Below are positions 1-64,000 of a stretch of 64,000 nucleotides of DNA, piece after piece. The translations under genes and the position numbers were made by a program. The stretch spans positions 954,001 to 1,018,000 of the forward strand of contig NZ_LR732707.1 in NCBI RefSeq assembly GCF_902506555.1. Direction: 5' to 3'. Source of the stretch: Sphingorhabdus sp. 109. Its GTDB lineage: Bacteria > Pseudomonadota > Alphaproteobacteria > Sphingomonadales > Sphingomonadaceae. The stretch's first letter is position 1. Every line of letters begins with the position of its first letter. Below the pieces are notes generated by a model that had not been told where the DNA came from, made no database searches, and saw only the letters and a program-made list of their open reading frames with translations.

Positions 1-1916
1 GCGTAGACAGACCTACCGGGCGAAACGAAACTGAACACCTGCTCATAACGCTCATTGAACAGGTTTTCAACGCGGCCAAACAGCTCGATGTTGCTGGCCA
101 GCTTCACCCGGCCGTTCAAATTGATCAACAGATAATCATCAAGCCGGACATCCACCGGCACATAGCTCGGATCGGTAAAGGCCACATCCTGCTGTGATCC
201 GTTGTAGCGCGCCACCAATGTCACCCCGGCCTTGTCGTCCGGCAAGTGCCAGTCAATGGCGATGCTGCCGATATGTTTCGGCCGCCGGACTTCCTGCACG
301 CCGTTTTCGCGTGCGCGCAGATAGGTGTAGTTGCCGTTGATCCGCCAGCTGTCATCCAGATCGATTTCCAGCCAGCTTTCCACGCCATCGCGTTTGGAAA
401 GGCTGTCCCGATTGGCCGGCGTCGCAGCAAAGGTGGGCGGCAGATAGGTTGTATAGATTTCGTCTTCCAGCTGGCTTTCGAAATAAGTCAGTCCGATCTT
501 GCCCCGACCGTCAAGGAAATTCTGCGTGACGCCAATTTCCCATCCTTCCGACTTTTCCGGGTTCAGATCCGGATTGCCTATATATATGCCGTCAAAATAG
601 CCGAACAGTTCAAAAAATCCGGGGTTTTTGACGCCGGTGCCATAAGCCGCCTGCAGCCGTGTACCTGTGGGCAGCAGATAGGCGCCTTGCACGCGATAGG
701 TGGTGACATTGGCGAAGCGTTCGTTGTCATCATATCTGATTGCTGCGCTGAACGATGCGCGACCACCGGCCTCCAGTTCATAGAGGCCAACAAGACCGAG
801 ATTCTCGTTACTCCGTTCACCGGTAAAGGCGAAGCCGGACGGATCATCGTTCCGGTAGGTTTCCCGCTCGAGGTCGGCGGCAAAAGTCACCCGGTGCTCG
901 ATCGCCCCACCGGTGAATTTCGCGGTGGTTTCATAGCTCCCCTTGAGGCGTTTGCCGATGCTGCCAGAGTTTTGCGAACCACCGGAATAGCCGCGTCGCT
1001 CGCTATTGGCGAATTGGGCCGACGCCCGATGGGTCCAGCGACCGTCCAGCAGATCCAGCTCGGCTTTAACCAGGCCATAGAGGCCGTCATTTTCGAACCC
1101 TTTGCCCGGACTGTCGATAATTTGCCCGAAATTTGCAGTTGTTGGATCGCTCTCGGTCCCGTTGAAATCTCCGCTATTTTCCGAATAGCGGGTGACGATG
1201 CCGAAACGAAGATTGTCGGCCGCCTGCAGATTGCCGACAAATCCGAAGGCTGCGCTGTCGCTGCCCAGGTCACGGGTCCCGCCGCGGGCATTGGGCTGGC
1301 CATCGGTGCTAACCATCGACGCAGTAACCACATAGTCGAATGCGCCGCTCTTCCCGCCGAACCGGGCCGCGCTGTTGAAGCTGTTGAACGAGCCTGCCTC
1401 GATCCGGGCGGAAAGGCCGGGCGCGGCTTCGCCGCTGAGGGTCCGGTAATGCACCACACCGCCAATGGCATCCGATCCATAAAGCGCGCTTTGCTGGCCT
1501 CTCAAAATCTCGATCTGGGCTGAATCATCGGCGATCAGGGTTCCGACATCAAACTCGCCGAAAAAGGGGTCAGACACCTCGATCCCGTCGATCAGGAACA
1601 GCGTGTGATTTCCTTCGGCACCGCGCAAACGCAGCTGGGTCTGGCCGGCGACGACGCTGACCGCGACTCCGGGGACGTCGCGCAGCACTTCTGAGACCTC
1701 GCGCACCTGACGGTTGATGATCTGGCTGCTGTCGATAACGGTCAGAGAGCCTGCATGGATATCCGGCGCGATGGCTTCGCCGGAGCGCGTTCCGGTGACG
1801 ACGATCAGATCATCGCGGTCGTCCGCAGCGGTGCTGTCCTGCGCGAAAGCGGCAGACCCGGATAATAGAGCGGCGCTGCCCAGAAGCTGAGCAGTCAATA
1901 GTGTGAATTTAGGCAT
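1..1916 (-). CDS. btuB: BtuB-like TonB-dependent receptor (3' end cut by window)
   Basis: Outer-membrane TonB-dependent transporter, most likely for vitamin B12 or another corrinoid. The minus-strand frame opens with ATG at 1916 and stays open for 638 codons to the window edge. It begins with a signal peptide (MPKFTLLTAQLLGSAALL, ending near AFAQ), followed by a TonB-box-like DDLIVVTGTR stretch. The plug domain shows typical motifs: QLRLRGAEGNHTLFLIDGIE, then ILRGQQSALYGSDAIGGVV. The barrel ends near PGRSVYA at the edge, so only a few C-terminal residues should be missing. Substrate assignment rests mainly on the cobalamin riboswitch just upstream, which is how BtuB genes are usually controlled. 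Family membership is clear; the corrinoid substrate is inferred. A long plus-strand open frame over this gene is a high-GC shadow. Confidence 0.88.
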   Translation of the reverse strand, partial: MPKFTLLTAQLLGSAALLSGSAAFAQDSTAADDRDDLIVVTGTRSGEAIAPDIHAGSLTVIDSSQIINRQVREVSEVLRDVPGVAVSVVAGQTQLRLRGAEGNHTLFLIDGIEVSDPFFGEFDVGTLIADDSAQIEILRGQQSALYGSDAIGGVVHYRTLSGEAAPGLSARIEAGSFNSFNSAARFGGKSGAFDYVVTASMVSTDGQPNARGGTRDLGSDSAAFGFVGNLQAADNLRFGIVTRYSENSGDFNGTESDPTTANFGQIIDSPGKGFENDGLYGLVKAELDLLDGRWTHRASAQFANSERRGYSGGSQNSGSIGKRLKGSYETTAKFTGGAIEHRVTFAADLERETYRNDDPSGFAFTGERSNENLGLVGLYELEAGGRASFSAAIRYDDNERFANVTTYRVQGAYLLPTGTRLQAAYGTGVKNPGFFELFGYFDGIYIGNPDLNPEKSEGWEIGVTQNFLDGRGKIGLTYFESQLEDEIYTTYLPPTFAATPANRDSLSKRDGVESWLEIDLDDSWRINGNYTYLRARENGVQEVRRPKHIGSIAIDWHLPDDKAGVTLVARYNGSQQDVAFTDPSYVPVDVRLDDYLLINLNGRVKLASNIELFGRVENLFNERYEQVFSFVSPGRSVY

Positions 1917-2010
1917 TGGAATATTCCCTTATGTTAACGACCAATATTGCCGTTACGCAGGGAAAAGCCCCGTTCACCCGACACACCCCGTCCGGCTGAA
2001 GAACGACGAT

Positions 2011-2215
2011 ATAGGGCAGGTCTCCTGACTTGCGGATCGCTGTCGATATGCCGCCTTCCCAGATCCGCAGATCCAGTGGCATATGGCATATCGGCTAGCC
2101 GCTTACAGTTGCGGGGGCAGTACCGGATTTGAAGGGGCCAGAGCCAGCTTCTCACCGATTTCCCTTTAAATTCTCGATTAAGAGAAACCCGATATCTGGC
2201 GCCCCATTCGTCGAA
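2011..2215 (-). promoter_or_regulatory. Cobalamin (AdoCbl) riboswitch
   Basis: Reading the minus strand, the conserved blocks of the cobalamin aptamer occur in order. A GGGAA...GGTGAGAA block lies around 2149-2168. A GCCCCCGCAACTGTAAGC block (the B12 box) lies around 2101-2118, preceded by AATCCGG. The closing AGGAGACCTGCC lies around 2015-2027. The element sits about 100 bases upstream of the BtuB-like start on the same strand. In this family, bound adenosylcobalamin represses expression of the transporter. The outer limits given are approximate because the variable peripheral stems cannot be delimited by eye. Confidence 0.93.
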
Positions 2216-2412
2216 AACGATTCGAGTTGCAAGCCCAAATTTCAATCGGATTGGGACGAGGGGCCTATCCATTTTCACCATCGTGTGTGCGTCGGCAACA
2301 GCATTCAGGCTGATTCCGGAAGGTAAAATTTAACAGGGTGAGGGTGGAATCTGCTTCGCTCCTGAATTCCAGTTATGCTATAGGATGAGGCCTCACTTTA
2401 GGAATGATAGTC

Positions 2413-2760
2413 ATGATTGCATTTTTGAGTATTGCCTTGTTCAGCACCGTTTCAGCCGCAACAATTGCCGATGCGGAAACCGCGCGGGTTGCCTATTCCA
2501 ACTGTCTCGTCGACTTCACAACAGCGCAGCTGGATGAGAAGACTGGCACCGGCGCGTTTAAAAAGGCCGCAAAGACAGCTTGTACCGCTGAGCGCGATGC
2601 GATGATCTCCGCCATCACAAAAGATGAGATAACTTACGGCAGTTCGGACGAGGAAGCGGCCCAGTTTGCCAAGGAAGAAGCCGACGGCGTTCTATATGCC
2701 TTTACCGACAGCTATGCCGGTTATGCGAGTTCCAGTACGCGCCCCGTGAAGCAGGACTGA
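2413..2760 (+). CDS. Small exported protein of unknown function
   Basis: Encodes about 115 residues. An ATG lies at 2404, but AGGA at 2400-2403 is correctly spaced only for the ATG at 2413, so the later start is preferred. The N-terminus (MIAFLSIALFSTVSA) is a short signal peptide with likely cleavage after VSA. The mature part is acidic and alanine-rich and has two cysteines (NCLVDF and TACTAERD) that could form a disulfide. No family was recognised. It stands alone, downstream of and divergent from the BtuB-like gene, with a GC-rich hairpin just after its stop. Confidence 0.7.
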   Translation: MIAFLSIALFSTVSAATIADAETARVAYSNCLVDFTTAQLDEKTGTGAFKKAAKTACTAERDAMISAITKDEITYGSSDEEAAQFAKEEADGVLYAFTDSYAGYASSSTRPVKQD

Positions 2761-3117
2761 AACCGGACCGGCGGCATTGTCAGTGTCCGCGCTGGAGCGC
2801 GGGGCAGGGGATGGATAGTGGCCGGGGCCGTGTCAGATATTTTGACGATTCCAGATACCGCTGATCAATCGCGAATTTTGCCTGCGCGCATCGTTTCGGG
2901 CGCTGTTCGCAGGTGATTTTACCCGCCCTGATCGGCGGCCTTTCCTGGAACCAGATCGAAAAGCGTTCATGCCCCGTCACCGTCGCGACCTAATATAATC
3001 GCGTGCGGACGCTAAAACATTGCCCGATAGCACCAATGGCTGTACGGGCTGCACCTCTGTGCGGGAATTTATCGGCGTGCACGGGCCAATCGCACGATCG
3101 AGGACATATAAACTCAA
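2761..3117. other. Intergenic stretch with a GC hairpin
   Basis: No gene was recognised in this 357-base gap. A perfect 6-bp stem with a TGGA loop (CCGCGC/GCGCGG) lies at 2787-2802, 26 bases after the preceding stop. It has no following T-run, so it is only a weak terminator candidate. The short open frames here show no signal peptide, ribosome binding site or known motif. Confidence 0.5.
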
Positions 3118-3438
3118 ATGCCGCCATTCACACCACCGACTTTCCAGGAACGCACGCAGATGGCAGCCAAAGCCAAACAGGCTGCCCTCAAGAAGCTGAA
3201 AGAAAAACCGCCGCTGAGCGATGAGGTCATTGCCGAACGCAAGGCCGCGCAACTTGCGCGCGAGGAAAAGCAGGCGGCGGCGAGCGAAGCAAAGCGCGCG
3301 GCCTTTGAACAGGCGAAAGCGGAGCGCAAGGCGGTAAAGGAAAAAGCCAAGCCGAAGCTTGCCTTGGGACTCACGGAAGCGGAAAAAAAGGCCGCTCGCG
3401 ATGAGCGCTATGCCAAGCGGAAAAAACGCCGGAAATAA
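3118..3438 (+). CDS. Lysine/glutamate-rich small protein, DUF6481-like
   Basis: Encodes 106 residues, very rich in Ala, Lys, Glu and Arg. It starts MPPFTPPTFQERTQMAAKAK and ends RDERYAKRKKRRK. The layout matches the small DUF6481 family I associate with sphingomonads: a short F/P-x-F-x-ER start, a long charged helix rich in AERKAA repeats and a strongly basic tail. The protein is predicted to be almost entirely helical and cytoplasmic, and the basic C-terminus could bind nucleic acid. The family has no established function. An internal ATG (TQMAAKAK) is a possible alternative start, but the PPF..PTFQER head argues for the first one. Confidence 0.75.
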   Translation: MPPFTPPTFQERTQMAAKAKQAALKKLKEKPPLSDEVIAERKAAQLAREEKQAAASEAKRAAFEQAKAERKAVKEKAKPKLALGLTEAEKKAARDERYAKRKKRRK

Positions 3439-3841
3439 ATCTCGGGCGCCAGGTTCGACAGACTTTTCGGACCGGATCGCCAGCCCGTTCGGCTTGACTG
3501 AAGAACATAACGCGAGACCGGTTGGGCTGCCGGCTATGTGCTCGGCTGCCTCTATACACCCTCTCCGGTCTCCCGGATCAGCCCTATTCGGTTCAACGAC
3601 GACGTTGAATTATCGACTTGTGGCCGTGTGTACGGACCCTACACAAGGATCAATCCGGTGGCCCCGACCGGCGGGCGATGCATATTGATCGGTGCGCATA
3701 TGTCTGACCCCTGATTTACCCAAGTTGGCGGCCGAACGGTTCACCGGGCGGACTGTCCGGCTGTTCTCGCGTTGGCCAACCCAATTGACACGGCGCACCG
3801 CATCTGTTCTGCATCCAACTATAAATATAGAGGAGAGAAGA
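3439..3841. other. Intergenic region upstream of the beta-oxidation gene
   Basis: This 403-base gap has no convincing coding potential. Its last bases carry the strong purine-rich ribosome binding site of the next gene (GAGGAGAGAAGA ending next to the ATG at 3842). The promoter of the rightward fatty-acid gene pair must lie here, but no clear -35/-10 pair could be assigned. Confidence 0.45.
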
Positions 3842-5878
3842 ATGTCTGTCGTGACAACGGAAAAGCATGGCAATGTCCTGGTCATCTTTTCGGACAACCC
3901 TCCGGTTAACGCGCTGGGATCGGTCGTTCGCCAAGGATTGTGCGACGGTATCGATCAAGCCTTGTCCGATGACGAAGTCGAGGCTGTGGTTATCCGCTGC
4001 GACGGACGGACTTTTTTTGCCGGCGCCGACATTTCAGAATTTGGCAAACCAATGAAGGGGCCCGATCTGGGGCAGGCGATTGACCGGCTCGAAGCGAGCA
4101 GCAAGCCGGTGGTCGCGGCGATCCACGGCACCGCTTTGGGCGGGGGCTGTGAAGTGGCTCTCGCCTGTCATTACCGGGTGGCGGTTCCTTCGGCAAAAAT
4201 GGGGCTGCCGGAGGTGAAATTGGGCCTGATTCCAGGTGCGGCCGGGACCCAGCGCCTGCCGCGAGTTGTTGGGGCCGAAGCGGCCTTGCCACTGGTGGTT
4301 ATTGGCAATCCGATTTCGGCGCAAAAGGCGCACGCTATCGGTTTGGTTGACAAGCTGGTTGGCGAAGACAGCCTGGCCGATGACGCCATTGCCTTCGCCC
4401 GCGAACAGATTGGCAAGGAGCCGCCACGCTCTTCCGAAGGCACGGCCAATCAGGATGGCGTGAAAAACCCCGCTATCTTTGATGAGTTCCGGCAGAAAAA
4501 CGGTCGCAAAATTCGCGGATTTGACGCGCCGGAAGCCGCTATTCAGGCGGTGAAGGCTGCCGGGCTACTTTCCTATGTCGAAGGCGTCGCCAAGGAGCGC
4601 GAGCTTTTCACCAAGCTGATGACCGGGACCCAGTCGGCAGCCATGCGGCACTATTTCTTTGCCGAACGCGCCGCCAATAAGATTGACGGTATCGACCCCA
4701 ATATCGATCTTATCCCGATCATGAAGGTCGGCATCCTGGGGGCCGGGACCATGGGCGGTGGTATTGCCATGAATTTTCTGTCCGCGGGCATCCCGGTGAC
4801 TATTGTCGAACTGAAAGAAGAAGCGCTCGACCGCGGCGTTGGCGTGATCCGCAAAAATTACGAGAATACGGCCAAGCGCGGTCGTATGACCCAGCAGCAA
4901 GTCGAAGATGCCATGAGCATTCTGACGCCCAGCCTGTCTTATGATGATCTGGCTGACTGCGATCTGGTGATCGAAGCGGTGTTCGAAAATATGAATGTTA
5001 AAAAAGACGTATTCACCAAGCTCGACGGCATTGTGAAACAGGGCGCAATACTGGCCAGCAACACCAGCTATCTGAATATTGACGAAATTGCTGCGGTCAC
5101 GAAGCGACCGGAATATGTTCTCGGCCTGCACTTTTTCTCGCCCGCCAATGTGATGAAATTGCTCGAAATCGTGCGCGGCGAGAAAACGGCCGACAATGTG
5201 CTGATGACGGCAATGAAACTGTCTAAGAAGATTGGCAAGGTTGCTGCGGTTTCCGGCGTCTGTCCCGGATTTATCGGCAACCGGATGCTCAGCCCCCGCC
5301 AGGAGCAGGCCAATGCAATGATCGTGGAAGGGGCCAATTACTGGGACGTCGACGATGTCTTGCTCGATTTCGGTTTTCCGATGGGCCCGTTCCAGATGTC
5401 CGATCTGGCCGGCGTCGATATCGGCTGGCATCGCGATCCGGATCGCATCGAAAGCTTGCGGGATGCCTTATGCGCAACCGGTCGCTGGGGCCAGAAGGTC
5501 GGCAAGGGATTTTACGATTATGATGAAGCGAGGCAACGCACGCCCTCTGATGAAGTCAGGAAGATCATCGCCGAATTCGCCGCCAAGGCCGGCAAGGAAC
5601 AGCGTGAAATTTCGAAAGACGAGATCCGGGAGCGACTGCTCTATCCGATGGTCAATGAAGGCGCGAAAATCCTCGAAGAAGGCATGGCGCAGCGGGCGAG
5701 CGATATCGATGTCGTCTGGATCAACGGCTATGGCTGGCCGCTTTATACCGGAGGGCCGATGTTCTGGGCCGATACGATCGGGCTCGGCGAAATCGTGGCC
5801 GGTCTGGTAAAACACGGATTGCCGGTCGCAAAACTGCTGAAGGAAAAAGCCGATGAAGGAGGCACGTTCAACGGATAG
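3842..5878 (+). CDS. Bifunctional enoyl-CoA hydratase / 3-hydroxyacyl-CoA dehydrogenase (FadB/FadJ type)
   Basis: Multifunctional beta-oxidation enzyme of 678 residues that hydrates trans-2-enoyl-CoA and oxidises the resulting 3-hydroxyacyl-CoA with NAD. Residues 1 to about 290 form a crotonase domain. It has the oxyanion-hole segment [12 protein letters not shown] and both catalytic glutamate regions (GGGCEVALA and GLPEVKLGL). The NAD-binding Rossmann motif [13 protein letters not shown] begins near residue 299. The [15 protein letters not shown] segment carries the catalytic His/Glu dyad. The C-terminal helical dehydrogenase domains follow, including [17 protein letters not shown]. The frame opens 150 bases earlier, but the ATG at 3842 has the ribosome binding site and starts the crotonase fold. 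Its thiolase partner is encoded nearby on the opposite strand. Confidence 0.92.
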
Positions 5879-5908
5879 GCCCACGCTTGTCGATCAGGAG
5901 AGAAAAAT

Positions 5909-7651
5909 TTGTCAGTTGAAGCACGAGATTCGCTGGAAAAGTGGACACCGCCCGCTGGATGGCCCGTACGATCGCGCAAGGATGTGGAAGCCATATTGTG
6001 CGCACCCGGTCAGCCGTTTGAAATGGAGATGGTCGATATAGACGGGGTGCCGACCCGCGTCTGGAAAAATGCCCATCCCACGTTGGCCGCCCTGGCGGAC
6101 CATGCCCGGAGCCATGGTGACAGCGAATTTCTGATCTATGCAGATGAGCGCGTAACCTATGAGGCCTGGTATCGCGCCGTTGCCGCTCTGGCGTCGGAGC
6201 TTCACAATATCGGCGTGTCCAAGGGCGACCGGGTTTCGCTGGCAATGCGGAATTTGCCCGAATGGCCGGTGATCTTCTTTGCCGCAGCGTCGATTGGCGC
6301 AATTGTTGTCCCGCTAAACGCGTGGTGGACCGATCAGGAACTGGTTTTCGGACTGACCAATTCGCAGACCAGCGTGCTGCTTTGCGACGCCGAGCGATGG
6401 GACCGGATCGCGCCGCATATGGCGGACTTGCCCGATCTGAAACATATCATCGTGGCACGCGGACAGGCCGCTTTGGCAAACCCGGCGCGCGCGCTGGAAG
6501 ATATTATCGGTCGACCCAATGCCTACGCCGATCTACCGGATCAGAAGCTGCCGGCGGTTGATATTGCGCCTGATGATCCGGCGACAATTTTCTACACTAG
6601 CGGCACGACCGGACAGCCCAAAGGCGCGCTGGGTTCGCACCGCAACCTCACCACCAATGCCGTCTCGGTCGGCTATTCCGGCGCGGCGGCAGCCTTGCGA
6701 CGCGGCGACGAACTTCCCGAGCCGGCGGTGCGCGTCGGTCTGACCGTGGTTCCGATGTTCCATTGCACTGCCTGTTCGGCGATCATGATGCCGACCGTTC
6801 ACGGCGGCCATAAAATGGTCTTTCTGCACAAATGGGATACCGTCCGGGCGATGGAAATCATCGAGAAGGAAAAGGTCAATTCAACCGGCGGGGTCCCGTT
6901 CATCGCGTGGCAGCTTATCGAACATCCGGATCGCGACCAATATGATCTGAGCTCCATCGATTCCATCGCCTATGGCGGCGCGCCCTCGGCGCCCGAGCTT
7001 GCCAGGAAGATTTACGAAGTGTTTGGCGCGCTGCCCGGTAATGGCTGGGGCATGACCGAAACCATGGCGACGGTGACGACGCATACGGCCGAGGATTATC
7101 TCAATCGCCCGACCAGTTGCGGCCCGCCGGTGGCCGCCGCCGACCTGAAAATCATGAGCGATGACGGCAATCAGGAAATGCCGGTCGGCGAAGTCGGCGA
7201 ACTCTGGGCCCGCGGCCCGATGGTGGTCAAAGGCTATTGGAACCGTCCGGAAGCAACCGCTGAAACCTTCGTCAATGGCTGGGTGCGCACCGGCGATCTG
7301 GCGCGACTGGATGAAGAAGGCTTCTGCCATATCGTCGACCGCGCCAAAGACATGATCATTCGGGGCGGCGAAAATATCTACTCGTCCGAGGTGGAAAATA
7401 TTCTCTATGATCATCCGGCGGTCATGGATGCCGCTCTCGTCGGTGTCGACCACAAAACACTGGGCGAAGAACCGGCGGCTATCGTGCAACTGGCTCCGGG
7501 AAAGACCGCCAGCGAGACGGAAATTCAGCAATGGGTCCGGGAAAGGATGGCTGCATTCAACGTGCCGGTAAAAGTGCTCTTCCGGACCGAAAGCCTGCCG
7601 CGCAACGCCAACGGAAAAATCCTGAAGAAGGACCTGAAGGCGCTGTTCTGA
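5909..7651 (+). CDS. Acyl-CoA ligase (class I adenylate-forming enzyme)
   Basis: Encodes 580 residues that activate a carboxylic acid, probably a fatty acid, with ATP and CoA. The AMP-binding signature YTSGTTGQPKGA lies near residue 228. GWGMTETMATV (motif A5), the RTGDLARLD hinge region and the C-terminal lysine in NANGKILKKD are all present. Translation starts at a TTG (5909) with AGGAGAG at 5897-5903 upstream; no better ATG fits. It follows the hydratase/dehydrogenase gene by 30 bases on the same strand, so they are probably cotranscribed as an activation-plus-oxidation pair. The exact chain-length preference cannot be read from the sequence. Confidence 0.88.
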   Translation: MSVEARDSLEKWTPPAGWPVRSRKDVEAILCAPGQPFEMEMVDIDGVPTRVWKNAHPTLAALADHARSHGDSEFLIYADERVTYEAWYRAVAALASELHNIGVSKGDRVSLAMRNLPEWPVIFFAAASIGAIVVPLNAWWTDQELVFGLTNSQTSVLLCDAERWDRIAPHMADLPDLKHIIVARGQAALANPARALEDIIGRPNAYADLPDQKLPAVDIAPDDPATIFYTSGTTGQPKGALGSHRNLTTNAVSVGYSGAAAALRRGDELPEPAVRVGLTVVPMFHCTACSAIMMPTVHGGHKMVFLHKWDTVRAMEIIEKEKVNSTGGVPFIAWQLIEHPDRDQYDLSSIDSIAYGGAPSAPELARKIYEVFGALPGNGWGMTETMATVTTHTAEDYLNRPTSCGPPVAAADLKIMSDDGNQEMPVGEVGELWARGPMVVKGYWNRPEATAETFVNGWVRTGDLARLDEEGFCHIVDRAKDMIIRGGENIYSSEVENILYDHPAVMDAALVGVDHKTLGEEPAAIVQLAPGKTASETEIQQWVRERMAAFNVPVKVLFRTESLPRNANGKILKKDLKALF

Positions 7652-7654
7652 GGC

Positions 7655-8584
7655 TCAAGCGCTCGGCGGCGTCAGGCGCATAAGGCCTTCCTGAACAGCA
7701 GAAGCAATCAGCGTGCCGTCTTGCCGGTATAGTGAGCCGCGGTTGAGGCCGCGCGTATTGCCGGTCCAGTCGCTGTCCATCACGTAGCAGACCCACTGGT
7801 CCATTCTGAAATCGTCATGGAACCACATGGCATGATCAAGGCTGGTCGAGAATAGTCCGGGCGTCGTCCAGTGCAGGCCATGCGGTATCATGGATGTCGA
7901 CAGCAGTCCCATGTCAGAGGCGAAGGCCAGGGTTGCCTTGTGGGTCAGCGGGTCATCGGGCAGGGGAGCGATGGTCCTGAACCATTGATATTGATGTGCG
8001 TGGCTTGTTTTGCCTTCGGGTTCAAAGCTGCGGATTTCAAAGGGTCTCGGCATACTCATCCGCTCGATATGATCGTCCGAAACCTCAGGGTTCCGGGCAA
8101 TTTGCTCCATCGCGGTCATACAGTCTGCCGGCGGCAAGACATCGGGCATATCTACCTGATGATGTAGCCCTTCCGCCGGTTTCTGGAAGGAAGCGGTCAG
8201 ATTGAATATCACTTTGTCATTTTGACGGACAACAACCCGGCGATTGGAAATGCTGCGTCCGTCAAAGTCGCGGTGCACCCGAAAATGCAGCGGCTTGGTT
8301 TCGTCGCCGGCCCGCAGGAAATAGGAGTGGAGCGAATGGATATTTTTCTCGTCATCGACCGTCCGGTCTGCCGCGACAATCGCCTGGGCAATCACCTGGC
8401 CACCGAAAATCCGCTCACGCGTGGTGGAACTCAAAGCCGGATAAATGAATTCGTCATTCCCGTCCGCAGTGAGCGTGAAAGTGCGGAGCAATCCGGCGAT
8501 CAGCTCATCTGCCGGTACCGAGTTGCGATGGGCCTCAGCGGTGGCTAGCCGCCGCGCGACTTGTTCGTCTGTTAATTTATGCAA
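7655..8584 (-). CDS. tesB: Acyl-CoA thioesterase II
   Basis: Double-hotdog thioesterase of 309 residues that hydrolyses acyl-CoA to free acid and CoA. The first hotdog carries RIFGGQVIAQAI and SYFLRAGDETKP. The second carries LDHAMWFHDDFRMDQWV and ends GSLYRQDGTLIASAVQEGL, the signature region of TesB holding the catalytic Asp/Thr/Gln set. Length is normal for TesB. The start appears to be TTG at 8584 with AAGGA upstream. Its stop is only 3 bases from the stop of the convergent acyl-CoA ligase. Same-strand proximity to the thiolase upstream suggests cotranscription within one fatty-acid locus. Confidence 0.9.
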   Translation of the reverse strand: MHKLTDEQVARRLATAEAHRNSVPADELIAGLLRTFTLTADGNDEFIYPALSSTTRERIFGGQVIAQAIVAADRTVDDEKNIHSLHSYFLRAGDETKPLHFRVHRDFDGRSISNRRVVVRQNDKVIFNLTASFQKPAEGLHHQVDMPDVLPPADCMTAMEQIARNPEVSDDHIERMSMPRPFEIRSFEPEGKTSHAHQYQWFRTIAPLPDDPLTHKATLAFASDMGLLSTSMIPHGLHWTTPGLFSTSLDHAMWFHDDFRMDQWVCYVMDSDWTGNTRGLNRGSLYRQDGTLIASAVQEGLMRLTPPSA

Positions 8585-8632
8585 AGCTGTTACTATTCCT
8601 TGTAATCAATCATGGTCCGACGGTGTTTTAGC

Positions 8633-9805
8633 TCAGGGATATATTTCGAAAAGTCCGGCGCCGCCTTGTCCACCGCCGATGCACATGGTGACAACACCCC
8701 ATTTGGCACCCCGCCTGCGGCCTTCCTGCAACAGATGACCGGCACAGCGCGCGCCGGTCATGCCGAAGGGATGGCCGATCGAGATAGAGCCGCCGTTGAC
8801 GTTATATTTTTCCGGATCAATACCCAGCCGGTCGCGGCTGTACAGGCACTGGCTGGCGAACGCCTCGTTGAGTTCCCAGATATCGATGTCGTCCACGGTC
8901 AGGCCCTGGCGCTCCAACAGTTTGGGAACCGCAAATACCGGGCCAATGCCCATTTCATCCGGTTCGCACCCGGCGACCGCCCAGGAGACAAAGCGCCCGA
9001 GCGGTTTCAACCCGCGACGCTCCGCTTCCTTCGCTTCCATCAGCACGAGAGCGGCCGCTCCGTCGGACAGCTGGCTGGCATTCCCCGCCGTGATATATTT
9101 GTCTTCGCCCATGATCGGTTTGAGACTGGCAAGACCTTCCAACGTGGTGGTCGGACGATTGCACTCGTCCCGGTCGACCGTGTAGTCAACGACGGTTTCT
9201 TCCTTGCTCTCCTTGTCGACCCGCTTCATTTTAGTCTGCATCGGCACGATCTCATCATCAAAAAGACCGGCTTCCTGAGCTTTCGCTATGCGCTGCTGCG
9301 ATTGCAGGGAATATTCGTCCTGATATTCGCGGCTGATATTATAGCGCTCTGCAACGATATCGGCGGTCTCGATCATCGGCATGAAAATCGCGGGAGCGAT
9401 CGTCAGGATTTTCTCGTCGATCGTGCCTTCCGGCGCGCGCGGGCCCTGCATCGATATGCTTTCGACGCCGCCTGCAACCACGCAATCGGCACCGTCGCCG
9501 CGGATATGGTTTGCGGCAATGGCAATCGCCTGCATGCCGGACGAGCAAAAGCGGTTGATCGTCGCGCCTGCGGTTGTTTTGGGAAGGCCGGCCAGAAGCG
9601 CCGCGTTGCGTCCGATATTGGGTGCCCCGTGCGCGACATTGCCAAATATGCAATCATCGACATAATCCGCTTCAACACCCGATTTGGCCACTGCATGTTT
9701 GATAGCATGGGCCGCCATGGTCATTGGGGGCGTGATATTGAAACCGCCACGAGCGGCTTTGGCTAGACCCGTTCGAGCATAGGATACGACGACTGCTTCA
9801 CGCAT
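8633..9805 (-). CDS. Acetyl-CoA C-acyltransferase (thiolase)
   Basis: Degradative thiolase of 390 residues that cleaves 3-ketoacyl-CoA to acetyl-CoA and a shortened acyl-CoA, the last step of beta-oxidation. The nucleophilic cysteine is in NRFCSSGMQA (Cys87). The C-terminal catalytic His and Cys are in SIGHPFGMTGAR and VTMCIGGGQGGAG. The frame is open 32 codons further upstream, but the ATG at 9805 is preceded by AGGAG and begins the canonical MREAVVVSYARTG start. It lies 48 bases upstream of tesB on the same strand. It is the natural partner of the hydratase/dehydrogenase at 3842. Confidence 0.92.
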   Translation of the reverse strand: MREAVVVSYARTGLAKAARGGFNITPPMTMAAHAIKHAVAKSGVEADYVDDCIFGNVAHGAPNIGRNAALLAGLPKTTAGATINRFCSSGMQAIAIAANHIRGDGADCVVAGGVESISMQGPRAPEGTIDEKILTIAPAIFMPMIETADIVAERYNISREYQDEYSLQSQQRIAKAQEAGLFDDEIVPMQTKMKRVDKESKEETVVDYTVDRDECNRPTTTLEGLASLKPIMGEDKYITAGNASQLSDGAAALVLMEAKEAERRGLKPLGRFVSWAVAGCEPDEMGIGPVFAVPKLLERQGLTVDDIDIWELNEAFASQCLYSRDRLGIDPEKYNVNGGSISIGHPFGMTGARCAGHLLQEGRRRGAKWGVVTMCIGGGQGGAGLFEIYP

Positions 9806-10029
9806 GATGGATTCTCCTGATGATTTGCCGCGATTGTTTGTTCTGGAACATGGCGGTCTGTTGCGATCGGAATTTATACGAGGCGCGTTGAAAATGTCCA
9901 CCGCGCTACAGTATAGAATCCTTCAGCAGATCGATCCAGATGCATCATCGGCTGTGCAGGGTGACCCTTCGGTTCGATACCGCGCCGACCGGGTAACAAG
10001 CGCCCTGAAAGGGCAGGCTGACGAGCTTA

Positions 10030-11439
10030 TCAGGGCTTTATGCCGCCACCAAGCGCGATGAACAGCGATACATGATTTTGGTCATTTGTGCGGATCAACT
10101 CCAGCAGGCTCTGCCGGGCGCTGAACAGGTTTCTCTCGGCGTCGAGAACTTCCAGATAGTCCACCACGCCCTCGCGATAGCGCAAACGGGCAATTCGCGC
10201 CGTCTCTTCCTGGGCCGCAACCGTGCGTTTTGCCGTGACCACCTGCTCGCCGAGCCAGCGGCGCCCAGCGAGGGCATCCGATACTTCGCGGAAGGCCGTC
10301 TGGACGGTCTTTTCATAATTGGCGACCGCTTCTGTTTCGAGCGCGCGGGCCAGGCCGAGGTCGGCCTCTCGGGCACCCCAGTCGAATATCGGCAAGCTGA
10401 TTGATGGTCCAAAACTCCAGGTAAGATTATCCCCATCGAAAAGATTGTCCAAGCTGTCCGACGTCAGGCCGCCGGAACCGGTCAGGGAAATGCTCGGGAA
10501 AAATGCAGCGCGCGCCGCACCGACATTGGCGCGGGCGCTGCTGAGGTTTTGCTCGGCCGCAACGATGTCTGGACGGGCAAGCAACAGATCAGAGGGAAGG
10601 CCGGCATCGAGGGGGCCTGCAAATTCCTGTTGCTCGAGAGGGAGGGCAGTGTCCAGATCGTCCGGAAGCTGGCCGCCGACCAGTACCGCCAACTGGTTAC
10701 GGGATTGGGCCTGCGACAGGCGTTGCGCACCTAGTGTCTGTTGCGCTTGTGTCAGCAAAACTTCGGCTTGCCGGTAATCCAGCGCTGATGTGATCCCGGC
10801 ATCCAGTCGCAATTTGGCGATCCTCAACCCTTCGGTCCGGCTTTGCAGCGTCGCTTCGGCGTAGGCAATCTGCTCTCTCGTTTCGATAAGTTCGAGATAA
10901 GTCGAGGCAACATCGCCGATCAGCGACAGATAGAAAGCGCGTTGCGCCGAGATCGTGGCCAGATAGCTGGCACGCGCGGCATCACTCAAATTGCGAACGC
11001 GGCCCCAGAAATCCAGCTCGAAAGAAGTAACGGCAACACCAATATTATAGCTGTCAAATGTAACCGCGCTGCTGCCATCCGTATCCACTGGTGTGCGTGT
11101 CCGGGTGGCGCTGCCGCTGGCATCAAACCGCGGCAGGCGTGCACTGTCCTGGATTCGATATTGCGCGCGCGCCTGTTCGATGCGCGCTGTCGCTGCAACA
11201 AGATCACGGTTGTTTTCGATCGCCGCAGCGAGCAGCTGCTTGAGCTGCGGGTCATTGAAATATTCGCTCCAGCCCAATTGCGAGGCAATCACGAGGCCGT
11301 CGGGGCGGTATTCGCTGGCAAAGGCTTGCGCTGTCGGCAGATCGGGGCGCCGGTCTTCGGGCGCCAGATTGACGCAAGCGCCGAGCATGCTGGTCGAAAC
11401 GAAAACGGCTGCCAGAGTGAGGCGGGGCGTGCCGGTCAT
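10030..11439 (-). CDS. RND efflux outer-membrane channel lipoprotein (OprM/NodT family)
   Basis: TolC-like outer-membrane factor of 469 residues. The N-terminus has a lipoprotein signal peptide with lipobox LGAC near residue 22. Two repeated outer-membrane efflux domains follow, each with long amphipathic helices. Typical family motifs are present: SWELDFWG-type ELDFWGRVRNL, PSDLLLARPDIVAAEQNL and LPIFDWG. The ATG overlaps the stop of the pump gene by four bases (ATGA), so the two are translationally coupled. It supplies the outer-membrane exit duct of the tripartite pump. Confidence 0.92.
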   Translation of the reverse strand: MTGTPRLTLAAVFVSTSMLGACVNLAPEDRRPDLPTAQAFASEYRPDGLVIASQLGWSEYFNDPQLKQLLAAAIENNRDLVAATARIEQARAQYRIQDSARLPRFDASGSATRTRTPVDTDGSSAVTFDSYNIGVAVTSFELDFWGRVRNLSDAARASYLATISAQRAFYLSLIGDVASTYLELIETREQIAYAEATLQSRTEGLRIAKLRLDAGITSALDYRQAEVLLTQAQQTLGAQRLSQAQSRNQLAVLVGGQLPDDLDTALPLEQQEFAGPLDAGLPSDLLLARPDIVAAEQNLSSARANVGAARAAFFPSISLTGSGGLTSDSLDNLFDGDNLTWSFGPSISLPIFDWGAREADLGLARALETEAVANYEKTVQTAFREVSDALAGRRWLGEQVVTAKRTVAAQEETARIARLRYREGVVDYLEVLDAERNLFSARQSLLELIRTNDQNHVSLFIALGGGIKP

Positions 11440-14400
11440 GCTTTGTCTCCCCCCGCCTGTTCTTCTTCGAGCGAGCCGGCAGCCATTGGCGCCTTTCGGC
11501 TCAGATTTTGCCGTACCAGCATATACAGCAAAGGTATGATGAAAATGCCGATGGCGGTTGCGCTGATCATCCCGCCCATCACACCGGTGCCCACCGCTAT
11601 GCGGCTGTTCGCCCCGGCACCCGTGGCAATGGCAAGCGGGACCATAGCGAGAATGAAGGCTAATGACGTCATGATGATCGGTCGCAGCCGCAGGCGGGCA
11701 GCGCTTTTGACGGCATCGACGATCGATTTTCCCTCGGCCTCTTCTTCAATTGCAAATTCGACGATCAGAATGGCGTTTTTCGCTGCCAGACCGATGATGG
11801 TGATCAGGCCGACATTGAAATATATATCAGCCGACAATCCCCGCATCATGGAAAATAGCACCGCGCCCAGCATGCCGATGGGGATGATCAAGAGCACCGC
11901 AAACGGTACGGCCCAGCTTTCGTAAAGAGCGGAGAGCAACAGGAAGACCACCAGAACCGAGAGACCAAGCAACAATCCGATCTGACCGGCTGACTGCTTT
12001 TCTTCATAGCTGATGCCGGTCCATTCATATCCGATTCCATCAGGCATTTGCGTCATGGCCTCTTCTACCGCTGCAAGCGCATCGCCGGACGACACGCCTG
12101 CTGCAGCAGATCCGGAAACGGTCATCGCGGGATAGCCGTTGTAGCGCGCAAGGCTGGGCGCGCCGGCCGTCCATTTCGCGGTCGCAAAAGTCGAAAATGG
12201 CACCAGTTCGCCTAGATCATTGGGGACCTGCAACGCCATTACGTCTTCCGGCGTCATGCGATATTGTGCGTCGGCCTGCACGTAGACTTCCAGCGAGCGA
12301 CCGTCGAGAATGAATTCATTGGCAAATGCGGATCCGAAATTGATCGACAATGTCGTGTTAACATCACTGATCGACAGGCCGAGCGAGCGCGCCAAGACAC
12401 GGTCGATGTCGACTTTGAGCTGCGGAGCAGCCTGCTGGTCTTCCGCACGGACACCCGTGACAATGTCGCCTTGGGCCAATATGCCGAGTAACTGGTCCCG
12501 CGCTTCGGTCAGCTTCTCACGGCCCAAGCCCGCACGGTCCTGGATTTTCACGCTGAAGCCGCTGGCATTGCCCAAAGACTGGATGGCAGGAGGTTGTATC
12601 ACGAATATGATAGCATCTTCATTCTGCGCGAACTGGCCCATGGCTTCTTCAAACAGCGCATCCGCCTTGCTTTCGTCCGCCGAGCGTTCGTTCCAGTCGA
12701 TCAGCGGAGAGAACATCATCGCGTTGTTCTGCCCTTGGCCATAGAAACTAAAGCCGCGCACCACGACCAGATTGGCAACCTCCTCCTTGTTCATCCAATG
12801 CTCGGAAACCGGTTCCACTGCTTCTTCAGTCCGTTCCAAGGTGGCACCTGAAGGCGATTGAATAACGGTAATCAGATATCCCTGATCCTCGGTGGGCAGG
12901 AATGCGGTCGGCAGGCGCAGGAACAAGAAGCCACTGACCAGGCATAATAGCAGAAATATGGCGAGACCGCGCATCGGCCGCCCCAGCATGGAGTCGGTCG
13001 CACGACCATAGCGTTCTGTAAGCTTGGCAAACCAGAGATTGAACCGGTTAAGCCAGTCGGAGACGAAAGCCAGAAGCTTCGCCCATATCCCCGCCGCGCC
13101 GGTGGCGGAAGACTCGCCGATTTCTTCCCGGTCAACTTGACCTTCTGATCCGCTCTCTCTGATCGGCTTCAGCAGGCTCGCGCACAAGGCCGGCGTCAGT
13201 GTCAATGCCATCAGCGCGGAGAATAATATGGATACCGCGAGCGTTACGGAAAACTGACGGTAGATGCCGCCGGTCGATCCGGGGAAGAAAGCCATCGGCA
13301 AGAACACGGCGACCAGTACCAATGTGATACCGATGACCGCGCCGGTGATCTGGTCCATTGCCTTGCGCGATGCCTCAATAGGGCCGAGCCCCTCTTCGCG
13401 CATGATACGCTCGACATTTTCAATCACGATAATCGCGTCATCGACCAATATGCCGATCGCCAGCACCATGCCGAACAGGGTGAGAACGTTGATCGAAAAT
13501 CCAAATACCCACAATCCCAGGCACGCGCCGGCTAGTGCAATCGGCACAACCAATGTCGGAATGAGCGTGGCGCGCCAGCTTTGCAGGAACAGAAACATCA
13601 CGAGGAAGACCAGAATCATCGCCTCGATCAGCGTAGTAACGACTTCCTCTATCGAGATATTGATGAATGGAGTGGTGTCGTAGGGAATCGCCCATTCGAC
13701 ATCGGCAGGAAGGCTGTCGCCTATCGCCTGCATCCGTTCTTCCACTCCTTCGGCAACCGAAAGGGCGTTTGCGCCGGTGCCCAGCTGGATCGCCATCCCG
13801 GCCATCGGCTGGCCGTTCAGTGTCGTCGATGTCGAATAGCTTTGCGCTCCGATTTCCACCCGCGCCACGTCGCCCAGCGTGACTGTGCCGCCGCTCGTTT
13901 CTGCGCGCAGGATGATCTCTTCGAACTGTTTCGTGGTGGTGAACCGGCTTTGCGTCGTGATGGTGGCGTTGATCTGAGTGTCCTGCAGCACGGGAAGTGC
14001 TCCAATCGAACCGCCTGCGGTCTGGTTATTCTGTTCCTGGATGGCCGCCAGCACCGTCGACGGCGTCAGGCCGAACGAGGCCAGCCGTTCCGGATCCAGC
14101 CAGATCCGCATGGCATATTCGGACCCCAGCAGAGTCACGTCACCCACGCCGTTCACCCGTCGTAATTCGTCGACAACCTGGGTCGACGCAATATTGCCAA
14201 GATCGGTTGAATCCAGAGTTCCGCTTTTCGAAGTTAGTGCGACAATCTGCAGAAATCCGCTTGTGGCTTGCCTCACCTGTATACCCTGAGCGGTCACATC
14301 GCTTGGCAGGCGGGCCTCGATTGTGCTCAGGCTGTTTTGTACATCGGTTTGCGCGATATCGATATCGGTACCCGCTTCAAACGTCAGCGTGATCGTTCCG

Positions 14401-14660
14401 GTGCCGTTGCTCTCGCTCGACGACGACATATAGAGGAAGCCATCAATGCCGTTCAGTTGCTGCTCGATCAGCTGGATGACATTCTGCTCCAGCGTCGCGG
14501 CGTCTGCACCGGGATAGGATACAGAAATGCTCAGTGATGGCGGTGCGACATCGGGATATTGTTCGATCGGCAATTGACGCAGGGCGATGAACCCCGACAA
14601 CAGGATGCCCAGCGCGATGACCCATGCAAATATGGGACGGTCAATGAAATATCTCGGCAC
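11436..14660 (-). CDS. RND multidrug efflux pump inner-membrane subunit (AcrB/MexB type)
   Basis: HAE1-family proton-driven transporter of 1,074 residues, typical for the family. TM1 is followed by the conserved LRQLPIEQYPDVAPP. The paired aspartates of the proton relay are in ILVDDAIIVIENVERIM, and the essential lysine is in GLAAKNAILIVEFA. A non-conserved linker (SEGQVDREEIGESSATG) follows the first half. The C-terminal half repeats the fold, as expected from the internal duplication of this family. It is the central gene of the operon, 44 bases after the adaptor gene and overlapping the outer-membrane channel gene. Substrates cannot be predicted from sequence. Confidence 0.94.
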   Translation of the reverse strand: MPRYFIDRPIFAWVIALGILLSGFIALRQLPIEQYPDVAPPSLSISVSYPGADAATLEQNVIQLIEQQLNGIDGFLYMSSSSESNGTGTITLTFEAGTDIDIAQTDVQNSLSTIEARLPSDVTAQGIQVRQATSGFLQIVALTSKSGTLDSTDLGNIASTQVVDELRRVNGVGDVTLLGSEYAMRIWLDPERLASFGLTPSTVLAAIQEQNNQTAGGSIGALPVLQDTQINATITTQSRFTTTKQFEEIILRAETSGGTVTLGDVARVEIGAQSYSTSTTLNGQPMAGMAIQLGTGANALSVAEGVEERMQAIGDSLPADVEWAIPYDTTPFINISIEEVVTTLIEAMILVFLVMFLFLQSWRATLIPTLVVPIALAGACLGLWVFGFSINVLTLFGMVLAIGILVDDAIIVIENVERIMREEGLGPIEASRKAMDQITGAVIGITLVLVAVFLPMAFFPGSTGGIYRQFSVTLAVSILFSALMALTLTPALCASLLKPIRESGSEGQVDREEIGESSATGAAGIWAKLLAFVSDWLNRFNLWFAKLTERYGRATDSMLGRPMRGLAIFLLLCLVSGFLFLRLPTAFLPTEDQGYLITVIQSPSGATLERTEEAVEPVSEHWMNKEEVANLVVVRGFSFYGQGQNNAMMFSPLIDWNERSADESKADALFEEAMGQFAQNEDAIIFVIQPPAIQSLGNASGFSVKIQDRAGLGREKLTEARDQLLGILAQGDIVTGVRAEDQQAAPQLKVDIDRVLARSLGLSISDVNTTLSINFGSAFANEFILDGRSLEVYVQADAQYRMTPEDVMALQVPNDLGELVPFSTFATAKWTAGAPSLARYNGYPAMTVSGSAAAGVSSGDALAAVEEAMTQMPDGIGYEWTGISYEEKQSAGQIGLLLGLSVLVVFLLLSALYESWAVPFAVLLIIPIGMLGAVLFSMMRGLSADIYFNVGLITIIGLAAKNAILIVEFAIEEEAEGKSIVDAVKSAARLRLRPIIMTSLAFILAMVPLAIATGAGANSRIAVGTGVMGGMISATAIGIFIIPLLYMLVRQNLSRKAPMAAGSLEEEQAGGDKA

Positions 14661-14704
14661 AGCTCAATCCGACTTGTGCGCGATGGGAAATTGGTTGTTC
14701 ACGC

Positions 14705-15904
14705 TCATTGTGCCGCCTCCGTTTTCGGTTTTGCGGCGGATGAGGCTTCCGGAGTCTTCGGCGTCGCTTTGGTGCCGGAGCCATTTGACTTTACTTCGGG
14801 TTTTTTAGGCGTGACAGGGATGCCGGACTGTATTTTCTGCAGATTGCTGGTGATGACCTTGTCGCCCGCTTTCAGACCAGACTCGATGATCCACATCGAT
14901 CCGGTCATCGCGCCGAGTTCGACGGCTCGTTCCGCTGCCTTCCCCTCGTCGTCGATAACCATGACGACGCCACCCGTCTCGCTCACGGTTACTGCTTTCT
15001 GCGGAATTATAAAGCCGCCTTTCCTCGTCCCCACGAATATGCGCGCGCGCACGAATTCACCGGGCAGCAAAAGACCGGTAGGATTGGCAAATTCAGCGCG
15101 CAGGTTGACCGTGCCGGTCGTTTCGTTGACGGAAAAATCAAGAAAGTCGATCTCCCCGGGTATCGGATATTCTGTGCCGTCCTCGAAAACCAGCTGGACC
15201 TCGGATCTATCGTTCTCGTCCAGTATAATGGTACCCTCAGCAATGCCTCGCCTGACGTCCATAATGCGCGAAGATGATTGCGCGAACGTGACATATACGC
15301 GACCAGCTTGTTCGATCTGGGTCAGCAACGTGGCTTCGGAAGCGCTGACCAGGGCGCCTTCCGTCACTTCGGCGCTGCGCGAGCGACCGGCGATAGGCGC
15401 ACGGACAGTGGTGTAGCCGAGTTGCAAATTGGCTGCATCAAGCTCGGCCTTGATCTGTGCAACGCTGGCTTGGGCTTCGCGGGACGCAGCGACCGCGGCA
15501 TCATATTCCTGACGGCTGATAGCCTGCTCCTCGACCAGTGAGCGATAACGATCCACCACGGCCTTCGCATTGGCGGCTGTGGCCATTTCCCGTTGGAGGC
15601 TTGCCCGCACTTGGGCTGTGCTGGCACGCAGTTCCGACGGATCGATGGCGAACAGGGGCTGTCCCGCCCGCACATGGCTGCCCTCTTCATATAGGCGCCG
15701 CTGCACAATCCCGGTCACCCGAGCCCGGACATCGGCGACACGTATCGCCTCGACCCGTCCCGGCAGTTCCACGATATTGGGTATCTCGGATTCGCTGACA
15801 GTATATATTTCGACCGGTACGGGTTGCTGAACAGGAGCTTCCGGTTCACCGGAACAAGCCGTGAGACCGAGAAGCAAAAGCCCAGCCAGCGTTTTTTTCA
15901 TCAT
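14705..15904 (-). CDS. RND efflux periplasmic adaptor (membrane fusion lipoprotein, AcrA/MexA type)
   Basis: First gene of the tripartite efflux operon. The frame opens at 16003, but the first credible start is the ATG at 15904 (MMKKTLAGLLLLG), with AGGA eight bases upstream. A lipobox LTACSGE follows, predicting an acylated periplasmic protein. The order is beta-barrel/lipoyl half (RVTGIVQRRLYEEGSHVRAGQPLF), a coiled-coil hairpin (about residues 100-180), the returning lipoyl half (TTVRAPIAGR) and the membrane-proximal domain. The C-terminal tail is unusually rich in Lys, Pro, Thr and Ala (PKTPEASSAAKPKTEAAQ) and looks disordered. It links the pump to the outer-membrane channel. Confidence 0.92.
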   Translation of the reverse strand: MMKKTLAGLLLLGLTACSGEPEAPVQQPVPVEIYTVSESEIPNIVELPGRVEAIRVADVRARVTGIVQRRLYEEGSHVRAGQPLFAIDPSELRASTAQVRASLQREMATAANAKAVVDRYRSLVEEQAISRQEYDAAVAASREAQASVAQIKAELDAANLQLGYTTVRAPIAGRSRSAEVTEGALVSASEATLLTQIEQAGRVYVTFAQSSSRIMDVRRGIAEGTIILDENDRSEVQLVFEDGTEYPIPGEIDFLDFSVNETTGTVNLRAEFANPTGLLLPGEFVRARIFVGTRKGGFIIPQKAVTVSETGGVVMVIDDEGKAAERAVELGAMTGSMWIIESGLKAGDKVITSNLQKIQSGIPVTPKKPEVKSNGSGTKATPKTPEASSAAKPKTEAAQ

Positions 15905-16009
15905 GTCGATTGTCCTGTTGGTCGAGGGGGAGCGCCAATAAGTTGATCTGGGGAAATAGGGAGAAAAGACCGTAATCGCAACACTCTTTGTGCGCTGCAG
16001 CATAGACCT

Positions 16010-16025
16010 TTGATTTTCAAATCAA
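16010..16025. promoter_or_regulatory. Inverted repeat in the RND operon upstream region
   Basis: TTGATTT-TC-AAATCAA is a perfect 7-bp inverted repeat with a 2-base centre. It lies about 105 bases upstream of the adaptor start, in the only non-coding DNA that can hold the efflux promoter. This symmetry is typical of a dimeric repressor operator. It is also followed on the plus strand by six Ts, but no plus-strand gene ends here, so a terminator role is less likely. No regulator gene for this pump is in the window. Confidence 0.4.
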
Positions 16026-16078
16026 TTTTTTGCCTTTTATTTCCCCGGGCATCGGGGGTGCCGCCAGCCTTGTTCCTG

Positions 16079-16759
16079 TCAGAAACCCGCCAGTTCGATC
16101 AAGGTGGTGTGGCTCGATGGCGCATATATGTGGTCCAGGCCCATATTTTGCTCGAATGCGCTGATCAGGGAGATGTCCCGCATTGGCGAGCCGTATACTG
16201 CTATGGATGCGTGGCAGAGATAGACGGTCTGCTGTTTCCGGCGGACGATGCGCGATGCGGTTCCCGCGATTTTTCTGCCATTCAGGCAGAGATTATATTT
16301 GCCGTCGCAATAGGCGCCCTTGATAGCCCCGATCGAAGGTTCGATACCCAGTTTTTGCAAGCCGTCTCGCAACATGAGGAGCAAGTCGTCATAGCTGGTT
16401 TCGGGTTGCACGATGTCGGCGCCTGCCGCTTTGGCGAGCGAGATATTCAAAATTCCCGGGCGATGGATAACGGTCGATCCTCCTGAAGAGCGGACATAAA
16501 CGGGCCAGCCTGATTGAGCGCTCGCGGCGACAGCTTCTGCAAAAGCGGCCCGTCTGGCGATGCGGCGGGTTGTTACCAGACAATTATGGTTCTCCCAGAT
16601 CCTGATGCATGAAGCTCCGGGCGGAAAGGCCGCAACTTTCTCGATAAGTGCATCGTCGCGGTCGATCGCCTGCTGTCCCGAACAGATTTCAATTTCCGTC
16701 TCCGGCGAAATCGCGCGGGCCAGATGACGGACAAGGGCCCGCTCCGTTGTAGCCGCCAT
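16079..16759 (-). CDS. Lipoate-protein ligase / lipoyltransferase family protein
   Basis: Encodes 226 residues with the biotin/lipoate A/B protein ligase fold. Visible motifs in order are RIWENHNCLV (about 53-62), the lipoate-pocket glycine motif VRSSGGSTVIH (about 89-99), GILNISL, and CDGKYNLCLNGRKIAGTA (about 151-168) with the catalytic-type lysine. It probably attaches lipoate or octanoate to the lipoyl domain encoded immediately upstream. Its ATG overlaps that gene's stop by one base (TAATG). It lacks the small C-terminal accessory domain of E. coli LplA, so it could be a transferase rather than a self-sufficient ligase. The genetic coupling implies a dedicated modifier; this is inference. 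Confidence 0.8.
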   Translation of the reverse strand: MAATTERALVRHLARAISPETEIEICSGQQAIDRDDALIEKVAAFPPGASCIRIWENHNCLVTTRRIARRAAFAEAVAASAQSGWPVYVRSSGGSTVIHRPGILNISLAKAAGADIVQPETSYDDLLLMLRDGLQKLGIEPSIGAIKGAYCDGKYNLCLNGRKIAGTASRIVRRKQQTVYLCHASIAVYGSPMRDISLISAFEQNMGLDHIYAPSSHTTLIELAGF

Positions 16760-16989
16760 TACCGGATCGAGCCAAGCACCTGTCCAGGGGCCACGATTGC
16801 ATCCTCCTCAACCGCTATGGAAAGCGTACCGCTGGCCGGAGCGGGGATTTCGAAGCTGGTTTTCTCCACCATGATTTCGGCGACCGTCACTCCTTCCTGC
16901 ACGGTTTCGCCATCACCGTAAAGCCAAGTGGCGAGGGCGGCGTCCTGATCCGCTTCCCACTGCCCATGGGGAACCAATATATCAGTCAT
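16759..16989 (-). CDS. Free-standing lipoyl-domain protein
   Basis: Only 76 residues, equal to one lipoyl domain. It has the expected beta-hairpin with the modifiable lysine (Lys43) in AEIMVEKTSFEI, preceded by GDGETVQEGVTV and followed by PAPASGTL and a second half ending VAPGQVLG. There is no peripheral-subunit-binding or acyltransferase (E2) domain. Its ATG overlaps the stop of the E1 beta gene (ATGA) and its stop overlaps the lipoate-ligase-like gene. It probably acts as a carrier that accepts the acyl or aldehyde unit from the E1 enzyme. The acceptor that follows is not encoded nearby. Confidence 0.85.
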   Translation of the reverse strand: MTDILVPHGQWEADQDAALATWLYGDGETVQEGVTVAEIMVEKTSFEIPAPASGTLSIAVEEDAIVAPGQVLGSIR

Positions 16990-18035
16990 GTTTTCTCTCC
17001 CATCATGGCGATAACCCTGCTCTCGATCTTTCCGGCATCGGGCAGTAGAAAATGTTCCATCACCGGGGTGAATGGGATCGGAATGTCGGGGTGGGCCATC
17101 CGTTGCGGTGGATATTTTAGCGGCGCGGGAAGCGCTTCGCAGACCGTCGCAATGATTTCAGATCCGATCCCGAAACTCAGATAATCGTCGTCGACCACCA
17201 GCAGCCGGCCGGTTTTGGCAACCGAGGCAAGGATTGTTTTCCGGTCAAGCGGCGCGATCGTGCGCAAATCCACAATTTCTGCGTCAATGCCGGTGTCATC
17301 GAGTTTTTTCGCGGCGGCGAGTGCCTGATGTACGGTGGCCCCGAGTCCGACAATGGTGATATCGCTTCCTTCGCGAACGACCGAGGCCTTGCCGATCGGC
17401 ACGCAATATTCGCGCTCCGGTGTATCATTGATCGAACCGGCTACGGTGCCGAGCCATCCCATGCCTTGCAATGCCTTGTGAAACATGAAAATGACCGGAT
17501 TGTCGTCGCGGATGGCCGAGAGCATCAAGCCCTTGGCATCATGCGCATTGGACGGGATCACCACCTTCATGCCGGGAAGATGGCCGAATGTGGCGTAGAG
17601 GCACTGGCTGTGCTGGCCAGCATCGCCATAGCCGCCGCCAACCGAGGTCATCAGCACCATCGGACAGGAGACTTTGCCGCCGGAAAAATAACTTTGCTTG
17701 GCGGCCAGATTGTAGATCGCGTCCATGCAGACGCCGAAAAAGTCGACGAACATCAACTCAACCACCGGACGCATCCCCGAAGCGGCCATACCAACGGCCG
17801 CGCCAATGAAAGCGGTTTCGGAAATCGGCGTGTCTCGGACGCGATCTTTACCGAATTTTTCGAATAGTCCGGTTGTGGTGCCGAACACGCCGCCCATCTT
17901 GCCGATATCCTCGCCCATCACCAGTACGGTGGAATCGCGTTCCATCTCCTGGCCGATTGCCTCGCTCATCGCCTTGGCGATGGTCAGCCGGCGTTCGGAA
18001 GCCGGTTTCTCTACAGTTGCATCAGGCAAAGACAT
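16986..18035 (-). CDS. 2-oxoacid/acetoin-type dehydrogenase E1 component, beta subunit
   Basis: Encodes 349 residues of the transketolase-like pyrimidine-binding and C-terminal domains of a thiamine-diphosphate dehydrogenase. Motifs include VLVMGEDIGKMGGVFG, RVRDTPISETAFIGAAVGMA, the GYGDAGQHSQ segment with the active-site histidine, and GKASVVREGSDITIVG. The frame opens further upstream, but the ATG at 18035 begins the conserved region (ERRLTIAKAMSEAI) and overlaps the alpha-subunit gene by 14 bases. It resembles AcoB and branched/pyruvate E1 beta proteins. With the alpha subunit it should decarboxylate a 2-oxoacid or cleave an acyloin; the actual substrate is unknown. Confidence 0.9.
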   Translation of the reverse strand: MSLPDATVEKPASERRLTIAKAMSEAIGQEMERDSTVLVMGEDIGKMGGVFGTTTGLFEKFGKDRVRDTPISETAFIGAAVGMAASGMRPVVELMFVDFFGVCMDAIYNLAAKQSYFSGGKVSCPMVLMTSVGGGYGDAGQHSQCLYATFGHLPGMKVVIPSNAHDAKGLMLSAIRDDNPVIFMFHKALQGMGWLGTVAGSINDTPEREYCVPIGKASVVREGSDITIVGLGATVHQALAAAKKLDDTGIDAEIVDLRTIAPLDRKTILASVAKTGRLLVVDDDYLSFGIGSEIIATVCEALPAPLKYPPQRMAHPDIPIPFTPVMEHFLLPDAGKIESRVIAMMGEKT

Positions 18036-19005
18036 GGTCAAAGGCCTCCTTCGGTTCGGGATACTCATTGCCACGGGCAAACGAAAAGGCCTGGTCGACG
18101 AGTTCGCGGGCTTCGCGTTCAGCGCGATCAAGTTCCATTTGGTCAAATCCTTCCGTGACCAATCGGGCCCGATAGGCTGGGATCGGATCGCGCTCCTGCA
18201 ATCGCTTGACCTCGTCCTTGGGTCGATAGCCTTCCGGATCGCCCATGAAATGACCTTCCAGCCGGCTCGTTTCTATCTCGATCAGGCTGGGCCCCGAGCC
18301 GGACCTCGCCCGGTCGATCGCGATACCCGCGGCTTCATAGACGCCGTCCGGATCATTGTTTCTGACATTATGGCCCGGCATGGCATAGCCCGCCGCACGT
18401 TCGACATTGCTGGCAACTGCGGTGCAGGCGGTTTTGGGAACGGAAATGCCATAGCTATTGTCCTCGATGACGAAGACCACCGGCGCTTGCCATACCGAGG
18501 CCAAATTCAGACTTTCGTGAAAAGCGCCCTGATTGGCAGCGCCTTCTCCCAAAAAGGCAACCGCAACGGCATCGCTACCCTGCATCTTCGCCGCCATCGC
18601 TGCGCCGACTGCCGGGCCCATCCCTTGGGCGATAATTCCCGAGCAGGAAAAATTCACCGCTGGATCGAATAAATGCATATGACCGCCACGTCCGCCGGCC
18701 AACCCGTCCTTCTTGCCGAAAATCTCTGCCGCCATGGCGTTCAGATCGACGCCCTTGGCGATTGCGATATGGTGAGGCCGGTGGGTGGCTGTGACGGTGT
18801 CGTCAGCGCGCAAATGTGCGCATACGCCGACGGCGCACGGCTCTTGGCCATCCGAGAGATGCATCTCGCCGGGCAGCGGGCCTTTCGCCATATTGAAGAC
18901 GGGCGTCTTGCCTTCAAAATAGGCCGGTTTGATCATATCCTCGAAATGGCGGCTCTTGACCATCTGCGCATACATCCAGAGGCGCTTGCTGTGGTTGCTG
19001 CTCAT
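18022..19005 (-). CDS. 2-oxoacid/acetoin-type dehydrogenase E1 component, alpha subunit
   Basis: Encodes 327 residues with the thiamine-diphosphate fold of AcoA/PdhA-type proteins. Visible features are GEMHLSDGQEPCAVG, the THRPHHIAIAKG loop, KDGLAGGRGGHMHLFD, and the diphosphate/Mg motif FLGEGAANQGAFHE (about 151-164). In the last, Glu replaces the usual Asp of GDG, a conservative change. EDNSYGISVP follows. Start at ATG 19005 is chosen because it overlaps the SDR stop (ATGA). The alpha/beta split matches acetoin, pyruvate or branched-chain E1 rather than the single-chain AceE. It is the second gene of a five-gene coupled leftward operon. Confidence 0.9.
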   Translation of the reverse strand: MSSNHSKRLWMYAQMVKSRHFEDMIKPAYFEGKTPVFNMAKGPLPGEMHLSDGQEPCAVGVCAHLRADDTVTATHRPHHIAIAKGVDLNAMAAEIFGKKDGLAGGRGGHMHLFDPAVNFSCSGIIAQGMGPAVGAAMAAKMQGSDAVAVAFLGEGAANQGAFHESLNLASVWQAPVVFVIEDNSYGISVPKTACTAVASNVERAAGYAMPGHNVRNNDPDGVYEAAGIAIDRARSGSGPSLIEIETSRLEGHFMGDPEGYRPKDEVKRLQERDPIPAYRARLVTEGFDQMELDRAEREARELVDQAFSFARGNEYPEPKEAFDHVFA

Positions 19006-19787
19006 CGGGCAACCCACCCGCCGTCGATCACCAGCTCGATTCCGGTGACAAAGCGGGACTCGTCAGAACCGAGATATATCGCGCCCATGGCAATATCCTC
19101 CGGCAGGCCAACCGTGTTCAACGGGCATAGCGCTGCGACCGCGCTCCACGGATCATCGGCGGGTACCGAGCCGTTTTCAACCCATCCGTCCACCGCCATT
19201 TCGAGCATCGGCGTGCGGATGCAGCCAGGATGGATGGAATTGCACCGGATCGCATCACCATGCGCCGCCCATTCGATCGCCAGGCTTTTCGACATGTGCC
19301 GAACAGCGCCTTTGGATGTGTTGTAGGCCAGTTGGTCGGGATAGCCGACCAGGCCCGCAATCGAGGAAATATTGATTACCGAGGCAGGGGAACCCGGCTT
19401 TCCGGATTCGCGGAGCAACGCCTCGAACGTCTTGCAGCCCAGAAAAAGACCATCGACATTGACTGCCATGACCTTGCGCCACTCTGCCAGACTATGGTCC
19501 TGCATCGGCTTGACCAGCTCCAGACCGGCATTGTTGACCAGGATATCAAGCCGCCCGAATTGCTCTTCGACATGATCTTGCAATGCCTGCCAATCCTCTT
19601 GCGATGATACATCCAGATGAACAGCATTGGCTCCAATTTGTTTGGCGAGCGACTGGGCACCATTGTCATTGATGTCGCCGATGATGATTTGCGCGCCTTC
19701 CTTCGCCATGGCTTCTGCGATCCCGGCTCCAATGCCTTGCGCTGCCCCGGTTATACACGCGACCTTGTTTTGCAGTCGTGCTGCCAT
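19002..19787 (-). CDS. SDR-family oxidoreductase
   Basis: Classical short-chain dehydrogenase of 261 residues. It has the cofactor glycine motif TGAAQGIG (13-20), an acidic residue after beta-2 (GDIND) favouring NAD, NNAG (85-88), the catalytic serine in INISSIAG, and the YNTSK active-site Tyr155/Lys159. It is the first gene of the E1/lipoyl operon, 114 bases downstream of the AraC-type regulator on the same strand, and ends in an ATGA overlap with E1 alpha. It could interconvert a hydroxy compound and the ketone or diketone used by the rest of the pathway. The substrate is not recognisable. Confidence 0.9.
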   Translation of the reverse strand: MAARLQNKVACITGAAQGIGAGIAEAMAKEGAQIIIGDINDNGAQSLAKQIGANAVHLDVSSQEDWQALQDHVEEQFGRLDILVNNAGLELVKPMQDHSLAEWRKVMAVNVDGLFLGCKTFEALLRESGKPGSPASVINISSIAGLVGYPDQLAYNTSKGAVRHMSKSLAIEWAAHGDAIRCNSIHPGCIRTPMLEMAVDGWVENGSVPADDPWSAVAALCPLNTVGLPEDIAMGAIYLGSDESRFVTGIELVIDGGWVAR

Positions 19788-19901
19788 AATCCCATCCTCT
19801 TTATTTTCTGTGTTTCGGAAATAGGAGAGGGCGCGCCGTTCCGCTTGTGTCAGCGTGGCTACAAAGTTGATTCTGGGCGAACTGCATGCGAAGCGATTGC
19901 T

Positions 19902-20879
19902 TCAGTCGTGCGGATCAATGCTCTTGCATGACTGCTTGAACTGTCGTGGCGATTGTCCGAACTCCTTCTTGAACGCATGACTGAAGTGGGAAGCGTCAGC
20001 GAAACCGCGCCGCATGGCAATCTGGGTGACAGATAATCTGTTTTTTGCCGGGTCAGCAAGATCTGCCTTGGCGGCATGCAGCCGTCGCTTGCGGATCCAG
20101 CTGCCTGCGCTTTCGTCCGATTCCTCGAACAAACGGTGCAGATAGCGTGGACTAAATTTGAAAGCCGCTGCCACCGTTGCCGGTGAAAGGTCCGGCTCGC
20201 CGAGATTGGCTATTATATATTCCTGCACCCGGTTGAGGACCGCCTGGCGAAAGACGGTGCTCGAGCGGTTGGTGCTTTCCGGCTTGAAGGCGGCCGCTAC
20301 CAGTTCGACGGTGGCCCGCAACACGGCCGGCCGGTCTTCCGGTTCCACCAGTTCGATGGCCTGGTGGATCTGCACCAGATGGGAATGCAGGATCGAGCCG
20401 AGTCCCTTGTTGCCATCGACGCTAAGGCCGCACATGTCCTCGATTCCGGGGATCATGATCTTGGCATTGTCGCGCGGGATCAATATTGAATATTGGGTCA
20501 GCCTGCTGGTGTTCTGGAATTTGGCGGGACGGGTGCTGTCCCAGATCGCGATCTTGCCATTGGACACGACGGTTTCATTGGCGCCTTGCTCGAGAAGACA
20601 TTCGCCCTGCGTGAAAAACAGCAGACAGAAATAGGCGTCATTGCTTTTCTTGACATCGTCCATCGACCGGAATCCGGTGACCGGGTCGGCGACAATATGG
20701 GTGAGCATATAGTCATTGACCGCACGCCGTCGTACTTCGGCTATATATTGGTCATCCCGTGCCGATTTCAGATCCCAGTGAAAATGGGTGCGGTCCAGCA
20801 CTTCCTGAAAGCCGGGCAATTGCCGCGTCGGAGGCAGGCTGGTCGATTGCCAGCTCTCTTCCTCAATTATTTTCATCAT
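19902..20879 (-). CDS. AraC-family transcriptional regulator
   Basis: Encodes 325 residues. The N-terminal two thirds form an AraC-binding-like sensing domain (HFHWDLKSARDDQYIAEVRR, LLFFTQGECLLEQ). The C-terminal roughly 110 residues have two helix-turn-helix units: LSPATVAAAFKFSPRYLHRLFEE and LSVTQIAMRRGFADASHFSHAFKKEFGQSPRQF. The sensing domain resembles those of AraC activators in aromatic and amine catabolism. It lies between the leftward SDR-E1 operon and the divergent TonB-cupin-synthetase operon, so it probably controls both from the 234-base region at 20880-21113. The inducer is unknown. Confidence 0.9.
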   Translation of the reverse strand: MMKIIEEESWQSTSLPPTRQLPGFQEVLDRTHFHWDLKSARDDQYIAEVRRRAVNDYMLTHIVADPVTGFRSMDDVKKSNDAYFCLLFFTQGECLLEQGANETVVSNGKIAIWDSTRPAKFQNTSRLTQYSILIPRDNAKIMIPGIEDMCGLSVDGNKGLGSILHSHLVQIHQAIELVEPEDRPAVLRATVELVAAAFKPESTNRSSTVFRQAVLNRVQEYIIANLGEPDLSPATVAAAFKFSPRYLHRLFEESDESAGSWIRKRRLHAAKADLADPAKNRLSVTQIAMRRGFADASHFSHAFKKEFGQSPRQFKQSCKSIDPHD

Positions 20880-21113
20880 CCCTCTCCTGGGTCGATGCTA
20901 CGACGGCTTGGCGCCGTTCGCAAGCCGGTGTGCTTTTCTGGCGCACATTGCCAAGTTTGGTGTCTCTCTGGAACAATTTCGGACAAATCGGTTCACAGGA
21001 ATACAAAAATGACGCCGTTCCCAAGCAAGAAACGTCAAAGCCATGCGGGCTAATACCCTGCCAATCGGAAAGCCGCACACAAGATGGCTCACCGTTCAGG
21101 AGAAGGAAGAACA

Positions 21114-23345
21114 ATGAAGAATTTATGTCGCGCAACCCTAGCTGTATCCCTTGCATCGGTTTCATTGCTAGCCCACGGCACCGCGCTGGCTCAGGCCGTG
21201 CCGGACAATGTCGATACCGACGAGCAGAGCGGCGGCGTCAATGTCATCGTCGTCACGGCGCAGAAGCGGGCGCAGAATTTGCAGGATGTGCCGGTGTCCG
21301 TGTCCGCTTTCGATACGCAGATGATTGCCGACTCCGGGTTCACCAACAGCCTTTCGATCGGCGACCAGGTTCCCAATCTTGAGATCAAGACGTTCGGTGG
21401 TGTCCCGAATATATTCATTCGCGGCGTCGGCAATAATGATTTTAACAGTTCATCGATCGGTCCTATCAGCGTGTATCGCGATGACGTCGTGGTGGCATCC
21501 ACCGGCAGCCAGATTTTCTCGCTGTTCGATCTGGAACGGATAGAAGTCGTCCGTGGCCCGCAGGGCACATTGTTCGGCAAGAATGCCACCGGCGGTGCGA
21601 TCCAGTTTTTCTCCAAATTGCCAGACGACCGGTTCGAGGGGAACGCCCGCTTCGGCTATGGCCGTTTCAGCCTGTTTGAAGGCGAGGTGGCCGCATCGCT
21701 GCCGATCACCGACGGATTCTCGGTCCGGGTCGCCGGCATGGTTCGCAAACGGGATGGCGAAAAATTCAACCGGTTCGACGGCACAGACGCGATCAATGTC
21801 GACGAAGCCGCGGCGCGCGCGATTTTCCGCCTGCGCCCCGGTCCCGATACCGATCTCCGGCTGACCGTCGGCGGGGGCCGGGATCGCAGCGACTATCTGG
21901 AAAACAAGCCGGTGGGCACGATCAACGGAGCCGATCTGTTCGGCTATACCGATCCTTTCCCCGACGACGAGCGCTTGCTCAATTTCAATGGCCCTTCACG
22001 CAATCATTCGGACAATGTTTTCGTCAATTTCGTTGCGCAGCATGATTTCGGCGACTGGTCGATCCGCTCCCTGACGGGCTATGACAAGAGCGACGTCGAC
22101 AATGGCGTGGATGTCGATGGCGGGCCGTTCCGGATCGATGAAATCACCTTTTTGACGGATGCCGAACAGTTCACCCAGGAATTCCAGCTGTCCTATGACG
22201 ACGGCACCCTCAATGCGATCGCCGGCCTCTATTATTTCTACGAGGATTTTGACGCGCGCAGCAATGCCGATCTGCTCGGCGAACTGACCTTCGCCCAGGG
22301 CGCCTTGCCGGTGATCACCCAGGCCACCCGCAAGAACAAGGCCTATGCCGCCTTTGGCCAGGCGACCTATTCGGTATTGCCCGAGTTGCGCCTTACCGTT
22401 GGCGCCCGCTATACGATCGACAAGGTCCGGTCGACCCATCAGGCTGACCTTATCTCAGGATTTTTCGATGACGATATTGCCAATGGCGATCCCATCCCGC
22501 TGGTACCATTCGCCAGGCTCAGCGATTCCTACAAGTCATTCTCCTGGCGGCTTTCGGCAGATTATGATGTCACCGATGACGTGCTGGCCTATGTCAGCGT
22601 TGACAAAGGGTTCAAGGCCGGTGGCTTCAATATCGGGATTATCACCGATATCGCGGAGCGCACACAGGTTGATCCGGAAACCCTGATTTCCTACGAAGTC
22701 GGCTTCAAATCGACCCTGTTCGACCGCAATCTGAGATTGAATGTTGCGGCCTTCTATTATGATTACAGCGATCTGCAGGTCCTGTCGGTCAACACACAGG
22801 CGGGCAGCGCCGTCCCGACCCTGGGCCTCGACAATGCCGCCGATGCGAAGATCAAGGGCATAGAAGTCGAGGCGTTTGCGACGCCGACGAACTGGCTCGA
22901 TCTCGGCCTGAATTTCGGCGTCCTGGATGCCGAATTCAAAAATTACCAGTCCGGGGCGATTGATCCGGTTTCCGGCTTGCCCCGGGATTTCTCCGGTAAC
23001 AGCATGCCGGGCGCGCCAAAATTCACCCTGTCGGCCAACGCCCAGGTTACCGTGCCAGTCGGACGCTTCGAAACGCGCTGGCGGGCCGAATATAATTATA
23101 CCGGCAAGAAATTCTACAACAATGCCGAGGACCCTCTGATCAGTTCCGGAGAGGGCTACGGGCTGCTCAATTTGCGGGCCTCGCTATCCGATCCTGACAA
23201 CGGCTGGGAACTGGCGGCCTGGGCCAAAAATGTCACCGATAAGGCCTATATTGTCGATGCGACCGATCTGCGCGGTTTCGGTTTCGTGCCGCGCTATTAT
23301 GGCGAACGGGCCACCTATGGTGCCGAACTCCGGCTTACGTTCTAA
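21114..23345 (+). CDS. TonB-dependent receptor (sphingomonad catabolic type)
   Basis: Outer-membrane gated transporter of 743 residues. The start is the ATG at 21114, with AGGAGAAGGAAG just upstream. A signal peptide ends near ALAQ. A TonB-box-like VIVVTAQKRAQNLQDVPVSVS stretch precedes the plug (SIGDQVPNLEIKTFGGVP, IEVVRGPQGTLFGKNATGGA). The barrel has the usual DKGFKAGGFN segment and ends ERATYGAELRLTF with the terminal aromatic residue. The plug motifs are of the broad sphingomonad receptor group often linked to aromatic or sterol-like substrates rather than siderophores. It heads the operon with the cupin and CoA-ligase genes, so it probably imports the substrate. Confidence 0.92.
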   Translation: MKNLCRATLAVSLASVSLLAHGTALAQAVPDNVDTDEQSGGVNVIVVTAQKRAQNLQDVPVSVSAFDTQMIADSGFTNSLSIGDQVPNLEIKTFGGVPNIFIRGVGNNDFNSSSIGPISVYRDDVVVASTGSQIFSLFDLERIEVVRGPQGTLFGKNATGGAIQFFSKLPDDRFEGNARFGYGRFSLFEGEVAASLPITDGFSVRVAGMVRKRDGEKFNRFDGTDAINVDEAAARAIFRLRPGPDTDLRLTVGGGRDRSDYLENKPVGTINGADLFGYTDPFPDDERLLNFNGPSRNHSDNVFVNFVAQHDFGDWSIRSLTGYDKSDVDNGVDVDGGPFRIDEITFLTDAEQFTQEFQLSYDDGTLNAIAGLYYFYEDFDARSNADLLGELTFAQGALPVITQATRKNKAYAAFGQATYSVLPELRLTVGARYTIDKVRSTHQADLISGFFDDDIANGDPIPLVPFARLSDSYKSFSWRLSADYDVTDDVLAYVSVDKGFKAGGFNIGIITDIAERTQVDPETLISYEVGFKSTLFDRNLRLNVAAFYYDYSDLQVLSVNTQAGSAVPTLGLDNAADAKIKGIEVEAFATPTNWLDLGLNFGVLDAEFKNYQSGAIDPVSGLPRDFSGNSMPGAPKFTLSANAQVTVPVGRFETRWRAEYNYTGKKFYNNAEDPLISSGEGYGLLNLRASLSDPDNGWELAAWAKNVTDKAYIVDATDLRGFGFVPRYYGERATYGAELRLTF

Positions 23346-23367
23346 CCCCAGAAGACAGGATTTGACC

Positions 23368-23763
23368 ATGGATATTGTGCCTGAACTGCTGACCACCCCC
23401 GGAGATATTGGCTGGTCCAATCTGGTGGAGGGAATCGATTTCAAGCTCTTCTTTGCCAGCCAGGAGACGGGCAGATGGACAGTGCTGCTACGCTGCCAGC
23501 CAGGCAGTTTCTTTCCCCGGCACCGTCACCTCGGCGCGGGAGAATATTATGTGGTCAAGGGCAAGATGGAATATCGCATGGGCGTGGCGCTCGAAGGCAC
23601 CTATGGTTATGAGCCGCTGGATGTTATCCACGACCACACGGCTTTTCCGGAATATACCGAGCTCTATTTCACCAATCATGGCCCGGTCGTTTTTCTCGAC
23701 GACGAAGACAATGTGACATCGATATTGGATCATTCTCTTTTAACCGAGCTGTCGAACGGATAA
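23368..23763 (+). CDS. Small cupin protein, dihydroxyacetophenone/diketone-dioxygenase-like
   Basis: Encodes 131 residues in one cupin domain. The metal-binding motif reads GSFFPRHRHLGAGEYYVVKG: His52, His54 and Glu59, with a further histidine near 88-90 (IHDHTAF). The layout resembles the short ChrR-like cupins that include 2,4'-dihydroxyacetophenone dioxygenase and acetylacetone dioxygenase, which split a C-C bond next to carbonyl groups using Fe(II) and oxygen. It lies 22 bases after the TonB receptor and 10 before the CoA synthetase. If it is a dioxygenase, its acid product would be activated by the next enzyme. Family match is moderate and the substrate is inferred. Confidence 0.72.
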   Translation: MDIVPELLTTPGDIGWSNLVEGIDFKLFFASQETGRWTVLLRCQPGSFFPRHRHLGAGEYYVVKGKMEYRMGVALEGTYGYEPLDVIHDHTAFPEYTELYFTNHGPVVFLDDEDNVTSILDHSLLTELSNG

Positions 23764-23773
23764 GCTGCTCCCG

Positions 23774-25642
23774 ATGCATGAATATGAAAAGTCCATAGCG
23801 GATAATATCGCCGATCCGGATCGTTTCTGGCTGGAAGCCTCTTCGGAAATCGACTGGATTGCAGCGCCGACGATCGGCTGGGACGAGGACAGCAACAGCT
23901 GGTTTCCCGATGGCCAGCTGAACAGCTGCTACAATGCCGTGGACCGCCATGTCGACGGGGGCAGGGCGGACCAGAATGCGGTCATCTACGAAAGCCCGGT
24001 TACCGGACGGCGGCAGACATTTACTTATCGCGAATTGCAGGCGGAGGTTGCAAGAACCGCCGGCATGATCGCGGCGCAAGGCGTGGGGAAGGGTGACCGC
24101 GTGATCATCTACATGCCGATGATCCCGCAAACCCTGTTCGCCATGCTTGCCTGCGCGCGGATCGGCGCAATACATTCGGTCGTGTTCGGCGGTTTTGCCC
24201 CGCCGGAACTGGCGAAACGGATCGATGACGCCGAGCCCAGATTATTGCTCACCGCATCTTGCGGAATAGAAGGCCAGAAAGTCATTCCCTACCAGCCGCT
24301 GGTGGTCGAGAGTCTGGCGCAGGCCCGGCACCCGGTGCCAGCCGTGCTGCTGTTCCAGCGCGAGACTCTGCGCGCCGACCTCGGCGATGGCTGGGCGCAA
24401 GACTGGTCGGAACAGCTTGCCAAGGCCAAGCCCGCCGAATGCGTTCCCCTCATGTCCTCCGACCCGCTCTACATCCTTTATACATCGGGAACCACCGGAA
24501 CGCCGAAAGGGGTGGTGCGCGATAATGGCGGACATGCAGTGGCGCTCGAATGGAGCATGCGCCATGTCTACGGCCTGAAGCCCGGCGAATGTTTCTGGGC
24601 GGCTTCCGACGTCGGCTGGGTGGTCGGCCACAGCTATATTGTCTATGCGCCGCTGTTCGCGGGTGCCACCGTGGTCCTCTATGAGGGCAAGCCGGTGGGC
24701 ACGCCGGATGCCGGCGAATTCTGGCGGGTTATCGAGCGTAACCGGGTCTCGGTATTTTTCACCGCTCCAACCGCCATCCGCGCCATTCGCAAGGAAGACG
24801 AGGATGGCGCGCTCTATCCGGCAAGCAACTTGCCCTCGCTCCGGGCGGTGTTTCTGGCCGGCGAACGCGCTGACCCGGACACGATAAAATGGCTGGAAAA
24901 GCGTACTGGGCGTCCGGTTATCGATCACTGGTGGCAGACGGAACTGGGGTGGCCCGCGCTGGCAACTTGTGCAGGTCTGGGTGATGTGCGCCGTAAAGCG
25001 GGCAGCGCGGGTTTCCCGGTGCCCGGTTACCAATTTCATGTGCTGGACGACGATGGTAAGCCTGTATCCGGTGAAGGGGTGGGCAATATTGTGATAGATT
25101 GCCCCTTGCCACCAGGCTGCTTCAAAGGACTCTGGAGCAATGACGAAGGCTTTCAAAAAGCCTTTGCATCTTATCCCGGATATTATGAAACTGGTGACGC
25201 AGGCTTTTGCGACGCGGATGGATTCATGCACGTGATGGGCCGAACCGATGATATCATAAATGTTGCCGGGCACAGGTTGTCCACCGGTCAGATGGAAGGC
25301 GCGCTGGCTGAGGTTGACGGTGTGTCGGAATGCGCGGTGATCGGGGCCGACGATATGCTGAAGGGGATGATCCCGGTTGCTTTTGTTGTCGCTTCCGGAC
25401 AGCAAAGTGAAGCGGAACTGGTCACCGCCTGTATCGCGCATGCCCGATCTGAAATAGGAGCTGTCGCATCGGTGAAGACCATCCATGTCGTTGGCGCATT
25501 GCCAAAAACGCGCTCGGGGAAAATTCTGCGTTCGTCGCTGCGCTCGATTGCCAATGGTCAGGACGTCACCATGCCCAGCACAATCGAAAATCCTGACGCG
25601 ATTGAGGCGATACTAGCCCAGTTGGATGTTTCCGACCATTAG
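23774..25642 (+). CDS. Acetyl/propionyl-CoA synthetase-like ligase
   Basis: AMP-forming short-chain acyl-CoA synthetase of 622 residues (PrpE/ACSS3-like). It has the N-terminal ACS domain (WFPDGQLNSCYNAVDRHV), IHSVVFGGFAPPELAKRI, the P-loop YILYTSGTTGTPKGVVRD, WWQTELGWP, YYETGDAGFCDADGF, and the C-terminal catalytic lysine in KTRSGKILR. The WWQTE tryptophan region is typical of enzymes taking acetate or propionate. It is third in the rightward operon after the TonB receptor and cupin. It probably activates a short acid made by cleavage of the imported compound. Confidence 0.9.
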   Translation: MHEYEKSIADNIADPDRFWLEASSEIDWIAAPTIGWDEDSNSWFPDGQLNSCYNAVDRHVDGGRADQNAVIYESPVTGRRQTFTYRELQAEVARTAGMIAAQGVGKGDRVIIYMPMIPQTLFAMLACARIGAIHSVVFGGFAPPELAKRIDDAEPRLLLTASCGIEGQKVIPYQPLVVESLAQARHPVPAVLLFQRETLRADLGDGWAQDWSEQLAKAKPAECVPLMSSDPLYILYTSGTTGTPKGVVRDNGGHAVALEWSMRHVYGLKPGECFWAASDVGWVVGHSYIVYAPLFAGATVVLYEGKPVGTPDAGEFWRVIERNRVSVFFTAPTAIRAIRKEDEDGALYPASNLPSLRAVFLAGERADPDTIKWLEKRTGRPVIDHWWQTELGWPALATCAGLGDVRRKAGSAGFPVPGYQFHVLDDDGKPVSGEGVGNIVIDCPLPPGCFKGLWSNDEGFQKAFASYPGYYETGDAGFCDADGFMHVMGRTDDIINVAGHRLSTGQMEGALAEVDGVSECAVIGADDMLKGMIPVAFVVASGQQSEAELVTACIAHARSEIGAVASVKTIHVVGALPKTRSGKILRSSLRSIANGQDVTMPSTIENPDAIEAILAQLDVSDH

Positions 25643-25861
25643 CGGTTCGTAGATCGAGCCTGCGAAATCCAGCGCAGCGGCTTGAGGGCAGGGAGATATT
25701 GTGCCTACGACCTGCTCCCGGCCTCATCTCCTGCTACGATCTCGATTCTCATTTCGAAGCGATGTGACGAACACTATCGACCTCGGATTTTTTGCCCGCT
25801 GCGATCACTAGCCCATTGACATAGCGATAGCGAACAGCCAAATGCGCAGAAACTTAAAAGA

Positions 25862-25876
25862 ACGATACCGTTTCGT
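25862..25876. promoter_or_regulatory. Candidate TetR-type operator upstream of the Emr-like operon
   Basis: ACGATAC-C-GTTTCGT is an imperfect inverted repeat (6 of 7 pairs) ending 14 bases before the ATG of the adaptor gene, where a repressor would block transcription or ribosome access. A TTGACA hexamer sits at 25816-25821 as a possible -35, but no good -10 is visible. The TetR-type gene at the end of this operon is the obvious candidate ligand. Confidence 0.4.
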
Positions 25877-25890
25877 TTCGGGAATTATTA

Positions 25891-27129
25891 ATGACAGAAA
25901 CCCCTCTTCAGACTTCCTCCCCCTCTTCCCACAAAAGAAATTCCGACAATCCGGTCGATGAGAACCAGCTGCGAGGCGATAGCCCGGACGCAGACTGCGA
26001 TTCCGCACCGGAGAACCAGTCGCAGGATGATCATGCTCCCTCGGTGACCGATCGTTCCTGGTTTCGCCCGTTGCTGATCGTCATCGCAATTGTGGCTCTG
26101 GCTTTTGGCGCGTATCAATTCTGGCTTTACCAGACGGTTGGAAAATATCAGGAATCAACCAATGATGCCTTTGTCACCGCAGATGATGTTGCGATTTCTT
26201 CGAAACTTTCCGGCTTTGTCGAAAAAGTCGTGGTGGCGGAAAACGCAACGGTCGACGAGGGTGCATTACTCGTCCAGATCAGGGCATCAGATTATGCAAA
26301 CCGGATCGATGCCGCCGATAGCCAAATCGCCCTGGCCCGCTCCAATGAGGCAGTTACCCGGTCGAATATACGCGAGGCGCAAGCTGCGGTTACGGCCGCC
26401 GAAGCGGAAGTCGCTTCGGTCCAGGCCCGGATACAGTATCTCGAGCAGCAGATCAGCCGCTACCGGCCGCTGGTCGCTTCGGGAGCAGAACCTTCGACCC
26501 GTCTCGACGGTTTCACAACCGAACTTGCCCAGGCGATCGCGGCACGGCGAGGCAATCAGGCTGCGGTAAATCAGGCCCGGCAACGGGTAATGTCCCTGCA
26601 AGCCCAGACGGGTGCGGCCCAGGCCCAGATCCAGGCCGCCCGGGTGGATCGCAGCCGCGCCCGGGACGATCTGTCCGATACCAAGCTGACGGCACCGGTA
26701 GGCGGCCGCGTCGGCAGCCTGGCAGCGCGTGCCGGTCAGTTCGTCCAGCCCGGCCAGCGCTTGATGACCATCGTCCCCACCGGCGATATTTATGTGACGG
26801 CCAATTTCAAGGAAACGCAGATCGGACTGATGCGGCCGGGTCAGTCCGCCTCCATTGTGGCTGATGCGCTTCCGGGTGTCGAGTTTCGCGGTGTGGTCGA
26901 AAGCATCACGCCGGGAACGGGCGCAAATTTCTCGCTGATTCCTCCCCAGAATGCGACCGGCAATTTCACGAAAATCGTCCAGCGTGTGCCGGTCCGTTTG
27001 CGGATCGAAGCGGGGCCGGAATCGCGCCGCATTCTGGTGCCCGGCCTGTCGCTGGAGGTTTCTGTCGACACGAGATCAGGGCGCGATTCCGTGGCAGCTA
27101 TTGAGCGCGAGCAGGCTGGCGACCGGTGA
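25891..27129 (+). CDS. HlyD/EmrA-type membrane fusion protein
   Basis: Periplasmic adaptor of a tripartite MFS export system, 412 residues. A roughly 55-residue cytoplasmic Ser/Asp/Glu-rich head precedes one membrane segment (FRPLLIVIAIVALAFGAYQF). Next come the biotinyl-lipoyl half (GFVEKVVVAENATVDEGALL), a long coiled-coil hairpin (about 130-265) and the second lipoyl half ending DTKLTAPVGGRVGSLAARAG. EmrA-type signatures PTGDIYVTANFKETQIG and MRPGQSASI follow. Its stop overlaps the GTG start of the MFS gene (GTGA). The acidic N-terminal head is longer than usual for EmrA. Confidence 0.9.
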   Translation: MTETPLQTSSPSSHKRNSDNPVDENQLRGDSPDADCDSAPENQSQDDHAPSVTDRSWFRPLLIVIAIVALAFGAYQFWLYQTVGKYQESTNDAFVTADDVAISSKLSGFVEKVVVAENATVDEGALLVQIRASDYANRIDAADSQIALARSNEAVTRSNIREAQAAVTAAEAEVASVQARIQYLEQQISRYRPLVASGAEPSTRLDGFTTELAQAIAARRGNQAAVNQARQRVMSLQAQTGAAQAQIQAARVDRSRARDDLSDTKLTAPVGGRVGSLAARAGQFVQPGQRLMTIVPTGDIYVTANFKETQIGLMRPGQSASIVADALPGVEFRGVVESITPGTGANFSLIPPQNATGNFTKIVQRVPVRLRIEAGPESRRILVPGLSLEVSVDTRSGRDSVAAIEREQAGDR

Positions 27130-28721
27130 GCGCTGCCGCATCACCTCCCGCCGACGGTCTGACGACGTCAGGCTCCGCACCGTCACCGGAAAAAGCCGAT
27201 CTGGGTGCGTGGATGGGTGTCGCCGCCGGGGCACTGGGATCTCTGATGGCGACGCTCGACATTTCGATTGTCAACGCCTCGCTTCCCACCATTCAGGGCG
27301 AAATCGGTGCGTCTGCGTCGGAAGGCACATGGGTGGCAACCGCCTATCTCGTTGCCGAAATCATCATCATACCGCTTACCGGCTGGCTTGAACGGGTCTT
27401 CGGATTGCGCCGGTTCCTGCTGATTGCGGCAGTCCTGTTCACGGCGTTCTCGACTATGTGTGGCCTGGCAGACGATCTTACGACGATGATCATTGGCCGT
27501 ATCGGTCAGGGTTTTACCGGCGGTGCGATGATACCCACGGCGATGACCATTATTGCCACCCGTTTGCCGCCTTCGCAGCAGCCAATCGGAACCGCTCTTT
27601 TCGGTGCGACGGTGATCCTTGGGCCTGTTCTGGGGCCATTGCTAGGGGGATGGCTCACCGAAAATCTTAGCTGGCACTATGCATTTTTCATCAACGTTCC
27701 CGTCAGTGCCTTGCTGATCGGACTACTCATATTTGGCCTGCCTGACCAGAAAATGAATCTCGAGGAACTGAAATCGGCCGACTGGCTCGGCATTATCGGC
27801 ATGTCGCTCGGTCTGGGCGGACTCACGGTCGTGCTGGAGGATGGACACAAGGAGCAATGGTTTGAATCCGCGCTGATATGGCAGTTGAGTATCGTCACGG
27901 TAATCGGCTTCGCGCTTCTGGCATTTGGCCAGTTCACGGCAAAAAAGCCGGTGATAAAACTGGCGCTCCTGAAAAACCGCGAATTTGCAGCAGTGTCGGT
28001 GCTCGCATTGATCCTGGGCGGCGTTTTATACGGAACCTCTTACGTCATTCCCCAATTTCTCGCCGCCATAGCGGATTACAACGCGCTGCAGGCTGGGCAG
28101 GTCGTCTTTCTCTCCGGCGTTCCGGCGCTGCTCATGATGCCCCTGGTGCCGCTGATGATCCGCACCATCGATCTGCGGCTCGCCGTGGCGCTTGGTTTTG
28201 GACTGATGGCCTTTTCCTGCTTCTGGGATGCTTCGCTTACAGCACAATCGACCGGCGCGGACTTTACGGAAAGCCAGTTGATGCGCGGCGTTGGCCAGAT
28301 ATTAGGCTTCATGTTCCTCAATCAGGCGGCGATCAGCGCGGTCGATGTCGATGATGCCGGCGATGCAGCCGGCGTGTTCAACGCGGCCCGCAATCTCGGC
28401 GGCTCGATCACTCTTGCCTTGCTGGCAACCGTTCAGGACACGCGCTGGGAGTTTCATCGCTGGAATCTGCACGCGAACCTGCAGGCCAATGATCCGGCAA
28501 CGCAAGGGTGGTTTGCTTCGCTTGTAGAACAATATGGTGGCGGGACGGAAGGCATGACCGCCGCTTTCCAGATGATCGACGCCACCGTGACGCGCGAGGC
28601 GCTGGTGATGGCTTTTAACGACGAATTCTGGTTGCTGGCCATCGGCACTCTGTTGGTGACCACGCTGGCAATCTTCCTGAAACCGCTGCCCAAGGGGCAG
28701 GTCAATATGGCAATGCACTGA
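27126..28721 (+). CDS. DHA2-family MFS multidrug transporter (EmrB type)
   Basis: Inner-membrane drug/proton antiporter of 531 residues with about 14 hydrophobic segments. Motif C-like TLDISIVNASLPTIQGEIGAS, GWLERVFGLRRFL (motif A) and GPVLGPLLGGWLTENLSWHYAFFINVP (split across TM5-6) are diagnostic of the 14-TM DHA2 group. The GTG start overlaps the adaptor stop, and the gene ends in a TGATG overlap with the outer-membrane channel gene. Together the three form a complete envelope-spanning exporter. Confidence 0.92.
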   Translation: MSAAASPPADGLTTSGSAPSPEKADLGAWMGVAAGALGSLMATLDISIVNASLPTIQGEIGASASEGTWVATAYLVAEIIIIPLTGWLERVFGLRRFLLIAAVLFTAFSTMCGLADDLTTMIIGRIGQGFTGGAMIPTAMTIIATRLPPSQQPIGTALFGATVILGPVLGPLLGGWLTENLSWHYAFFINVPVSALLIGLLIFGLPDQKMNLEELKSADWLGIIGMSLGLGGLTVVLEDGHKEQWFESALIWQLSIVTVIGFALLAFGQFTAKKPVIKLALLKNREFAAVSVLALILGGVLYGTSYVIPQFLAAIADYNALQAGQVVFLSGVPALLMMPLVPLMIRTIDLRLAVALGFGLMAFSCFWDASLTAQSTGADFTESQLMRGVGQILGFMFLNQAAISAVDVDDAGDAAGVFNAARNLGGSITLALLATVQDTRWEFHRWNLHANLQANDPATQGWFASLVEQYGGGTEGMTAAFQMIDATVTREALVMAFNDEFWLLAIGTLLVTTLAIFLKPLPKGQVNMAMH

Positions 28722-30172
28722 TGACAATTTCCAGCATATTCAGAACCCTTTCCAAAAGCCTTTTGCTCTCGACGGCTCCGTTGGCAGTCGCAGCCTGTAC
28801 GACAGTCGGGCCTGACTATTCCGGTCCGCCGGAAACGGCGGGGCAGAGCACCGCGCGTGGCGCATTTTTGCGCGCTCCGGATGAAACTGTGCCGCGCGCA
28901 CCGGCTGCGGCCTGGTGGGAGCAGCTGGATGATCCGGTGCTTACCGGATTGGTAGAAGAAGCGCTTACCAACGCACCTTCTATCGATGCGGCACTTGCAC
29001 GGGTTGCGCAGGCGCGTGCGGGATTGCAGTCGGCGCGCACCAATGCGCTGCCTGCAATCGGGGCGTCTGCATCCACCCCCTATATCAACATACCAGCTGA
29101 GCTGGTGGATCCGGAGAGTAACCGTGACCGCTTCACCGCGGAAAGCCTGAGCCTGGGCTTCGACGCGAGTTGGGAGCTGGACTTGTTTGGTGGAAACCGC
29201 CGCCGGGTCGAAGCCAGCAATGCGCGTTTTGAAGGGAGCCGGGCCAGTCTCGCCGATGCGCAGGTTTCGCTATCGGCGGAAGTTGCCAGAGTTTATGTCG
29301 GTTTGCGCGCTCGCCAGCAAATGAAAGCCATGTTTGCAGAGCAGTTGCGGATTGACCGTCAGCTGCTGGCCTTCGCCCAACAGCGTTATAAGCAGGGAAC
29401 CGGCACCTTGCATCCGGTGGAGCAGTGGCGTGGACAGGAAATGCAAACTCTGGCTGAAACGGCGCGGAACGATATCGAGATCACGATCGCGCAGGACCAG
29501 TTGGCCGTTCTGGCAGGCAGGGAGCCGGGAGCATTTGATATTTTGCTGGCCGCTGAAACTCCGGTTCCGCTGCCACCGGATCAGGTTGCGATTGGCTCTC
29601 CAGCAGATATGTTGCGATTGCGGCCCGATATTCGTCAGGCGGAACGTAATCTAGCTGCGGCCAATGCCGATATCGGGGTCAACGTCGCAGAGCTGTTCCC
29701 GAAGATAAGTTTCATCGGATTGCTCGGGCTGGGTAGTGATTCCATCGGCGATCTTTTTGACCCGTCGCGCCTGATCGGTCTTGCCCTGCCGCGTCTGAGC
29801 TGGAGTGCCTTTGATGGCGGGCGTAGCCAGTTACGGGTTGATGCAAGCCGGGGCGCTTTTGCCGAAGCAGAGGCCAATTACCGCGCAGCCGTGCTCGGCG
29901 CACTGGCGGACAGCGAAGCTGCTCTGGCCCGGTTTGGCGGTACGAGAATAGCCTTTGGTCAGGTGCTCGAGGCCGAGGCTGCCGCCCGGCGCGGGGCGGC
30001 GCTGGACCAAATGCGTGCCGAGGCAGGAGCGATAGCACGATCGGATGCGCTGGCTGCGAACCGCGATTTGCTGCGTTCTCAAATGTCTAGTACGTCGGCG
30101 CGGGCCGAGCTTGCGGAAGCCTATATTGCCGTAAACAAGGCGTTGGGACTGGGTTGGCAGCAGGCCCCGTAA
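28721..30172 (+). CDS. Efflux outer-membrane channel lipoprotein (NodT family)
   Basis: Outer-membrane factor of 483 residues. The signal peptide ends in a lipobox (VAACTTVGPDY), and TTVGPDY is the classical NodT-family start. Two outer-membrane efflux repeats follow, with SWELDLFGGNRRRVEASNA, LLRLRPDIRQAERNLAAANADIG and LSWSAFDGGRSQL. Its ATG overlaps the MFS gene stop by one base. It provides the duct for the EmrAB-like pump. It is clearly related to, but distinct from, the channel of the RND operon at 10-11 kb. Confidence 0.9.
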   Translation: MTISSIFRTLSKSLLLSTAPLAVAACTTVGPDYSGPPETAGQSTARGAFLRAPDETVPRAPAAAWWEQLDDPVLTGLVEEALTNAPSIDAALARVAQARAGLQSARTNALPAIGASASTPYINIPAELVDPESNRDRFTAESLSLGFDASWELDLFGGNRRRVEASNARFEGSRASLADAQVSLSAEVARVYVGLRARQQMKAMFAEQLRIDRQLLAFAQQRYKQGTGTLHPVEQWRGQEMQTLAETARNDIEITIAQDQLAVLAGREPGAFDILLAAETPVPLPPDQVAIGSPADMLRLRPDIRQAERNLAAANADIGVNVAELFPKISFIGLLGLGSDSIGDLFDPSRLIGLALPRLSWSAFDGGRSQLRVDASRGAFAEAEANYRAAVLGALADSEAALARFGGTRIAFGQVLEAEAAARRGAALDQMRAEAGAIARSDALAANRDLLRSQMSSTSARAELAEAYIAVNKALGLGWQQAP

Positions 30173-30392
30173 TGGTTTCAGGGAAAATGATGCCGAATCG
30201 TTGGATATTGACACCGCGCTTCTGCGCTCTAATGATTGATCCGATAGCCGCAAAAGCGGAGAGGATCAAAGGGCATGGAACGGCGAGTAACGCTTTTGGA
30301 AAGAATATGGGCGTCTTACTTGAACGGTTTGACGCTTTCTTGTGGTGCCGATTGCAGGCGGCATCGCGATCGTTTCCTTCGGGGACGCAATC

Positions 30393-31076
30393 GTGACAGA
30401 TCCGAAAGATCAACCCGAACCGGTGCAAACGAGCACCAAAACTGACGATATGGATGTCTGTTCCGTCATTCGCGCCGGTCGTCCGAGCGCCGAAGATGCC
30501 GAGGTTCTGACCGATCGTATATTGCAGGCAAGCTGGGAATTGTTGCTCCAGATAGGGTTTGAGAATTTTTCGATCGACAAGCTTGCCAAATATGGGAGAT
30601 TTGGCAAGCCTACCATCTATGCCCGTTTCCCCGGCAAGGCGGAACTTCTCCGCGCGGTTCTGATGAAAAATATCAAGGAACGGACTCGGGGGTTGTTCGA
30701 AGGCGTCACGCATCATCATATCGACGAGGCTATCCCCGCTCTATGCTCAGATGGTGTGGAGTTTTATCATTCTCCGGAAGGGCGTCTGATGGAAAGGCTT
30801 ATCGACTGGCTCGATATCGAAACGGAGGATGGCGGTGCTTCGATGCGGGGATGGAGTGCAGAAGTGGCGATCCACGATATCAGCGAATTGCTGGAGCGTG
30901 CTGTTCAACGGGGAGAAATCAGGATGAGCGAGATCAAAACCGCGTCGCTTTTTCTGATGGAAGGGATTTGCGGACATGCCCGTCTGGCTGAAGTGCAGGA
31001 CAAGTTCGACCGGGAGCCGCATTTGCAATGGGCAACCCGTTACTGGGCAATGATCAAGAAGACGTTCTGCTTCTGA
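30393..31076 (+). CDS. TetR-family transcriptional regulator
   Basis: Encodes about 227 residues from the GTG at 30393; an earlier in-frame GTG at 30342 is possible but adds a head with no family features. The DNA-binding helix-turn-helix is near residues 35-80 (ILQASWELLLQIGFENFSIDKLAKYGRFGKPTIYARFPGK), with the characteristic TIYARF start of helix 4. The C-terminal half is helical and divergent, as expected for ligand sensing. It follows the exporter operon on the same strand after 220 bases and is the likely repressor of that operon. Confidence 0.87.
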   Translation: MTDPKDQPEPVQTSTKTDDMDVCSVIRAGRPSAEDAEVLTDRILQASWELLLQIGFENFSIDKLAKYGRFGKPTIYARFPGKAELLRAVLMKNIKERTRGLFEGVTHHHIDEAIPALCSDGVEFYHSPEGRLMERLIDWLDIETEDGGASMRGWSAEVAIHDISELLERAVQRGEIRMSEIKTASLFLMEGICGHARLAEVQDKFDREPHLQWATRYWAMIKKTFCF

Positions 31077-31455
31077 TTCTCGGTGTGCGGGCGCGGCGAT
31101 CTCGATCGCATCGGCGTCCAGGGGAAAATATTGCCTCCGGATTGCTTCCTTGTGGTCTTTGACGCCCGTTTCCACGTTTCGCAGGCACGTGACCTGTCAT
31201 TTGGAATTGCCGATGAAAAGTGGCGGACAGGGTGGCTATCGCTCTTATGAGATAAAGCATTGTAATTCAATTATAATAATTCAGACTTTTCTTATTATAC
31301 CCCTAGACATACCCCGATTTTCAAAAGCTGCATTTGATTTGCGTTTCACGCTAAAAGCGTAGTCTTCCGCTTGCGCTGAAACGGCTAAATCTAGTTTCGA
31401 CCGTAATTTGTTATTGCTTGCTACAAAGAATAATCTGTTGCAGATCATATGATGT
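31077..31455. other. AT-rich intergenic region
   Basis: This 379-base gap has no convincing gene. The part from about 31250 on is clearly AT-richer than its surroundings and probably contains the promoter of the AraC-type gene at 31456. No clear -10/-35 pair or terminator could be fixed. Confidence 0.4.
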
Positions 31456-32337
31456 ATGAACCCAACTATTTCGATAGCTTTCCGCGCTCCTGCGCCTGAG
31501 CTACTTCCCCTTATATCAACTTATTATGAGTTTTCCACGTCGGGGGATGAACCGGTTGAGGATTACCTGCATCCTGAGTGGGCCAATATCCGCTTGGCCC
31601 TGGATCGACCGTGGATTATTGGTCTTGATGCCGGGGGACAGCCAGTCCGAACGGGTGCGCGTGCTGTCCTGCAAGGACCGACTAGCAAGCCAACATATAT
31701 AAAAGGTAGCGGAGCCAGTTTCGGGATAGGCATCTTGCCAATCGGTTGGGGGCGACTTTGGAATATCGATGCAAGCAGTATGGCGGATCGGATCGTCCCC
31801 TTGGCTTCTGTTCTGGAAGGACCGGAGGGCTCCGATTTTATTGGAGATATCGGAGCTGCAGCGGATATTGATGCACGTAAAGCCATTGCTGATCAGTTCT
31901 TGTTAAGGCGGATTGGAAGCAGACCTGCGCGACGTTCCTCAGACATAGTCGAAGATCTATTATCCCTCCTTGCTGACCCGGATATTGCTACCGTGGAGCA
32001 GCTTACCAATGGCCTGAGAATAACGCAAAACCAGCTTGCGCGCCTGTCTAAGCAGACATTGGGGTTTACGCCGAAATTGCTACTTCGCCGTCAACGGTTT
32101 TTACGGATGCTTGGAACCATGCACTCGCGCCCCTATGCGGAATGGCGTGAATTTATTGATCCGCAATATACAGATCAGAGCCATATGGTGCGGGACTTTC
32201 AATATTTCCTCGGCATGAGTCCAAGCGCGTATTTCAATTTGCCTAGACCCATATTGACTGCCGCAGCCAGAGCCCGGGCCGCGATGTTCGGCCAACCATT
32301 GCAGGGGCTTCACAACACAAATGGCAAGAAAACATAG
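31456..32337 (+). CDS. AraC-type regulator with DUF6597-like N-terminal domain
   Basis: Encodes 293 residues. The N-terminal about 150 residues (MNPTISIAFRAPAPELLPLISTYYEF..., GILPIGWGRLWNIDASSMADRIVPL) match the layout of the DUF6597 ligand-binding-like domain that precedes AraC helix-turn-helix domains in many sphingomonads. The C-terminal part shows a degenerate AraC HTH pair: VEQLTNGLRITQNQLARLSKQTLGFTPKLLLRRQRF, then YTDQSHMVRDFQYFLGMSPSAYF. It is isolated, with no obvious target. The exported-protein cluster downstream is a possible regulon, but nothing in the sequence proves it. Confidence 0.8.
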   Translation: MNPTISIAFRAPAPELLPLISTYYEFSTSGDEPVEDYLHPEWANIRLALDRPWIIGLDAGGQPVRTGARAVLQGPTSKPTYIKGSGASFGIGILPIGWGRLWNIDASSMADRIVPLASVLEGPEGSDFIGDIGAAADIDARKAIADQFLLRRIGSRPARRSSDIVEDLLSLLADPDIATVEQLTNGLRITQNQLARLSKQTLGFTPKLLLRRQRFLRMLGTMHSRPYAEWREFIDPQYTDQSHMVRDFQYFLGMSPSAYFNLPRPILTAAARARAAMFGQPLQGLHNTNGKKT

Positions 32338-32526
32338 ATTTCATCCAATACGCATCAGCCCATTCGCAATATGGACAACACCATAAGTTGTTTACCAAAT
32401 TTGTAATTTGCACCCGCATTGCTCCGCTTTTTTCGCCTCCGATTAGCCACTTTCAGGGCAGGTCGACGATCCGATGCATATGGTGGACGATAGGTGACAG
32501 AATGTGGTTTTTGTCTGGAGTAGAAC

Positions 32527-32886
32527 ATGTTGAAATTAGGTTCATTATTTCCCCTGGCGGCCGTCGGAATAGCGTTCGTCGCCGCACCTGTTTCAGCCAA
32601 GGGTCCGAGCCCCAAAAAGCTGATGGAGATAAGTGCCAGCTGTGCATATGTCGTTGGGATTGCCGAAGGTAATGAGGTCCAGTTGAACTATGGGTCGGCC
32701 GACTGGATGAACGTCATTCGCTTGATCGAGCAACAAACCGGTCTCGACGGCGAACAATCTCTGATTTCGGCCAAAGCGAAATATAACAAGCGGACCCGCG
32801 CTATGGGCGCTGATGAAGCATATAATTACATGCTCGGCCGTTCGAAGGATTGTGACCGGGAAATGGCCGTTTTTCAAGGAAGCTGA
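32527..32886 (+). CDS. Small exported protein of unknown function
   Basis: Encodes 119 residues with a clear signal peptide (MLKLGSLFPLAAVGIAFVAAPVSA) and a likely cleavage site after VSA. The mature protein has two cysteines (SASCAYVVG and SKDCDRE) that may pair, and is mostly helical with a YNYMLGRS segment. A GGAG ribosome binding site precedes the ATG. No family was recognised. It is the first of a run of exported proteins on the same strand. Confidence 0.72.
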   Translation: MLKLGSLFPLAAVGIAFVAAPVSAKGPSPKKLMEISASCAYVVGIAEGNEVQLNYGSADWMNVIRLIEQQTGLDGEQSLISAKAKYNKRTRAMGADEAYNYMLGRSKDCDREMAVFQGS

Positions 32887-32919
32887 CCGCAAAGCGAGTA
32901 GCAAAAGGAAACGGCGATC

Positions 32920-33786
32920 ATGTCCATATCCCGCATTTTCGGCATTTCAATTCTATCCATGGTTCCGGCCATCGCCACCGCTCCTGCACAGGCGAGCGCG
33001 GATGATTCCGAGCTGATCTATGAATGCGCCCTGGCGCTCGATTTTGCTTCGTCAAAAGGGGTCCAGCATTCGGTCCCGGGCTCTCGTGCGATGGCCCATT
33101 TCGGCGAAGAGACCGGCAATGATCCTGCTGCCCGCGCACGGGCGGCAAAAGCGATTGATACGATCTGGGCTGACTATAAGAAAAAAAATGGCCGGTCGGG
33201 CCTGGATCAATATGTGCTGGGCATCGCGCAGGATTGCTCCGATCTCTATGACGAGCGGACGGAAATGCAATCCGCCGAGCAGGAAGGACAATTGAACTCG
33301 CTCGGAACCTTATCTGCGGCCTCTTTGCGCGCCTATATAAACCGCACCGGCGACTATGGCGCCGTTGCCGACTATCTTGTCTATCATTATCCCTATGGCA
33401 AGAGCATGTTCAAACCGAACGAGGATGGCGACCTTCTGGGAAATATTATCGTCGAAATCGGCGCAAGCGGCTTGCGCAAATTGAGCGACGAAGCGGTCTA
33501 TACGATCGCAAATAAATTTTACTGGCAATATAATCCACCGGCCACGCGTCTTGTCTTTGCCGAATACCAGCGGCGTATGCGGATGAAGCGACAGTCGGAG
33601 AACGACGCCCGTCAATGGGCCCAGCGTGCTGCGGATGATCGTGCCCAACAGGCGCGACAGGCCAATGCACGTCCGGTGGGGTCTCTGGGCACTGGTAAAC
33701 CATATAAGCCCAAGCGCGGAAGTGGTCTGGTTGTCTGCACATCCTACAGTGGCACGGGAGGCGGAACCGTCTGCAAGGAAGATTGA
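32920..33786 (+). CDS. Exported protein of unknown function
   Basis: Encodes 288 residues. The signal peptide (MSISRIFGISILSMVPAIATAPAQA) is followed by a helical domain with two cysteines (IYECALALDF, AQDCSDLYDE). A central domain has an NRTGDYGAVADYLVYHYPYG stretch. A Gln/Ala/Arg-rich linker leads to a short basic tail with two more cysteines (VVCTSYSGTGGGTVCKED). The rhythm of the first domain resembles that of the 119-residue protein just upstream. The gene follows it by 33 bases and is probably cotranscribed. No known family was recognised. Confidence 0.72.
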   Translation: MSISRIFGISILSMVPAIATAPAQASADDSELIYECALALDFASSKGVQHSVPGSRAMAHFGEETGNDPAARARAAKAIDTIWADYKKKNGRSGLDQYVLGIAQDCSDLYDERTEMQSAEQEGQLNSLGTLSAASLRAYINRTGDYGAVADYLVYHYPYGKSMFKPNEDGDLLGNIIVEIGASGLRKLSDEAVYTIANKFYWQYNPPATRLVFAEYQRRMRMKRQSENDARQWAQRAADDRAQQARQANARPVGSLGTGKPYKPKRGSGLVVCTSYSGTGGGTVCKED

Positions 33787-33841
33787 ACCGGACATCATTC
33801 ATTTATCCCAATCATTTATCACCAATAGAAAGTTTCCCGGC

Positions 33842-34285
33842 ATGTATAAACTATTGTCAGTTGTTACCGCTGTTGCGGTTTTTGGCAGCACGGTCTCTGC
33901 CGTCAATGCGCAATCAGCCGACGCACCGGCGCACAATGCCGCCTTCGAACTCTGGACTACCAGTGGTGCGTCTCCGCAAACGCTTTCAGAAATGTTGACC
34001 TGTTCCGCCGTCTGGGAACGCTGGAATTCCTCTCTCCTCGAGAGGTCAGATCGCAAATTTACGGATGCGCTACGCAAGGAATTGTCTTCAGGCAATGCCA
34101 AAAAGCGGAAGATTTACTGGGAAAGGGTTGCCCGGCGGGAAATGGATGAGGACGACGATAGCGCCTATTTCGACGAACAGCGCAGCACAGCGGAGGAATA
34201 TGCCAATAAGCTTACCACAGCCTATCGCGATCAAACCGACAAAGGCATGCAAAATCTGATGGAATGGCTGGCCATTTGCAAATGA
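33842..34285 (+). CDS. Exported protein with a WxRW-type helical domain
   Basis: Encodes 147 residues starting at ATG 33842 (MYKLLSVVTAVAVFGSTVSAVNAQ signal peptide); the frame is open upstream inside the previous gene, but that part is non-coding. The mature domain has EMLTCSAVWERWNSSL, a LSSGNAKKRKIYWERVA segment and a final LMEWLAICK. The same order of motifs recurs at the C-terminus of the exported protein at 35472-36728, so this defines a small domain family. Conserved features are two Cys and several Trp. The role is unknown. Its stop overlaps the ATG of the Sel1-repeat gene. Confidence 0.7.
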   Translation: MYKLLSVVTAVAVFGSTVSAVNAQSADAPAHNAAFELWTTSGASPQTLSEMLTCSAVWERWNSSLLERSDRKFTDALRKELSSGNAKKRKIYWERVARREMDEDDDSAYFDEQRSTAEEYANKLTTAYRDQTDKGMQNLMEWLAICK

Positions 34286-35400
34286 CCGGGTTGACGATAT
34301 TGCGCAGATTACAGGGGCTTTTTATTATCTGGCTAAGCATGTTGCTCTTAGCCGCCGCTACACCGCTGGCTGCACGAGCTACTCCGCAAGGGGATAATAT
34401 TACAGCACCCGCAGCACCTCGGACAATGCAACATGACCGAAAGACCGAGCGGGTCGACGAGCCATCGTGTCAGTCATTGTCTGCCCACGGAGGAAACAAT
34501 AAAGACTGTTTAAACACAATCAGCGCTCTTTACCGGGGGCTGGATGGTCCACCGGATCATATCGCGGCACGGAGTCTGTCTGAACGGGCCTGTAGCGCAA
34601 CGATCTCAGAGGGCTGCAACTTCCTTGGCGCCATGCAACAGGATGGCACTGGCGGACCGAAGGATGTCGGTGCCGCGGATGGCAGCTTTGAACGGGCCTG
34701 CCTTTACGGCAGCGGCGGCGGCTGTTTCAATCGAGCGCAGCTGATCGTCGGAGGACAAAGCCCGGTCAATGACCTGACCGTTGCAAGAGATTTCTACAGC
34801 AGGGCCTGTGATAAAAATGTGGTTGCTGCCTGCAATAATTACGGAGCAATGCTGCTCAATGGCGAGGGCGGGAATCAAGACCGGATTGCCGCACGGGCGA
34901 TGTTCGATACGGCTTGCGCAGCAGGGAATATTGATGCCTGCACCAACTATGGTGACTTGCTGGTTACCAGCCCGATGAGAAAAGGGGAATCGGACGAGGG
35001 CACCAAGTTGCTAAACGAAGCCTGCAATGCCGGCCAGGCCAGAGCGTGTTTCATTGTCGGCACATTTTCGCATTATGGACGATTGGGTGATCAAACGGGC
35101 CCCCGCGACTACGGCGCAGCGCGGCGCGCTTATGAGATGGCTTGCAGATCCGGTCACACCGAGGCCTGCTTCCGGATTGCCCAGTTCCTATATGACGGAA
35201 AAGGCGGACCTCAAGATTTGTCTGAAGCAAGATCGTCATATGGCGCGCTGTGTCGGCAGGACGTTGGCACTGCCTGTTTTTTCTATGGCAATATGCAGCA
35301 AGTTGGCGAGGGCGGAGCGCTAGATATCTATGGCGGCAAAAAAGCGATTGCCAAGGGCTGCGACCTGGGTGACCCGACTGCCTGCGCAGCCAAACAATGA
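34282..35400 (+). CDS. Exported cysteine-rich Sel1-repeat protein
   Basis: Encodes 372 residues. The ATG at 34282 overlaps the previous stop (ATGA). The hydrophobic N-terminus (LQGLFIIWLSMLLLAAATPLAARA) is a signal peptide or anchor. The rest consists of about seven tandem Sel1-like helical repeats of 36-40 residues. They carry paired cysteines such as ERACSATISEGCNFLGA, SRACDKNVVAACNNYGA and EMACRSGHTEACFRIA. Each C-x(6-7)-C pair could form a disulfide, as in the secreted Helicobacter Hcp proteins. Such repeats usually mediate protein-protein contacts in the envelope. The partner is unknown, though the neighbouring exported proteins are candidates. Confidence 0.85.
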   Translation: MTGLTILRRLQGLFIIWLSMLLLAAATPLAARATPQGDNITAPAAPRTMQHDRKTERVDEPSCQSLSAHGGNNKDCLNTISALYRGLDGPPDHIAARSLSERACSATISEGCNFLGAMQQDGTGGPKDVGAADGSFERACLYGSGGGCFNRAQLIVGGQSPVNDLTVARDFYSRACDKNVVAACNNYGAMLLNGEGGNQDRIAARAMFDTACAAGNIDACTNYGDLLVTSPMRKGESDEGTKLLNEACNAGQARACFIVGTFSHYGRLGDQTGPRDYGAARRAYEMACRSGHTEACFRIAQFLYDGKGGPQDLSEARSSYGALCRQDVGTACFFYGNMQQVGEGGALDIYGGKKAIAKGCDLGDPTACAAKQ

Positions 35401-35471
35401 GATGCAGAAATTCTGGCAACGCCCCGCAAGCGGTTGGCGCCAATATCATTCGATGAAAATGGGAGGGTGCA

Positions 35472-36728
35472 TTGGCTAAATATCTAAAAAGAATTGCTAT
35501 AATTATATTGGCTTTTTTGTCGCTACCGACCATCGCGTCTGCACAAGCCATGTCCGATAAAACCGCCGGCACAGCATTGCAGATCGGCGTGTGTCCCGAC
35601 GGCAGATATGAAAGCGGATGCAGTCAGGCTGATATGGAAAAGGCTGTGACCTTGGCGAATGATTATTTGATCACTCTTCGCAGCCGCTGCCTCTACCAAA
35701 GTGAATCGCGATGCTGGGTCATATCATCCGGCAGCTTTGCCAGCATGGAGCGTGGTGGCCCGATAATCTGGCAACATATGCAGCTAATGCCTACAGACGG
35801 GCCTGTCCATGAAATGATCGTCATTGCGGAAGGCATGTCGGGTGACGATATGAAACTTGTTACAGCACATCAGGTTTGGGGCTATTTTATTCCCCCTGAC
35901 ATGGTCGAAAATTCAGATGATGGGGTGGTATTCCATATTGCAGGAAATGTCGGCGGAAAGGGTAACGCCGATTTTGTGCTGGTGCGCACAAAGGAGAAAT
36001 GGATCAAGATTGATATGGATCGCTGGTTCGAGCAGGTGAACGCCATGTTGCCTGCTGGATTTGCAATCCGGCAGAGCGTGAAAATTGATCTGCGTGAATT
36101 GTTCGCCAGTTCGCCAGTATGGCGAGAAGGTGACGGAGAATGTTGCGCGAGCGGAGGGACCGTGAAGATCGATTACATTATTCGGGCAGGGGTGCTAATG
36201 GTCAATCGACTGGCCTTTGATGAATCTACGCCCGTCGGCCAAACGCAATATATTGATAATCCAGACTCCGGGACTGCGATGCAGCAAAAGCAAGCAGAAG
36301 CTTCCCTGGACACTGACGATGCGGCTATAGCTGCAATAGATTCAGAACGTGCGAATGCAGCATTTCGTAAATATCAGAATTCCGATAACCATCCCGTTGA
36401 AATCGGTAAAATGTCCGAGTGTGCAGCCTATTGGGACCGATGGAAATACAGTGTTGATAGCATGAACAACGCTACCTTTGTTGGCGCACTTGATCCGGCG
36501 CTTTCGTCAAACAACGCCGAGAAGCAATCTTTCTTTTGGCTTGAAAAAGCAAAAACTAAAAACCGGTTGGAACAGGGCGATGCTGAATCTTTTGATGCCA
36601 TTGTGGCAAAATCTAACGAAGCTGGCGATGAAGCATATGCCGAATGGGTGAATGAAGACCCAGGGTCCGGTTACAAACTGCTGAATATGCTCGGTGCATG
36701 CTATGCCGAGCTTGGCTCTGACATGTGA
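35472..36728 (+). CDS. Two-domain exported protein of unknown function
   Basis: Encodes 418 residues. Translation starts at TTG 35472, with GGGAGG at 35460-35466 upstream. The signal peptide is KRIAIIILAFLSLPTIASAQ. Residues about 25-290 form one domain with cysteines at VCPDGRYESGCS, RCLYQSESRCWV and DGECCASGG. The C-terminal about 120 residues (KMSECAAYWDRWKYSV..., LSSNNAEKQSFFWLEKA..., LLNMLGACY) align by eye with the 147-residue protein at 33842. No enzyme motif was recognised. It may belong to the same operon as the Sel1 protein, after a 71-base gap. Confidence 0.72.
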   Translation: MAKYLKRIAIIILAFLSLPTIASAQAMSDKTAGTALQIGVCPDGRYESGCSQADMEKAVTLANDYLITLRSRCLYQSESRCWVISSGSFASMERGGPIIWQHMQLMPTDGPVHEMIVIAEGMSGDDMKLVTAHQVWGYFIPPDMVENSDDGVVFHIAGNVGGKGNADFVLVRTKEKWIKIDMDRWFEQVNAMLPAGFAIRQSVKIDLRELFASSPVWREGDGECCASGGTVKIDYIIRAGVLMVNRLAFDESTPVGQTQYIDNPDSGTAMQQKQAEASLDTDDAAIAAIDSERANAAFRKYQNSDNHPVEIGKMSECAAYWDRWKYSVDSMNNATFVGALDPALSSNNAEKQSFFWLEKAKTKNRLEQGDAESFDAIVAKSNEAGDEAYAEWVNEDPGSGYKLLNMLGACYAELGSDM

Positions 36729-36853
36729 CCAGGTGATGCGTCTGACCATCACGCGGCGCGATTTTGGGTTTTTGTTCCAGATCAATTTGAAGCGTGAGGG
36801 CTGCAAAGAATTCAAAATCGAAATTTGACCAAAAGTTCTTCGAGGATAATTTT

Positions 36854-37756
36854 ATGCGTAAAGAAATTGCTGTTTTAACATCTATTGTTTTGGTCGCTGG
36901 AATTCTCACATCTCCGGCCGCACATGCTATGCAGCAAGATCAGACATGCCCTACCGGTGAACAGCTGAAACGCAACCTGGACGCAGCATATTCGAGGTTG
37001 GACGCATCCTATAGCGCTTACGGTATTTTGAGCTGGAACGAGGCGGGACCTTCTGTTCTTGCATCTGATAATAAAATCAATTTTGCGATACGCCAATGCA
37101 CAAATATGCTGAGCAATTCTGGCTGCAACAAGTTGGATAAGAATGCACCCGAGTTTCATGACTGGAATGAATATTGGGATGCCAGATTCAAACGTGACAT
37201 CTACGACAAATCCACACCCAACTTCAACACGCCAGGGATGAACCGTCCTCCGCCTACGTTGCTCAATTGGGCGCAGCGAACACTCAATTGCACCATTGAC
37301 GGCCGCTTTAAAAAAATTACCGAAGATTTACGAAGTGACGCAAGTAGGGACCGCGACCTGTTGCCACCAAGCGCCTCCTACGCCGAGCACCAAATGGAAC
37401 TAAGACAGCGAACCCAACTGACATCGGTGACAACATCGGTCTGCAATGAACTTATTAGGCGCTTAGGATCCGACAAGGGAAAAAGTTCGGGAGAGCTGGG
37501 GGAGCGCTGGTGGTCCATGCTTCAAGCCAGTTACCGGAGCAACAATAAAGCTTGCAATACTGTCCCCGTCAGCTTCGCCAGACAAATCGAAGCAGAATTT
37601 GCTGCCGCGGTTCCCAAACCCACACAGCCTAGCGCACCGAATGCGTCGTCCAACTCAAATTGGTGTGATAGCACATGTCAGCGCCAAAGGACGATCCGCG
37701 ACAATACACCATTGCGCTGTTACGTCTCAAACGGTCGCCGGATATGTAATAAGTAA
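36854..37756 (+). CDS. Exported cysteine-containing protein of unknown function
   Basis: Encodes 300 residues. The start at ATG 36854 (MRKEIAVLTSIVLVAG...AAHAMQQDQ) gives a good signal peptide. The mature protein has regularly placed cysteines (TCPTGEQ, RQCTNML, SGCNKLD, TLNCTIDG, SVCNELI, KACNTV). It ends in a Pro/Ser/Asn linker and a small cysteine-rich tail (WCDSTCQRQRTI, RCYVSNGRRICNK). The tail pattern resembles the C-terminal CTSYSG...CKED tail of the protein at 32920. It is the last member of the exported-protein cluster. Function unknown. Confidence 0.72.
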   Translation: MRKEIAVLTSIVLVAGILTSPAAHAMQQDQTCPTGEQLKRNLDAAYSRLDASYSAYGILSWNEAGPSVLASDNKINFAIRQCTNMLSNSGCNKLDKNAPEFHDWNEYWDARFKRDIYDKSTPNFNTPGMNRPPPTLLNWAQRTLNCTIDGRFKKITEDLRSDASRDRDLLPPSASYAEHQMELRQRTQLTSVTTSVCNELIRRLGSDKGKSSGELGERWWSMLQASYRSNNKACNTVPVSFARQIEAEFAAAVPKPTQPSAPNASSNSNWCDSTCQRQRTIRDNTPLRCYVSNGRRICNK

Positions 37757-37937
37757 CAAAGCGATTATGACTGAGCGCAGTCCCTGTAAGTCATTTATAT
37801 CATTGGATAAATATAGTTGGCGGACAGTCCGCTCAAAGCCAAATCCGACCGGATTGCCGCCTATCCGCTAACGACCCAAAATCAGACATTAGGATTGGTA
37901 AGATTTCATAACTGCCTTCTGCGCACAATTTAGACCC

Positions 37938-37962
37938 TCCCAAGCGAGTGCCTTGCTTGGGA
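37938..37962. terminator. Hairpin between convergent genes
   Basis: TCCCAAGC and GCTTGGGA form a perfect 8-bp stem around a 9-base loop, midway between the converging genes ending at 37756 and 38045. There is no long T-run on either side, so it may be a weak bidirectional terminator rather than a canonical one. A second, shorter palindrome (GCGGACAGTCCGC) is at 37820-37832. Confidence 0.4.
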
Positions 37963-38044
37963 AAGCGGACTTGCCGTTCCAGACTATTAGATCATAACAA
38001 CCCACCATTTCCGTTCAGCAAGACAAGTAGTTCAGTCGGTTTGC

Positions 38045-39685
38045 TTAGTCCAAGATCATTGCTTCGATCAGTGCGCGATTGGAGGCGAGAAGCGCCGCAT
38101 GAAAATCTAGTCCATTGCTAGCAATTACGTTGGCTTGCAATATTAGCTGCATCGCTAAGCGCTCATCGCGCGAGCTGCCGGCGTTCGAGAACAACGCGGC
38201 AGCAATAGTGCCCGATCGGCATGGTGGAGGAAGCTCGTCGTCAAGTCCAATCGAAGGGCAAAATCGAGATCTAGGATCAAGACGGAACAGGAACTCCTGC
38301 AACTCGCCGTTATCAAGATCGTCCAACCATCCTTCTATATCTGTCATCTCGTGGTATGGGTTTTCAAACAAACCTGTGATAGCGCCCTCAGGCACGTCAG
38401 CGTTCGTCATGAATTCGGGAATAAATTCGGGCCATAGCAGAGACTCGTAGTGCCAATTATAGTGTTGCGGTATGAAGCTGTCCCAGCGCGAACTTATACT
38501 TGATTGAACAGCTAACGTGTCCATCTGCGGAAGCACCGGATAGCAGGCCCCAAAATCTTGAGCCTTGCCAGTTAGCCACAGGCCCGCTGGACCGTCCGGA
38601 CGAGGTCTAATTTGCAGCCAGACTTGCCTAGGGACGTCATATGTAAATGGCTTCCAACCAAACCCATGTTCTTCGGAATAGATTATCTCCGGCAATCGTG
38701 CTTGAGGGTCGTCTGGCGAAATGTTCTTCATCACGAGCCATTCGGAAATGAGCTCTTGTTCATCTGCTTCGCATTCGTCAAATCGTTCTCGGCCGGAAGG
38801 GAGATCGTCCAAGAAGTCGTGGGGAATTGCAAAAATACGGCTCTCGTGCCGATATCCAGCGAGTCCAAGGTAGGTCGTAGGGAATTGCCACTCTTCGTCG
38901 TCGTGTCGAGTGCTGGGCTCGAAGCGATAGCTTTCATCGCTTCTTTGCCTATATTGATAGCGCGAAACTTCATCCGCTTTGCGCGAAGCTTCACCTAACG
39001 GTCCTCTAGAGTAGGCATCCCCGTTGTAGCGATCGAGGCTGCGAAGACGCACGGTGAATGGATCGGCGGGGTTCTCATCTTCATATGTCGGCTTCTCAAG
39101 ATCATATGAGTGAATGGCAAACGGAGCCTGATCCATCGCATCCCACAGTTCAACAATATCGGTCTGCTCTTCGATGGCTTCGCAAATCCTGGCGACGTAG
39201 GCGACCATGAGGGTCTGTGCACTGTCTGACCGTAAAGGGACAGTGTTGAGCGCGGGAAGATAATTCGTCCCGCGTAAGACGTCGCGGCAAATTCTTGCGC
39301 GTTCCTTTTCCGAGGTGATGCTCCCGTCCGGATAAAGGCTTTTGGCGGCTTGCTCGATCAGCGCGGACCAGTCGGCGCCATTACTTGCGATGGGATCAGG
39401 CGCCGTTTCACCATCGAAAATAACATAGCGCTTGCGCTTTTCCCAACGGTCACCGTTCCATAATGCATCAAACCATTGGCGAGCCATGTTCTTCGGCTGT
39501 TTTGGTGACAGCTTCTCGGCAATGTCGCCAAGGCGTTTAGCGATCAGAACTGCGTCATCGCGATCGGTTCGAGACGACTGCCGCAGCTTGTTCATTAGCG
39601 ATTGATTGGCATTCGCCTCGCGAGCCTCGTGGGTCGCCTTACTAGGCTTTTCGAATAGTTTGGAAGCATTAATAACATTTTCCAT
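38045..39685 (-). CDS. Large hypothetical protein, accessory region
   Basis: Encodes 546 residues with no recognised family. It has no signal peptide and no membrane segments. The sequence is acidic, with many Trp and Pro-rich turns (IPHDFLDDLPSGRERFDECEADEQE, IYSEEHGFGWKPFTYDVPRQVWLQIRPRPDGPAG). The N-terminal 60 residues look helical and charged. The ATG at 39685 is preceded by AAGGAGAA. The stop of the DUF4258-like gene is only 11 bases upstream, so the two are cotranscribed. The lower GC and lack of core-genome homologues recognised by eye fit horizontally acquired DNA. Confidence 0.65.
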   Translation of the reverse strand: MENVINASKLFEKPSKATHEAREANANQSLMNKLRQSSRTDRDDAVLIAKRLGDIAEKLSPKQPKNMARQWFDALWNGDRWEKRKRYVIFDGETAPDPIASNGADWSALIEQAAKSLYPDGSITSEKERARICRDVLRGTNYLPALNTVPLRSDSAQTLMVAYVARICEAIEEQTDIVELWDAMDQAPFAIHSYDLEKPTYEDENPADPFTVRLRSLDRYNGDAYSRGPLGEASRKADEVSRYQYRQRSDESYRFEPSTRHDDEEWQFPTTYLGLAGYRHESRIFAIPHDFLDDLPSGRERFDECEADEQELISEWLVMKNISPDDPQARLPEIIYSEEHGFGWKPFTYDVPRQVWLQIRPRPDGPAGLWLTGKAQDFGACYPVLPQMDTLAVQSSISSRWDSFIPQHYNWHYESLLWPEFIPEFMTNADVPEGAITGLFENPYHEMTDIEGWLDDLDNGELQEFLFRLDPRSRFCPSIGLDDELPPPCRSGTIAAALFSNAGSSRDERLAMQLILQANVIASNGLDFHAALLASNRALIEAMILD

Positions 39686-39696
39686 CCTAGTTCTCC

Positions 39697-40083
39697 TTAA
39701 TGCAACCAGGCGGCGGTAACCACCGTGCCGTTGCTTGCTTCGATGACATAGGCATTGCGAAATTTTTCGAAGGCACGCGCCTGTGCACCGAGAAATTCTT
39801 CAGCTACCGCCCAAGAACGTTTGTCGAAGCGATAACGCAAAGTTCCGCCGCCGGATGGTGTTGCAGTGGCGAAATCCAATAAAAGTTCGACTGCAGCCTC
39901 CGGTATACAGCGACGTTGCATTTGCGCCTTGGCATGGCGGCTGAGGGGGGAAGGGTTATGGATGGAGTTAAAATAGTGCATAGCGAAGATTACATCCTGT
40001 TCGTTCGTGATGTCTTCTTGTAACGAGCGAGCTGCCTGCAACGCACGGACAGCTTGGATATTTTTCTGGTAATACGCAATCAT
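39697..40083 (-). CDS. DUF4258-like small protein
   Basis: Encodes 128 residues. The C-terminal about 75 residues carry LSRHAKAQMQRRCIPEAAVELLLDFATATPSGGGTLRYRFDKRS and end VIEASNGTVVTAAW. This matches the layout of the DUF4258/BrnT-like fold (H-A-x-x-R-M-x-x-R-x-I start and a final strand for life-history-type V-V-T-x-x). Such folds include RelE-like toxin relatives and phage or plasmid proteins. The N-terminal 50 residues are helical. It is first in a two-gene leftward operon with the 546-residue unknown. A toxin-antitoxin role is possible but unproven. Confidence 0.62.
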   Translation of the reverse strand: MIAYYQKNIQAVRALQAARSLQEDITNEQDVIFAMHYFNSIHNPSPLSRHAKAQMQRRCIPEAAVELLLDFATATPSGGGTLRYRFDKRSWAVAEEFLGAQARAFEKFRNAYVIEASNGTVVTAAWLH

Positions 40084-40585
40084 TATTCTGGCAAAGTATC
40101 TGGCAATTTTGTTGTGGTGCCTTCGCCTTCATGAGGCTCAGGGGTTTCAGCCACCCAGTGTCTTAGCCTTCCACTAGCTGATCTGCTTTGTAGGAGGCGT
40201 CGTCGATACACTAGTCATGGCTCCAAGGGATCAGCTCTGCCAGTAGCCGCAACTGGTGTCCCTCGACTGTTATGGTCAAAGCTGCGCGATTGATTGGCGC
40301 AGGCAGAATATTGTGAGATCAGACAATGGCCGCTCTGGCAATTATCTGTGCCAGTAGTGGGCTCGCTGCCCTTGCGTCATAAAGCCGGCGAGCATGGATG
40401 CGTCCAATTACTGATCTCCAAGTTTTAATCATGCACCCCGAAAACTATCAATCTCTATCGCTTCGAATCGGTTTGGAAATGACGACGTTGGTCGGGAACC
40501 GCAACGTCCGGTCTCAGCGCATCCGACGGGCCATATAAGACCTAAGATAAGGGAGTTCGCCTAAAATCATAAGCTGTCGGCAGAA
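40084..40585. other. Intergenic region between divergent accessory genes
   Basis: About 500 bases with no convincing gene. All frames are interrupted, and no insertion-sequence ends or transposase motifs could be recognised. The stretch separates the leftward 39697/38045 pair from the rightward gene at 40662 and should contain the leftward promoter. The rightward control region at its right end is listed separately. Confidence 0.4.
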
Positions 40586-40601
40586 TGATATCTACATATC
40601 A
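40586..40601. promoter_or_regulatory. Operator-like inverted repeat, upstream copy
   Basis: TGATAT-CTAC-ATATCA, a perfect 6-bp inverted repeat with a 4-base spacer. It ends 8 bases upstream of the -35 hexamer at 40610. A near-identical copy overlaps the -10, with centres 46 bases apart, so both could be bound by the same dimeric protein on nearly the same face of the helix. Confidence 0.6.
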
Positions 40602-40609
40602 CATTTCTA

Positions 40610-40638
40610 TTGACTCGAGGCTTTACATGAGTGATAAG
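40610..40638 (+). promoter_or_regulatory. Sigma-70-type promoter
   Basis: TTGACT (40610-40615), a 17-base spacer and GATAAG (40633-40638) make a good vegetative promoter 24 bases before the ATG of the putative DNA-binding protein. The -10 lies inside the downstream operator-like repeat, which suggests repression by occlusion. Confidence 0.6.
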
Positions 40639-40647
40639 TAAATATCA
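40632..40647. promoter_or_regulatory. Operator-like inverted repeat, copy overlapping the -10
   Basis: TGATAA-GTAA-ATATCA, differing from the upstream copy by three bases within the 16-base unit, and also followed by CA. It covers the -10 hexamer and ends 14 bases before the start codon at 40662. The pair with the upstream copy is the pattern expected for autoregulation by the gene product. Confidence 0.6.
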
Positions 40648-40661
40648 CAAAAGGGCAGGCC

Positions 40662-41558
40662 ATGGATATTCCCACTCTAGATAATGTTGAAACGAATTTG
40701 CGGCACTGCCTGCTTCTGAAGGCGGATGATCTCTATTTTACCCTTGCAGAGCCGCATGGCCATGCGATGCGAAACGACTTTCTAGGTCTTACGGTCGAAG
40801 GGTTGGCCGAAGAGAATCTGTCAGAGAATGACATCGCATCGATCGACCTCGGCCGTTTTGCCGTCGCGGAAAAAATTCGCGGCCTTCACATGATGCTGGA
40901 AGATCGCCGTTTGTCGCTAGATAACGAGCATTTGCCGGATGTAGAGTTCGATCGGAATGACGCGCTCGACTTCCTTGAGCATTTTTTATCAACCCTTCCC
41001 AATGTTGCTTTAGGTGGCATCGATTTCACGTCAGCGAGAAATGGTGAAGTGCGCAAAGTCTACAACCTAGCCTATGCATGGCTAAATTTGATAGAGACTA
41101 TTGAAGGAGCATTTTACGGCGAAACCGAATCCACATTGGCTGTAAACGACTTGGCACTTCTTACGGAACTGGACACGCGGACCGTTCGTAATCGTTGCGG
41201 ACCTGGCAAAATAATCCGGACCAGCACAACGCGAGCCGCGCAGCAGCGTGGCAGAGCCTCTCCTGCATTTGTCTTTCTTCACTCACTTGACGCAATTGAC
41301 TGGCTTAGGAGCCGAAAAGATTTTGTGATTTCCACGATAGATCCGGCTTGGCTTGCGCGGCAACTGCATGATGCCAACCCCGCCAATGCTACGCGTGGGC
41401 TGTTAGTGGCAAGCGTCGTGAATCTCGGCGCGCTGTCGAAAATAGCGCCGGCACACAACGTTACACCAGAACATGCGCGCGATTGGTTTGACGAGGGCCG
41501 CGCGCTACCACCCGCGACCAGGAATTCCCTCATCGAACAGCTCAGAATTACCAATTGA
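40662..41558 (+). CDS. Putative DNA-binding regulator of unknown family
   Basis: Encodes 298 residues, no signal peptide. The N-terminal half is acidic and helical. The middle carries LAVNDLALLTELDTRTVRNRCGPGKIIRT, which reads like a helix-turn-helix (a LALLTELDTRTVRN recognition unit), followed by SLDAIDWLRSRKDF. The C-terminal quarter has another helical NVTPEHARDWFDEGRALP element. No named family fits, but a regulator is supported by the HTH-like segment and by the duplicated operator-like repeats at its promoter. A 119-residue protein follows 22 bases downstream, probably in the same operon. Confidence 0.62.
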   Translation: MDIPTLDNVETNLRHCLLLKADDLYFTLAEPHGHAMRNDFLGLTVEGLAEENLSENDIASIDLGRFAVAEKIRGLHMMLEDRRLSLDNEHLPDVEFDRNDALDFLEHFLSTLPNVALGGIDFTSARNGEVRKVYNLAYAWLNLIETIEGAFYGETESTLAVNDLALLTELDTRTVRNRCGPGKIIRTSTTRAAQQRGRASPAFVFLHSLDAIDWLRSRKDFVISTIDPAWLARQLHDANPANATRGLLVASVVNLGALSKIAPAHNVTPEHARDWFDEGRALPPATRNSLIEQLRITN

Positions 41559-41580
41559 TCCCACCAACAGGAGAATAAAG

Positions 41581-41940
41581 ATGCACTATACAACCGGACT
41601 TTCTAGGCAAACGGCCGAGCTGCACTCGCTAATAATCAGCTGCGTAAACATTGACGAACATCCAAAAGGCCATTCGAAATATGTTCTTCGCTATCGCACG
41701 ACATGCGGCGCCGAGCTCGCGGTAGAAAAACGAGCGAGAACGCCGCTTCTGTATTTCTCGCGTGCGGTCGCAGATGGTCGGATTGATGACCTCGAACCCG
41801 AATTGCTACCCGCCAGCAAGGAAGGTCGAAACAGTAATCTCAATACCCTTGAAACCTTTCGAAATAAGCCATTGGCTCGTCTGCGCGTCACCACGCTCGA
41901 AACCGCACGTAAGGCACTCGATGCCTGCGTGAGCCGGTAA
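41581..41940 (+). CDS. Small hypothetical protein
   Basis: Encodes 119 residues from ATG 41581, with AGGAG upstream. It is basic and soluble, with two halves: a beta-rich start (HSKYVLRYRTTCGAELAVEKRARTPLLYFSRAV) and a helical C-terminus (LARLRVTTLETARKALDACVSR). No family was recognised. It is coupled to the putative regulator upstream. A small hairpin lies 15 bases after the stop. Confidence 0.6.
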   Translation: MHYTTGLSRQTAELHSLIISCVNIDEHPKGHSKYVLRYRTTCGAELAVEKRARTPLLYFSRAVADGRIDDLEPELLPASKEGRNSNLNTLETFRNKPLARLRVTTLETARKALDACVSR

Positions 41941-41954
41941 CGCCCTGCGAGTTT

Positions 41955-41976
41955 GCCCTCGATAGTCGTAGAGGGC
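41955..41976. terminator. Weak hairpin after the 119-residue gene
   Basis: GCCCTC and GAGGGC form a 6-bp stem around a 10-base loop just after the stop. No T-run follows, so a terminator role is uncertain. Confidence 0.3.
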
Positions 41977-42469
41977 GCGCGCAGCCGGCTGTCGCGGAAA
42001 ACACCGGCTGATCGAGCCACCGCGTTACTTTACTGTGGTGTTCGATCCCCCGACGTCGGGTCAAGGCGTGACAGCTCGGAAAGACGGCAACTTTTATCGT
42101 CTAGCTAAAAGAGAAACTCCAAATTGGGGCAATGGCATTAACTTGGAGTCGGTAGATGAACGTTAGCGGCGGGAAGGACTTGGCCGCTGAGGCGGTAACA
42201 TCTATTGTTATTAGCGCAGTGATAAATATTAGTTGCCTACCTCAAAATTGCAATCTGCCAAAGCGCCCGGATTTTCCATCTTGACCATCGGAACCAGGAA
42301 CATCTTGAAGTTTCAAAAAATGGAAAAATTGAAATTGGCGCCCATTCCCGTTACCAATTTCTTTGAATTGGGCGTTGAGCTTCATGCGATTAGGGGACCG
42401 GCGACAAAAGCATCTGGAAATTAAAATCCGCCTATTCTAGTCCGATTGAGCAATCTATTGGAGGGTGAT
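41977..42469. other. Intergenic region upstream of the defence island
   Basis: Nearly 500 bases without a convincing gene. The right half is AT-richer (for example around 42190-42330) and probably carries the promoter of the large ATPase/nuclease gene. The ribosome binding site GGAGGG at 42460-42465 decides the start of that gene. No attachment-site repeat or tRNA was found. Confidence 0.4.
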
Positions 42470-45400
42470 TTGGCACAAGCGGATTTAGGTGCGTTCGAAC
42501 AATCGGAAATCGACAACTCAGAACACACGGAAATTTCGCCTTCCGCCCAGCTCGAAGCCGTTCTCGCTGATCAACTAGAGCACGCGGCAGCGGCATCGGA
42601 CAAAGGCCTCCGGCCCTACGAAAGCCTGCGGAATCTCGGCGAGGTGATCGGCGGCGAATATGGCGACCGGGTCCTGTTTGAATTGTTCCAGAACGCGCAC
42701 GACGCACACGACGAAGGGACTGTCGGCTCTATCCTCCTCAAGCTTGTGATCCACGGCGACGAGCGAGCAGACCTTTTTATAGCGAATACGGGAAAGGGCT
42801 TCACTTGGAGAAACGTCGACGCCATCCGGAACGTTGGGCTGTCTAGCAAGTCGGTTGGAGAGGGGATAGGAAACAAGGGTCTCGGGTTTCGTTCGGTCGA
42901 AACCCTCACCGACGACGTGAGAATCTACTCTCAGGCGGTTGCTAAAAGCGCGGAGGCGTTCGAGGGTTACTGCTTTCGCTTCGCCAATCGTGCCGAGATA
43001 GAACGCGCTGCGAAGCGAGTAACTTCGCCGCAGACGGCCGCCAAAGTGGCACGCGACCTGCCGCGATACCTCGCTGCGATGCCGATCCTGCAACAAAGCA
43101 ACGACATAGCGGAGTTTGCGAAAGAGGGTTTCGCCACCGTCGTCCACCTGCCGATAAAGGGGCGGGCGGCGGTTTCTGTGGCACGCTCGCAAACCACCGC
43201 CCTAGCTGAGCTAGAGGTGCCACTGCTGTTGTTCCTAGATCGTTTGGAGAAGGTCGTCATTGAGATCCACGAAGGAGGCGACGTCACCAGGCGTAGGTTG
43301 ACCCGCAAGGTCGTAAAAAGGCCATCACCGGTAGAGCGGTCGGACATCGAATACGAGATTGTCTCAATTGGGCCCGATCGCCGACGCTACATAGTCGCGC
43401 GGCGACCGGTCGACCGCGAGCGTCTCGGCGAGGCCGTCGAGGCGAGTATCGCCACGGAGGCGCAGTTAGTCAGATGGCGCGATTGGCAGGGTGACCCCAA
43501 GGTGTCGGTCGCGATCCCATTGGCGGCCATCGATGCCGAGCCTGGAAGGATCTATAACTTCCTTCCTATGGCCGCGGAGATGCCGTCACCACTCGACGGG
43601 CATGTCGACGCGCCTTTCTACGCTTCGATCGACCGACGGCGCGCAAACTTCGAGCTCCCACTCAACGCCTTCCTGCTCGACGAGCTCGCCGACACCGCGG
43701 TCCAGGCATCGCTCGAACTCAAGGAGATCTCTGGCCCGACTTACAGGAATGCCATCTTTGATCTGGCCGCTTGGGATCCAGAGGACGTGGACAGGCTCGC
43801 TCGCGTTTGCAAGGTGCACGAGATCGATTGGCGGAACCTCGAGGTCGTTCCCGAGGCTGAAGGCAAAGACGCTTGGTGCTCGTTCGAGGAAGCATACGTA
43901 TGGGAGGAGAAAGGCTACCGTCTTCTGCGGGTGCGGCGTTTGGTCAAGGCAGGGGTCGCTAACTTGGCCGACCCAAACATAGGATCACGCCGTCTCGAGC
44001 GGATTTGCGGAATGCTGAAAACGATCCCACTCAGGGCTGTGCCAAACGAACAGGATTTGGCGGGATGGCTCGAAGCGGTAGCCGCATCGCTTGGATTCGA
44101 CGGATCGTCGCCCAAAACCTGGGGCACATTCTACGAGGAATGCCGGAAGGCGCTTCCCTCAGTCCATGCCCTGAAAGAATTAGGCGGGAGGAAGATACTC
44201 TTAACGCGCGACGGTAGCATCAAGGCCGCCATGAGTATTGAAACGGAGACCCCGGTATTCGTGCGCGATGCCATCGGAAAGCGGAGGAAGGCGGAAGGGG
44301 CGCCGCTGCCGCCGAAGGCGCTCGCAAGCAAGTTCTCCATCCTCGACGACGATGTGTCGCTGACGTCCGAAGTGGTCGCGGATTTCATGAAGGCGGGCCT
44401 CGTAAGGCGATACGACGCACTGGAGGTCCTGGCAGAGCTTCCGGCAACCTTCAGCGAACGTCCTGCCCCCAAGAGACGGGAAGCAGCGCTTAAGTGGGCG
44501 TTCGAAGTTTGGCGTGCGGAAGGATCCAAGTGCCACAAAGTGTTGTCCACGATTGACCTTCACGTCGAGGTTGCGGGAGGATGGAGGCCGGCTCGCGAGG
44601 CACGCTTCTCCGACGGCTGGACAGCACAAGGAAGGAACCTAACAACTTACCTTGCCGAGGCTTCCGCCGTGTCCCCCGACTGCGCTAAGGCCGCCCAGAT
44701 GCTTCTGCGCCCGGAAGCGTCATGGATCCCAAAGTCAGTGGCGCTCCGCAAGGACTGGACGGACTTCCTGCGCGCTGCCGGTGTTGAGGACGGTCTACCG
44801 CTCTTGGCAGACGAGACGGCACCACAAACCGGAGCACCAACCTATATATGGAACGCCTTTCTCAAGACCAAGGATATGGATAAAGGTCGCACCGCTGCTT
44901 GGGTGTCGGCTAATGCCAACGTTGACCTTCCTAACCCTTGGACCGCCTATTCGCGGCAAGGCGAGCTGTGGCGCTTTCCCGGACAACTCGAACACCGCAA
45001 ACTCCCTCCGGAGGCGAGGCGCAGGCTGGCCGAGCTAGCCATGGTGCAGGTCGCACAGCGTGACGCAGGTTGGAAAAATTGGCACCTAGGCAGATACGAG
45101 CGTTGGGGAACAGAACGCAACGAGACCGAACTCCTGACGCCTGCGGCCGTCTTCCTAGCGACGTCACGCTGGATGCCGGTCGACAGCGATGACGAGCGCT
45201 TCCGCCGGCCAGACGAGCTCTGGGCGAGCACTGACGGGCGGCGGCGACCGCCGCGCTACGTAGATCGGCCGAGGGACAGGCTGGTCGAGATGATCGAGAC
45301 CGACGAGGGCCTAGCGTCTGTCATGTTCTCCCCGCCAATCAACTTGCGTAACTGGTCTGACCCAGAACAGATACCGCTCAAGTTGGCAGCAATGGCGACG

Positions 45401-47764
45401 GGCGCTTCAAATCTCCAGCCACGTGAGCGCGTGGCTTTTCGTAAGGCCTATCAGCAAGTTTGGGGCGAGGTCTGTTCGTCCGAACTCGACCTGTCCTCCG
45501 ACCTTCCCCTCGTTGTGCTTACTTCGACCGGTTACTCCGTCGTCGAAGGAGATCCTGACGCGCCGCCGCGGGTGTTCTTGACCGGCGATCCGCTTTTGCC
45601 AGAAACCAAGGCGGTCCTCGCGGCCGGAGAGGCGGTCCTAGAACTGTCTGAGGAGAATTTTGTCACGCAGGCTATAGCGAAGCTGCGAATTGGCGGCGGC
45701 TTCGATGCACTGCCGGTCGATGACGGACAGGTAGGGGTCCTTGTCGACCATAAGCCGATGGTCGTTTCCAACTCCGATCCGTTGCTAGCTGCGGACGGAC
45801 TGGACTGGCTTCCTGAGGCAGCAGTGCTTGCCAACGAAGTCCTGGGGCAGGCCCTCGAACGTCAGATTCCGAGCGGCACGGTGGCGGAAAGGCTGCGGCG
45901 GGTGCGACTTCGCCGATGCAAAACCATCAGACTTTCGGTCGGCGCAACCGCGGTAGAGGAACCGCTCCGTTTCTACGCCCTTCCCGACGACGACCATCCT
46001 ACGCTTGCGGTGGGCGACGGTGAGGAAATCACTTGGGCCGTTCTGGCCGATGCTGCTCCGGTCTTGTCAACACTCCTCGATCGCCGCATGCGTTCGTTCG
46101 AAACACTCCTGCTACGCCTTGCCGCCCGACGTCCGACACCTGATCCGAGATTGCGACCCAGCGACGAGGAACTCGCACGCGCATTGGGGTGCAAGGTCGA
46201 TCTCGTGCACGATCACGCTTATGCGATGACGACGGACCATACGCTCATTTTGGAACGTTTCGTGCCGATCGTGACGTGCATCACCGACCAAGCGACAGCC
46301 GAATGGCTCTTCGAGACGCTAGGCACTTCCCCGCGTCGTTCCGAGATAGTAGAGACGTTAACTGGCATTTCCGAACGTCTTCCGTGCACTCCAGAAGAGC
46401 TGGTCGAGGAACTCGGTCGACCCGATCTCGCCGAAGTCCGTCGTAAACTCGACTTGAACTATGGCGACCTAAATCGGGTGCTCGCCTCGCTAGGCCATCC
46501 GATTCTTACCAACGAGAACGAGCTCAGGCGGCTGTTCGAGACTTGGAAAAGAGAGCTGTCCGACATTGCACTCGACCGGATCCGCAGACATTTCCTATCG
46601 GACTTCGAGGCTGGTCGCCCGCTGGATCGCTATGTCTCGATGCGTGAACTGGATTTCTTGGTGTTCCAGGAAAGATGGATCATCGACCGCGAGCATCTCG
46701 CCAAGGAGGACGTCCGTGCTTTGCTGAAGGCTAAACTGGATGAACTGCTGGGCTCGGATGGCAAGGGAGACTTGGATCCAGTCGAGAAGGTTCGAAGATT
46801 GTCGGCGAGGACCTTGCAGCGCTTTGTCGAGACGAACGCCGGCGTGGTCGGTGCCTGGTGTTTCGCGAATACCCTTCCCGACCCGTGGAAGGAAGGTTCG
46901 CTTGCCGCGGTGAAGGAGGTCGGCCGTAAGGGGCTGCTCGACTTCGTGCGGGTCGAGGAAGGCACTGAGATTGTGGTTATAGACCAAGCAGGTTTATGGC
47001 CTCGTGGCATGCCTCATTCGGTCGAGCCGACGGCCCTCGGACTGAACCCCGACGACCTCGACGGCGAGCTCGAACGCGAACGTCAGCGTCAGGAGCGCAA
47101 CGAGGCGGAGAAGCGGACTATTAAGTTCGCAGACGTCTCGCTGGACACGCGCAATCAAGACTTCGCGAGGTTGCTGGTCGACCTCGCAGACGACCGTATG
47201 TTGAACGGCGACTGGTTGAAGCGCTCGCGTAGTCGATTCTCCCTTACGGAGCAGTCCGAACGAGTGGCTCGCAAGGCTGTGCGCGGTGGAGGCAACAGCG
47301 GTAGGCGCCGGTCAAAACGAGTCACGGAAGATATCCGCTCGGCCATGGGTTTCGCTAGCGAGTATCTCGCCAGCCGCTTCCTGTTGGAAAAGCATAAGGA
47401 AAGGTATGACGATCGCTGTTGGGTCTCTGAGAACAGGGGCTTAATCGAAATTGACTGGGAAGGCGATGACGCTCTTGGATTCGACTTCCGCGTTCAGACC
47501 GCCGAGGTCGAATGGCGCTACGAGGTGAAGTCGAACCTAGACGACGCCTTCGAGTTCGAGTTTTCACAGAACGAGATGCGCGTAGCGGCTGACTGCTCGT
47601 CGGACGGCACTCGAAAGTATCGCATCCTCTATGTCCCGTTCGTGTTCGATCCTACGCGATGGCGGGTAATGCAGCTGCCGAACCCGTTGAGCGCCGATGG
47701 CCGGGGCCTGTTTAAGGAGGTCGGGGCCGGGGCAACTCGATTAAAGTTTGACATCGAACGATGA
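42470..47764 (+). CDS. Sacsin-type ATPase / DUF3883 (NO VEIN C-terminal) large protein
   Basis: About 1,764 residues. The N-terminal domain has GHKL-ATPase features: LFELFQNAHDAHD (about residue 68; Glu and Asn of the N-box), IANTGKGFTWRNVDAIRNVGLSSKS (G1-type) and GNKGLGFRSVETLTDDV (G2-type). This is the sacsin N-terminal ATPase-like arrangement. A long helical middle of unknown fold follows. The C-terminal GFASEYLASRFLLEKH...GFDFRV...WRYEVKSN (about 1627-1690) is a DUF3883/NOV_C domain whose D...EVK pattern fits a PD-(D/E)xK nuclease. TTG at 42470 is preferred because GGAGGG precedes it; TTG 42446 is the alternative. Such proteins recur in prokaryotic defence islands; the action here is inferred. 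Confidence 0.85.
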   Translation: MAQADLGAFEQSEIDNSEHTEISPSAQLEAVLADQLEHAAAASDKGLRPYESLRNLGEVIGGEYGDRVLFELFQNAHDAHDEGTVGSILLKLVIHGDERADLFIANTGKGFTWRNVDAIRNVGLSSKSVGEGIGNKGLGFRSVETLTDDVRIYSQAVAKSAEAFEGYCFRFANRAEIERAAKRVTSPQTAAKVARDLPRYLAAMPILQQSNDIAEFAKEGFATVVHLPIKGRAAVSVARSQTTALAELEVPLLLFLDRLEKVVIEIHEGGDVTRRRLTRKVVKRPSPVERSDIEYEIVSIGPDRRRYIVARRPVDRERLGEAVEASIATEAQLVRWRDWQGDPKVSVAIPLAAIDAEPGRIYNFLPMAAEMPSPLDGHVDAPFYASIDRRRANFELPLNAFLLDELADTAVQASLELKEISGPTYRNAIFDLAAWDPEDVDRLARVCKVHEIDWRNLEVVPEAEGKDAWCSFEEAYVWEEKGYRLLRVRRLVKAGVANLADPNIGSRRLERICGMLKTIPLRAVPNEQDLAGWLEAVAASLGFDGSSPKTWGTFYEECRKALPSVHALKELGGRKILLTRDGSIKAAMSIETETPVFVRDAIGKRRKAEGAPLPPKALASKFSILDDDVSLTSEVVADFMKAGLVRRYDALEVLAELPATFSERPAPKRREAALKWAFEVWRAEGSKCHKVLSTIDLHVEVAGGWRPAREARFSDGWTAQGRNLTTYLAEASAVSPDCAKAAQMLLRPEASWIPKSVALRKDWTDFLRAAGVEDGLPLLADETAPQTGAPTYIWNAFLKTKDMDKGRTAAWVSANANVDLPNPWTAYSRQGELWRFPGQLEHRKLPPEARRRLAELAMVQVAQRDAGWKNWHLGRYERWGTERNETELLTPAAVFLATSRWMPVDSDDERFRRPDELWASTDGRRRPPRYVDRPRDRLVEMIETDEGLASVMFSPPINLRNWSDPEQIPLKLAAMATGASNLQPRERVAFRKAYQQVWGEVCSSELDLSSDLPLVVLTSTGYSVVEGDPDAPPRVFLTGDPLLPETKAVLAAGEAVLELSEENFVTQAIAKLRIGGGFDALPVDDGQVGVLVDHKPMVVSNSDPLLAADGLDWLPEAAVLANEVLGQALERQIPSGTVAERLRRVRLRRCKTIRLSVGATAVEEPLRFYALPDDDHPTLAVGDGEEITWAVLADAAPVLSTLLDRRMRSFETLLLRLAARRPTPDPRLRPSDEELARALGCKVDLVHDHAYAMTTDHTLILERFVPIVTCITDQATAEWLFETLGTSPRRSEIVETLTGISERLPCTPEELVEELGRPDLAEVRRKLDLNYGDLNRVLASLGHPILTNENELRRLFETWKRELSDIALDRIRRHFLSDFEAGRPLDRYVSMRELDFLVFQERWIIDREHLAKEDVRALLKAKLDELLGSDGKGDLDPVEKVRRLSARTLQRFVETNAGVVGAWCFANTLPDPWKEGSLAAVKEVGRKGLLDFVRVEEGTEIVVIDQAGLWPRGMPHSVEPTALGLNPDDLDGELERERQRQERNEAEKRTIKFADVSLDTRNQDFARLLVDLADDRMLNGDWLKRSRSRFSLTEQSERVARKAVRGGGNSGRRRSKRVTEDIRSAMGFASEYLASRFLLEKHKERYDDRCWVSENRGLIEIDWEGDDALGFDFRVQTAEVEWRYEVKSNLDDAFEFEFSQNEMRVAADCSSDGTRKYRILYVPFVFDPTRWRVMQLPNPLSADGRGLFKEVGAGATRLKFDIER

Positions 47765-48107
47765 GCGATAGTTGAAGGAGCGATTGAGTCGTCTGCACGC
47801 CACAACCCGAAAGACGGTTGTCGACCCAACTGCTACCGGTCTGAAATGCGCCCGATGATAGATATCTTCGCAGCAGGTCACGTTGCCCCCAAGCGAACTG
47901 ATGAGATTTATTGGTCAACCCGATCATCGACATAAAAAACTTGTTTAATACATGAAACTTCAATTTGCGATTTATTGTAATGCATCATTAGAAAACGGAG
48001 TGCATGAAGAACGGAATTAATAGACCGAATCTATAATTTAAGATGGTGTTTCCGACGCTTACGCAGCTACTCAGTTGCTACACTTTTCGGATGGGGGGAA
48101 TCTAAAT
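47765..48107. other. Intergenic region before the RecB/helicase gene
   Basis: A 343-base gap without a gene. It becomes strongly AT-rich from about 47920 to 48060 and likely carries the promoter of the restriction-helicase gene run that follows. This suggests the large ATPase gene upstream is a separate transcription unit. The GGGGG stretch at 48093-48097 serves as ribosome binding site for the next gene. Confidence 0.45.
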
Positions 48108-51100
48108 TTGCGCCGACATAAAGACAAGATCGTGCACTCGCCGTCTGATTTGGTTCGATATCTGGGGTGTGCCTATGCCACCACTCTAGATTTGCTGCGC
48201 ATGACCGATCCGGAAAAAGCACCTAACCGCGCAGAAGACGATGCCATGGCAAAGCTAGTCCAAGAGGCTGGACTGGATCATGAAGATAATTACCGACAGA
48301 AATTGGCAAAAGATGGAACTCTGGTCGAAATCCCCGGCGATGGTTCGCTTGAAACCCGCGCCCGTTTAACTCGCGAGGCAATGGAAACTGGCGCCCGCAC
48401 AATCTTTCAGGCGGCGTTCCTCCAAAATCAATGGAGCGGCTTCGCTGACTTTTTGATCCGTGTCGAGAAGCCGTCTGATTTAGGGCAGTGGTCTTACGAA
48501 CCAGTTGATACCAAGCTCGCCAAGTCAGCAAAAGCATCTCACATCGTTCAGCTCGGTCTTTATGCCCGGATGATCGCCGCTTTGCAGGGATGCAATCCAG
48601 AACGCGTCCATGTCGAGCTCGGGGATGGAAGACGCGAAAGCTTTCGAATGGTCGACTTTGATCATGTTCTTGGAAACGCTATCGGCCGCTACCTATCCTT
48701 TGTAGAAACAGGAGCGGAGAAAAGCTCGCCAGAACCCTGCGCTGCATGCTCATTATGCCCATGGCGGGATCACTGTGCTTCAATATGGGAGGAAGAAGAT
48801 CACCTCTCCCGCATAGCCGGACTAGGCAAACCACAAGCGCAAAAGCTCCGCGATGCCGGGATTTTAAGCGCAACTGCTCTTGCCAGTTCGCCTGATGATA
48901 CGCGAATTGCGCGCATGGCACCTGCAACTTTTGCAAAATTGCAAGCGCAGGCCCGTTTACAGATTGCCCGATGGCAGGGCGGCGAACCCGTAGTCGAAAC
49001 GCTCGAACTGGAAGATGGCCGCGGCTTTGCCAATTTGCCCCAGCCACATGCCGCAGATTTATTCTTCGACCTAGAAGGTGATCCACTGGAAGAAGGCGGT
49101 CTCGATTATCTATGGGGTGTCCATTACAGGGATGGCGGCAAGCCCGAATTCCGGTTCCGCTGGGGCCATGATCATGCGGCAGAACGCCTAGCGTTTGAAG
49201 ATACAGTGGACTGGATTGCCCAGCATCTGGATGCCAACCCTGGCGCTCATATCTACCATTATGCTCCCTACGAGATTACATCCCTTCGGCGGCTTTCCAC
49301 TTTGCATGCCAGCCGCGAGGAAGTTTTGGATAATTTGCTTCGTCAGCGTCGTTTCGTCGACCTCTATGCAGTATTGCGGCAGGCAATTCGCACATCAGAA
49401 CCCAACTTGTCACTCAAAACGATGGAAATATTTTTTGCCGAAGCGCGCGATGGTGATGTCACCAAAGCGGATCAATCAATCATCGAATATAAAAGCTGGA
49501 AGGTGACCGGCGAAGACGCCATTTTACAGGGTATTTTGGAGTATAATAAGGTCGATTGCGAAAATACCGAAGCGCTGAGGGATTGGCTCATAGAGCTTCG
49601 GACACCGGACCTTCCATGGAGAGCTTCTGGCCCTGCCGTTCCCGTGACGGATGACAAGACAGAGGCGCGCGTGGAGGCAGAGTTGCGATCACAGCGATTG
49701 ATCGAAGCTATTCATGCTGGAAAAATTCCTGAGAGCGAGGAGGGCAGGGCGCTTGTGGGTCATCTTACCCAGTTCCACCGCCGCGCCGATAAGCCTGCTT
49801 TCTGGTCGATGTTTGACCGCTGCGAGCATGAACCCCATGAATTAGTGGAAGATGGCGAATGTATTGGAGCGATCACGCCGGATATTGACTCTGAGGGCAA
49901 CTGGCAGCGAGTAGAGAAGCGGAGCACTGTCGCTAGTTACCGTTTCCCTCCTCAAGACAGTAAGCTGCGTGAAGGAGCAGCCGTGCTCCATGCGCCCACG
50001 CTTCAGAGAGTCGGCACAATTATCGCTCTGGATTGCGAAGCGGGGACGGTCGAAATCAAGCGCGGTAACAGCGCAAAAGGCTTTTGGCCGCTGGACGGCT
50101 CTTTGATCCCGGAACCTACAGTGCCAAACGCGATACTGGTAGCTGCGGTGCGCCGGGTCGCAATGGCCTGGGCCGGCATAGACGAAGACCAGTGGCTGAA
50201 CGGCTGCGTCGACCCTGATGGTCTTACAACTGATGTTAGCGGACTGCCCGACGCGCAGCCTTACCGTGCGCTACTTGATATCATTGAACGGAAGAAGCCT
50301 CGACTGCAAGACTGGCAGGGCGGCGGTCTGGTGCAAGAAGGTGAAAGCTTGATCGAGGCCGCAACTCTGCGCTGCCTTGCGATGGACAACACAACGCTAT
50401 TTATTCAGGGGCCTCCCGGCACCGGCAAAACATTTACGAGCGCTCACGTGATTTGCTCGCTGATTGTTGCTGGCAAGCGCGTGGGCGTGTCGAGCAACAG
50501 CCATAAGGCAATCAACAATCTACTTGCTAAGGTTGAGGATGTCGCCGAGGAAACCGGGCTTTCCTTTTCCGGCGTCAAGAAATGCACGCGCGGTAATGAG
50601 GATCAGCGTTTAAATGGGCGTGTCATTACCGATGTGGAAAGCGCTAGTGACGTTCACGACTATTTTCCTGATCTAGTGGGCGGCACCGCTTGGCTATTCG
50701 CCGACAAGGGTTTCGACCAGGAGTTCGATTATCTCTTTGTCGATGAAGCGGGACAGGTCTCACTCGGTCATCTTTTGGCTATGGGTTCGGCGGCGAAAAA
50801 CATTGTTCTCGTGGGCGATCAGATGCAGCTGGCGCAACCGATACAAGGCTCGCATCCCGGCGAAAGCGGACTTTCAGCTTTGGATTATCTATTACAGGGA
50901 GACGCGACCGTTGCACCGGACAAGGGTATCCTCCTAGACACAAGTTGGAGAATGCACCCTAAAATATGTAGCTTCATCTCGGAAGCCGTCTACGACGGAC
51001 GGCTGAAAGCGCACCCTGACTGCGGGCGGCAGCGCCTGCATCTGGACCAGGGACATGACCCGGCGATAGCTGAACAAGGTCTGCGATTTGTGCCGATGGA

Positions 51101-51551
51101 TCATATCGGTTGCGGCCAGCGCTGCGATATCGAAGTAGAGCGCGTGAAGGAGCTAGCAACCGGCTTGCTCGGCACCAAATTTACGAGACGAGAAGGCAGC
51201 AGCGGAAAAATAGGTTGGGACAATATTCTAATCGTTGCGCCATATAATATGCAGGTAAACGCACTCGCAGCTTCACTCCCCGCTGCCGCACGAGTGGGCA
51301 CGGTGGACCGTTTCCAAGGGCAGGAAGCAGAAGTAGTAATTGTCAGTCTCACAACCTCGACGCCCGAAGATTTGCCGCGCCATATCGAGTTCTTTTATTC
51401 CAAGAATCGGATTAATGTCGCGATTAGCCGTGCTCGCACGCTGGCGTTAATCTTGGCCAATCCCAAGCTGTTGGAACTAGACGCAAAAACTGTCGATCAT
51501 CTAAGGTTGGTAAATACGCTCGCCTGGGTGGAAGAGGAGGGAAGCAAGTGA
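48108..51551 (+). CDS. RecB-like nuclease / DEDD exonuclease / SF1 helicase fusion (TM0106 type)
   Basis: About 1,147 residues in three parts. The N-terminus is a RecB-like nuclease (TM0106 family) with an iron-sulphur-type cysteine cluster EPCAACSLCPWRDHC (about 208-222). A middle RNase H-like exonuclease domain shows DLFFDLEGDPLEEGG and VDCENTEALRDWL. The C-terminal half is a Dna2/Upf1-like SF1 helicase: GPPGTGKTFTSA (about 768), DEAGQ (about 879), LVGDQMQLAQP, VGTVDRFQGQEAEVVIVS and NVAISRA. It probably resects or degrades DNA. The start is placed at TTG 48108 behind GGGGG; TTG 48075 is the alternative. Its stop overlaps the GTG of the small frameshifted ORF. Confidence 0.88.
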   Translation: MRRHKDKIVHSPSDLVRYLGCAYATTLDLLRMTDPEKAPNRAEDDAMAKLVQEAGLDHEDNYRQKLAKDGTLVEIPGDGSLETRARLTREAMETGARTIFQAAFLQNQWSGFADFLIRVEKPSDLGQWSYEPVDTKLAKSAKASHIVQLGLYARMIAALQGCNPERVHVELGDGRRESFRMVDFDHVLGNAIGRYLSFVETGAEKSSPEPCAACSLCPWRDHCASIWEEEDHLSRIAGLGKPQAQKLRDAGILSATALASSPDDTRIARMAPATFAKLQAQARLQIARWQGGEPVVETLELEDGRGFANLPQPHAADLFFDLEGDPLEEGGLDYLWGVHYRDGGKPEFRFRWGHDHAAERLAFEDTVDWIAQHLDANPGAHIYHYAPYEITSLRRLSTLHASREEVLDNLLRQRRFVDLYAVLRQAIRTSEPNLSLKTMEIFFAEARDGDVTKADQSIIEYKSWKVTGEDAILQGILEYNKVDCENTEALRDWLIELRTPDLPWRASGPAVPVTDDKTEARVEAELRSQRLIEAIHAGKIPESEEGRALVGHLTQFHRRADKPAFWSMFDRCEHEPHELVEDGECIGAITPDIDSEGNWQRVEKRSTVASYRFPPQDSKLREGAAVLHAPTLQRVGTIIALDCEAGTVEIKRGNSAKGFWPLDGSLIPEPTVPNAILVAAVRRVAMAWAGIDEDQWLNGCVDPDGLTTDVSGLPDAQPYRALLDIIERKKPRLQDWQGGGLVQEGESLIEAATLRCLAMDNTTLFIQGPPGTGKTFTSAHVICSLIVAGKRVGVSSNSHKAINNLLAKVEDVAEETGLSFSGVKKCTRGNEDQRLNGRVITDVESASDVHDYFPDLVGGTAWLFADKGFDQEFDYLFVDEAGQVSLGHLLAMGSAAKNIVLVGDQMQLAQPIQGSHPGESGLSALDYLLQGDATVAPDKGILLDTSWRMHPKICSFISEAVYDGRLKAHPDCGRQRLHLDQGHDPAIAEQGLRFVPMDHIGCGQRCDIEVERVKELATGLLGTKFTRREGSSGKIGWDNILIVAPYNMQVNALAASLPAAARVGTVDRFQGQEAEVVIVSLTTSTPEDLPRHIEFFYSKNRINVAISRARTLALILANPKLLELDAKTVDHLRLVNTLAWVEEEGSK

Positions 51552-51854
51552 GAGAAGAACAATTCAAGGCGTGGCTAAAGGAAACCGGGAAATCCGAAGG
51601 CACGATTTCTTCCCAGATGAGCAAGGTCTGGAAGCTGGACCGCTATTATGGCGATCTTGATGAACATATCCGTAGTGGAACAATCGAAAAGATAAAAACG
51701 CGGCTATCTAATCCTGACAGCATTCCGTCGGAACTAGGAATCGGGGACCGCCAACACCTACCGACATCGCTCCGCTATTCAAGCCCGTCTTAGCGGCTTG
51801 TTGCAATCGTCAATATTCGAGTTACAACCACTTGCAAATCAAGTGGTTTCTTGA
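51548..51854 (+). pseudogene. Small ORF with an apparent frameshift at a GGGG run
   Basis: The GTG at 51548 overlaps the helicase stop (GTGA). Frame one gives 81 residues and stops at 51793: MREEQFKAWLKETGKSEGTI, then KLDRYYGDLDEH, then a low-quality tail. Dropping one G at the GGGG run 51743-51746 opens the next frame up to a stop at 51852-51854. That adds TANTYRHRSAIQARLSGLL, a plausible helical continuation with a TYRxxxxIxA pattern. The restored protein would be about 101 residues. Short helical proteins of this kind, resembling a core-binding SAM-like domain, sit next to restriction genes. It is either a decayed gene, a sequencing error or a translational frameshift. Confidence 0.6.
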
Positions 51855-51987
51855 CTTTTCATTTTCATGAATAGAATTAATTGACTCAATAACGGCTCCA
51901 CAAGAGAGGGGATTGGAATGGCTCACGAAATTAGAGTGTCGCTATTTTTTGGCCTTCTTTCAGGTTTTTGAGAAAGCGGATGATTAG

Positions 51988-54900
51988 ATGAACAGCCAGG
52001 CATTTTTCGAATCTCCGATTCTCAATTCGCCGTATGAGGAGCCAGGCCAGCACTGGCAGCTGAGCGATTCTGGCCAGCCTACTGGTCAGATCGAACCGGG
52101 ACGGCGCAAGAGCGATCTGACTACACCCATACCCAAGGCAAAAACGACGCGCGGGAATGTTGCTTCTCAACAGGATCTCTATGCCGATGCCAAGGGCGAG
52201 ATCTACGATCCTACCGAAACCATCAACGGTATCCGGTCTGCAGTGCAAAGTTGGCGTGCTTTGCCGGAGAGCCAGTGGCAGGTTACGCCCACCACGGCTC
52301 GTTTGCTTCGCCACTGGCGCACGCATAAATTCACCAATCAGACACCGTTTTTCTGCCAGGTTGAGGCCGTCGAAACGGTTATTTGGCTTACGGAAGTTGT
52401 TGGTCGTCCAAGCCGCAAGGGCGGTAAGGTAAAGCTCGCGACTGGCCAGAGGTTTTGGGACCATCTGTTTGCAGCCAATGAAGCCTCGAACCCTGACTTG
52501 ATCCGGCTTGCGCTCAAGCTAGCGACCGGGGCAGGCAAAACGACGGTGATGGCGATGCTCATCGCTTGGCATACGCTAAATGCTGTGCGGCATCCAGGAT
52601 CCAAGAAATACTCTAAGGGCTTTTTGGTTATCGCGCCCGGCATTACCATCCGAGATCGGTTGCAGGTGCTGCAACCCAATGATCCGAACAGCTATTATAA
52701 GAGCCGCGAGATTGTCCCGGAGGATATGCTGCGCGATCTGGGGCAGGCGAAAATTGTCATTACCAACTTTCATGCCTTCAAGAAAAAAGATGAGGTGTCA
52801 CTCAACAAGGTCCAACAGGCAGCGCTCAATACCACCCCTAAACAGGAGAGCGATGGCGCAATGCTACGCCGCGTCGCAGGGCCGTTGCTCGGAATGAAAA
52901 ATGTCGTCGTTCTGAACGATGAGGCGCACCACTGTTATCGTGAACGCCCGCTATCACCGGAGGAAGAAAAGACTCTGAAAGGTGATGACAAGGCCGAGGC
53001 CAAGGAAAACAACGAAGCCGCGCGCCTTTGGATTTCAGGGTTGGAAACTGTCAAGCGCACGCTCGGCCTCAATATGGTATATGATCTGTCCGCCACGCCT
53101 TTCTTCCTCAAGGGTTCAGGCTATCGAGAAGGATCGCTGTTTGGCTGGGTGATGAGCGATTTCAGCCTGATGGATGCGATTGAGTGCGGTATCGTAAAAT
53201 TGCCGCGCGTTCCCATTATCGACAATGTGGAACAGGGCGAGATGCCGATGTTCCGAAATCTGTGGGAACATATCGGCAAGAAATTGCCAAAGAAGGGCCG
53301 CTGCAAATCGGGCTTTGACGATCCACAAAAATTACCGAACGAATTGCTTTCCGCGATCGACGCGCTCTACGGCCATTACGTTAAAACCTTTGATGCTTGG
53401 AAGGAGTCCAATCTGGGCGTCGAACCAGTATTCATCGTTGTTTGCAACAATACAGCTACGTCAAAGCTGGTGCACGATTATATCGCCGGTTACCCAGTAT
53501 CGACGAAAGATGGCGGCAGCCAGCTGGTCGCTGGCAAATGCAAGCTCTTTCAGAATTTCGACCCCGATGGTGTGGCCCTGCCCAAGATGCGGACCCTTTT
53601 GATTGACAGCATGCAGCTGGAAAGCGGTGAGGCGGTCAGCGCGGAATTTAAAGCCGCAGCGGCTGGTGAGATCGATCGGTTCAAGGACGAGATGGTCCAG
53701 CGCACCGGCGACCGCGCGTCGGCTGAAAAGATCGACGATGCCGACATATTGCGGGAAGTGATGAACACTGTCGGCAGACCCGGTCAACTGGGTGGGGCAA
53801 TCCGCTGCGTGGTTTCGGTGTCCATGCTCACAGAAGGCTGGGATGCGAATACTGTTACCCATGTGCTTGGCGTGCGGGCATTCGGCACGCAGCTATTATG
53901 TGAGCAGGTTATTGGTCGCGCACTACGCCGCGTCTCTTACGAACTGAACGCAGATGACCGGTTCGGCGTTGAATATGCTGACATCTTCGGCATCCCGTTT
54001 GATTTCACGGCGCAGGCCGTTCAAGCCGATATAAAACCGCCTCCGCCGATGATCAGGGTGGAAGCAATTAGTCCGGAACGTGACGACGTCGAAATTCGTT
54101 TTCCACGCGTAGAGGGCTATCGCACCGAATTGCCGCGGGACACGCTGCAGGCCGAATTCACCGAAGATTCTACCCTGGAGCTGAACCCTGACCTGGTCGG
54201 TGCGACCGAGACGATCAGTTCTGGTATCATCGGTGAAACAGCGGACATGACGCTGGACTATCTCGCCGATATGCGCCCCGCCACAATTCAGCTGCGCCTT
54301 GCTGACCGTATCGTGCGACGGCAGTTTACCCAGGATGGTGAGGTGCCCAATCCCGCGCTTATTCTCGAAATGCGCAAGATTGTTCGCCGCTGGATGGCGG
54401 AACATCTGGTATGCAAGGGCAGCACACAGCCGGCGCAATTGCTCTATTACGATATTGCTGACCGGGTCGCGGAGCGAATTAAGCGCGCGATCACTCGTGG
54501 GACGCAAGGGGAAAATCGAGTGATTGCCTTGCTCGATCCCTATAATCGCGAAGGCTCCACATCCCATGTCGGGTTTAACACCAGCCAGGACAGATACGAG
54601 ACCGGTAAAAAATGTCATATCAACTATGCAATCGCGGATAGCGATTGGGAACTGGAGTTCTGCCGCGTCGCCGACCAACATCCGCGCGTTCTCGCCTGGG
54701 TGAAGAACCACAATCTTGGTTTCGAAGTGCCTTACCGCACCGGCGGGGAAGCCCGGCGCTATCGCCCTGATTTTATACTGCAGATCGATGACGGGAAAGG
54801 CGCCGAGGACCCGCTGAACCTCGTCGTGGAAATCAAGGGTTTTCGAAATGAAGACGCCAAGGACAAGGCCGATACGATGGCAAGCTATTGGGTTCCGGGC

Positions 54901-55029
54901 GTGAACAATCTCGGCACGATGGGACGCTGGGGCTTTGCCGAGTTTACCGAGAAATGGACGATGCAGACGGAATTCGAAGCCGTTATAAAAGAGTGGATTA
55001 AAACCGTAGGTGAGGGGGATTTACGATGA
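51988..55029 (+). CDS. Type III-like restriction endonuclease subunit (Res; DEAD/DEAH helicase-nuclease)
   Basis: Encodes 1,013 residues. The SF2 helicase motifs are LATGAGKTTVMAM (about 178), NDEAHHCYRE (Walker B, about 310), DLSATPFFLKGSG (about 367), SVSMLTEGWDANTVTHVLG and EQVIGRALRR (motif VI). The C-terminal domain carries YRPDFILQID...VVEIKGFRNEDAKDK (about 923-955), a PD-(D/E)xK endonuclease site. The N-terminus (MNSQAFFESPILNSPYEEPGQHW) matches the BPTD_3080-like restriction endonuclease family. In type III systems Res needs Mod for recognition; the Mod-like gene lies two genes downstream in the same run. Its stop overlaps the next ATG (ATGA). Confidence 0.9.
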   Translation: MNSQAFFESPILNSPYEEPGQHWQLSDSGQPTGQIEPGRRKSDLTTPIPKAKTTRGNVASQQDLYADAKGEIYDPTETINGIRSAVQSWRALPESQWQVTPTTARLLRHWRTHKFTNQTPFFCQVEAVETVIWLTEVVGRPSRKGGKVKLATGQRFWDHLFAANEASNPDLIRLALKLATGAGKTTVMAMLIAWHTLNAVRHPGSKKYSKGFLVIAPGITIRDRLQVLQPNDPNSYYKSREIVPEDMLRDLGQAKIVITNFHAFKKKDEVSLNKVQQAALNTTPKQESDGAMLRRVAGPLLGMKNVVVLNDEAHHCYRERPLSPEEEKTLKGDDKAEAKENNEAARLWISGLETVKRTLGLNMVYDLSATPFFLKGSGYREGSLFGWVMSDFSLMDAIECGIVKLPRVPIIDNVEQGEMPMFRNLWEHIGKKLPKKGRCKSGFDDPQKLPNELLSAIDALYGHYVKTFDAWKESNLGVEPVFIVVCNNTATSKLVHDYIAGYPVSTKDGGSQLVAGKCKLFQNFDPDGVALPKMRTLLIDSMQLESGEAVSAEFKAAAAGEIDRFKDEMVQRTGDRASAEKIDDADILREVMNTVGRPGQLGGAIRCVVSVSMLTEGWDANTVTHVLGVRAFGTQLLCEQVIGRALRRVSYELNADDRFGVEYADIFGIPFDFTAQAVQADIKPPPPMIRVEAISPERDDVEIRFPRVEGYRTELPRDTLQAEFTEDSTLELNPDLVGATETISSGIIGETADMTLDYLADMRPATIQLRLADRIVRRQFTQDGEVPNPALILEMRKIVRRWMAEHLVCKGSTQPAQLLYYDIADRVAERIKRAITRGTQGENRVIALLDPYNREGSTSHVGFNTSQDRYETGKKCHINYAIADSDWELEFCRVADQHPRVLAWVKNHNLGFEVPYRTGGEARRYRPDFILQIDDGKGAEDPLNLVVEIKGFRNEDAKDKADTMASYWVPGVNNLGTMGRWGFAEFTEKWTMQTEFEAVIKEWIKTVGEGDLR

Positions 55030-56015
55030 CCAAATTCAACAAAATTGCAATTATCAACACTGGATGGTCTGACGATTTTCAAGGGGCTGAAGTCAAAGGC
55101 GATTTTGGTTATTTGGATGGACGCGTTGGTCATGAGAAATTCAACTTCCTGCCGGACTCTGAAGGCATCTTTTATGGTTACGCTCCACCGTTAGGCGGGA
55201 GCAGCAGTCCGCCAATGCCTGAAGATCCCGCTGGATGGCTGGTCTTTTTTGTTTCTAAGAAACCCGGCAAGGCCGGCCTCTATCTCGTGGGCTGGTATGA
55301 AGATGCAAATTTTGAAAGAGGCTATGAAACTCGCCCAGATGCCGACAAGCTTGAACTAGATTCCGACGGAGGTCGGTTTGGATATACGGTATCTTCGCAC
55401 AATGCCCGGCATGTTCCACTACTTATGCGAAAGAGAAAAGTGCGCGGCGATAATTTGAAACGGTCTTATGCATATCTTCGCGGCGGGAACGACGATGACG
55501 CTTGGCGCAAGGATATGGCGCAGCAACTTCTGCGATACAGGAACGAAATTCTAGCTGAATTTACGGCAGTGGAGCAGGGTGACACAGAAGCGAATGTTAC
55601 ATTCTGTGTTGATGCTACGCGGCGAAAACTGATCGAAGATAGGGCGGTTGAGATTGTCAAACAGCATTATGCGAAATGGACTTGTGAGAGCAAAGAGGCT
55701 GACAAGTGCGGTTACGACCTCTTGTTTTCGAAAAAGACCGGTGAAGTGATGCACGTAGAGGTAAAAGGAACATCGCTACCTGATCCGTGCTTCTTCATCA
55801 CTGAGAAAGAACGCTCCTATGCAGAAAAGCACTCTCACAACGATACACGTGCTCGCCAAGCCAGAGATGGCAAATGGAGGCCATTGTGGAAACTGGCAGT
55901 TGTCCCAGATGCTTTAGGTAAAAACCCCAAGCCACATATTTATACGTTTGCCGAAATGAACCGCGCTTTTGACTTAGATTGCTACGCGTTTCGCGGTAAG
56001 TTGAAAGACAATTAA
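55026..56015 (+). CDS. DUF3883 protein with a possible EVE/PUA-like N-terminal domain
   Basis: Encodes 329 residues. The C-terminal half (about 195-260) has the DUF3883/NOV_C signature: RKLIEDRAVEIVKQHY, then CGYDLLFSKKTGEVMHVEVKGTS. The D...EVK residues are in place for a PD-(D/E)xK-type nuclease. The N-terminal about 130 residues (IAIINTGWSDDF, GIFYGYAPP, AGLYLVGWYEDANFERG) resemble EVE/PUA-like modified-base-binding domains only in pattern; this is tentative. It sits between Res and Mod with overlaps on both sides (ATGA, TAATG), so it is probably stoichiometric with them. It may be a second nuclease or a modified-DNA reader. Confidence 0.78.
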   Translation: MTKFNKIAIINTGWSDDFQGAEVKGDFGYLDGRVGHEKFNFLPDSEGIFYGYAPPLGGSSSPPMPEDPAGWLVFFVSKKPGKAGLYLVGWYEDANFERGYETRPDADKLELDSDGGRFGYTVSSHNARHVPLLMRKRKVRGDNLKRSYAYLRGGNDDDAWRKDMAQQLLRYRNEILAEFTAVEQGDTEANVTFCVDATRRKLIEDRAVEIVKQHYAKWTCESKEADKCGYDLLFSKKTGEVMHVEVKGTSLPDPCFFITEKERSYAEKHSHNDTRARQARDGKWRPLWKLAVVPDALGKNPKPHIYTFAEMNRAFDLDCYAFRGKLKDN

Positions 56016-59011
56016 TGTCCAAGAATAAGAAACCCCTCCGCGTCGAAACGCTCACCCATGACGAGGCGACCCGAAAGAATGCACCCACGGCCGAACTCGA
56101 AACCTTTGTCGATGCCGAAACCAAGCGGCCGATCGAGGTCGCTTACGAGCGGCGCAATCGCGATCTCGATCCGCAGTTGGTGTGGCGGGGGAAGGATGTG
56201 GCGGACTGGTCGGACCTCGTGGTCGAGGCGCCGCCGCTCTATATCCAGGAGAAGATCCATCCCAAGGCACTGATCGAGGATCTGAAGCGCGCTAGCCAGC
56301 GCGACGAACCCGACGACGCGCCCGATCTCTTCGCCGATTTCAACGGCGTCGATCCGGAGGCGCGGACCGAGTTCTACGCGCATGACCAGCACTGGTCGAA
56401 CCGCATGATCCTGGGCGACGGGCTGAAGGTGATGGCATCGCTGGCGGAGCGCGAGAGGCTGAAGGGCCAGGTGCAGTGTATCTATATCGACCCGCCCTAT
56501 GGCATCAAGTTCAACTCCAACTTCCAGTGGTCCACCACCAGTCGCGACGTGAAGGACGGCAAGGCCGACCACCTGACGCGCGAGCCCGAGCAGGTGAAGG
56601 CCTTCCGCGACACTTGGGCCGACGGCATCCACTCCTACCTCACCTATCTGCGCGACCGCCTGACCGTGGCGAGCGACCTGTTGACAGAGAGCGGCAGCGT
56701 CTTCGTCCAGATCGGGGACGAAAATGTGCACCGTGTGCGAGCTCTCATGGATGAGGTGTTTGGCGAAGAGAATTTTGTAGGTCAGATCGGTTTCGAAAAA
56801 ACCAGCAGCACCTCAACCACAGGGTTGGCAGCAATTAGTGACTACCTAATCTGGTTTGCACGCTCCAAGCCCTCTTTGAAATTTCGATCTCCATATCAAC
56901 GCAAAGTATTGGGAGAAGCTGGAACAACCCAATATACTTGGTTTGATTTGCAGGGTGGAGAAGATCGTCGCCTCTCGTCTGAGGAAATTGCCTCAAACGC
57001 AATCAGTATTGACCGAGAAAATATTTTTGCTTGCGACAACCTTACCAGCCAGAGGCCACTACAAGGAGCCGATGTTCGAGATTTTGAATACGCTGGACGT
57101 GAGTTCAAGCCAGGCCGCGGAACCTTCAAAACCGATTTGGTCGGCCTCACAAAGTTAGCGAAATCTGGTCGCCTAAGACCAATCGGAAATAGCTTAATGT
57201 ATAAGCGTTTCTTGCGTGATTTCGATGTTGTTCCAATTGCTAACTATTGGACCGATGTGAAGATGACAGGCTTCTCCGAAGAAAAGTCATATGTCGTGCA
57301 AACGGGCCAAAAGGTCGTCCAGCGCTGTATCCTGATGACCACCGATCCTGGTGATTTAGTGCTCGATCCCACCTGCGGTTCGGGCACCACCGCCTATGTC
57401 GCCGAGCAGTGGGGGCGGCGGTGGATCACAATCGATACCAGCCGGGTCGCGCTTGCGCTTGCCCGGGCGCGGATCATGGGCGCGCGCTATCCCTGGTATC
57501 TGCTCGCCGACAGCCGCGAAGGGCAGGTGAAGGAAGGCGAGATCACCCGCACCCCGCCGCGCGACACGCCCACCCAAGGGCGCCTGCGCCAGGGCTTCGT
57601 CTACAAACGTGTGCCGCACATCACGCTCAAGAGCATCGCCAACAATGCCGAGATCGACACGATCTGGGAGGAGTATCAGGAAAAGCTCGAACCGCTGCGC
57701 GCCGAGATCAACGCCTTGCGTAGCCGGGATGGTTCTGACCCCGACCTCCCTCCCTTCGAGGAATGGACCATGCCGCGCGAACCCGGCTCACCGTGGCCCG
57801 AACCTGCCGCCAAGGCACTGGAAAAGGCGCGCAACGAGGGCGCCTCCGATGCGGTGCGCAGCAAATGGCTCGCAAAGCTGAACGAGGAACTGGGCCGTGA
57901 CTACAAACTCGATACGCTGCCCGACCATCCGGTCGATCCCTGGAACGACCCGGAGTGTGAGAAGCTGCACGCCGAATGGTGGAAGCTGCGCATCGAACGC
58001 CAGCAGGAAATCGATGCCAGCATTGCCGCCAAGGCGGACACTGAATATCTCTATGACCAGCCCTATGAGGACAAAAGTCGCGTGCGCGTCGCGGGGCCGT
58101 TCACCGTAGAAAGCCTTAGTCCCCACCGCGTCCCTGCCGTCGATGTCGACGACAGTCTGTTCGACGAGATAGAAGCGGCCGAGGGCAGGGCGACAAAAAC
58201 TGGCAGCGGCGAACGCGTGGACTTCGCAGAAATGGTGCTCGACAATCTTAAACGTTCAGGCGTCCAGCAGCGGGCAAAGGACGACAAGCTGGCGTTCGAA
58301 GCGATGAAGCTGTGGCCGGGCGAGTGGATCGTGGCCGAGGGCATCGTGCGCCAGAAATCCCTGACCGAGGCGGAAGATGATGAGGATAGCGACACAGGCC
58401 CAACCCGCCGCGCTGCGATCTTTGTTGGCCCAGAATATGGCACTGTCAGCCGCACCGCCCTGACTGCAGCCGCGCGTGAAGCGATGGATGCCGGCTTCGA
58501 CCTGCTGATTGCTGCAGCGTTCAACTTTGATGCCCATGCCAGCGAGCTGACCAAAATGGGGCCTCTCACCGTGTTGCAAGCGCGGATCAATCCTGATCTG
58601 CACATGCCCGATCTCGCCAATACCGGCGCGGGCAATCTGTTCACCGTGTTCGGGGAGCCCGACATAGTGGTCCATGATGAAGGCGATGGAGAGATCAGCA
58701 TCGAGGTGCTGGGTGTCGATATGTATAAAGGCGGTCAGATCGAAAGCGGCGACGCCGACGACATCGCCGTATGGTTTATCGACACAGATTATAATTACGA
58801 GAGCTTCTTTGTCCGCCACGCCTATTTTCCGGGCGCAAACGATCCTTACAAGGCTTTGAAAACAACGCTGAAGGCCGAGGTGGACCAGGATGCATGGGAT
58901 TCACTCAATCGCACCCGATCACGCGTGTTTGCGCGACCGAAAGATGGGCGCGTGGCCGTGAAGGTGGTGAACCATCTGGGTGATGAAGTTATGAAAGTTT
59001 TGGAGGTTTAA
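56015..59011 (+). CDS. Type III-like site-specific DNA methyltransferase (Mod), beta class
   Basis: Encodes 998 residues, longer than usual Mod proteins. Motif order is that of beta-class N6-adenine or N4-cytosine methylases: IDPPYGIKFNSNFQW (DPPY, about 159) comes first and LDPTCGSGTTAYVAEQWGRRW (AdoMet motif I, about 450) later. The segment between (about residues 237-445) is where the target recognition domain lies and has clearly lower GC than either side. The C-terminal 500 residues include a charged helical region (ERQQEIDASIAAKADTEYLYDQPY) and a domain ending DEVMKVLEV, probably Res contact surfaces. It should methylate and recognise the site for the Res subunit two genes upstream. Confidence 0.9.
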   Translation: MSKNKKPLRVETLTHDEATRKNAPTAELETFVDAETKRPIEVAYERRNRDLDPQLVWRGKDVADWSDLVVEAPPLYIQEKIHPKALIEDLKRASQRDEPDDAPDLFADFNGVDPEARTEFYAHDQHWSNRMILGDGLKVMASLAERERLKGQVQCIYIDPPYGIKFNSNFQWSTTSRDVKDGKADHLTREPEQVKAFRDTWADGIHSYLTYLRDRLTVASDLLTESGSVFVQIGDENVHRVRALMDEVFGEENFVGQIGFEKTSSTSTTGLAAISDYLIWFARSKPSLKFRSPYQRKVLGEAGTTQYTWFDLQGGEDRRLSSEEIASNAISIDRENIFACDNLTSQRPLQGADVRDFEYAGREFKPGRGTFKTDLVGLTKLAKSGRLRPIGNSLMYKRFLRDFDVVPIANYWTDVKMTGFSEEKSYVVQTGQKVVQRCILMTTDPGDLVLDPTCGSGTTAYVAEQWGRRWITIDTSRVALALARARIMGARYPWYLLADSREGQVKEGEITRTPPRDTPTQGRLRQGFVYKRVPHITLKSIANNAEIDTIWEEYQEKLEPLRAEINALRSRDGSDPDLPPFEEWTMPREPGSPWPEPAAKALEKARNEGASDAVRSKWLAKLNEELGRDYKLDTLPDHPVDPWNDPECEKLHAEWWKLRIERQQEIDASIAAKADTEYLYDQPYEDKSRVRVAGPFTVESLSPHRVPAVDVDDSLFDEIEAAEGRATKTGSGERVDFAEMVLDNLKRSGVQQRAKDDKLAFEAMKLWPGEWIVAEGIVRQKSLTEAEDDEDSDTGPTRRAAIFVGPEYGTVSRTALTAAAREAMDAGFDLLIAAAFNFDAHASELTKMGPLTVLQARINPDLHMPDLANTGAGNLFTVFGEPDIVVHDEGDGEISIEVLGVDMYKGGQIESGDADDIAVWFIDTDYNYESFFVRHAYFPGANDPYKALKTTLKAEVDQDAWDSLNRTRSRVFARPKDGRVAVKVVNHLGDEVMKVLEV
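56725..57350 (+). other. Low-GC central segment of the Mod gene (target recognition region)
   Basis: The gene's flanks are around two thirds G+C by eye, while this central part is closer to 40-47 percent, with sharp edges near both ends. The edges fall just after the DPPY-containing N-terminal block and just before the AdoMet motif I. That is where the target recognition domain of beta-class Mod proteins sits. The pattern fits replacement of the recognition domain by recombination from another genome. Confidence 0.65.
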
Positions 59012-59014
59012 TTT

Positions 59015-59521
59015 ATGGCAAATCCGTTCGGCATAGAAGCAGGGTCAACCGTGCCCAGTGGTATGGCAACTTATCACGTTATCTTGCATTCAGTTCCTAA
59101 GCCGCATCCCGCCTTTAAGACCTACTCGGGAATCTGGAAGCCCGAAGCCGGCTTAGTTCGAATATTAGGGCAGTCGGAGACCTTTACCGATGATTCCTAC
59201 GCATCCAATGCCCTTCGGATTTACGATCAGGTAAAACGTCAATTATCGCAAATTTATGGTCCACCAAAAGTAGATGAGGATGTGATCGACGATACATGGT
59301 CAGACCCGAAAGATTTCTGCATGGCATTAGAAAATGGCGGACGCAATCATGCGTGCAGATGGATGCTTGGCACTCACGATCTTACTGACGACGTGCAGCA
59401 TATTATGTTGATGATTGCGACAAATGATGGTTACGAAATGAGCCACGTGATGCTGGATTATGAATTTTCCGGCTGCGATGACGACAATGCGGGCGATGCA
59501 TATGGGCTCGATAGCCTTTGA
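59015..59521 (+). CDS. Unknown protein within the restriction-helicase gene run
   Basis: Encodes 168 residues, no signal peptide or membrane segment. The start reads MANPFGIEAGSTVPSGMATYHV. The middle has TWSDPKDFCMALENGGRNHACRWMLG, and the C-terminus is acidic (SGCDDDNAGDAYGLDSL). It begins 3 bases after the Mod stop and its own stop overlaps the TTG of the helicase gene (TTGA), so it is coupled on both sides. No family was recognised. Coupling to both neighbours suggests a specific accessory or adaptor role, which cannot be read from sequence. Confidence 0.7.
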   Translation: MANPFGIEAGSTVPSGMATYHVILHSVPKPHPAFKTYSGIWKPEAGLVRILGQSETFTDDSYASNALRIYDQVKRQLSQIYGPPKVDEDVIDDTWSDPKDFCMALENGGRNHACRWMLGTHDLTDDVQHIMLMIATNDGYEMSHVMLDYEFSGCDDDNAGDAYGLDSL

Positions 59522-61593
59522 CACTTCTGCTCGCCTCCACCTTTAACGATGCGCTAGCCATACTGAACCAGGCAGAAGCTGGAGCGGCCATGCAGGCAGC
59601 TTTGCGCTATGGTAAAGATCCGGCCGGCAACGGATTGCAGATGCATAGGATTGATGGTGCAGAAGGATTTTGGTCACTACGCGCTAACCGTGACATTCGG
59701 ATCATCCTACACAAGGATGGCGACGCGACTACACTTGCCTATGTGGATCACCATGACGACGCCTACGCATGGGCAAATCGGCGCAAAATGGTGGCACATG
59801 AGCGCACTGGCGCTATGCAAATCGTTGAGGTGGTGGAGCGGATTGAAGAAATTTCGGTAACAAATGGACCGGAGGATTACCCGCTCGACAAACCAGAAAG
59901 CCCTGTGGTTCAACCGTTTTGGGTCCTAACGGACGATGAAATGCTCGATGTCGGAGTCCCGCGCGATTGGCTGCAGCCCGTGCGCGAAATGCCAGAAGAT
60001 GATCTGGAGACGTTGTTCGATAAGCTGCCGGCCGAAGCAGCTGAAGCTCTTTATGATTTCGCAACCGGCGGCAAATTAGACGACCATATCGCAGTGCCAG
60101 CGACGCCGGGATCTAATCCCTTCGTTCATCCCGATGCACAGCGGCGATTTCGTATCCTCGACAATATCGAGGAACTTCAGGCAGCGCTGGATGCACCCTT
60201 CGAAAAATGGGCCGTGTTCCTCCACCCTGCGCAGCGCGAATTGGTCGAAAAGAAAGTCAATGGCCCAACGCGGGTGACAGGGTCCGCAGGCACCGGAAAA
60301 ACGATCGTCGCTCTCCATCGCGCAGTGCATCTGGTGCGCAATGATGATGCTGCAAATGTGCTCCTCACAACATTCTCCAAGAAACTTGCCGAAGCGTTGG
60401 AGAGTAAGCGGGATATTCTGACTGAGGCCGAACCCGAGTTGCGGAGCCGCATTGTAGTGCTTCCACTCGATCAGGCAGCCATTGAACTTTACACGAGCGT
60501 GCATTCACAGCCAAATCGAGCATCGCCGTCGCAAATTCGCGCGTTTATCAAGGAAGCGGACAAGGCGGGTCTCGGCAAAGCTTTGTCGATTGAATTCCTG
60601 TTCGAGGAGTGGGATGAACTGGTTGATGCTTGGGGCGTTTCGGACCCCGACCAGTATGCGGCCATTCCGCGAACTGGCCGCCGAACCCGCCTTGGCGCTC
60701 AGCAAAGGGAGGCCGCGTGGAGCGTATTCCACTTTGTCAGACAGCGGTTAGAAGATCGCAATCTCGTTACTTGGGCAATGATGTATGGCGCGCTCACAGA
60801 TTGGATCGGGCAGAAGGGTCTCGATCAGCTGCCCTACAGCCATATCGTGGTGGACGAGGCACAAGATCTGACGGTTGCACAAGTGCGTTTTCTTGCCCAA
60901 GCTGGCCAGAATAGAAAAGACGCTCTGTTCCTCGCTGGCGATATTGGTCAGCGTATTTTTCGATTGCCGTTCAGCTGGGCCAAACTAGGAATCGACATTC
61001 GTGGCCGAAGCCATTCGCTGAAGGTCAATTACCGGACCTCACATCAGATCAGAGCCATGGCCGATCGGCTGCTCCCACCCTCAATCACGGACATGGACGG
61101 AATAGAAGAAGGCCGGCGAGGCACTGTATCAGTGTTCGATGGCGTCGAACCAACGGTTGTCCTGGCCAAAGATGAAAATGATGAATGTGCGAAAGTCGCC
61201 GCTTGGCTTGAAAGCTGTATCGAGGCAGATATCGCGCAGTCACAAATTGGCCTCTTGGTGAGGAGCGACGGTCAATTGGGGAGGGCTAGAAATGCTGCGA
61301 AAGCGGCAGGGCTCGATCCTAGATCCGAAAACGGGGTGGCGATCATAACGATGCACGACGCAAAAGGGCTGGAATTTCGCGCCGTCGCAGCCATGGCTTG
61401 CGATGAGGACGTTTTGCCGGACCCAACGCGGCTGGCAATGATCGGCGATCCTGCGGAAATGGAAACTGCCTTTGAGACCGAGCGACATTTGCTTTACGTT
61501 GCTTGCACCCGCGCACGCGACAAATTGCTGGTTAGCGGCGTCAGCCCCGGCAGTGAGTTCATTGATGACATATTGGCCAAGGTTGCGTCATGA
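59518..61593 (+). CDS. UvrD-like SF1 helicase with N-terminal RelE/ParE-like domain
   Basis: Encodes 691 residues. Residues 1 to about 90 (FNDALAILNQAEAGAAMQAALRYGKDP..., LRANRDIRIILHKDG, LAYVDHHDDAYAWANRRK) follow the RelE/ParE toxin fold: two helices, then strands with an R-x-x-R-I-I and a final Y-V-D-H-H-D-x-A-Y strand/helix. The rest is an SF1A helicase: TGSAGTGKTIVALHRAVHL (about 255), HIVVDEAQDLTVAQVR (about 443), VNYRTSHQIR, ITMHDAKGLEFRAVA and LLYVACTRARDKLLV. The TTG start overlaps the preceding stop. It should translocate on single-stranded DNA. The toxin-like head may bind or sense ribosome or nucleic acid, or be only structural. Confidence 0.85.
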   Translation: MTLLLASTFNDALAILNQAEAGAAMQAALRYGKDPAGNGLQMHRIDGAEGFWSLRANRDIRIILHKDGDATTLAYVDHHDDAYAWANRRKMVAHERTGAMQIVEVVERIEEISVTNGPEDYPLDKPESPVVQPFWVLTDDEMLDVGVPRDWLQPVREMPEDDLETLFDKLPAEAAEALYDFATGGKLDDHIAVPATPGSNPFVHPDAQRRFRILDNIEELQAALDAPFEKWAVFLHPAQRELVEKKVNGPTRVTGSAGTGKTIVALHRAVHLVRNDDAANVLLTTFSKKLAEALESKRDILTEAEPELRSRIVVLPLDQAAIELYTSVHSQPNRASPSQIRAFIKEADKAGLGKALSIEFLFEEWDELVDAWGVSDPDQYAAIPRTGRRTRLGAQQREAAWSVFHFVRQRLEDRNLVTWAMMYGALTDWIGQKGLDQLPYSHIVVDEAQDLTVAQVRFLAQAGQNRKDALFLAGDIGQRIFRLPFSWAKLGIDIRGRSHSLKVNYRTSHQIRAMADRLLPPSITDMDGIEEGRRGTVSVFDGVEPTVVLAKDENDECAKVAAWLESCIEADIAQSQIGLLVRSDGQLGRARNAAKAAGLDPRSENGVAIITMHDAKGLEFRAVAAMACDEDVLPDPTRLAMIGDPAEMETAFETERHLLYVACTRARDKLLVSGVSPGSEFIDDILAKVAS

Positions 61594-64000
61594 CGCGGCC
61601 CTTGATGCTACACTCAGCCGATCAGCTAGAAGAGGCGGCCCAGAAAAACAAAAGCAATGCCGCTGAGCTCAAGCTAATTCTGTCAGAGCTTGCTCATCGA
61701 AGGACCAAAAAAACCAGACAGCTAGAAAAGCTCGTCCAAACCTATTTACTCGATTGTAATCGTCAAGATATTAAAGAGAAAGTGCCGAGGAATCGCGGCA
61801 AGAGAACTGTAGCAACGCCGAAAGAAAGTGATACGATGACAGAAAAGTCGTCCGAAATCGATGACACAATGCGCCGGTTTACCGAAGGTGGAGTTGCCGA
61901 ACTACGCGCGAAGTTGATTGATTTATCACGCCGTAATCCGCTCATTTCATTCAAACACGGCAGTCGATCGGCCAGCATGGTGAGGATCGTCGATGAGAGA
62001 CCCGATCTGCTGTTCGAAACAATTTCGAAAAAAGGTATGCGCTTCGAGGCCCTGCCAGATGAAGAGACGATCCCGCCGGATGAAGACACAGCTGAATTTA
62101 AGGTTGCCTATGAGCGTGCGCAGCTGACAAATGAAGCGTTCCTCGCAGAGACTGAAACATTAGGTGATGACGAGGCAGATGCCCAGCGATGGGACTCTGC
62201 GGAACGAACTCTGCGCGCTGTCGTGCGAGAAGAACTAGGACTGCCCCGACTCGATTATGGTAAAGCAATCGATGTAGCAGCCATTGCTCGAGCACATGGG
62301 TTCGATCCATCCTATGATCTCAAATCGAGCGATGATCCAATTTCAGATCATCATAAGGATGACCGCATTCGCGTTTTGTTGACGCCGAAAGAATGTGATA
62401 AACGGCTTAAAACAATTTGGGAGCGATATCGTTCACATCAACGTGAAACCGGTCTTCATACACTGTTTTTGGCCATGGGATTTGTCCAATGGTTCGATGA
62501 CAACACCGGCGATACGCCAAACTATGCACCTGCCTTATTGCTGGCCGTGGAAATCGAGCGCAAGGTTGTGCGAGGCCGGTATGAATATACCTTGTCTACG
62601 CACGACGAGGGGCTCCAAATTAATGTCGCCCTAGCCGAGAAAATGCGTCAACATTGGCAATTGGCGATGCCGGAATTACGAACAGAGGAAACTCCAGAAT
62701 CCTATTTCATTCGGTTAGAATCAGTTCTGGAAAAAGGCCACCGATTAAAACTAAGGCATTTTGCAACACTTTGCGTTTTGCCTTTTCCGCGGATGGTTTT
62801 GTGGAAGGACTTGGATCCTGATGCATGGCCCGAAAATGCGTTTGCCGGTCACTGTTTGCTTCCTGCATTGTTGGGCGCCGCACCAATGGGGGGCGATCCT
62901 TCACCTAGCGAACCTTACGATATAGATTCTCCAGAATGGTCGGACCGTGCACCGACGCTAATTCGGCCCGCAGATGCATCACAGCATAGCGCACTGATAG
63001 AAACAGCCGACGGTGCTAATCTTGCGATAGAAGGGCCACCAGGAACCGGTAAATCGGAAACTATAACCAACATAATTGCCACTGCAATCAGTCAAAATAA
63101 AAAGGTATTATTCGTTGCAGAGAAGCAAGCGGCGCTTCGCGTCGTGGCGGATCGTTTGAAGGCGAGTGGTTTAGGTGAATTAGTGTTAGAACTGCATGGC
63201 GAAAATGCCAAGCGAGATGAATTCTATCGTTCGCTTCGGGTGAGGCTGGATGCACGCGCCGAGCAACAGTCTGACAAACTAGAACTGAGACGCCGGGAAT
63301 TGACCAGCCAGCGCGATCTTCTCCGCAACTATCTGGCATTGCTTGATACGTCATTGGGCGCACTGGGACGAAAAACATACGATCTGGTCTGGCGAGAACT
63401 AATCCTGCGGGCAAATGTCAGTGAATATGCTGAGACTAATTTCAGGCAGCTCGTTACTATAAATGATGTTGCTTTGATTGATCAAACAGGCCTTATTGAG
63501 ACTCGCAGTCAGCTGACAACATATGCCAAGGCTATTGCAGCTCTGGATAACGGTCGCAATGCTCGGCCACTTTGGTTAAAGGCGCAGACCTTGCCGGTCT
63601 TCGATCAGAGTTCTCAGATTAATGCCGCTTCTAGAGCGGCAGAATCTGCTGCTGCATTTGGCGTGCGGCTTGACGAACTCAGTGCGGTTGCGGCAGTTGA
63701 TCTACCTGGACCGTGGCAAGACATTCAGCCTCTTCTCGACCAGCTAAGCATGATCGAACCGTTCGACGATCTACCAGAAGATATGGTGAAGGCTGCCTTG
63801 CGTGAACCGGAAACTGTGCGGTCTTTACTCCAAAAACAAAGTCGGTGGCGTCAGTTATATTCCCGGGCCAGCGAGGAAATGAACAATGTCAATACTGCTA
63901 ATCCCCAGACAGTTAACGCCCTCGCCAACGCATTAGCAGCTGTGACTCCGACGCCCGAGACTGCCCGCAATGCTGTGGAGAGAGCAGTTCAGTCGAAACT
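61590..64000 (+). CDS. DUF4011-type SF1 helicase (partial at window end)
   Basis: The frame is open from ATG 61590 (ATGA overlap with the previous stop) to the window edge, 803 codons, so the gene continues beyond. A basic helical head (about 1-85) precedes the DUF4011 segment ELRAKLIDLSRRNPLISFK (about 102-120). A long middle follows, then the helicase core with LAIEGPPGTGKSETITNIIA (about 480) and VLFVAEKQAALRVVADRLK. A coiled-coil-like region (LDARAEQQSDKLELRRREL...) begins before the cut. Members of this family are large AAA_11/12-type helicases with a C-terminal nuclease domain, which would lie outside the window. An alternative start at ATG 61837 would drop the head. Confidence 0.82.
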   Translation, partial: MTRPLMLHSADQLEEAAQKNKSNAAELKLILSELAHRRTKKTRQLEKLVQTYLLDCNRQDIKEKVPRNRGKRTVATPKESDTMTEKSSEIDDTMRRFTEGGVAELRAKLIDLSRRNPLISFKHGSRSASMVRIVDERPDLLFETISKKGMRFEALPDEETIPPDEDTAEFKVAYERAQLTNEAFLAETETLGDDEADAQRWDSAERTLRAVVREELGLPRLDYGKAIDVAAIARAHGFDPSYDLKSSDDPISDHHKDDRIRVLLTPKECDKRLKTIWERYRSHQRETGLHTLFLAMGFVQWFDDNTGDTPNYAPALLLAVEIERKVVRGRYEYTLSTHDEGLQINVALAEKMRQHWQLAMPELRTEETPESYFIRLESVLEKGHRLKLRHFATLCVLPFPRMVLWKDLDPDAWPENAFAGHCLLPALLGAAPMGGDPSPSEPYDIDSPEWSDRAPTLIRPADASQHSALIETADGANLAIEGPPGTGKSETITNIIATAISQNKKVLFVAEKQAALRVVADRLKASGLGELVLELHGENAKRDEFYRSLRVRLDARAEQQSDKLELRRRELTSQRDLLRNYLALLDTSLGALGRKTYDLVWRELILRANVSEYAETNFRQLVTINDVALIDQTGLIETRSQLTTYAKAIAALDNGRNARPLWLKAQTLPVFDQSSQINAASRAAESAAAFGVRLDELSAVAAVDLPGPWQDIQPLLDQLSMIEPFDDLPEDMVKAALREPETVRSLLQKQSRWRQLYSRASEEMNNVNTANPQTVNALANALAAVTPTPETARNAVERAVQSK

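What the first reader, a model, noticed from the sequence alone, without database searches (positions are those of the whole stretch)
48108..64000. Expanded type III-like restriction island with three extra helicases and a second nuclease
Order: RecB/exonuclease/SF1 helicase, small ORF, Res, DUF3883 protein, Mod, 168-residue unknown, RelE-UvrD fusion, DUF4011 helicase. From Res on, all junctions are overlaps or 3-base gaps (ATGA, TAATG, TTGA, ATGA). A normal type III system needs only Mod and Res. The tight coupling of five further genes argues for one multi-component system rather than a chance neighbourhood. The set does not match BREX, DISARM, Zorya, Druantia or Hachiman as I know them.
Basis: partly seen in the sequence, partly recalled or inferred. 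Interest (0 to 1): 0.78.

Follow-up and report, generated by a model that had tools for sequence, protein, structure and literature searches.

The report
Type III restriction operon with swappable slots
A bacterial DNA-cutting defence operon turns out to be a widespread three-gene frame (cutter, marker and a toxin-like helicase) into which unrelated defence genes are slotted, so the extra genes noticed here look like exchangeable add-ons rather than parts of one fixed machine.

Summary
Genes and junctions are as reported, with corrections. The RecB/SF1 gene and the 81-aa ORF are remnants of a separate McrBC-type module: relatives carry a long McrB-like partner where the window has a stub. The DUF4011 gene runs past the window (1945 aa, Vsr-like nuclease at its end); the island ends at a tRNA-Ser beside a truncated integrase.

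In the best 80 Mod loci (of 575 relatives), Res lies upstream in 63 of 63 with room, and RelE-UvrD downstream on the same strand in 47 of 65. Distances of Res, Mod and RelE-UvrD covary (r about 0.9). The genes between them do not persist: slot 1 (Res|Mod) exceeds 250 bases in 50 of 73 loci, slot 2 (Mod|RelE-UvrD) in 43 of 54, with unrelated cargo (BRO, GmrSD, Fic, HepT, NYN, SIR2, ABC-3C, protease-ATPase). Against close relatives, DNA homology stops at the slot borders.

So this is a three-gene type III-like frame with exchangeable cargo: a new variant of a known kind. RelE-UvrD is missing in 18 of 65 (13 changes on the Mod tree), so it is not obligatory; filled slots also occur in 3 of 9 control loci. 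I propose, untested, that RelE-UvrD is a built-in second-line toxin.

The parts
51988..55029 (+). Res: BPTD_3080-family type III-like restriction subunit (1013 aa), SF2 motor and C-terminal PD-ExK nuclease
   Evidence: NF046055 1249.3 bits against cut-off 800; Walker A at 179, DEAH 311, SATP 368, PD 927-928, ExK 948-950
55026..56015 (+). Slot-1 cargo: 329-aa NOV_C/DUF3883 protein, putative PD-(D/E)xK nuclease
   Evidence: PF13020 4.4e-10; ATGA overlap with Res, TAATG with Mod; no DNA homology in this slot in L090-L094
56015..59011 (+). Mod: beta-class DNA methyltransferase (998 aa) with variable target recognition region
   Evidence: PF01555 1.1e-30; PADLOC MTase_III 1134 bits; profile matches EcoP15I Mod 7e-21; DPPY 159, DPTCGSG 451
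56803..57313 (+). Presumed target recognition region of Mod: no DNA homology to L090 while the flanks are 91 and 84 percent identical
59015..59521 (+). Slot-2 cargo: 168-aa protein of unknown function
   Evidence: no Pfam, PADLOC or NCBIfam match at E 0.001; 60 percent identical copy in the same slot of one relative, G159
59518..61593 (+). RelE-UvrD: N-terminal RelE-superfamily domain (about 1-105) fused to an SF1A helicase (691 aa)
59518..59838 (+). RelE-superfamily domain; R55, R61, H78, H79 invariant in the 18 sequences aligned, H43 nearly so
61590..64000 (+). DUF4011 helicase with MTES_1575 nuclease, Hhe/ProA-like; continues to window-equivalent 67427 (1945 aa)
   Evidence: L002:1590-7427
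48108..51551 (+). NOT part of the frame: RecB-like/RNase H_2/SF1 helicase-nuclease of a McrBC-type module
   Evidence: TIGR03491 261.6 bits; away from any Res hit, with McrB-like and McrC-like neighbours, in G159 contig 11 and G312 contig 1
51548..51793 (+). NOT part of the frame: 81-aa stub, N-terminus of a truncated McrB-like gene
   Evidence: 49 percent identity over residues 1-77 to the partner gene in G312; tblastn match, of which only 51548 onward counts

Best explanation
It is a type III-like restriction-modification operon whose conserved frame is Res, Mod and RelE-UvrD, mostly in that order, with interchangeable cargo genes spliced between the frame genes. Mod marks the host genome at a short sequence; Mod with Res finds unmarked incoming DNA, and Res moves along and cuts it (inferred from motifs and the known type III mechanism). 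RelE-UvrD is most likely a built-in second line: the UvrD motor senses or loads on DNA ends and single strands made by Res, or on a blocked Res-Mod complex, and this frees a fused RelE-type mRNA-cleaving domain that halts translation (inferred; nothing here shows activity). No separate gene sits between the frame genes in the smallest versions, which would fit the frame proteins holding the domain in check. The cargo (here a NOV_C nuclease-like protein and a 168-aa protein, with a DUF4011/Vsr helicase-nuclease after RelE-UvrD) adds further effectors that change from strain to strain.
For: Frame: Res upstream in 63 of 63 loci with at least 4 kb, RelE-UvrD downstream on the same strand in 47 of 65 with at least 7 kb, from the 80 loci kept of 575. 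RelE-UvrD occurs with the frame in 13 named phyla. Distances covary: r 0.911, 0.916, 0.905 among 42 sets; 0 of 5000 permutations reach them. In 289 class genomes, of 16 RelE-UvrD hits outside the window 10 lie near Res and Mod, 2 beside Mod, 3 at contig ends, 1 is a distant homologue. Control: around 9 Mod-Res pairs of another type III Res family no RelE-UvrD was found (0 of 9, Fisher p 4e-5; 6 of the 9 have at least 7 kb downstream). Slots: more than 250 bases in 50 of 73 and 43 of 54 loci; the longest ORF in the slot is on the frame's strand in 40 of 50 and 42 of 43; junctions within 30 bases in 21 of 45, 29 of 46, 27 of 40 and 32 of 41. DNA homology to close relatives breaks at the slot borders. 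RelE fold. Eight of 51 loci are bare Res-Mod-RelE-UvrD; another bare case lies on a conjugative plasmid.
Against: 18 of 65 loci with room lack RelE-UvrD, scattered over the Mod tree (13 changes), so restriction probably works without it. Slot filling is not unique: 3 of 9 control loci also have more than 1 kb between Mod and Res (p 0.06). RelE similarity is weak by sequence (HigB-like_toxin 17.0 bits, cut-off 27; no solved structure below E 0.4 by phmmer), and ParE members of the fold are not RNases. The domain is hardly more conserved (mean identity to the window copy 0.49) than the stretch that links it to the motor (0.47; motor 0.52). G162 and G260 have the order Mod-Res and RelE-UvrD on the other strand. 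The 80 loci are the most similar ones, not a random draw. Covariation may partly reflect host phylogeny.
Confidence: 0.5

Rival explanations
1. RelE-UvrD is a DNA-processing helper, not a toxin: the motor unwinds DNA cut by Res so that cut phage DNA cannot be rejoined, and the RelE fold is only a binding or regulatory module.
For: SF1A motifs intact; closest solved folds of the motor are AdnA, Rep, UvrD, PcrA; the RelE superfamily includes members without RNase activity (PMC11980606, abstract and passages); the domain is hardly more conserved than the linker (0.49 against 0.47).
Against: R55, R61, H78, H79 are invariant in 18 of 18, and phmmer sets H43 and H79 against histidines of HigB, though at E 0.4 only.
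Confidence: 0.32
2. The slot genes are passive hitchhikers: the operon is a safe harbour in defence islands, and each cargo acts alone. (This can hold together with the main reading of the frame.)
For: Some cargo looks autonomous, for example a CBASS phospholipase plus nucleotidyltransferase after Mod on a Methylomagnum plasmid; GmrSD-type cargo is found in both slots; slots are filled in 3 of 9 control loci too.
Against: Same-strand cargo with many overlapping junctions; precedent of PrrC within EcoprrI, controlled by the enzyme that hosts it (PMC12707154 and PMC2610378, passages).
Confidence: 0.35
3. Chance neighbourhood in a defence island; no functional link at all, RelE-UvrD included.
For: The island lies at a tRNA-Ser with a truncated integrase and holds several modules.
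Against: Order and strand conserved across 13 named phyla, covarying distances and the 0 of 9 control.
Confidence: 0.05
4. One reading: one obligate machine made of all eight genes.
For: RecB/SF1, the frame and DUF4011 lie together in the window, Novosphingobium marinum and Croceibacterium mercuriale.
Against: Each non-frame gene is missing or replaced in nearly all of the 80 loci, and the McrB-like gene here is truncated.
Confidence: 0.04

Closest known systems
Type III RM systems with an added helicase (Murray et al. 2021, PMC8259958; whole main text read)
   Same: Type III Mod and Res plus a third, conserved helicase-like gene of unknown role; the paper's systems make m4C
   Different: Their third gene has SF2 helicase motifs, lies 5' of mod and has no nuclease motif; here it is an SF1A helicase 3' of mod fused to a RelE fold. 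The paper describes no cargo slots.
Type IC system EcoprrI with embedded PrrC, and rlo genes in Campylobacter hsd loci (passages in PMC2610378 and PMC12707154)
   Same: Toxin-like genes inserted inside an RM operon; PrrC is silenced by its RM enzyme
   Different: Type I frame; no RelE-UvrD frame gene is mentioned in the passages seen
R-M operons linked to HEPN, Fic/Doc and RhuM-like genes (PMC3710099, PMC3506569; passages)
   Same: Overlapping cargo kinds and the same proposed logic of coupled immunity and suicide
   Different: The passages seen do not describe a Res-Mod-RelE-UvrD frame or its slots
Hhe / ProA (NF042953, NF058533)
   Same: DUF4011 helicase architecture aligned over most of the model
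   Different: 1037.9 bits against 2000 and 908.4 against 1500: below both curated cut-offs
Cami1 (PDB 8phb, 8phj; titles seen)
   Same: A RelE-type domain within a larger protein, also in an immune setting (role recalled)
   Different: The partner domain is not a helicase (recalled)

Membership tests
Type III restriction-modification | Res with SF2 motor and PD-(D/E)xK nuclease | tested here: met
   motifs present
Type III restriction-modification | Beta-class Mod (motif IV before motif I) with its own recognition region, next to Res | tested here: met
Type III restriction-modification | ATP-dependent cutting about 25 bases from inversely oriented sites | not testable with these tools
   needs purified enzyme
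BPTD_3080 family restriction endonuclease (NF046055) | curated score cut-off | tested here: met
   1249.3 against 800 bits
m4C type III subgroup (Murray et al. 2021) | Mod makes m4C | not testable with these tools
   Only a lead: the paper predicts Bpe564I of Bordetella pertussis as m4C, and BPTD_3080, after which NF046055 is named, is as I recall a B. pertussis locus tag
Type III with added SF2 helicase (Murray et al. 2021) | third gene 5' of mod with SF2 motifs | tested here: not met
   the third gene is UvrD-type SF1 and lies 3' of mod
RelE superfamily toxin | RelE (BECR) fold | tested here: met
   the 50 entries listed, Z 7.9-11.6, are by title nearly all toxin-antitoxin proteins (RelE, YoeB, YafQ, HigB, ParE), with Cami1 and one insecticidal protein, Txp40, at the end
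RelE superfamily toxin | Pfam HigB-like_toxin cut-off | tested here: not met
   17.0 against 27 bits for the window copy; 17 of 18 members match at E up to 1, best 7.2e-6
RelE superfamily toxin | catalytic residues and mRNase activity | tested here: inconclusive
   R55, R61, H78, H79 conserved; weak alignment of H43 and H79 with HigB histidines; activity untested
Gabija (GajAB) | GajA partner beside a GajB-like helicase | tested here: inconclusive
   RelE-UvrD hits GajB models (best 98.2 bits); none of the 8 proteins shows GajA, but only the best 25 of 44 and 38 families are shown for Mod and RelE-UvrD
Hhe | curated score cut-off | tested here: not met
   1037.9 against 2000 bits
McrBC-type module (for RecB/SF1) | full-length McrB-like AAA_5 partner | tested here: not met
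   only an 81-aa stub in the window; long AAA_5 partners in G312, G289, G292, G159

The most novel reading that the evidence does not exclude
A restriction-gated effector platform: the Mod-Res complex acts as the common lock for a hard-wired RelE-helicase toxin and for whatever effector sits in its two or three slots, so that a phage which blocks or escapes restriction releases a second, strain-specific attack. Slots and the recognition region of Mod are exchanged by recombination in the conserved frame genes, giving a modular immune system built on type III restriction.
Probability: 0.22. Interest if true: 0.85.

Novelty: new variant of a known kind. Interest (0 to 1): 0.62.

Why it matters
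It gives a compact setting (bare frames of three genes, about 8 kb) to test the 2012 proposal that immunity proteins serve as antitoxins for linked toxins (PMC3506569, abstract and passages). It also gives a way to find new effectors: a gene sitting precisely in a slot is a candidate. And it tells annotators that RelE-UvrD, labelled only as a 3'-5' exonuclease in the two annotated records where I found it (identity checked), belongs to a restriction operon.

Tried and rejected
One machine of all genes: rejected because NOV_C, the 168-aa gene, DUF4011 and RecB/SF1 are not co-conserved. DUF4011 elsewhere in the class: 24 of 288 other genomes have it at E up to 1e-60; only two of them (G162, G260) also hold Res, and far from it. 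That search scored at most two candidates a genome; but no DUF4011 match is listed in the Res neighbourhoods mapped either. RecB/SF1 as part of the system: rejected. The McrB-like ORFs as I cut them start too early in G312 and G292, so part of the tblastn match 51221-51859 is an off-frame overlap with RecB; only 51548 onward counts. The McrC-like gene is named from its N-terminal sequence, recalled; no family scan was run on it.

A shared docking domain in slot-2 cargo: a cluster of four (L091, L092, L093, L145) looked like one; the matched part of L091 and L092 lies in another frame of the Mod 3' end by its coordinates, so I dropped it. A shared N-terminal part of about 170 residues in slot-1 proteins of the window, L093 and L152 remains.

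A third slot after RelE-UvrD: 12 of 48 loci have a same-strand ORF of 150 aa or more starting within 60 bases, 7 of them at exactly -4; but my random-position control gave 0.569, because positions inside genes pass the same test, so the control is void and I make no statistical claim.

Slot figures: the ORF chooser gave minus-strand ORFs less weight, so its strand counts (43 of 49 and 39 of 42) are biased; the unweighted recount is 40 of 50 and 42 of 43. A few slots counted as filled are only 299-427 bases long and hold no clear gene (L103, L131, L138). Cargo scans used 59 of 68 and 70 of 79 proteins of at least 80 aa; left out were 7 minus-strand and 2 short ORFs in slot 1, 3 minus-strand and 6 short ones in slot 2. 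Slot ORFs come from a simple rule, not a gene caller. Control loci: flanks are unequal (4.6-8.6 kb downstream), a tenth locus (L205) showed no Mod, and the Mod of L202 is a short ORF that may not be a type III Mod.

Searches of the Res profile (0 matches at 0.01) and of NOV_C (one match at E 0.15) against solved structures gave nothing usable; the profile of the RelE domain gave one match, a RelE toxin, at E 0.98. The fold search with the whole RelE-UvrD model (mean pLDDT 73.4) saw only the motor, so the domain was folded alone. Literature: the ten searches, judged by listed titles and starts of abstracts, and the six papers opened showed no description of a Res-Mod-RelE-UvrD operon; the library lacks most subscription papers, so this is weak evidence of novelty.

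Full report
What is there. The window's contig continues past 64000, so the run could be read to its end. On the + strand lie RecB/RNase H_2/SF1 helicase (48108-51551), an 81-aa ORF (51548-51793), Res (51988-55029), a NOV_C/DUF3883 protein (55026-56015), Mod (56015-59011), a 168-aa protein (59015-59521), RelE-UvrD (59518-61593) and a DUF4011 protein (from 61590, 1945 aa in all). A tRNA-Ser follows about 1.1 kb later, beside an ORF that matches only the arm-binding domain of an integrase: the run is the end of a genomic island.

RecB/SF1 is something else. Its relatives were sought in 40 genomes that hold Res or Mod loci: 5 had one at E up to 1e-40. In G312 and G159 it lies on another contig than the Res locus. 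There it is followed by a McrB-like AAA_5 gene and, with one more ORF between in G312, by a McrC-like gene (named from its N-terminal sequence, recalled; the two McrC-like proteins are 45 percent identical). In the window the McrB-like gene is cut to about its first 81 residues. So this is a broken McrBC-type module beside the operon. It does accompany the operon in Novosphingobium marinum and Croceibacterium mercuriale too, probably as an island neighbour.

A conserved frame. In 289 genomes drawn from the class, Res was found in 16 others at E up to 1e-30, 13 of them at 50 percent identity or more; in 10 of these 13 RelE-UvrD lies within 10 kb of Res. Two of the 10 (G162, G260) have the order Mod-Res and RelE-UvrD on the opposite strand. 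Res is upstream on the same strand in 73 of 73 loci where it is seen, and is seen in 63 of 63 with at least 4 kb of room. RelE-UvrD is downstream on the same strand in 47 of 65 loci with at least 7 kb of room, and is present in 54 of 80 in all. It occurs so in 13 named phyla; many records are metagenome bins, where contamination is possible. Pairwise distances of the three proteins covary with r 0.905-0.916 in 42 sets, and 0.891-0.895 in 34 without the nearest relatives; no permutation of 5000 reaches these values. As a control I took 10 loci of another type III Res family (NF012027-like, below its own cut-off): a Mod was found in 9, and RelE-UvrD in none (p 4e-5; 6 of the 9 have at least 7 kb downstream). 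Against an obligatory role: 18 of 65 loci lack it, scattered over the tree with 13 changes.

Slots. Between Res and Mod 50 of 73 loci have more than 250 bases, between Mod and RelE-UvrD 43 of 54; 8 of 51 loci with all three genes are bare. The longest ORF in a filled slot is on the frame's strand in 40 of 50 and 42 of 43. Junctions lie within 30 bases in 21 of 45 (Res to cargo), 29 of 46 (cargo to Mod), 27 of 40 (Mod to cargo) and 32 of 41 (cargo to RelE-UvrD), with a 4-base overlap the commonest value for the first and third. Of 59 slot-1 proteins scanned, 8 match Bro-N, 5 GmrSD_N, 4 Fic; others match HepT, PIN, NYN, BrnT, DUF4062 and more, 38 Pfam families in all, of which 25 were shown. Of 70 slot-2 proteins the matches include AAA_15/21, SIR2_2, subtilase, AAA, DUF4411, HerA and ABC-3C parts, 62 families in all, 25 shown. 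PADLOC models of defence proteins match many members too (153 and 245 families at E up to 1e-10). In annotated plasmids one locus carries a CBASS phospholipase and a nucleotidyltransferase right after Mod and no RelE-UvrD, one is bare on a conjugative plasmid, one has unnamed cargo in both slots. Slot filling also occurs in 3 of 9 control loci, so slots as such are not peculiar to this family (p 0.06).

Exchange seen directly. Compared as DNA with L090-L093, homology runs to 31-58 bases before the Res stop, is absent over slot 1, restarts at 56027 just inside Mod, breaks over about 56.8-57.3 kb (the presumed recognition region), runs to within a few bases of the Mod end and resumes at or inside RelE-UvrD. 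L097, whose contig starts at Mod, shows the same from there on. The first 750 bases of Mod are 86-93 percent identical in these five while Res is 74-76 percent, which suggests recombination through this stretch. G159 keeps the 168-aa gene (60 percent) but has GmrSD in slot 1.

RelE-UvrD. The motor has intact SF1A motifs and folds like AdnA, Rep and UvrD. Residues 1-107, folded alone (pLDDT 92.7), match RelE-superfamily toxins with Z up to 11.6. R55, R61, H78, H79 are invariant in 18 sequences, and phmmer aligns H43 and H79 with histidines of HigB, at a weak E of 0.4. I recall that such histidines and arginines matter in HigB and YoeB; no call shows this. The domain is hardly more conserved than the linker behind it (0.49 against 0.47, motor 0.52), so conservation alone does not argue for catalysis.

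Mechanism. Shown: gene content, motifs, conserved order, covariation, cargo exchange. Inferred: that Mod and Res restrict DNA as type III enzymes do; that the RelE domain cleaves mRNA; that Mod-Res or DNA ends control it. The PrrC precedent and the coupling hypothesis make this reasonable, and bare frames with no gene in either slot fit; I did not search these loci for antitoxins outside the operon. The methylated base is open: Murray et al. report m4C type III systems, including a predicted one in B. pertussis, the species after which I recall the Res family to be named.

DUF4011. In the window, L090 and L093 it follows RelE-UvrD with the same 4-base overlap; in L145, a planctomycete, a relative also follows. 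Its nearest named family, Hhe, is described by NCBIfam as an anti-phage protein; the window protein is below that cut-off. I read it as a third, lineage-specific effector position.

Verdict. It is a new variant of a known kind: a type III-like frame with a toxin-fold helicase and exchangeable cargo.

Noticed in passing
window 42446-47764: A 1772-aa protein with a sacsin-type N-terminal ATPase domain (NF047352) and a weak C-terminal NOV_C match; no relative in the 80 Mod loci.
   Followed up: partly
L002:8027-8664 (window-equivalent 68027-68664): ORF with only the arm-binding domain of an integrase next to a tRNA-Ser: island border.
   Followed up: partly
window 48108-51793: McrBC-type module reduced to its helicase-nuclease and an 81-aa McrB-like stub.
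   Followed up: yes
L208:12964-15472 (plasmid NZ_AP019789.1): Genes annotated as CBASS phospholipase and nucleotidyltransferase sit directly after Mod on the same strand, where RelE-UvrD would be.
   Followed up: partly
L182 (G190:C4): Mod and RelE-UvrD side by side; the Res search at E 1e-30 found no Res in this genome.
   Followed up: no
window 56027-56800: First 750 bases of Mod are more conserved between the window and L090-L093 and L097 (86-93 percent DNA identity) than Res or the rest of Mod.
   Followed up: partly
window 55026-56015, L093:8910-9995, L152:8973-9995: Slot-1 proteins share an N-terminal part of about 170 residues, possibly an adaptor.
   Followed up: no
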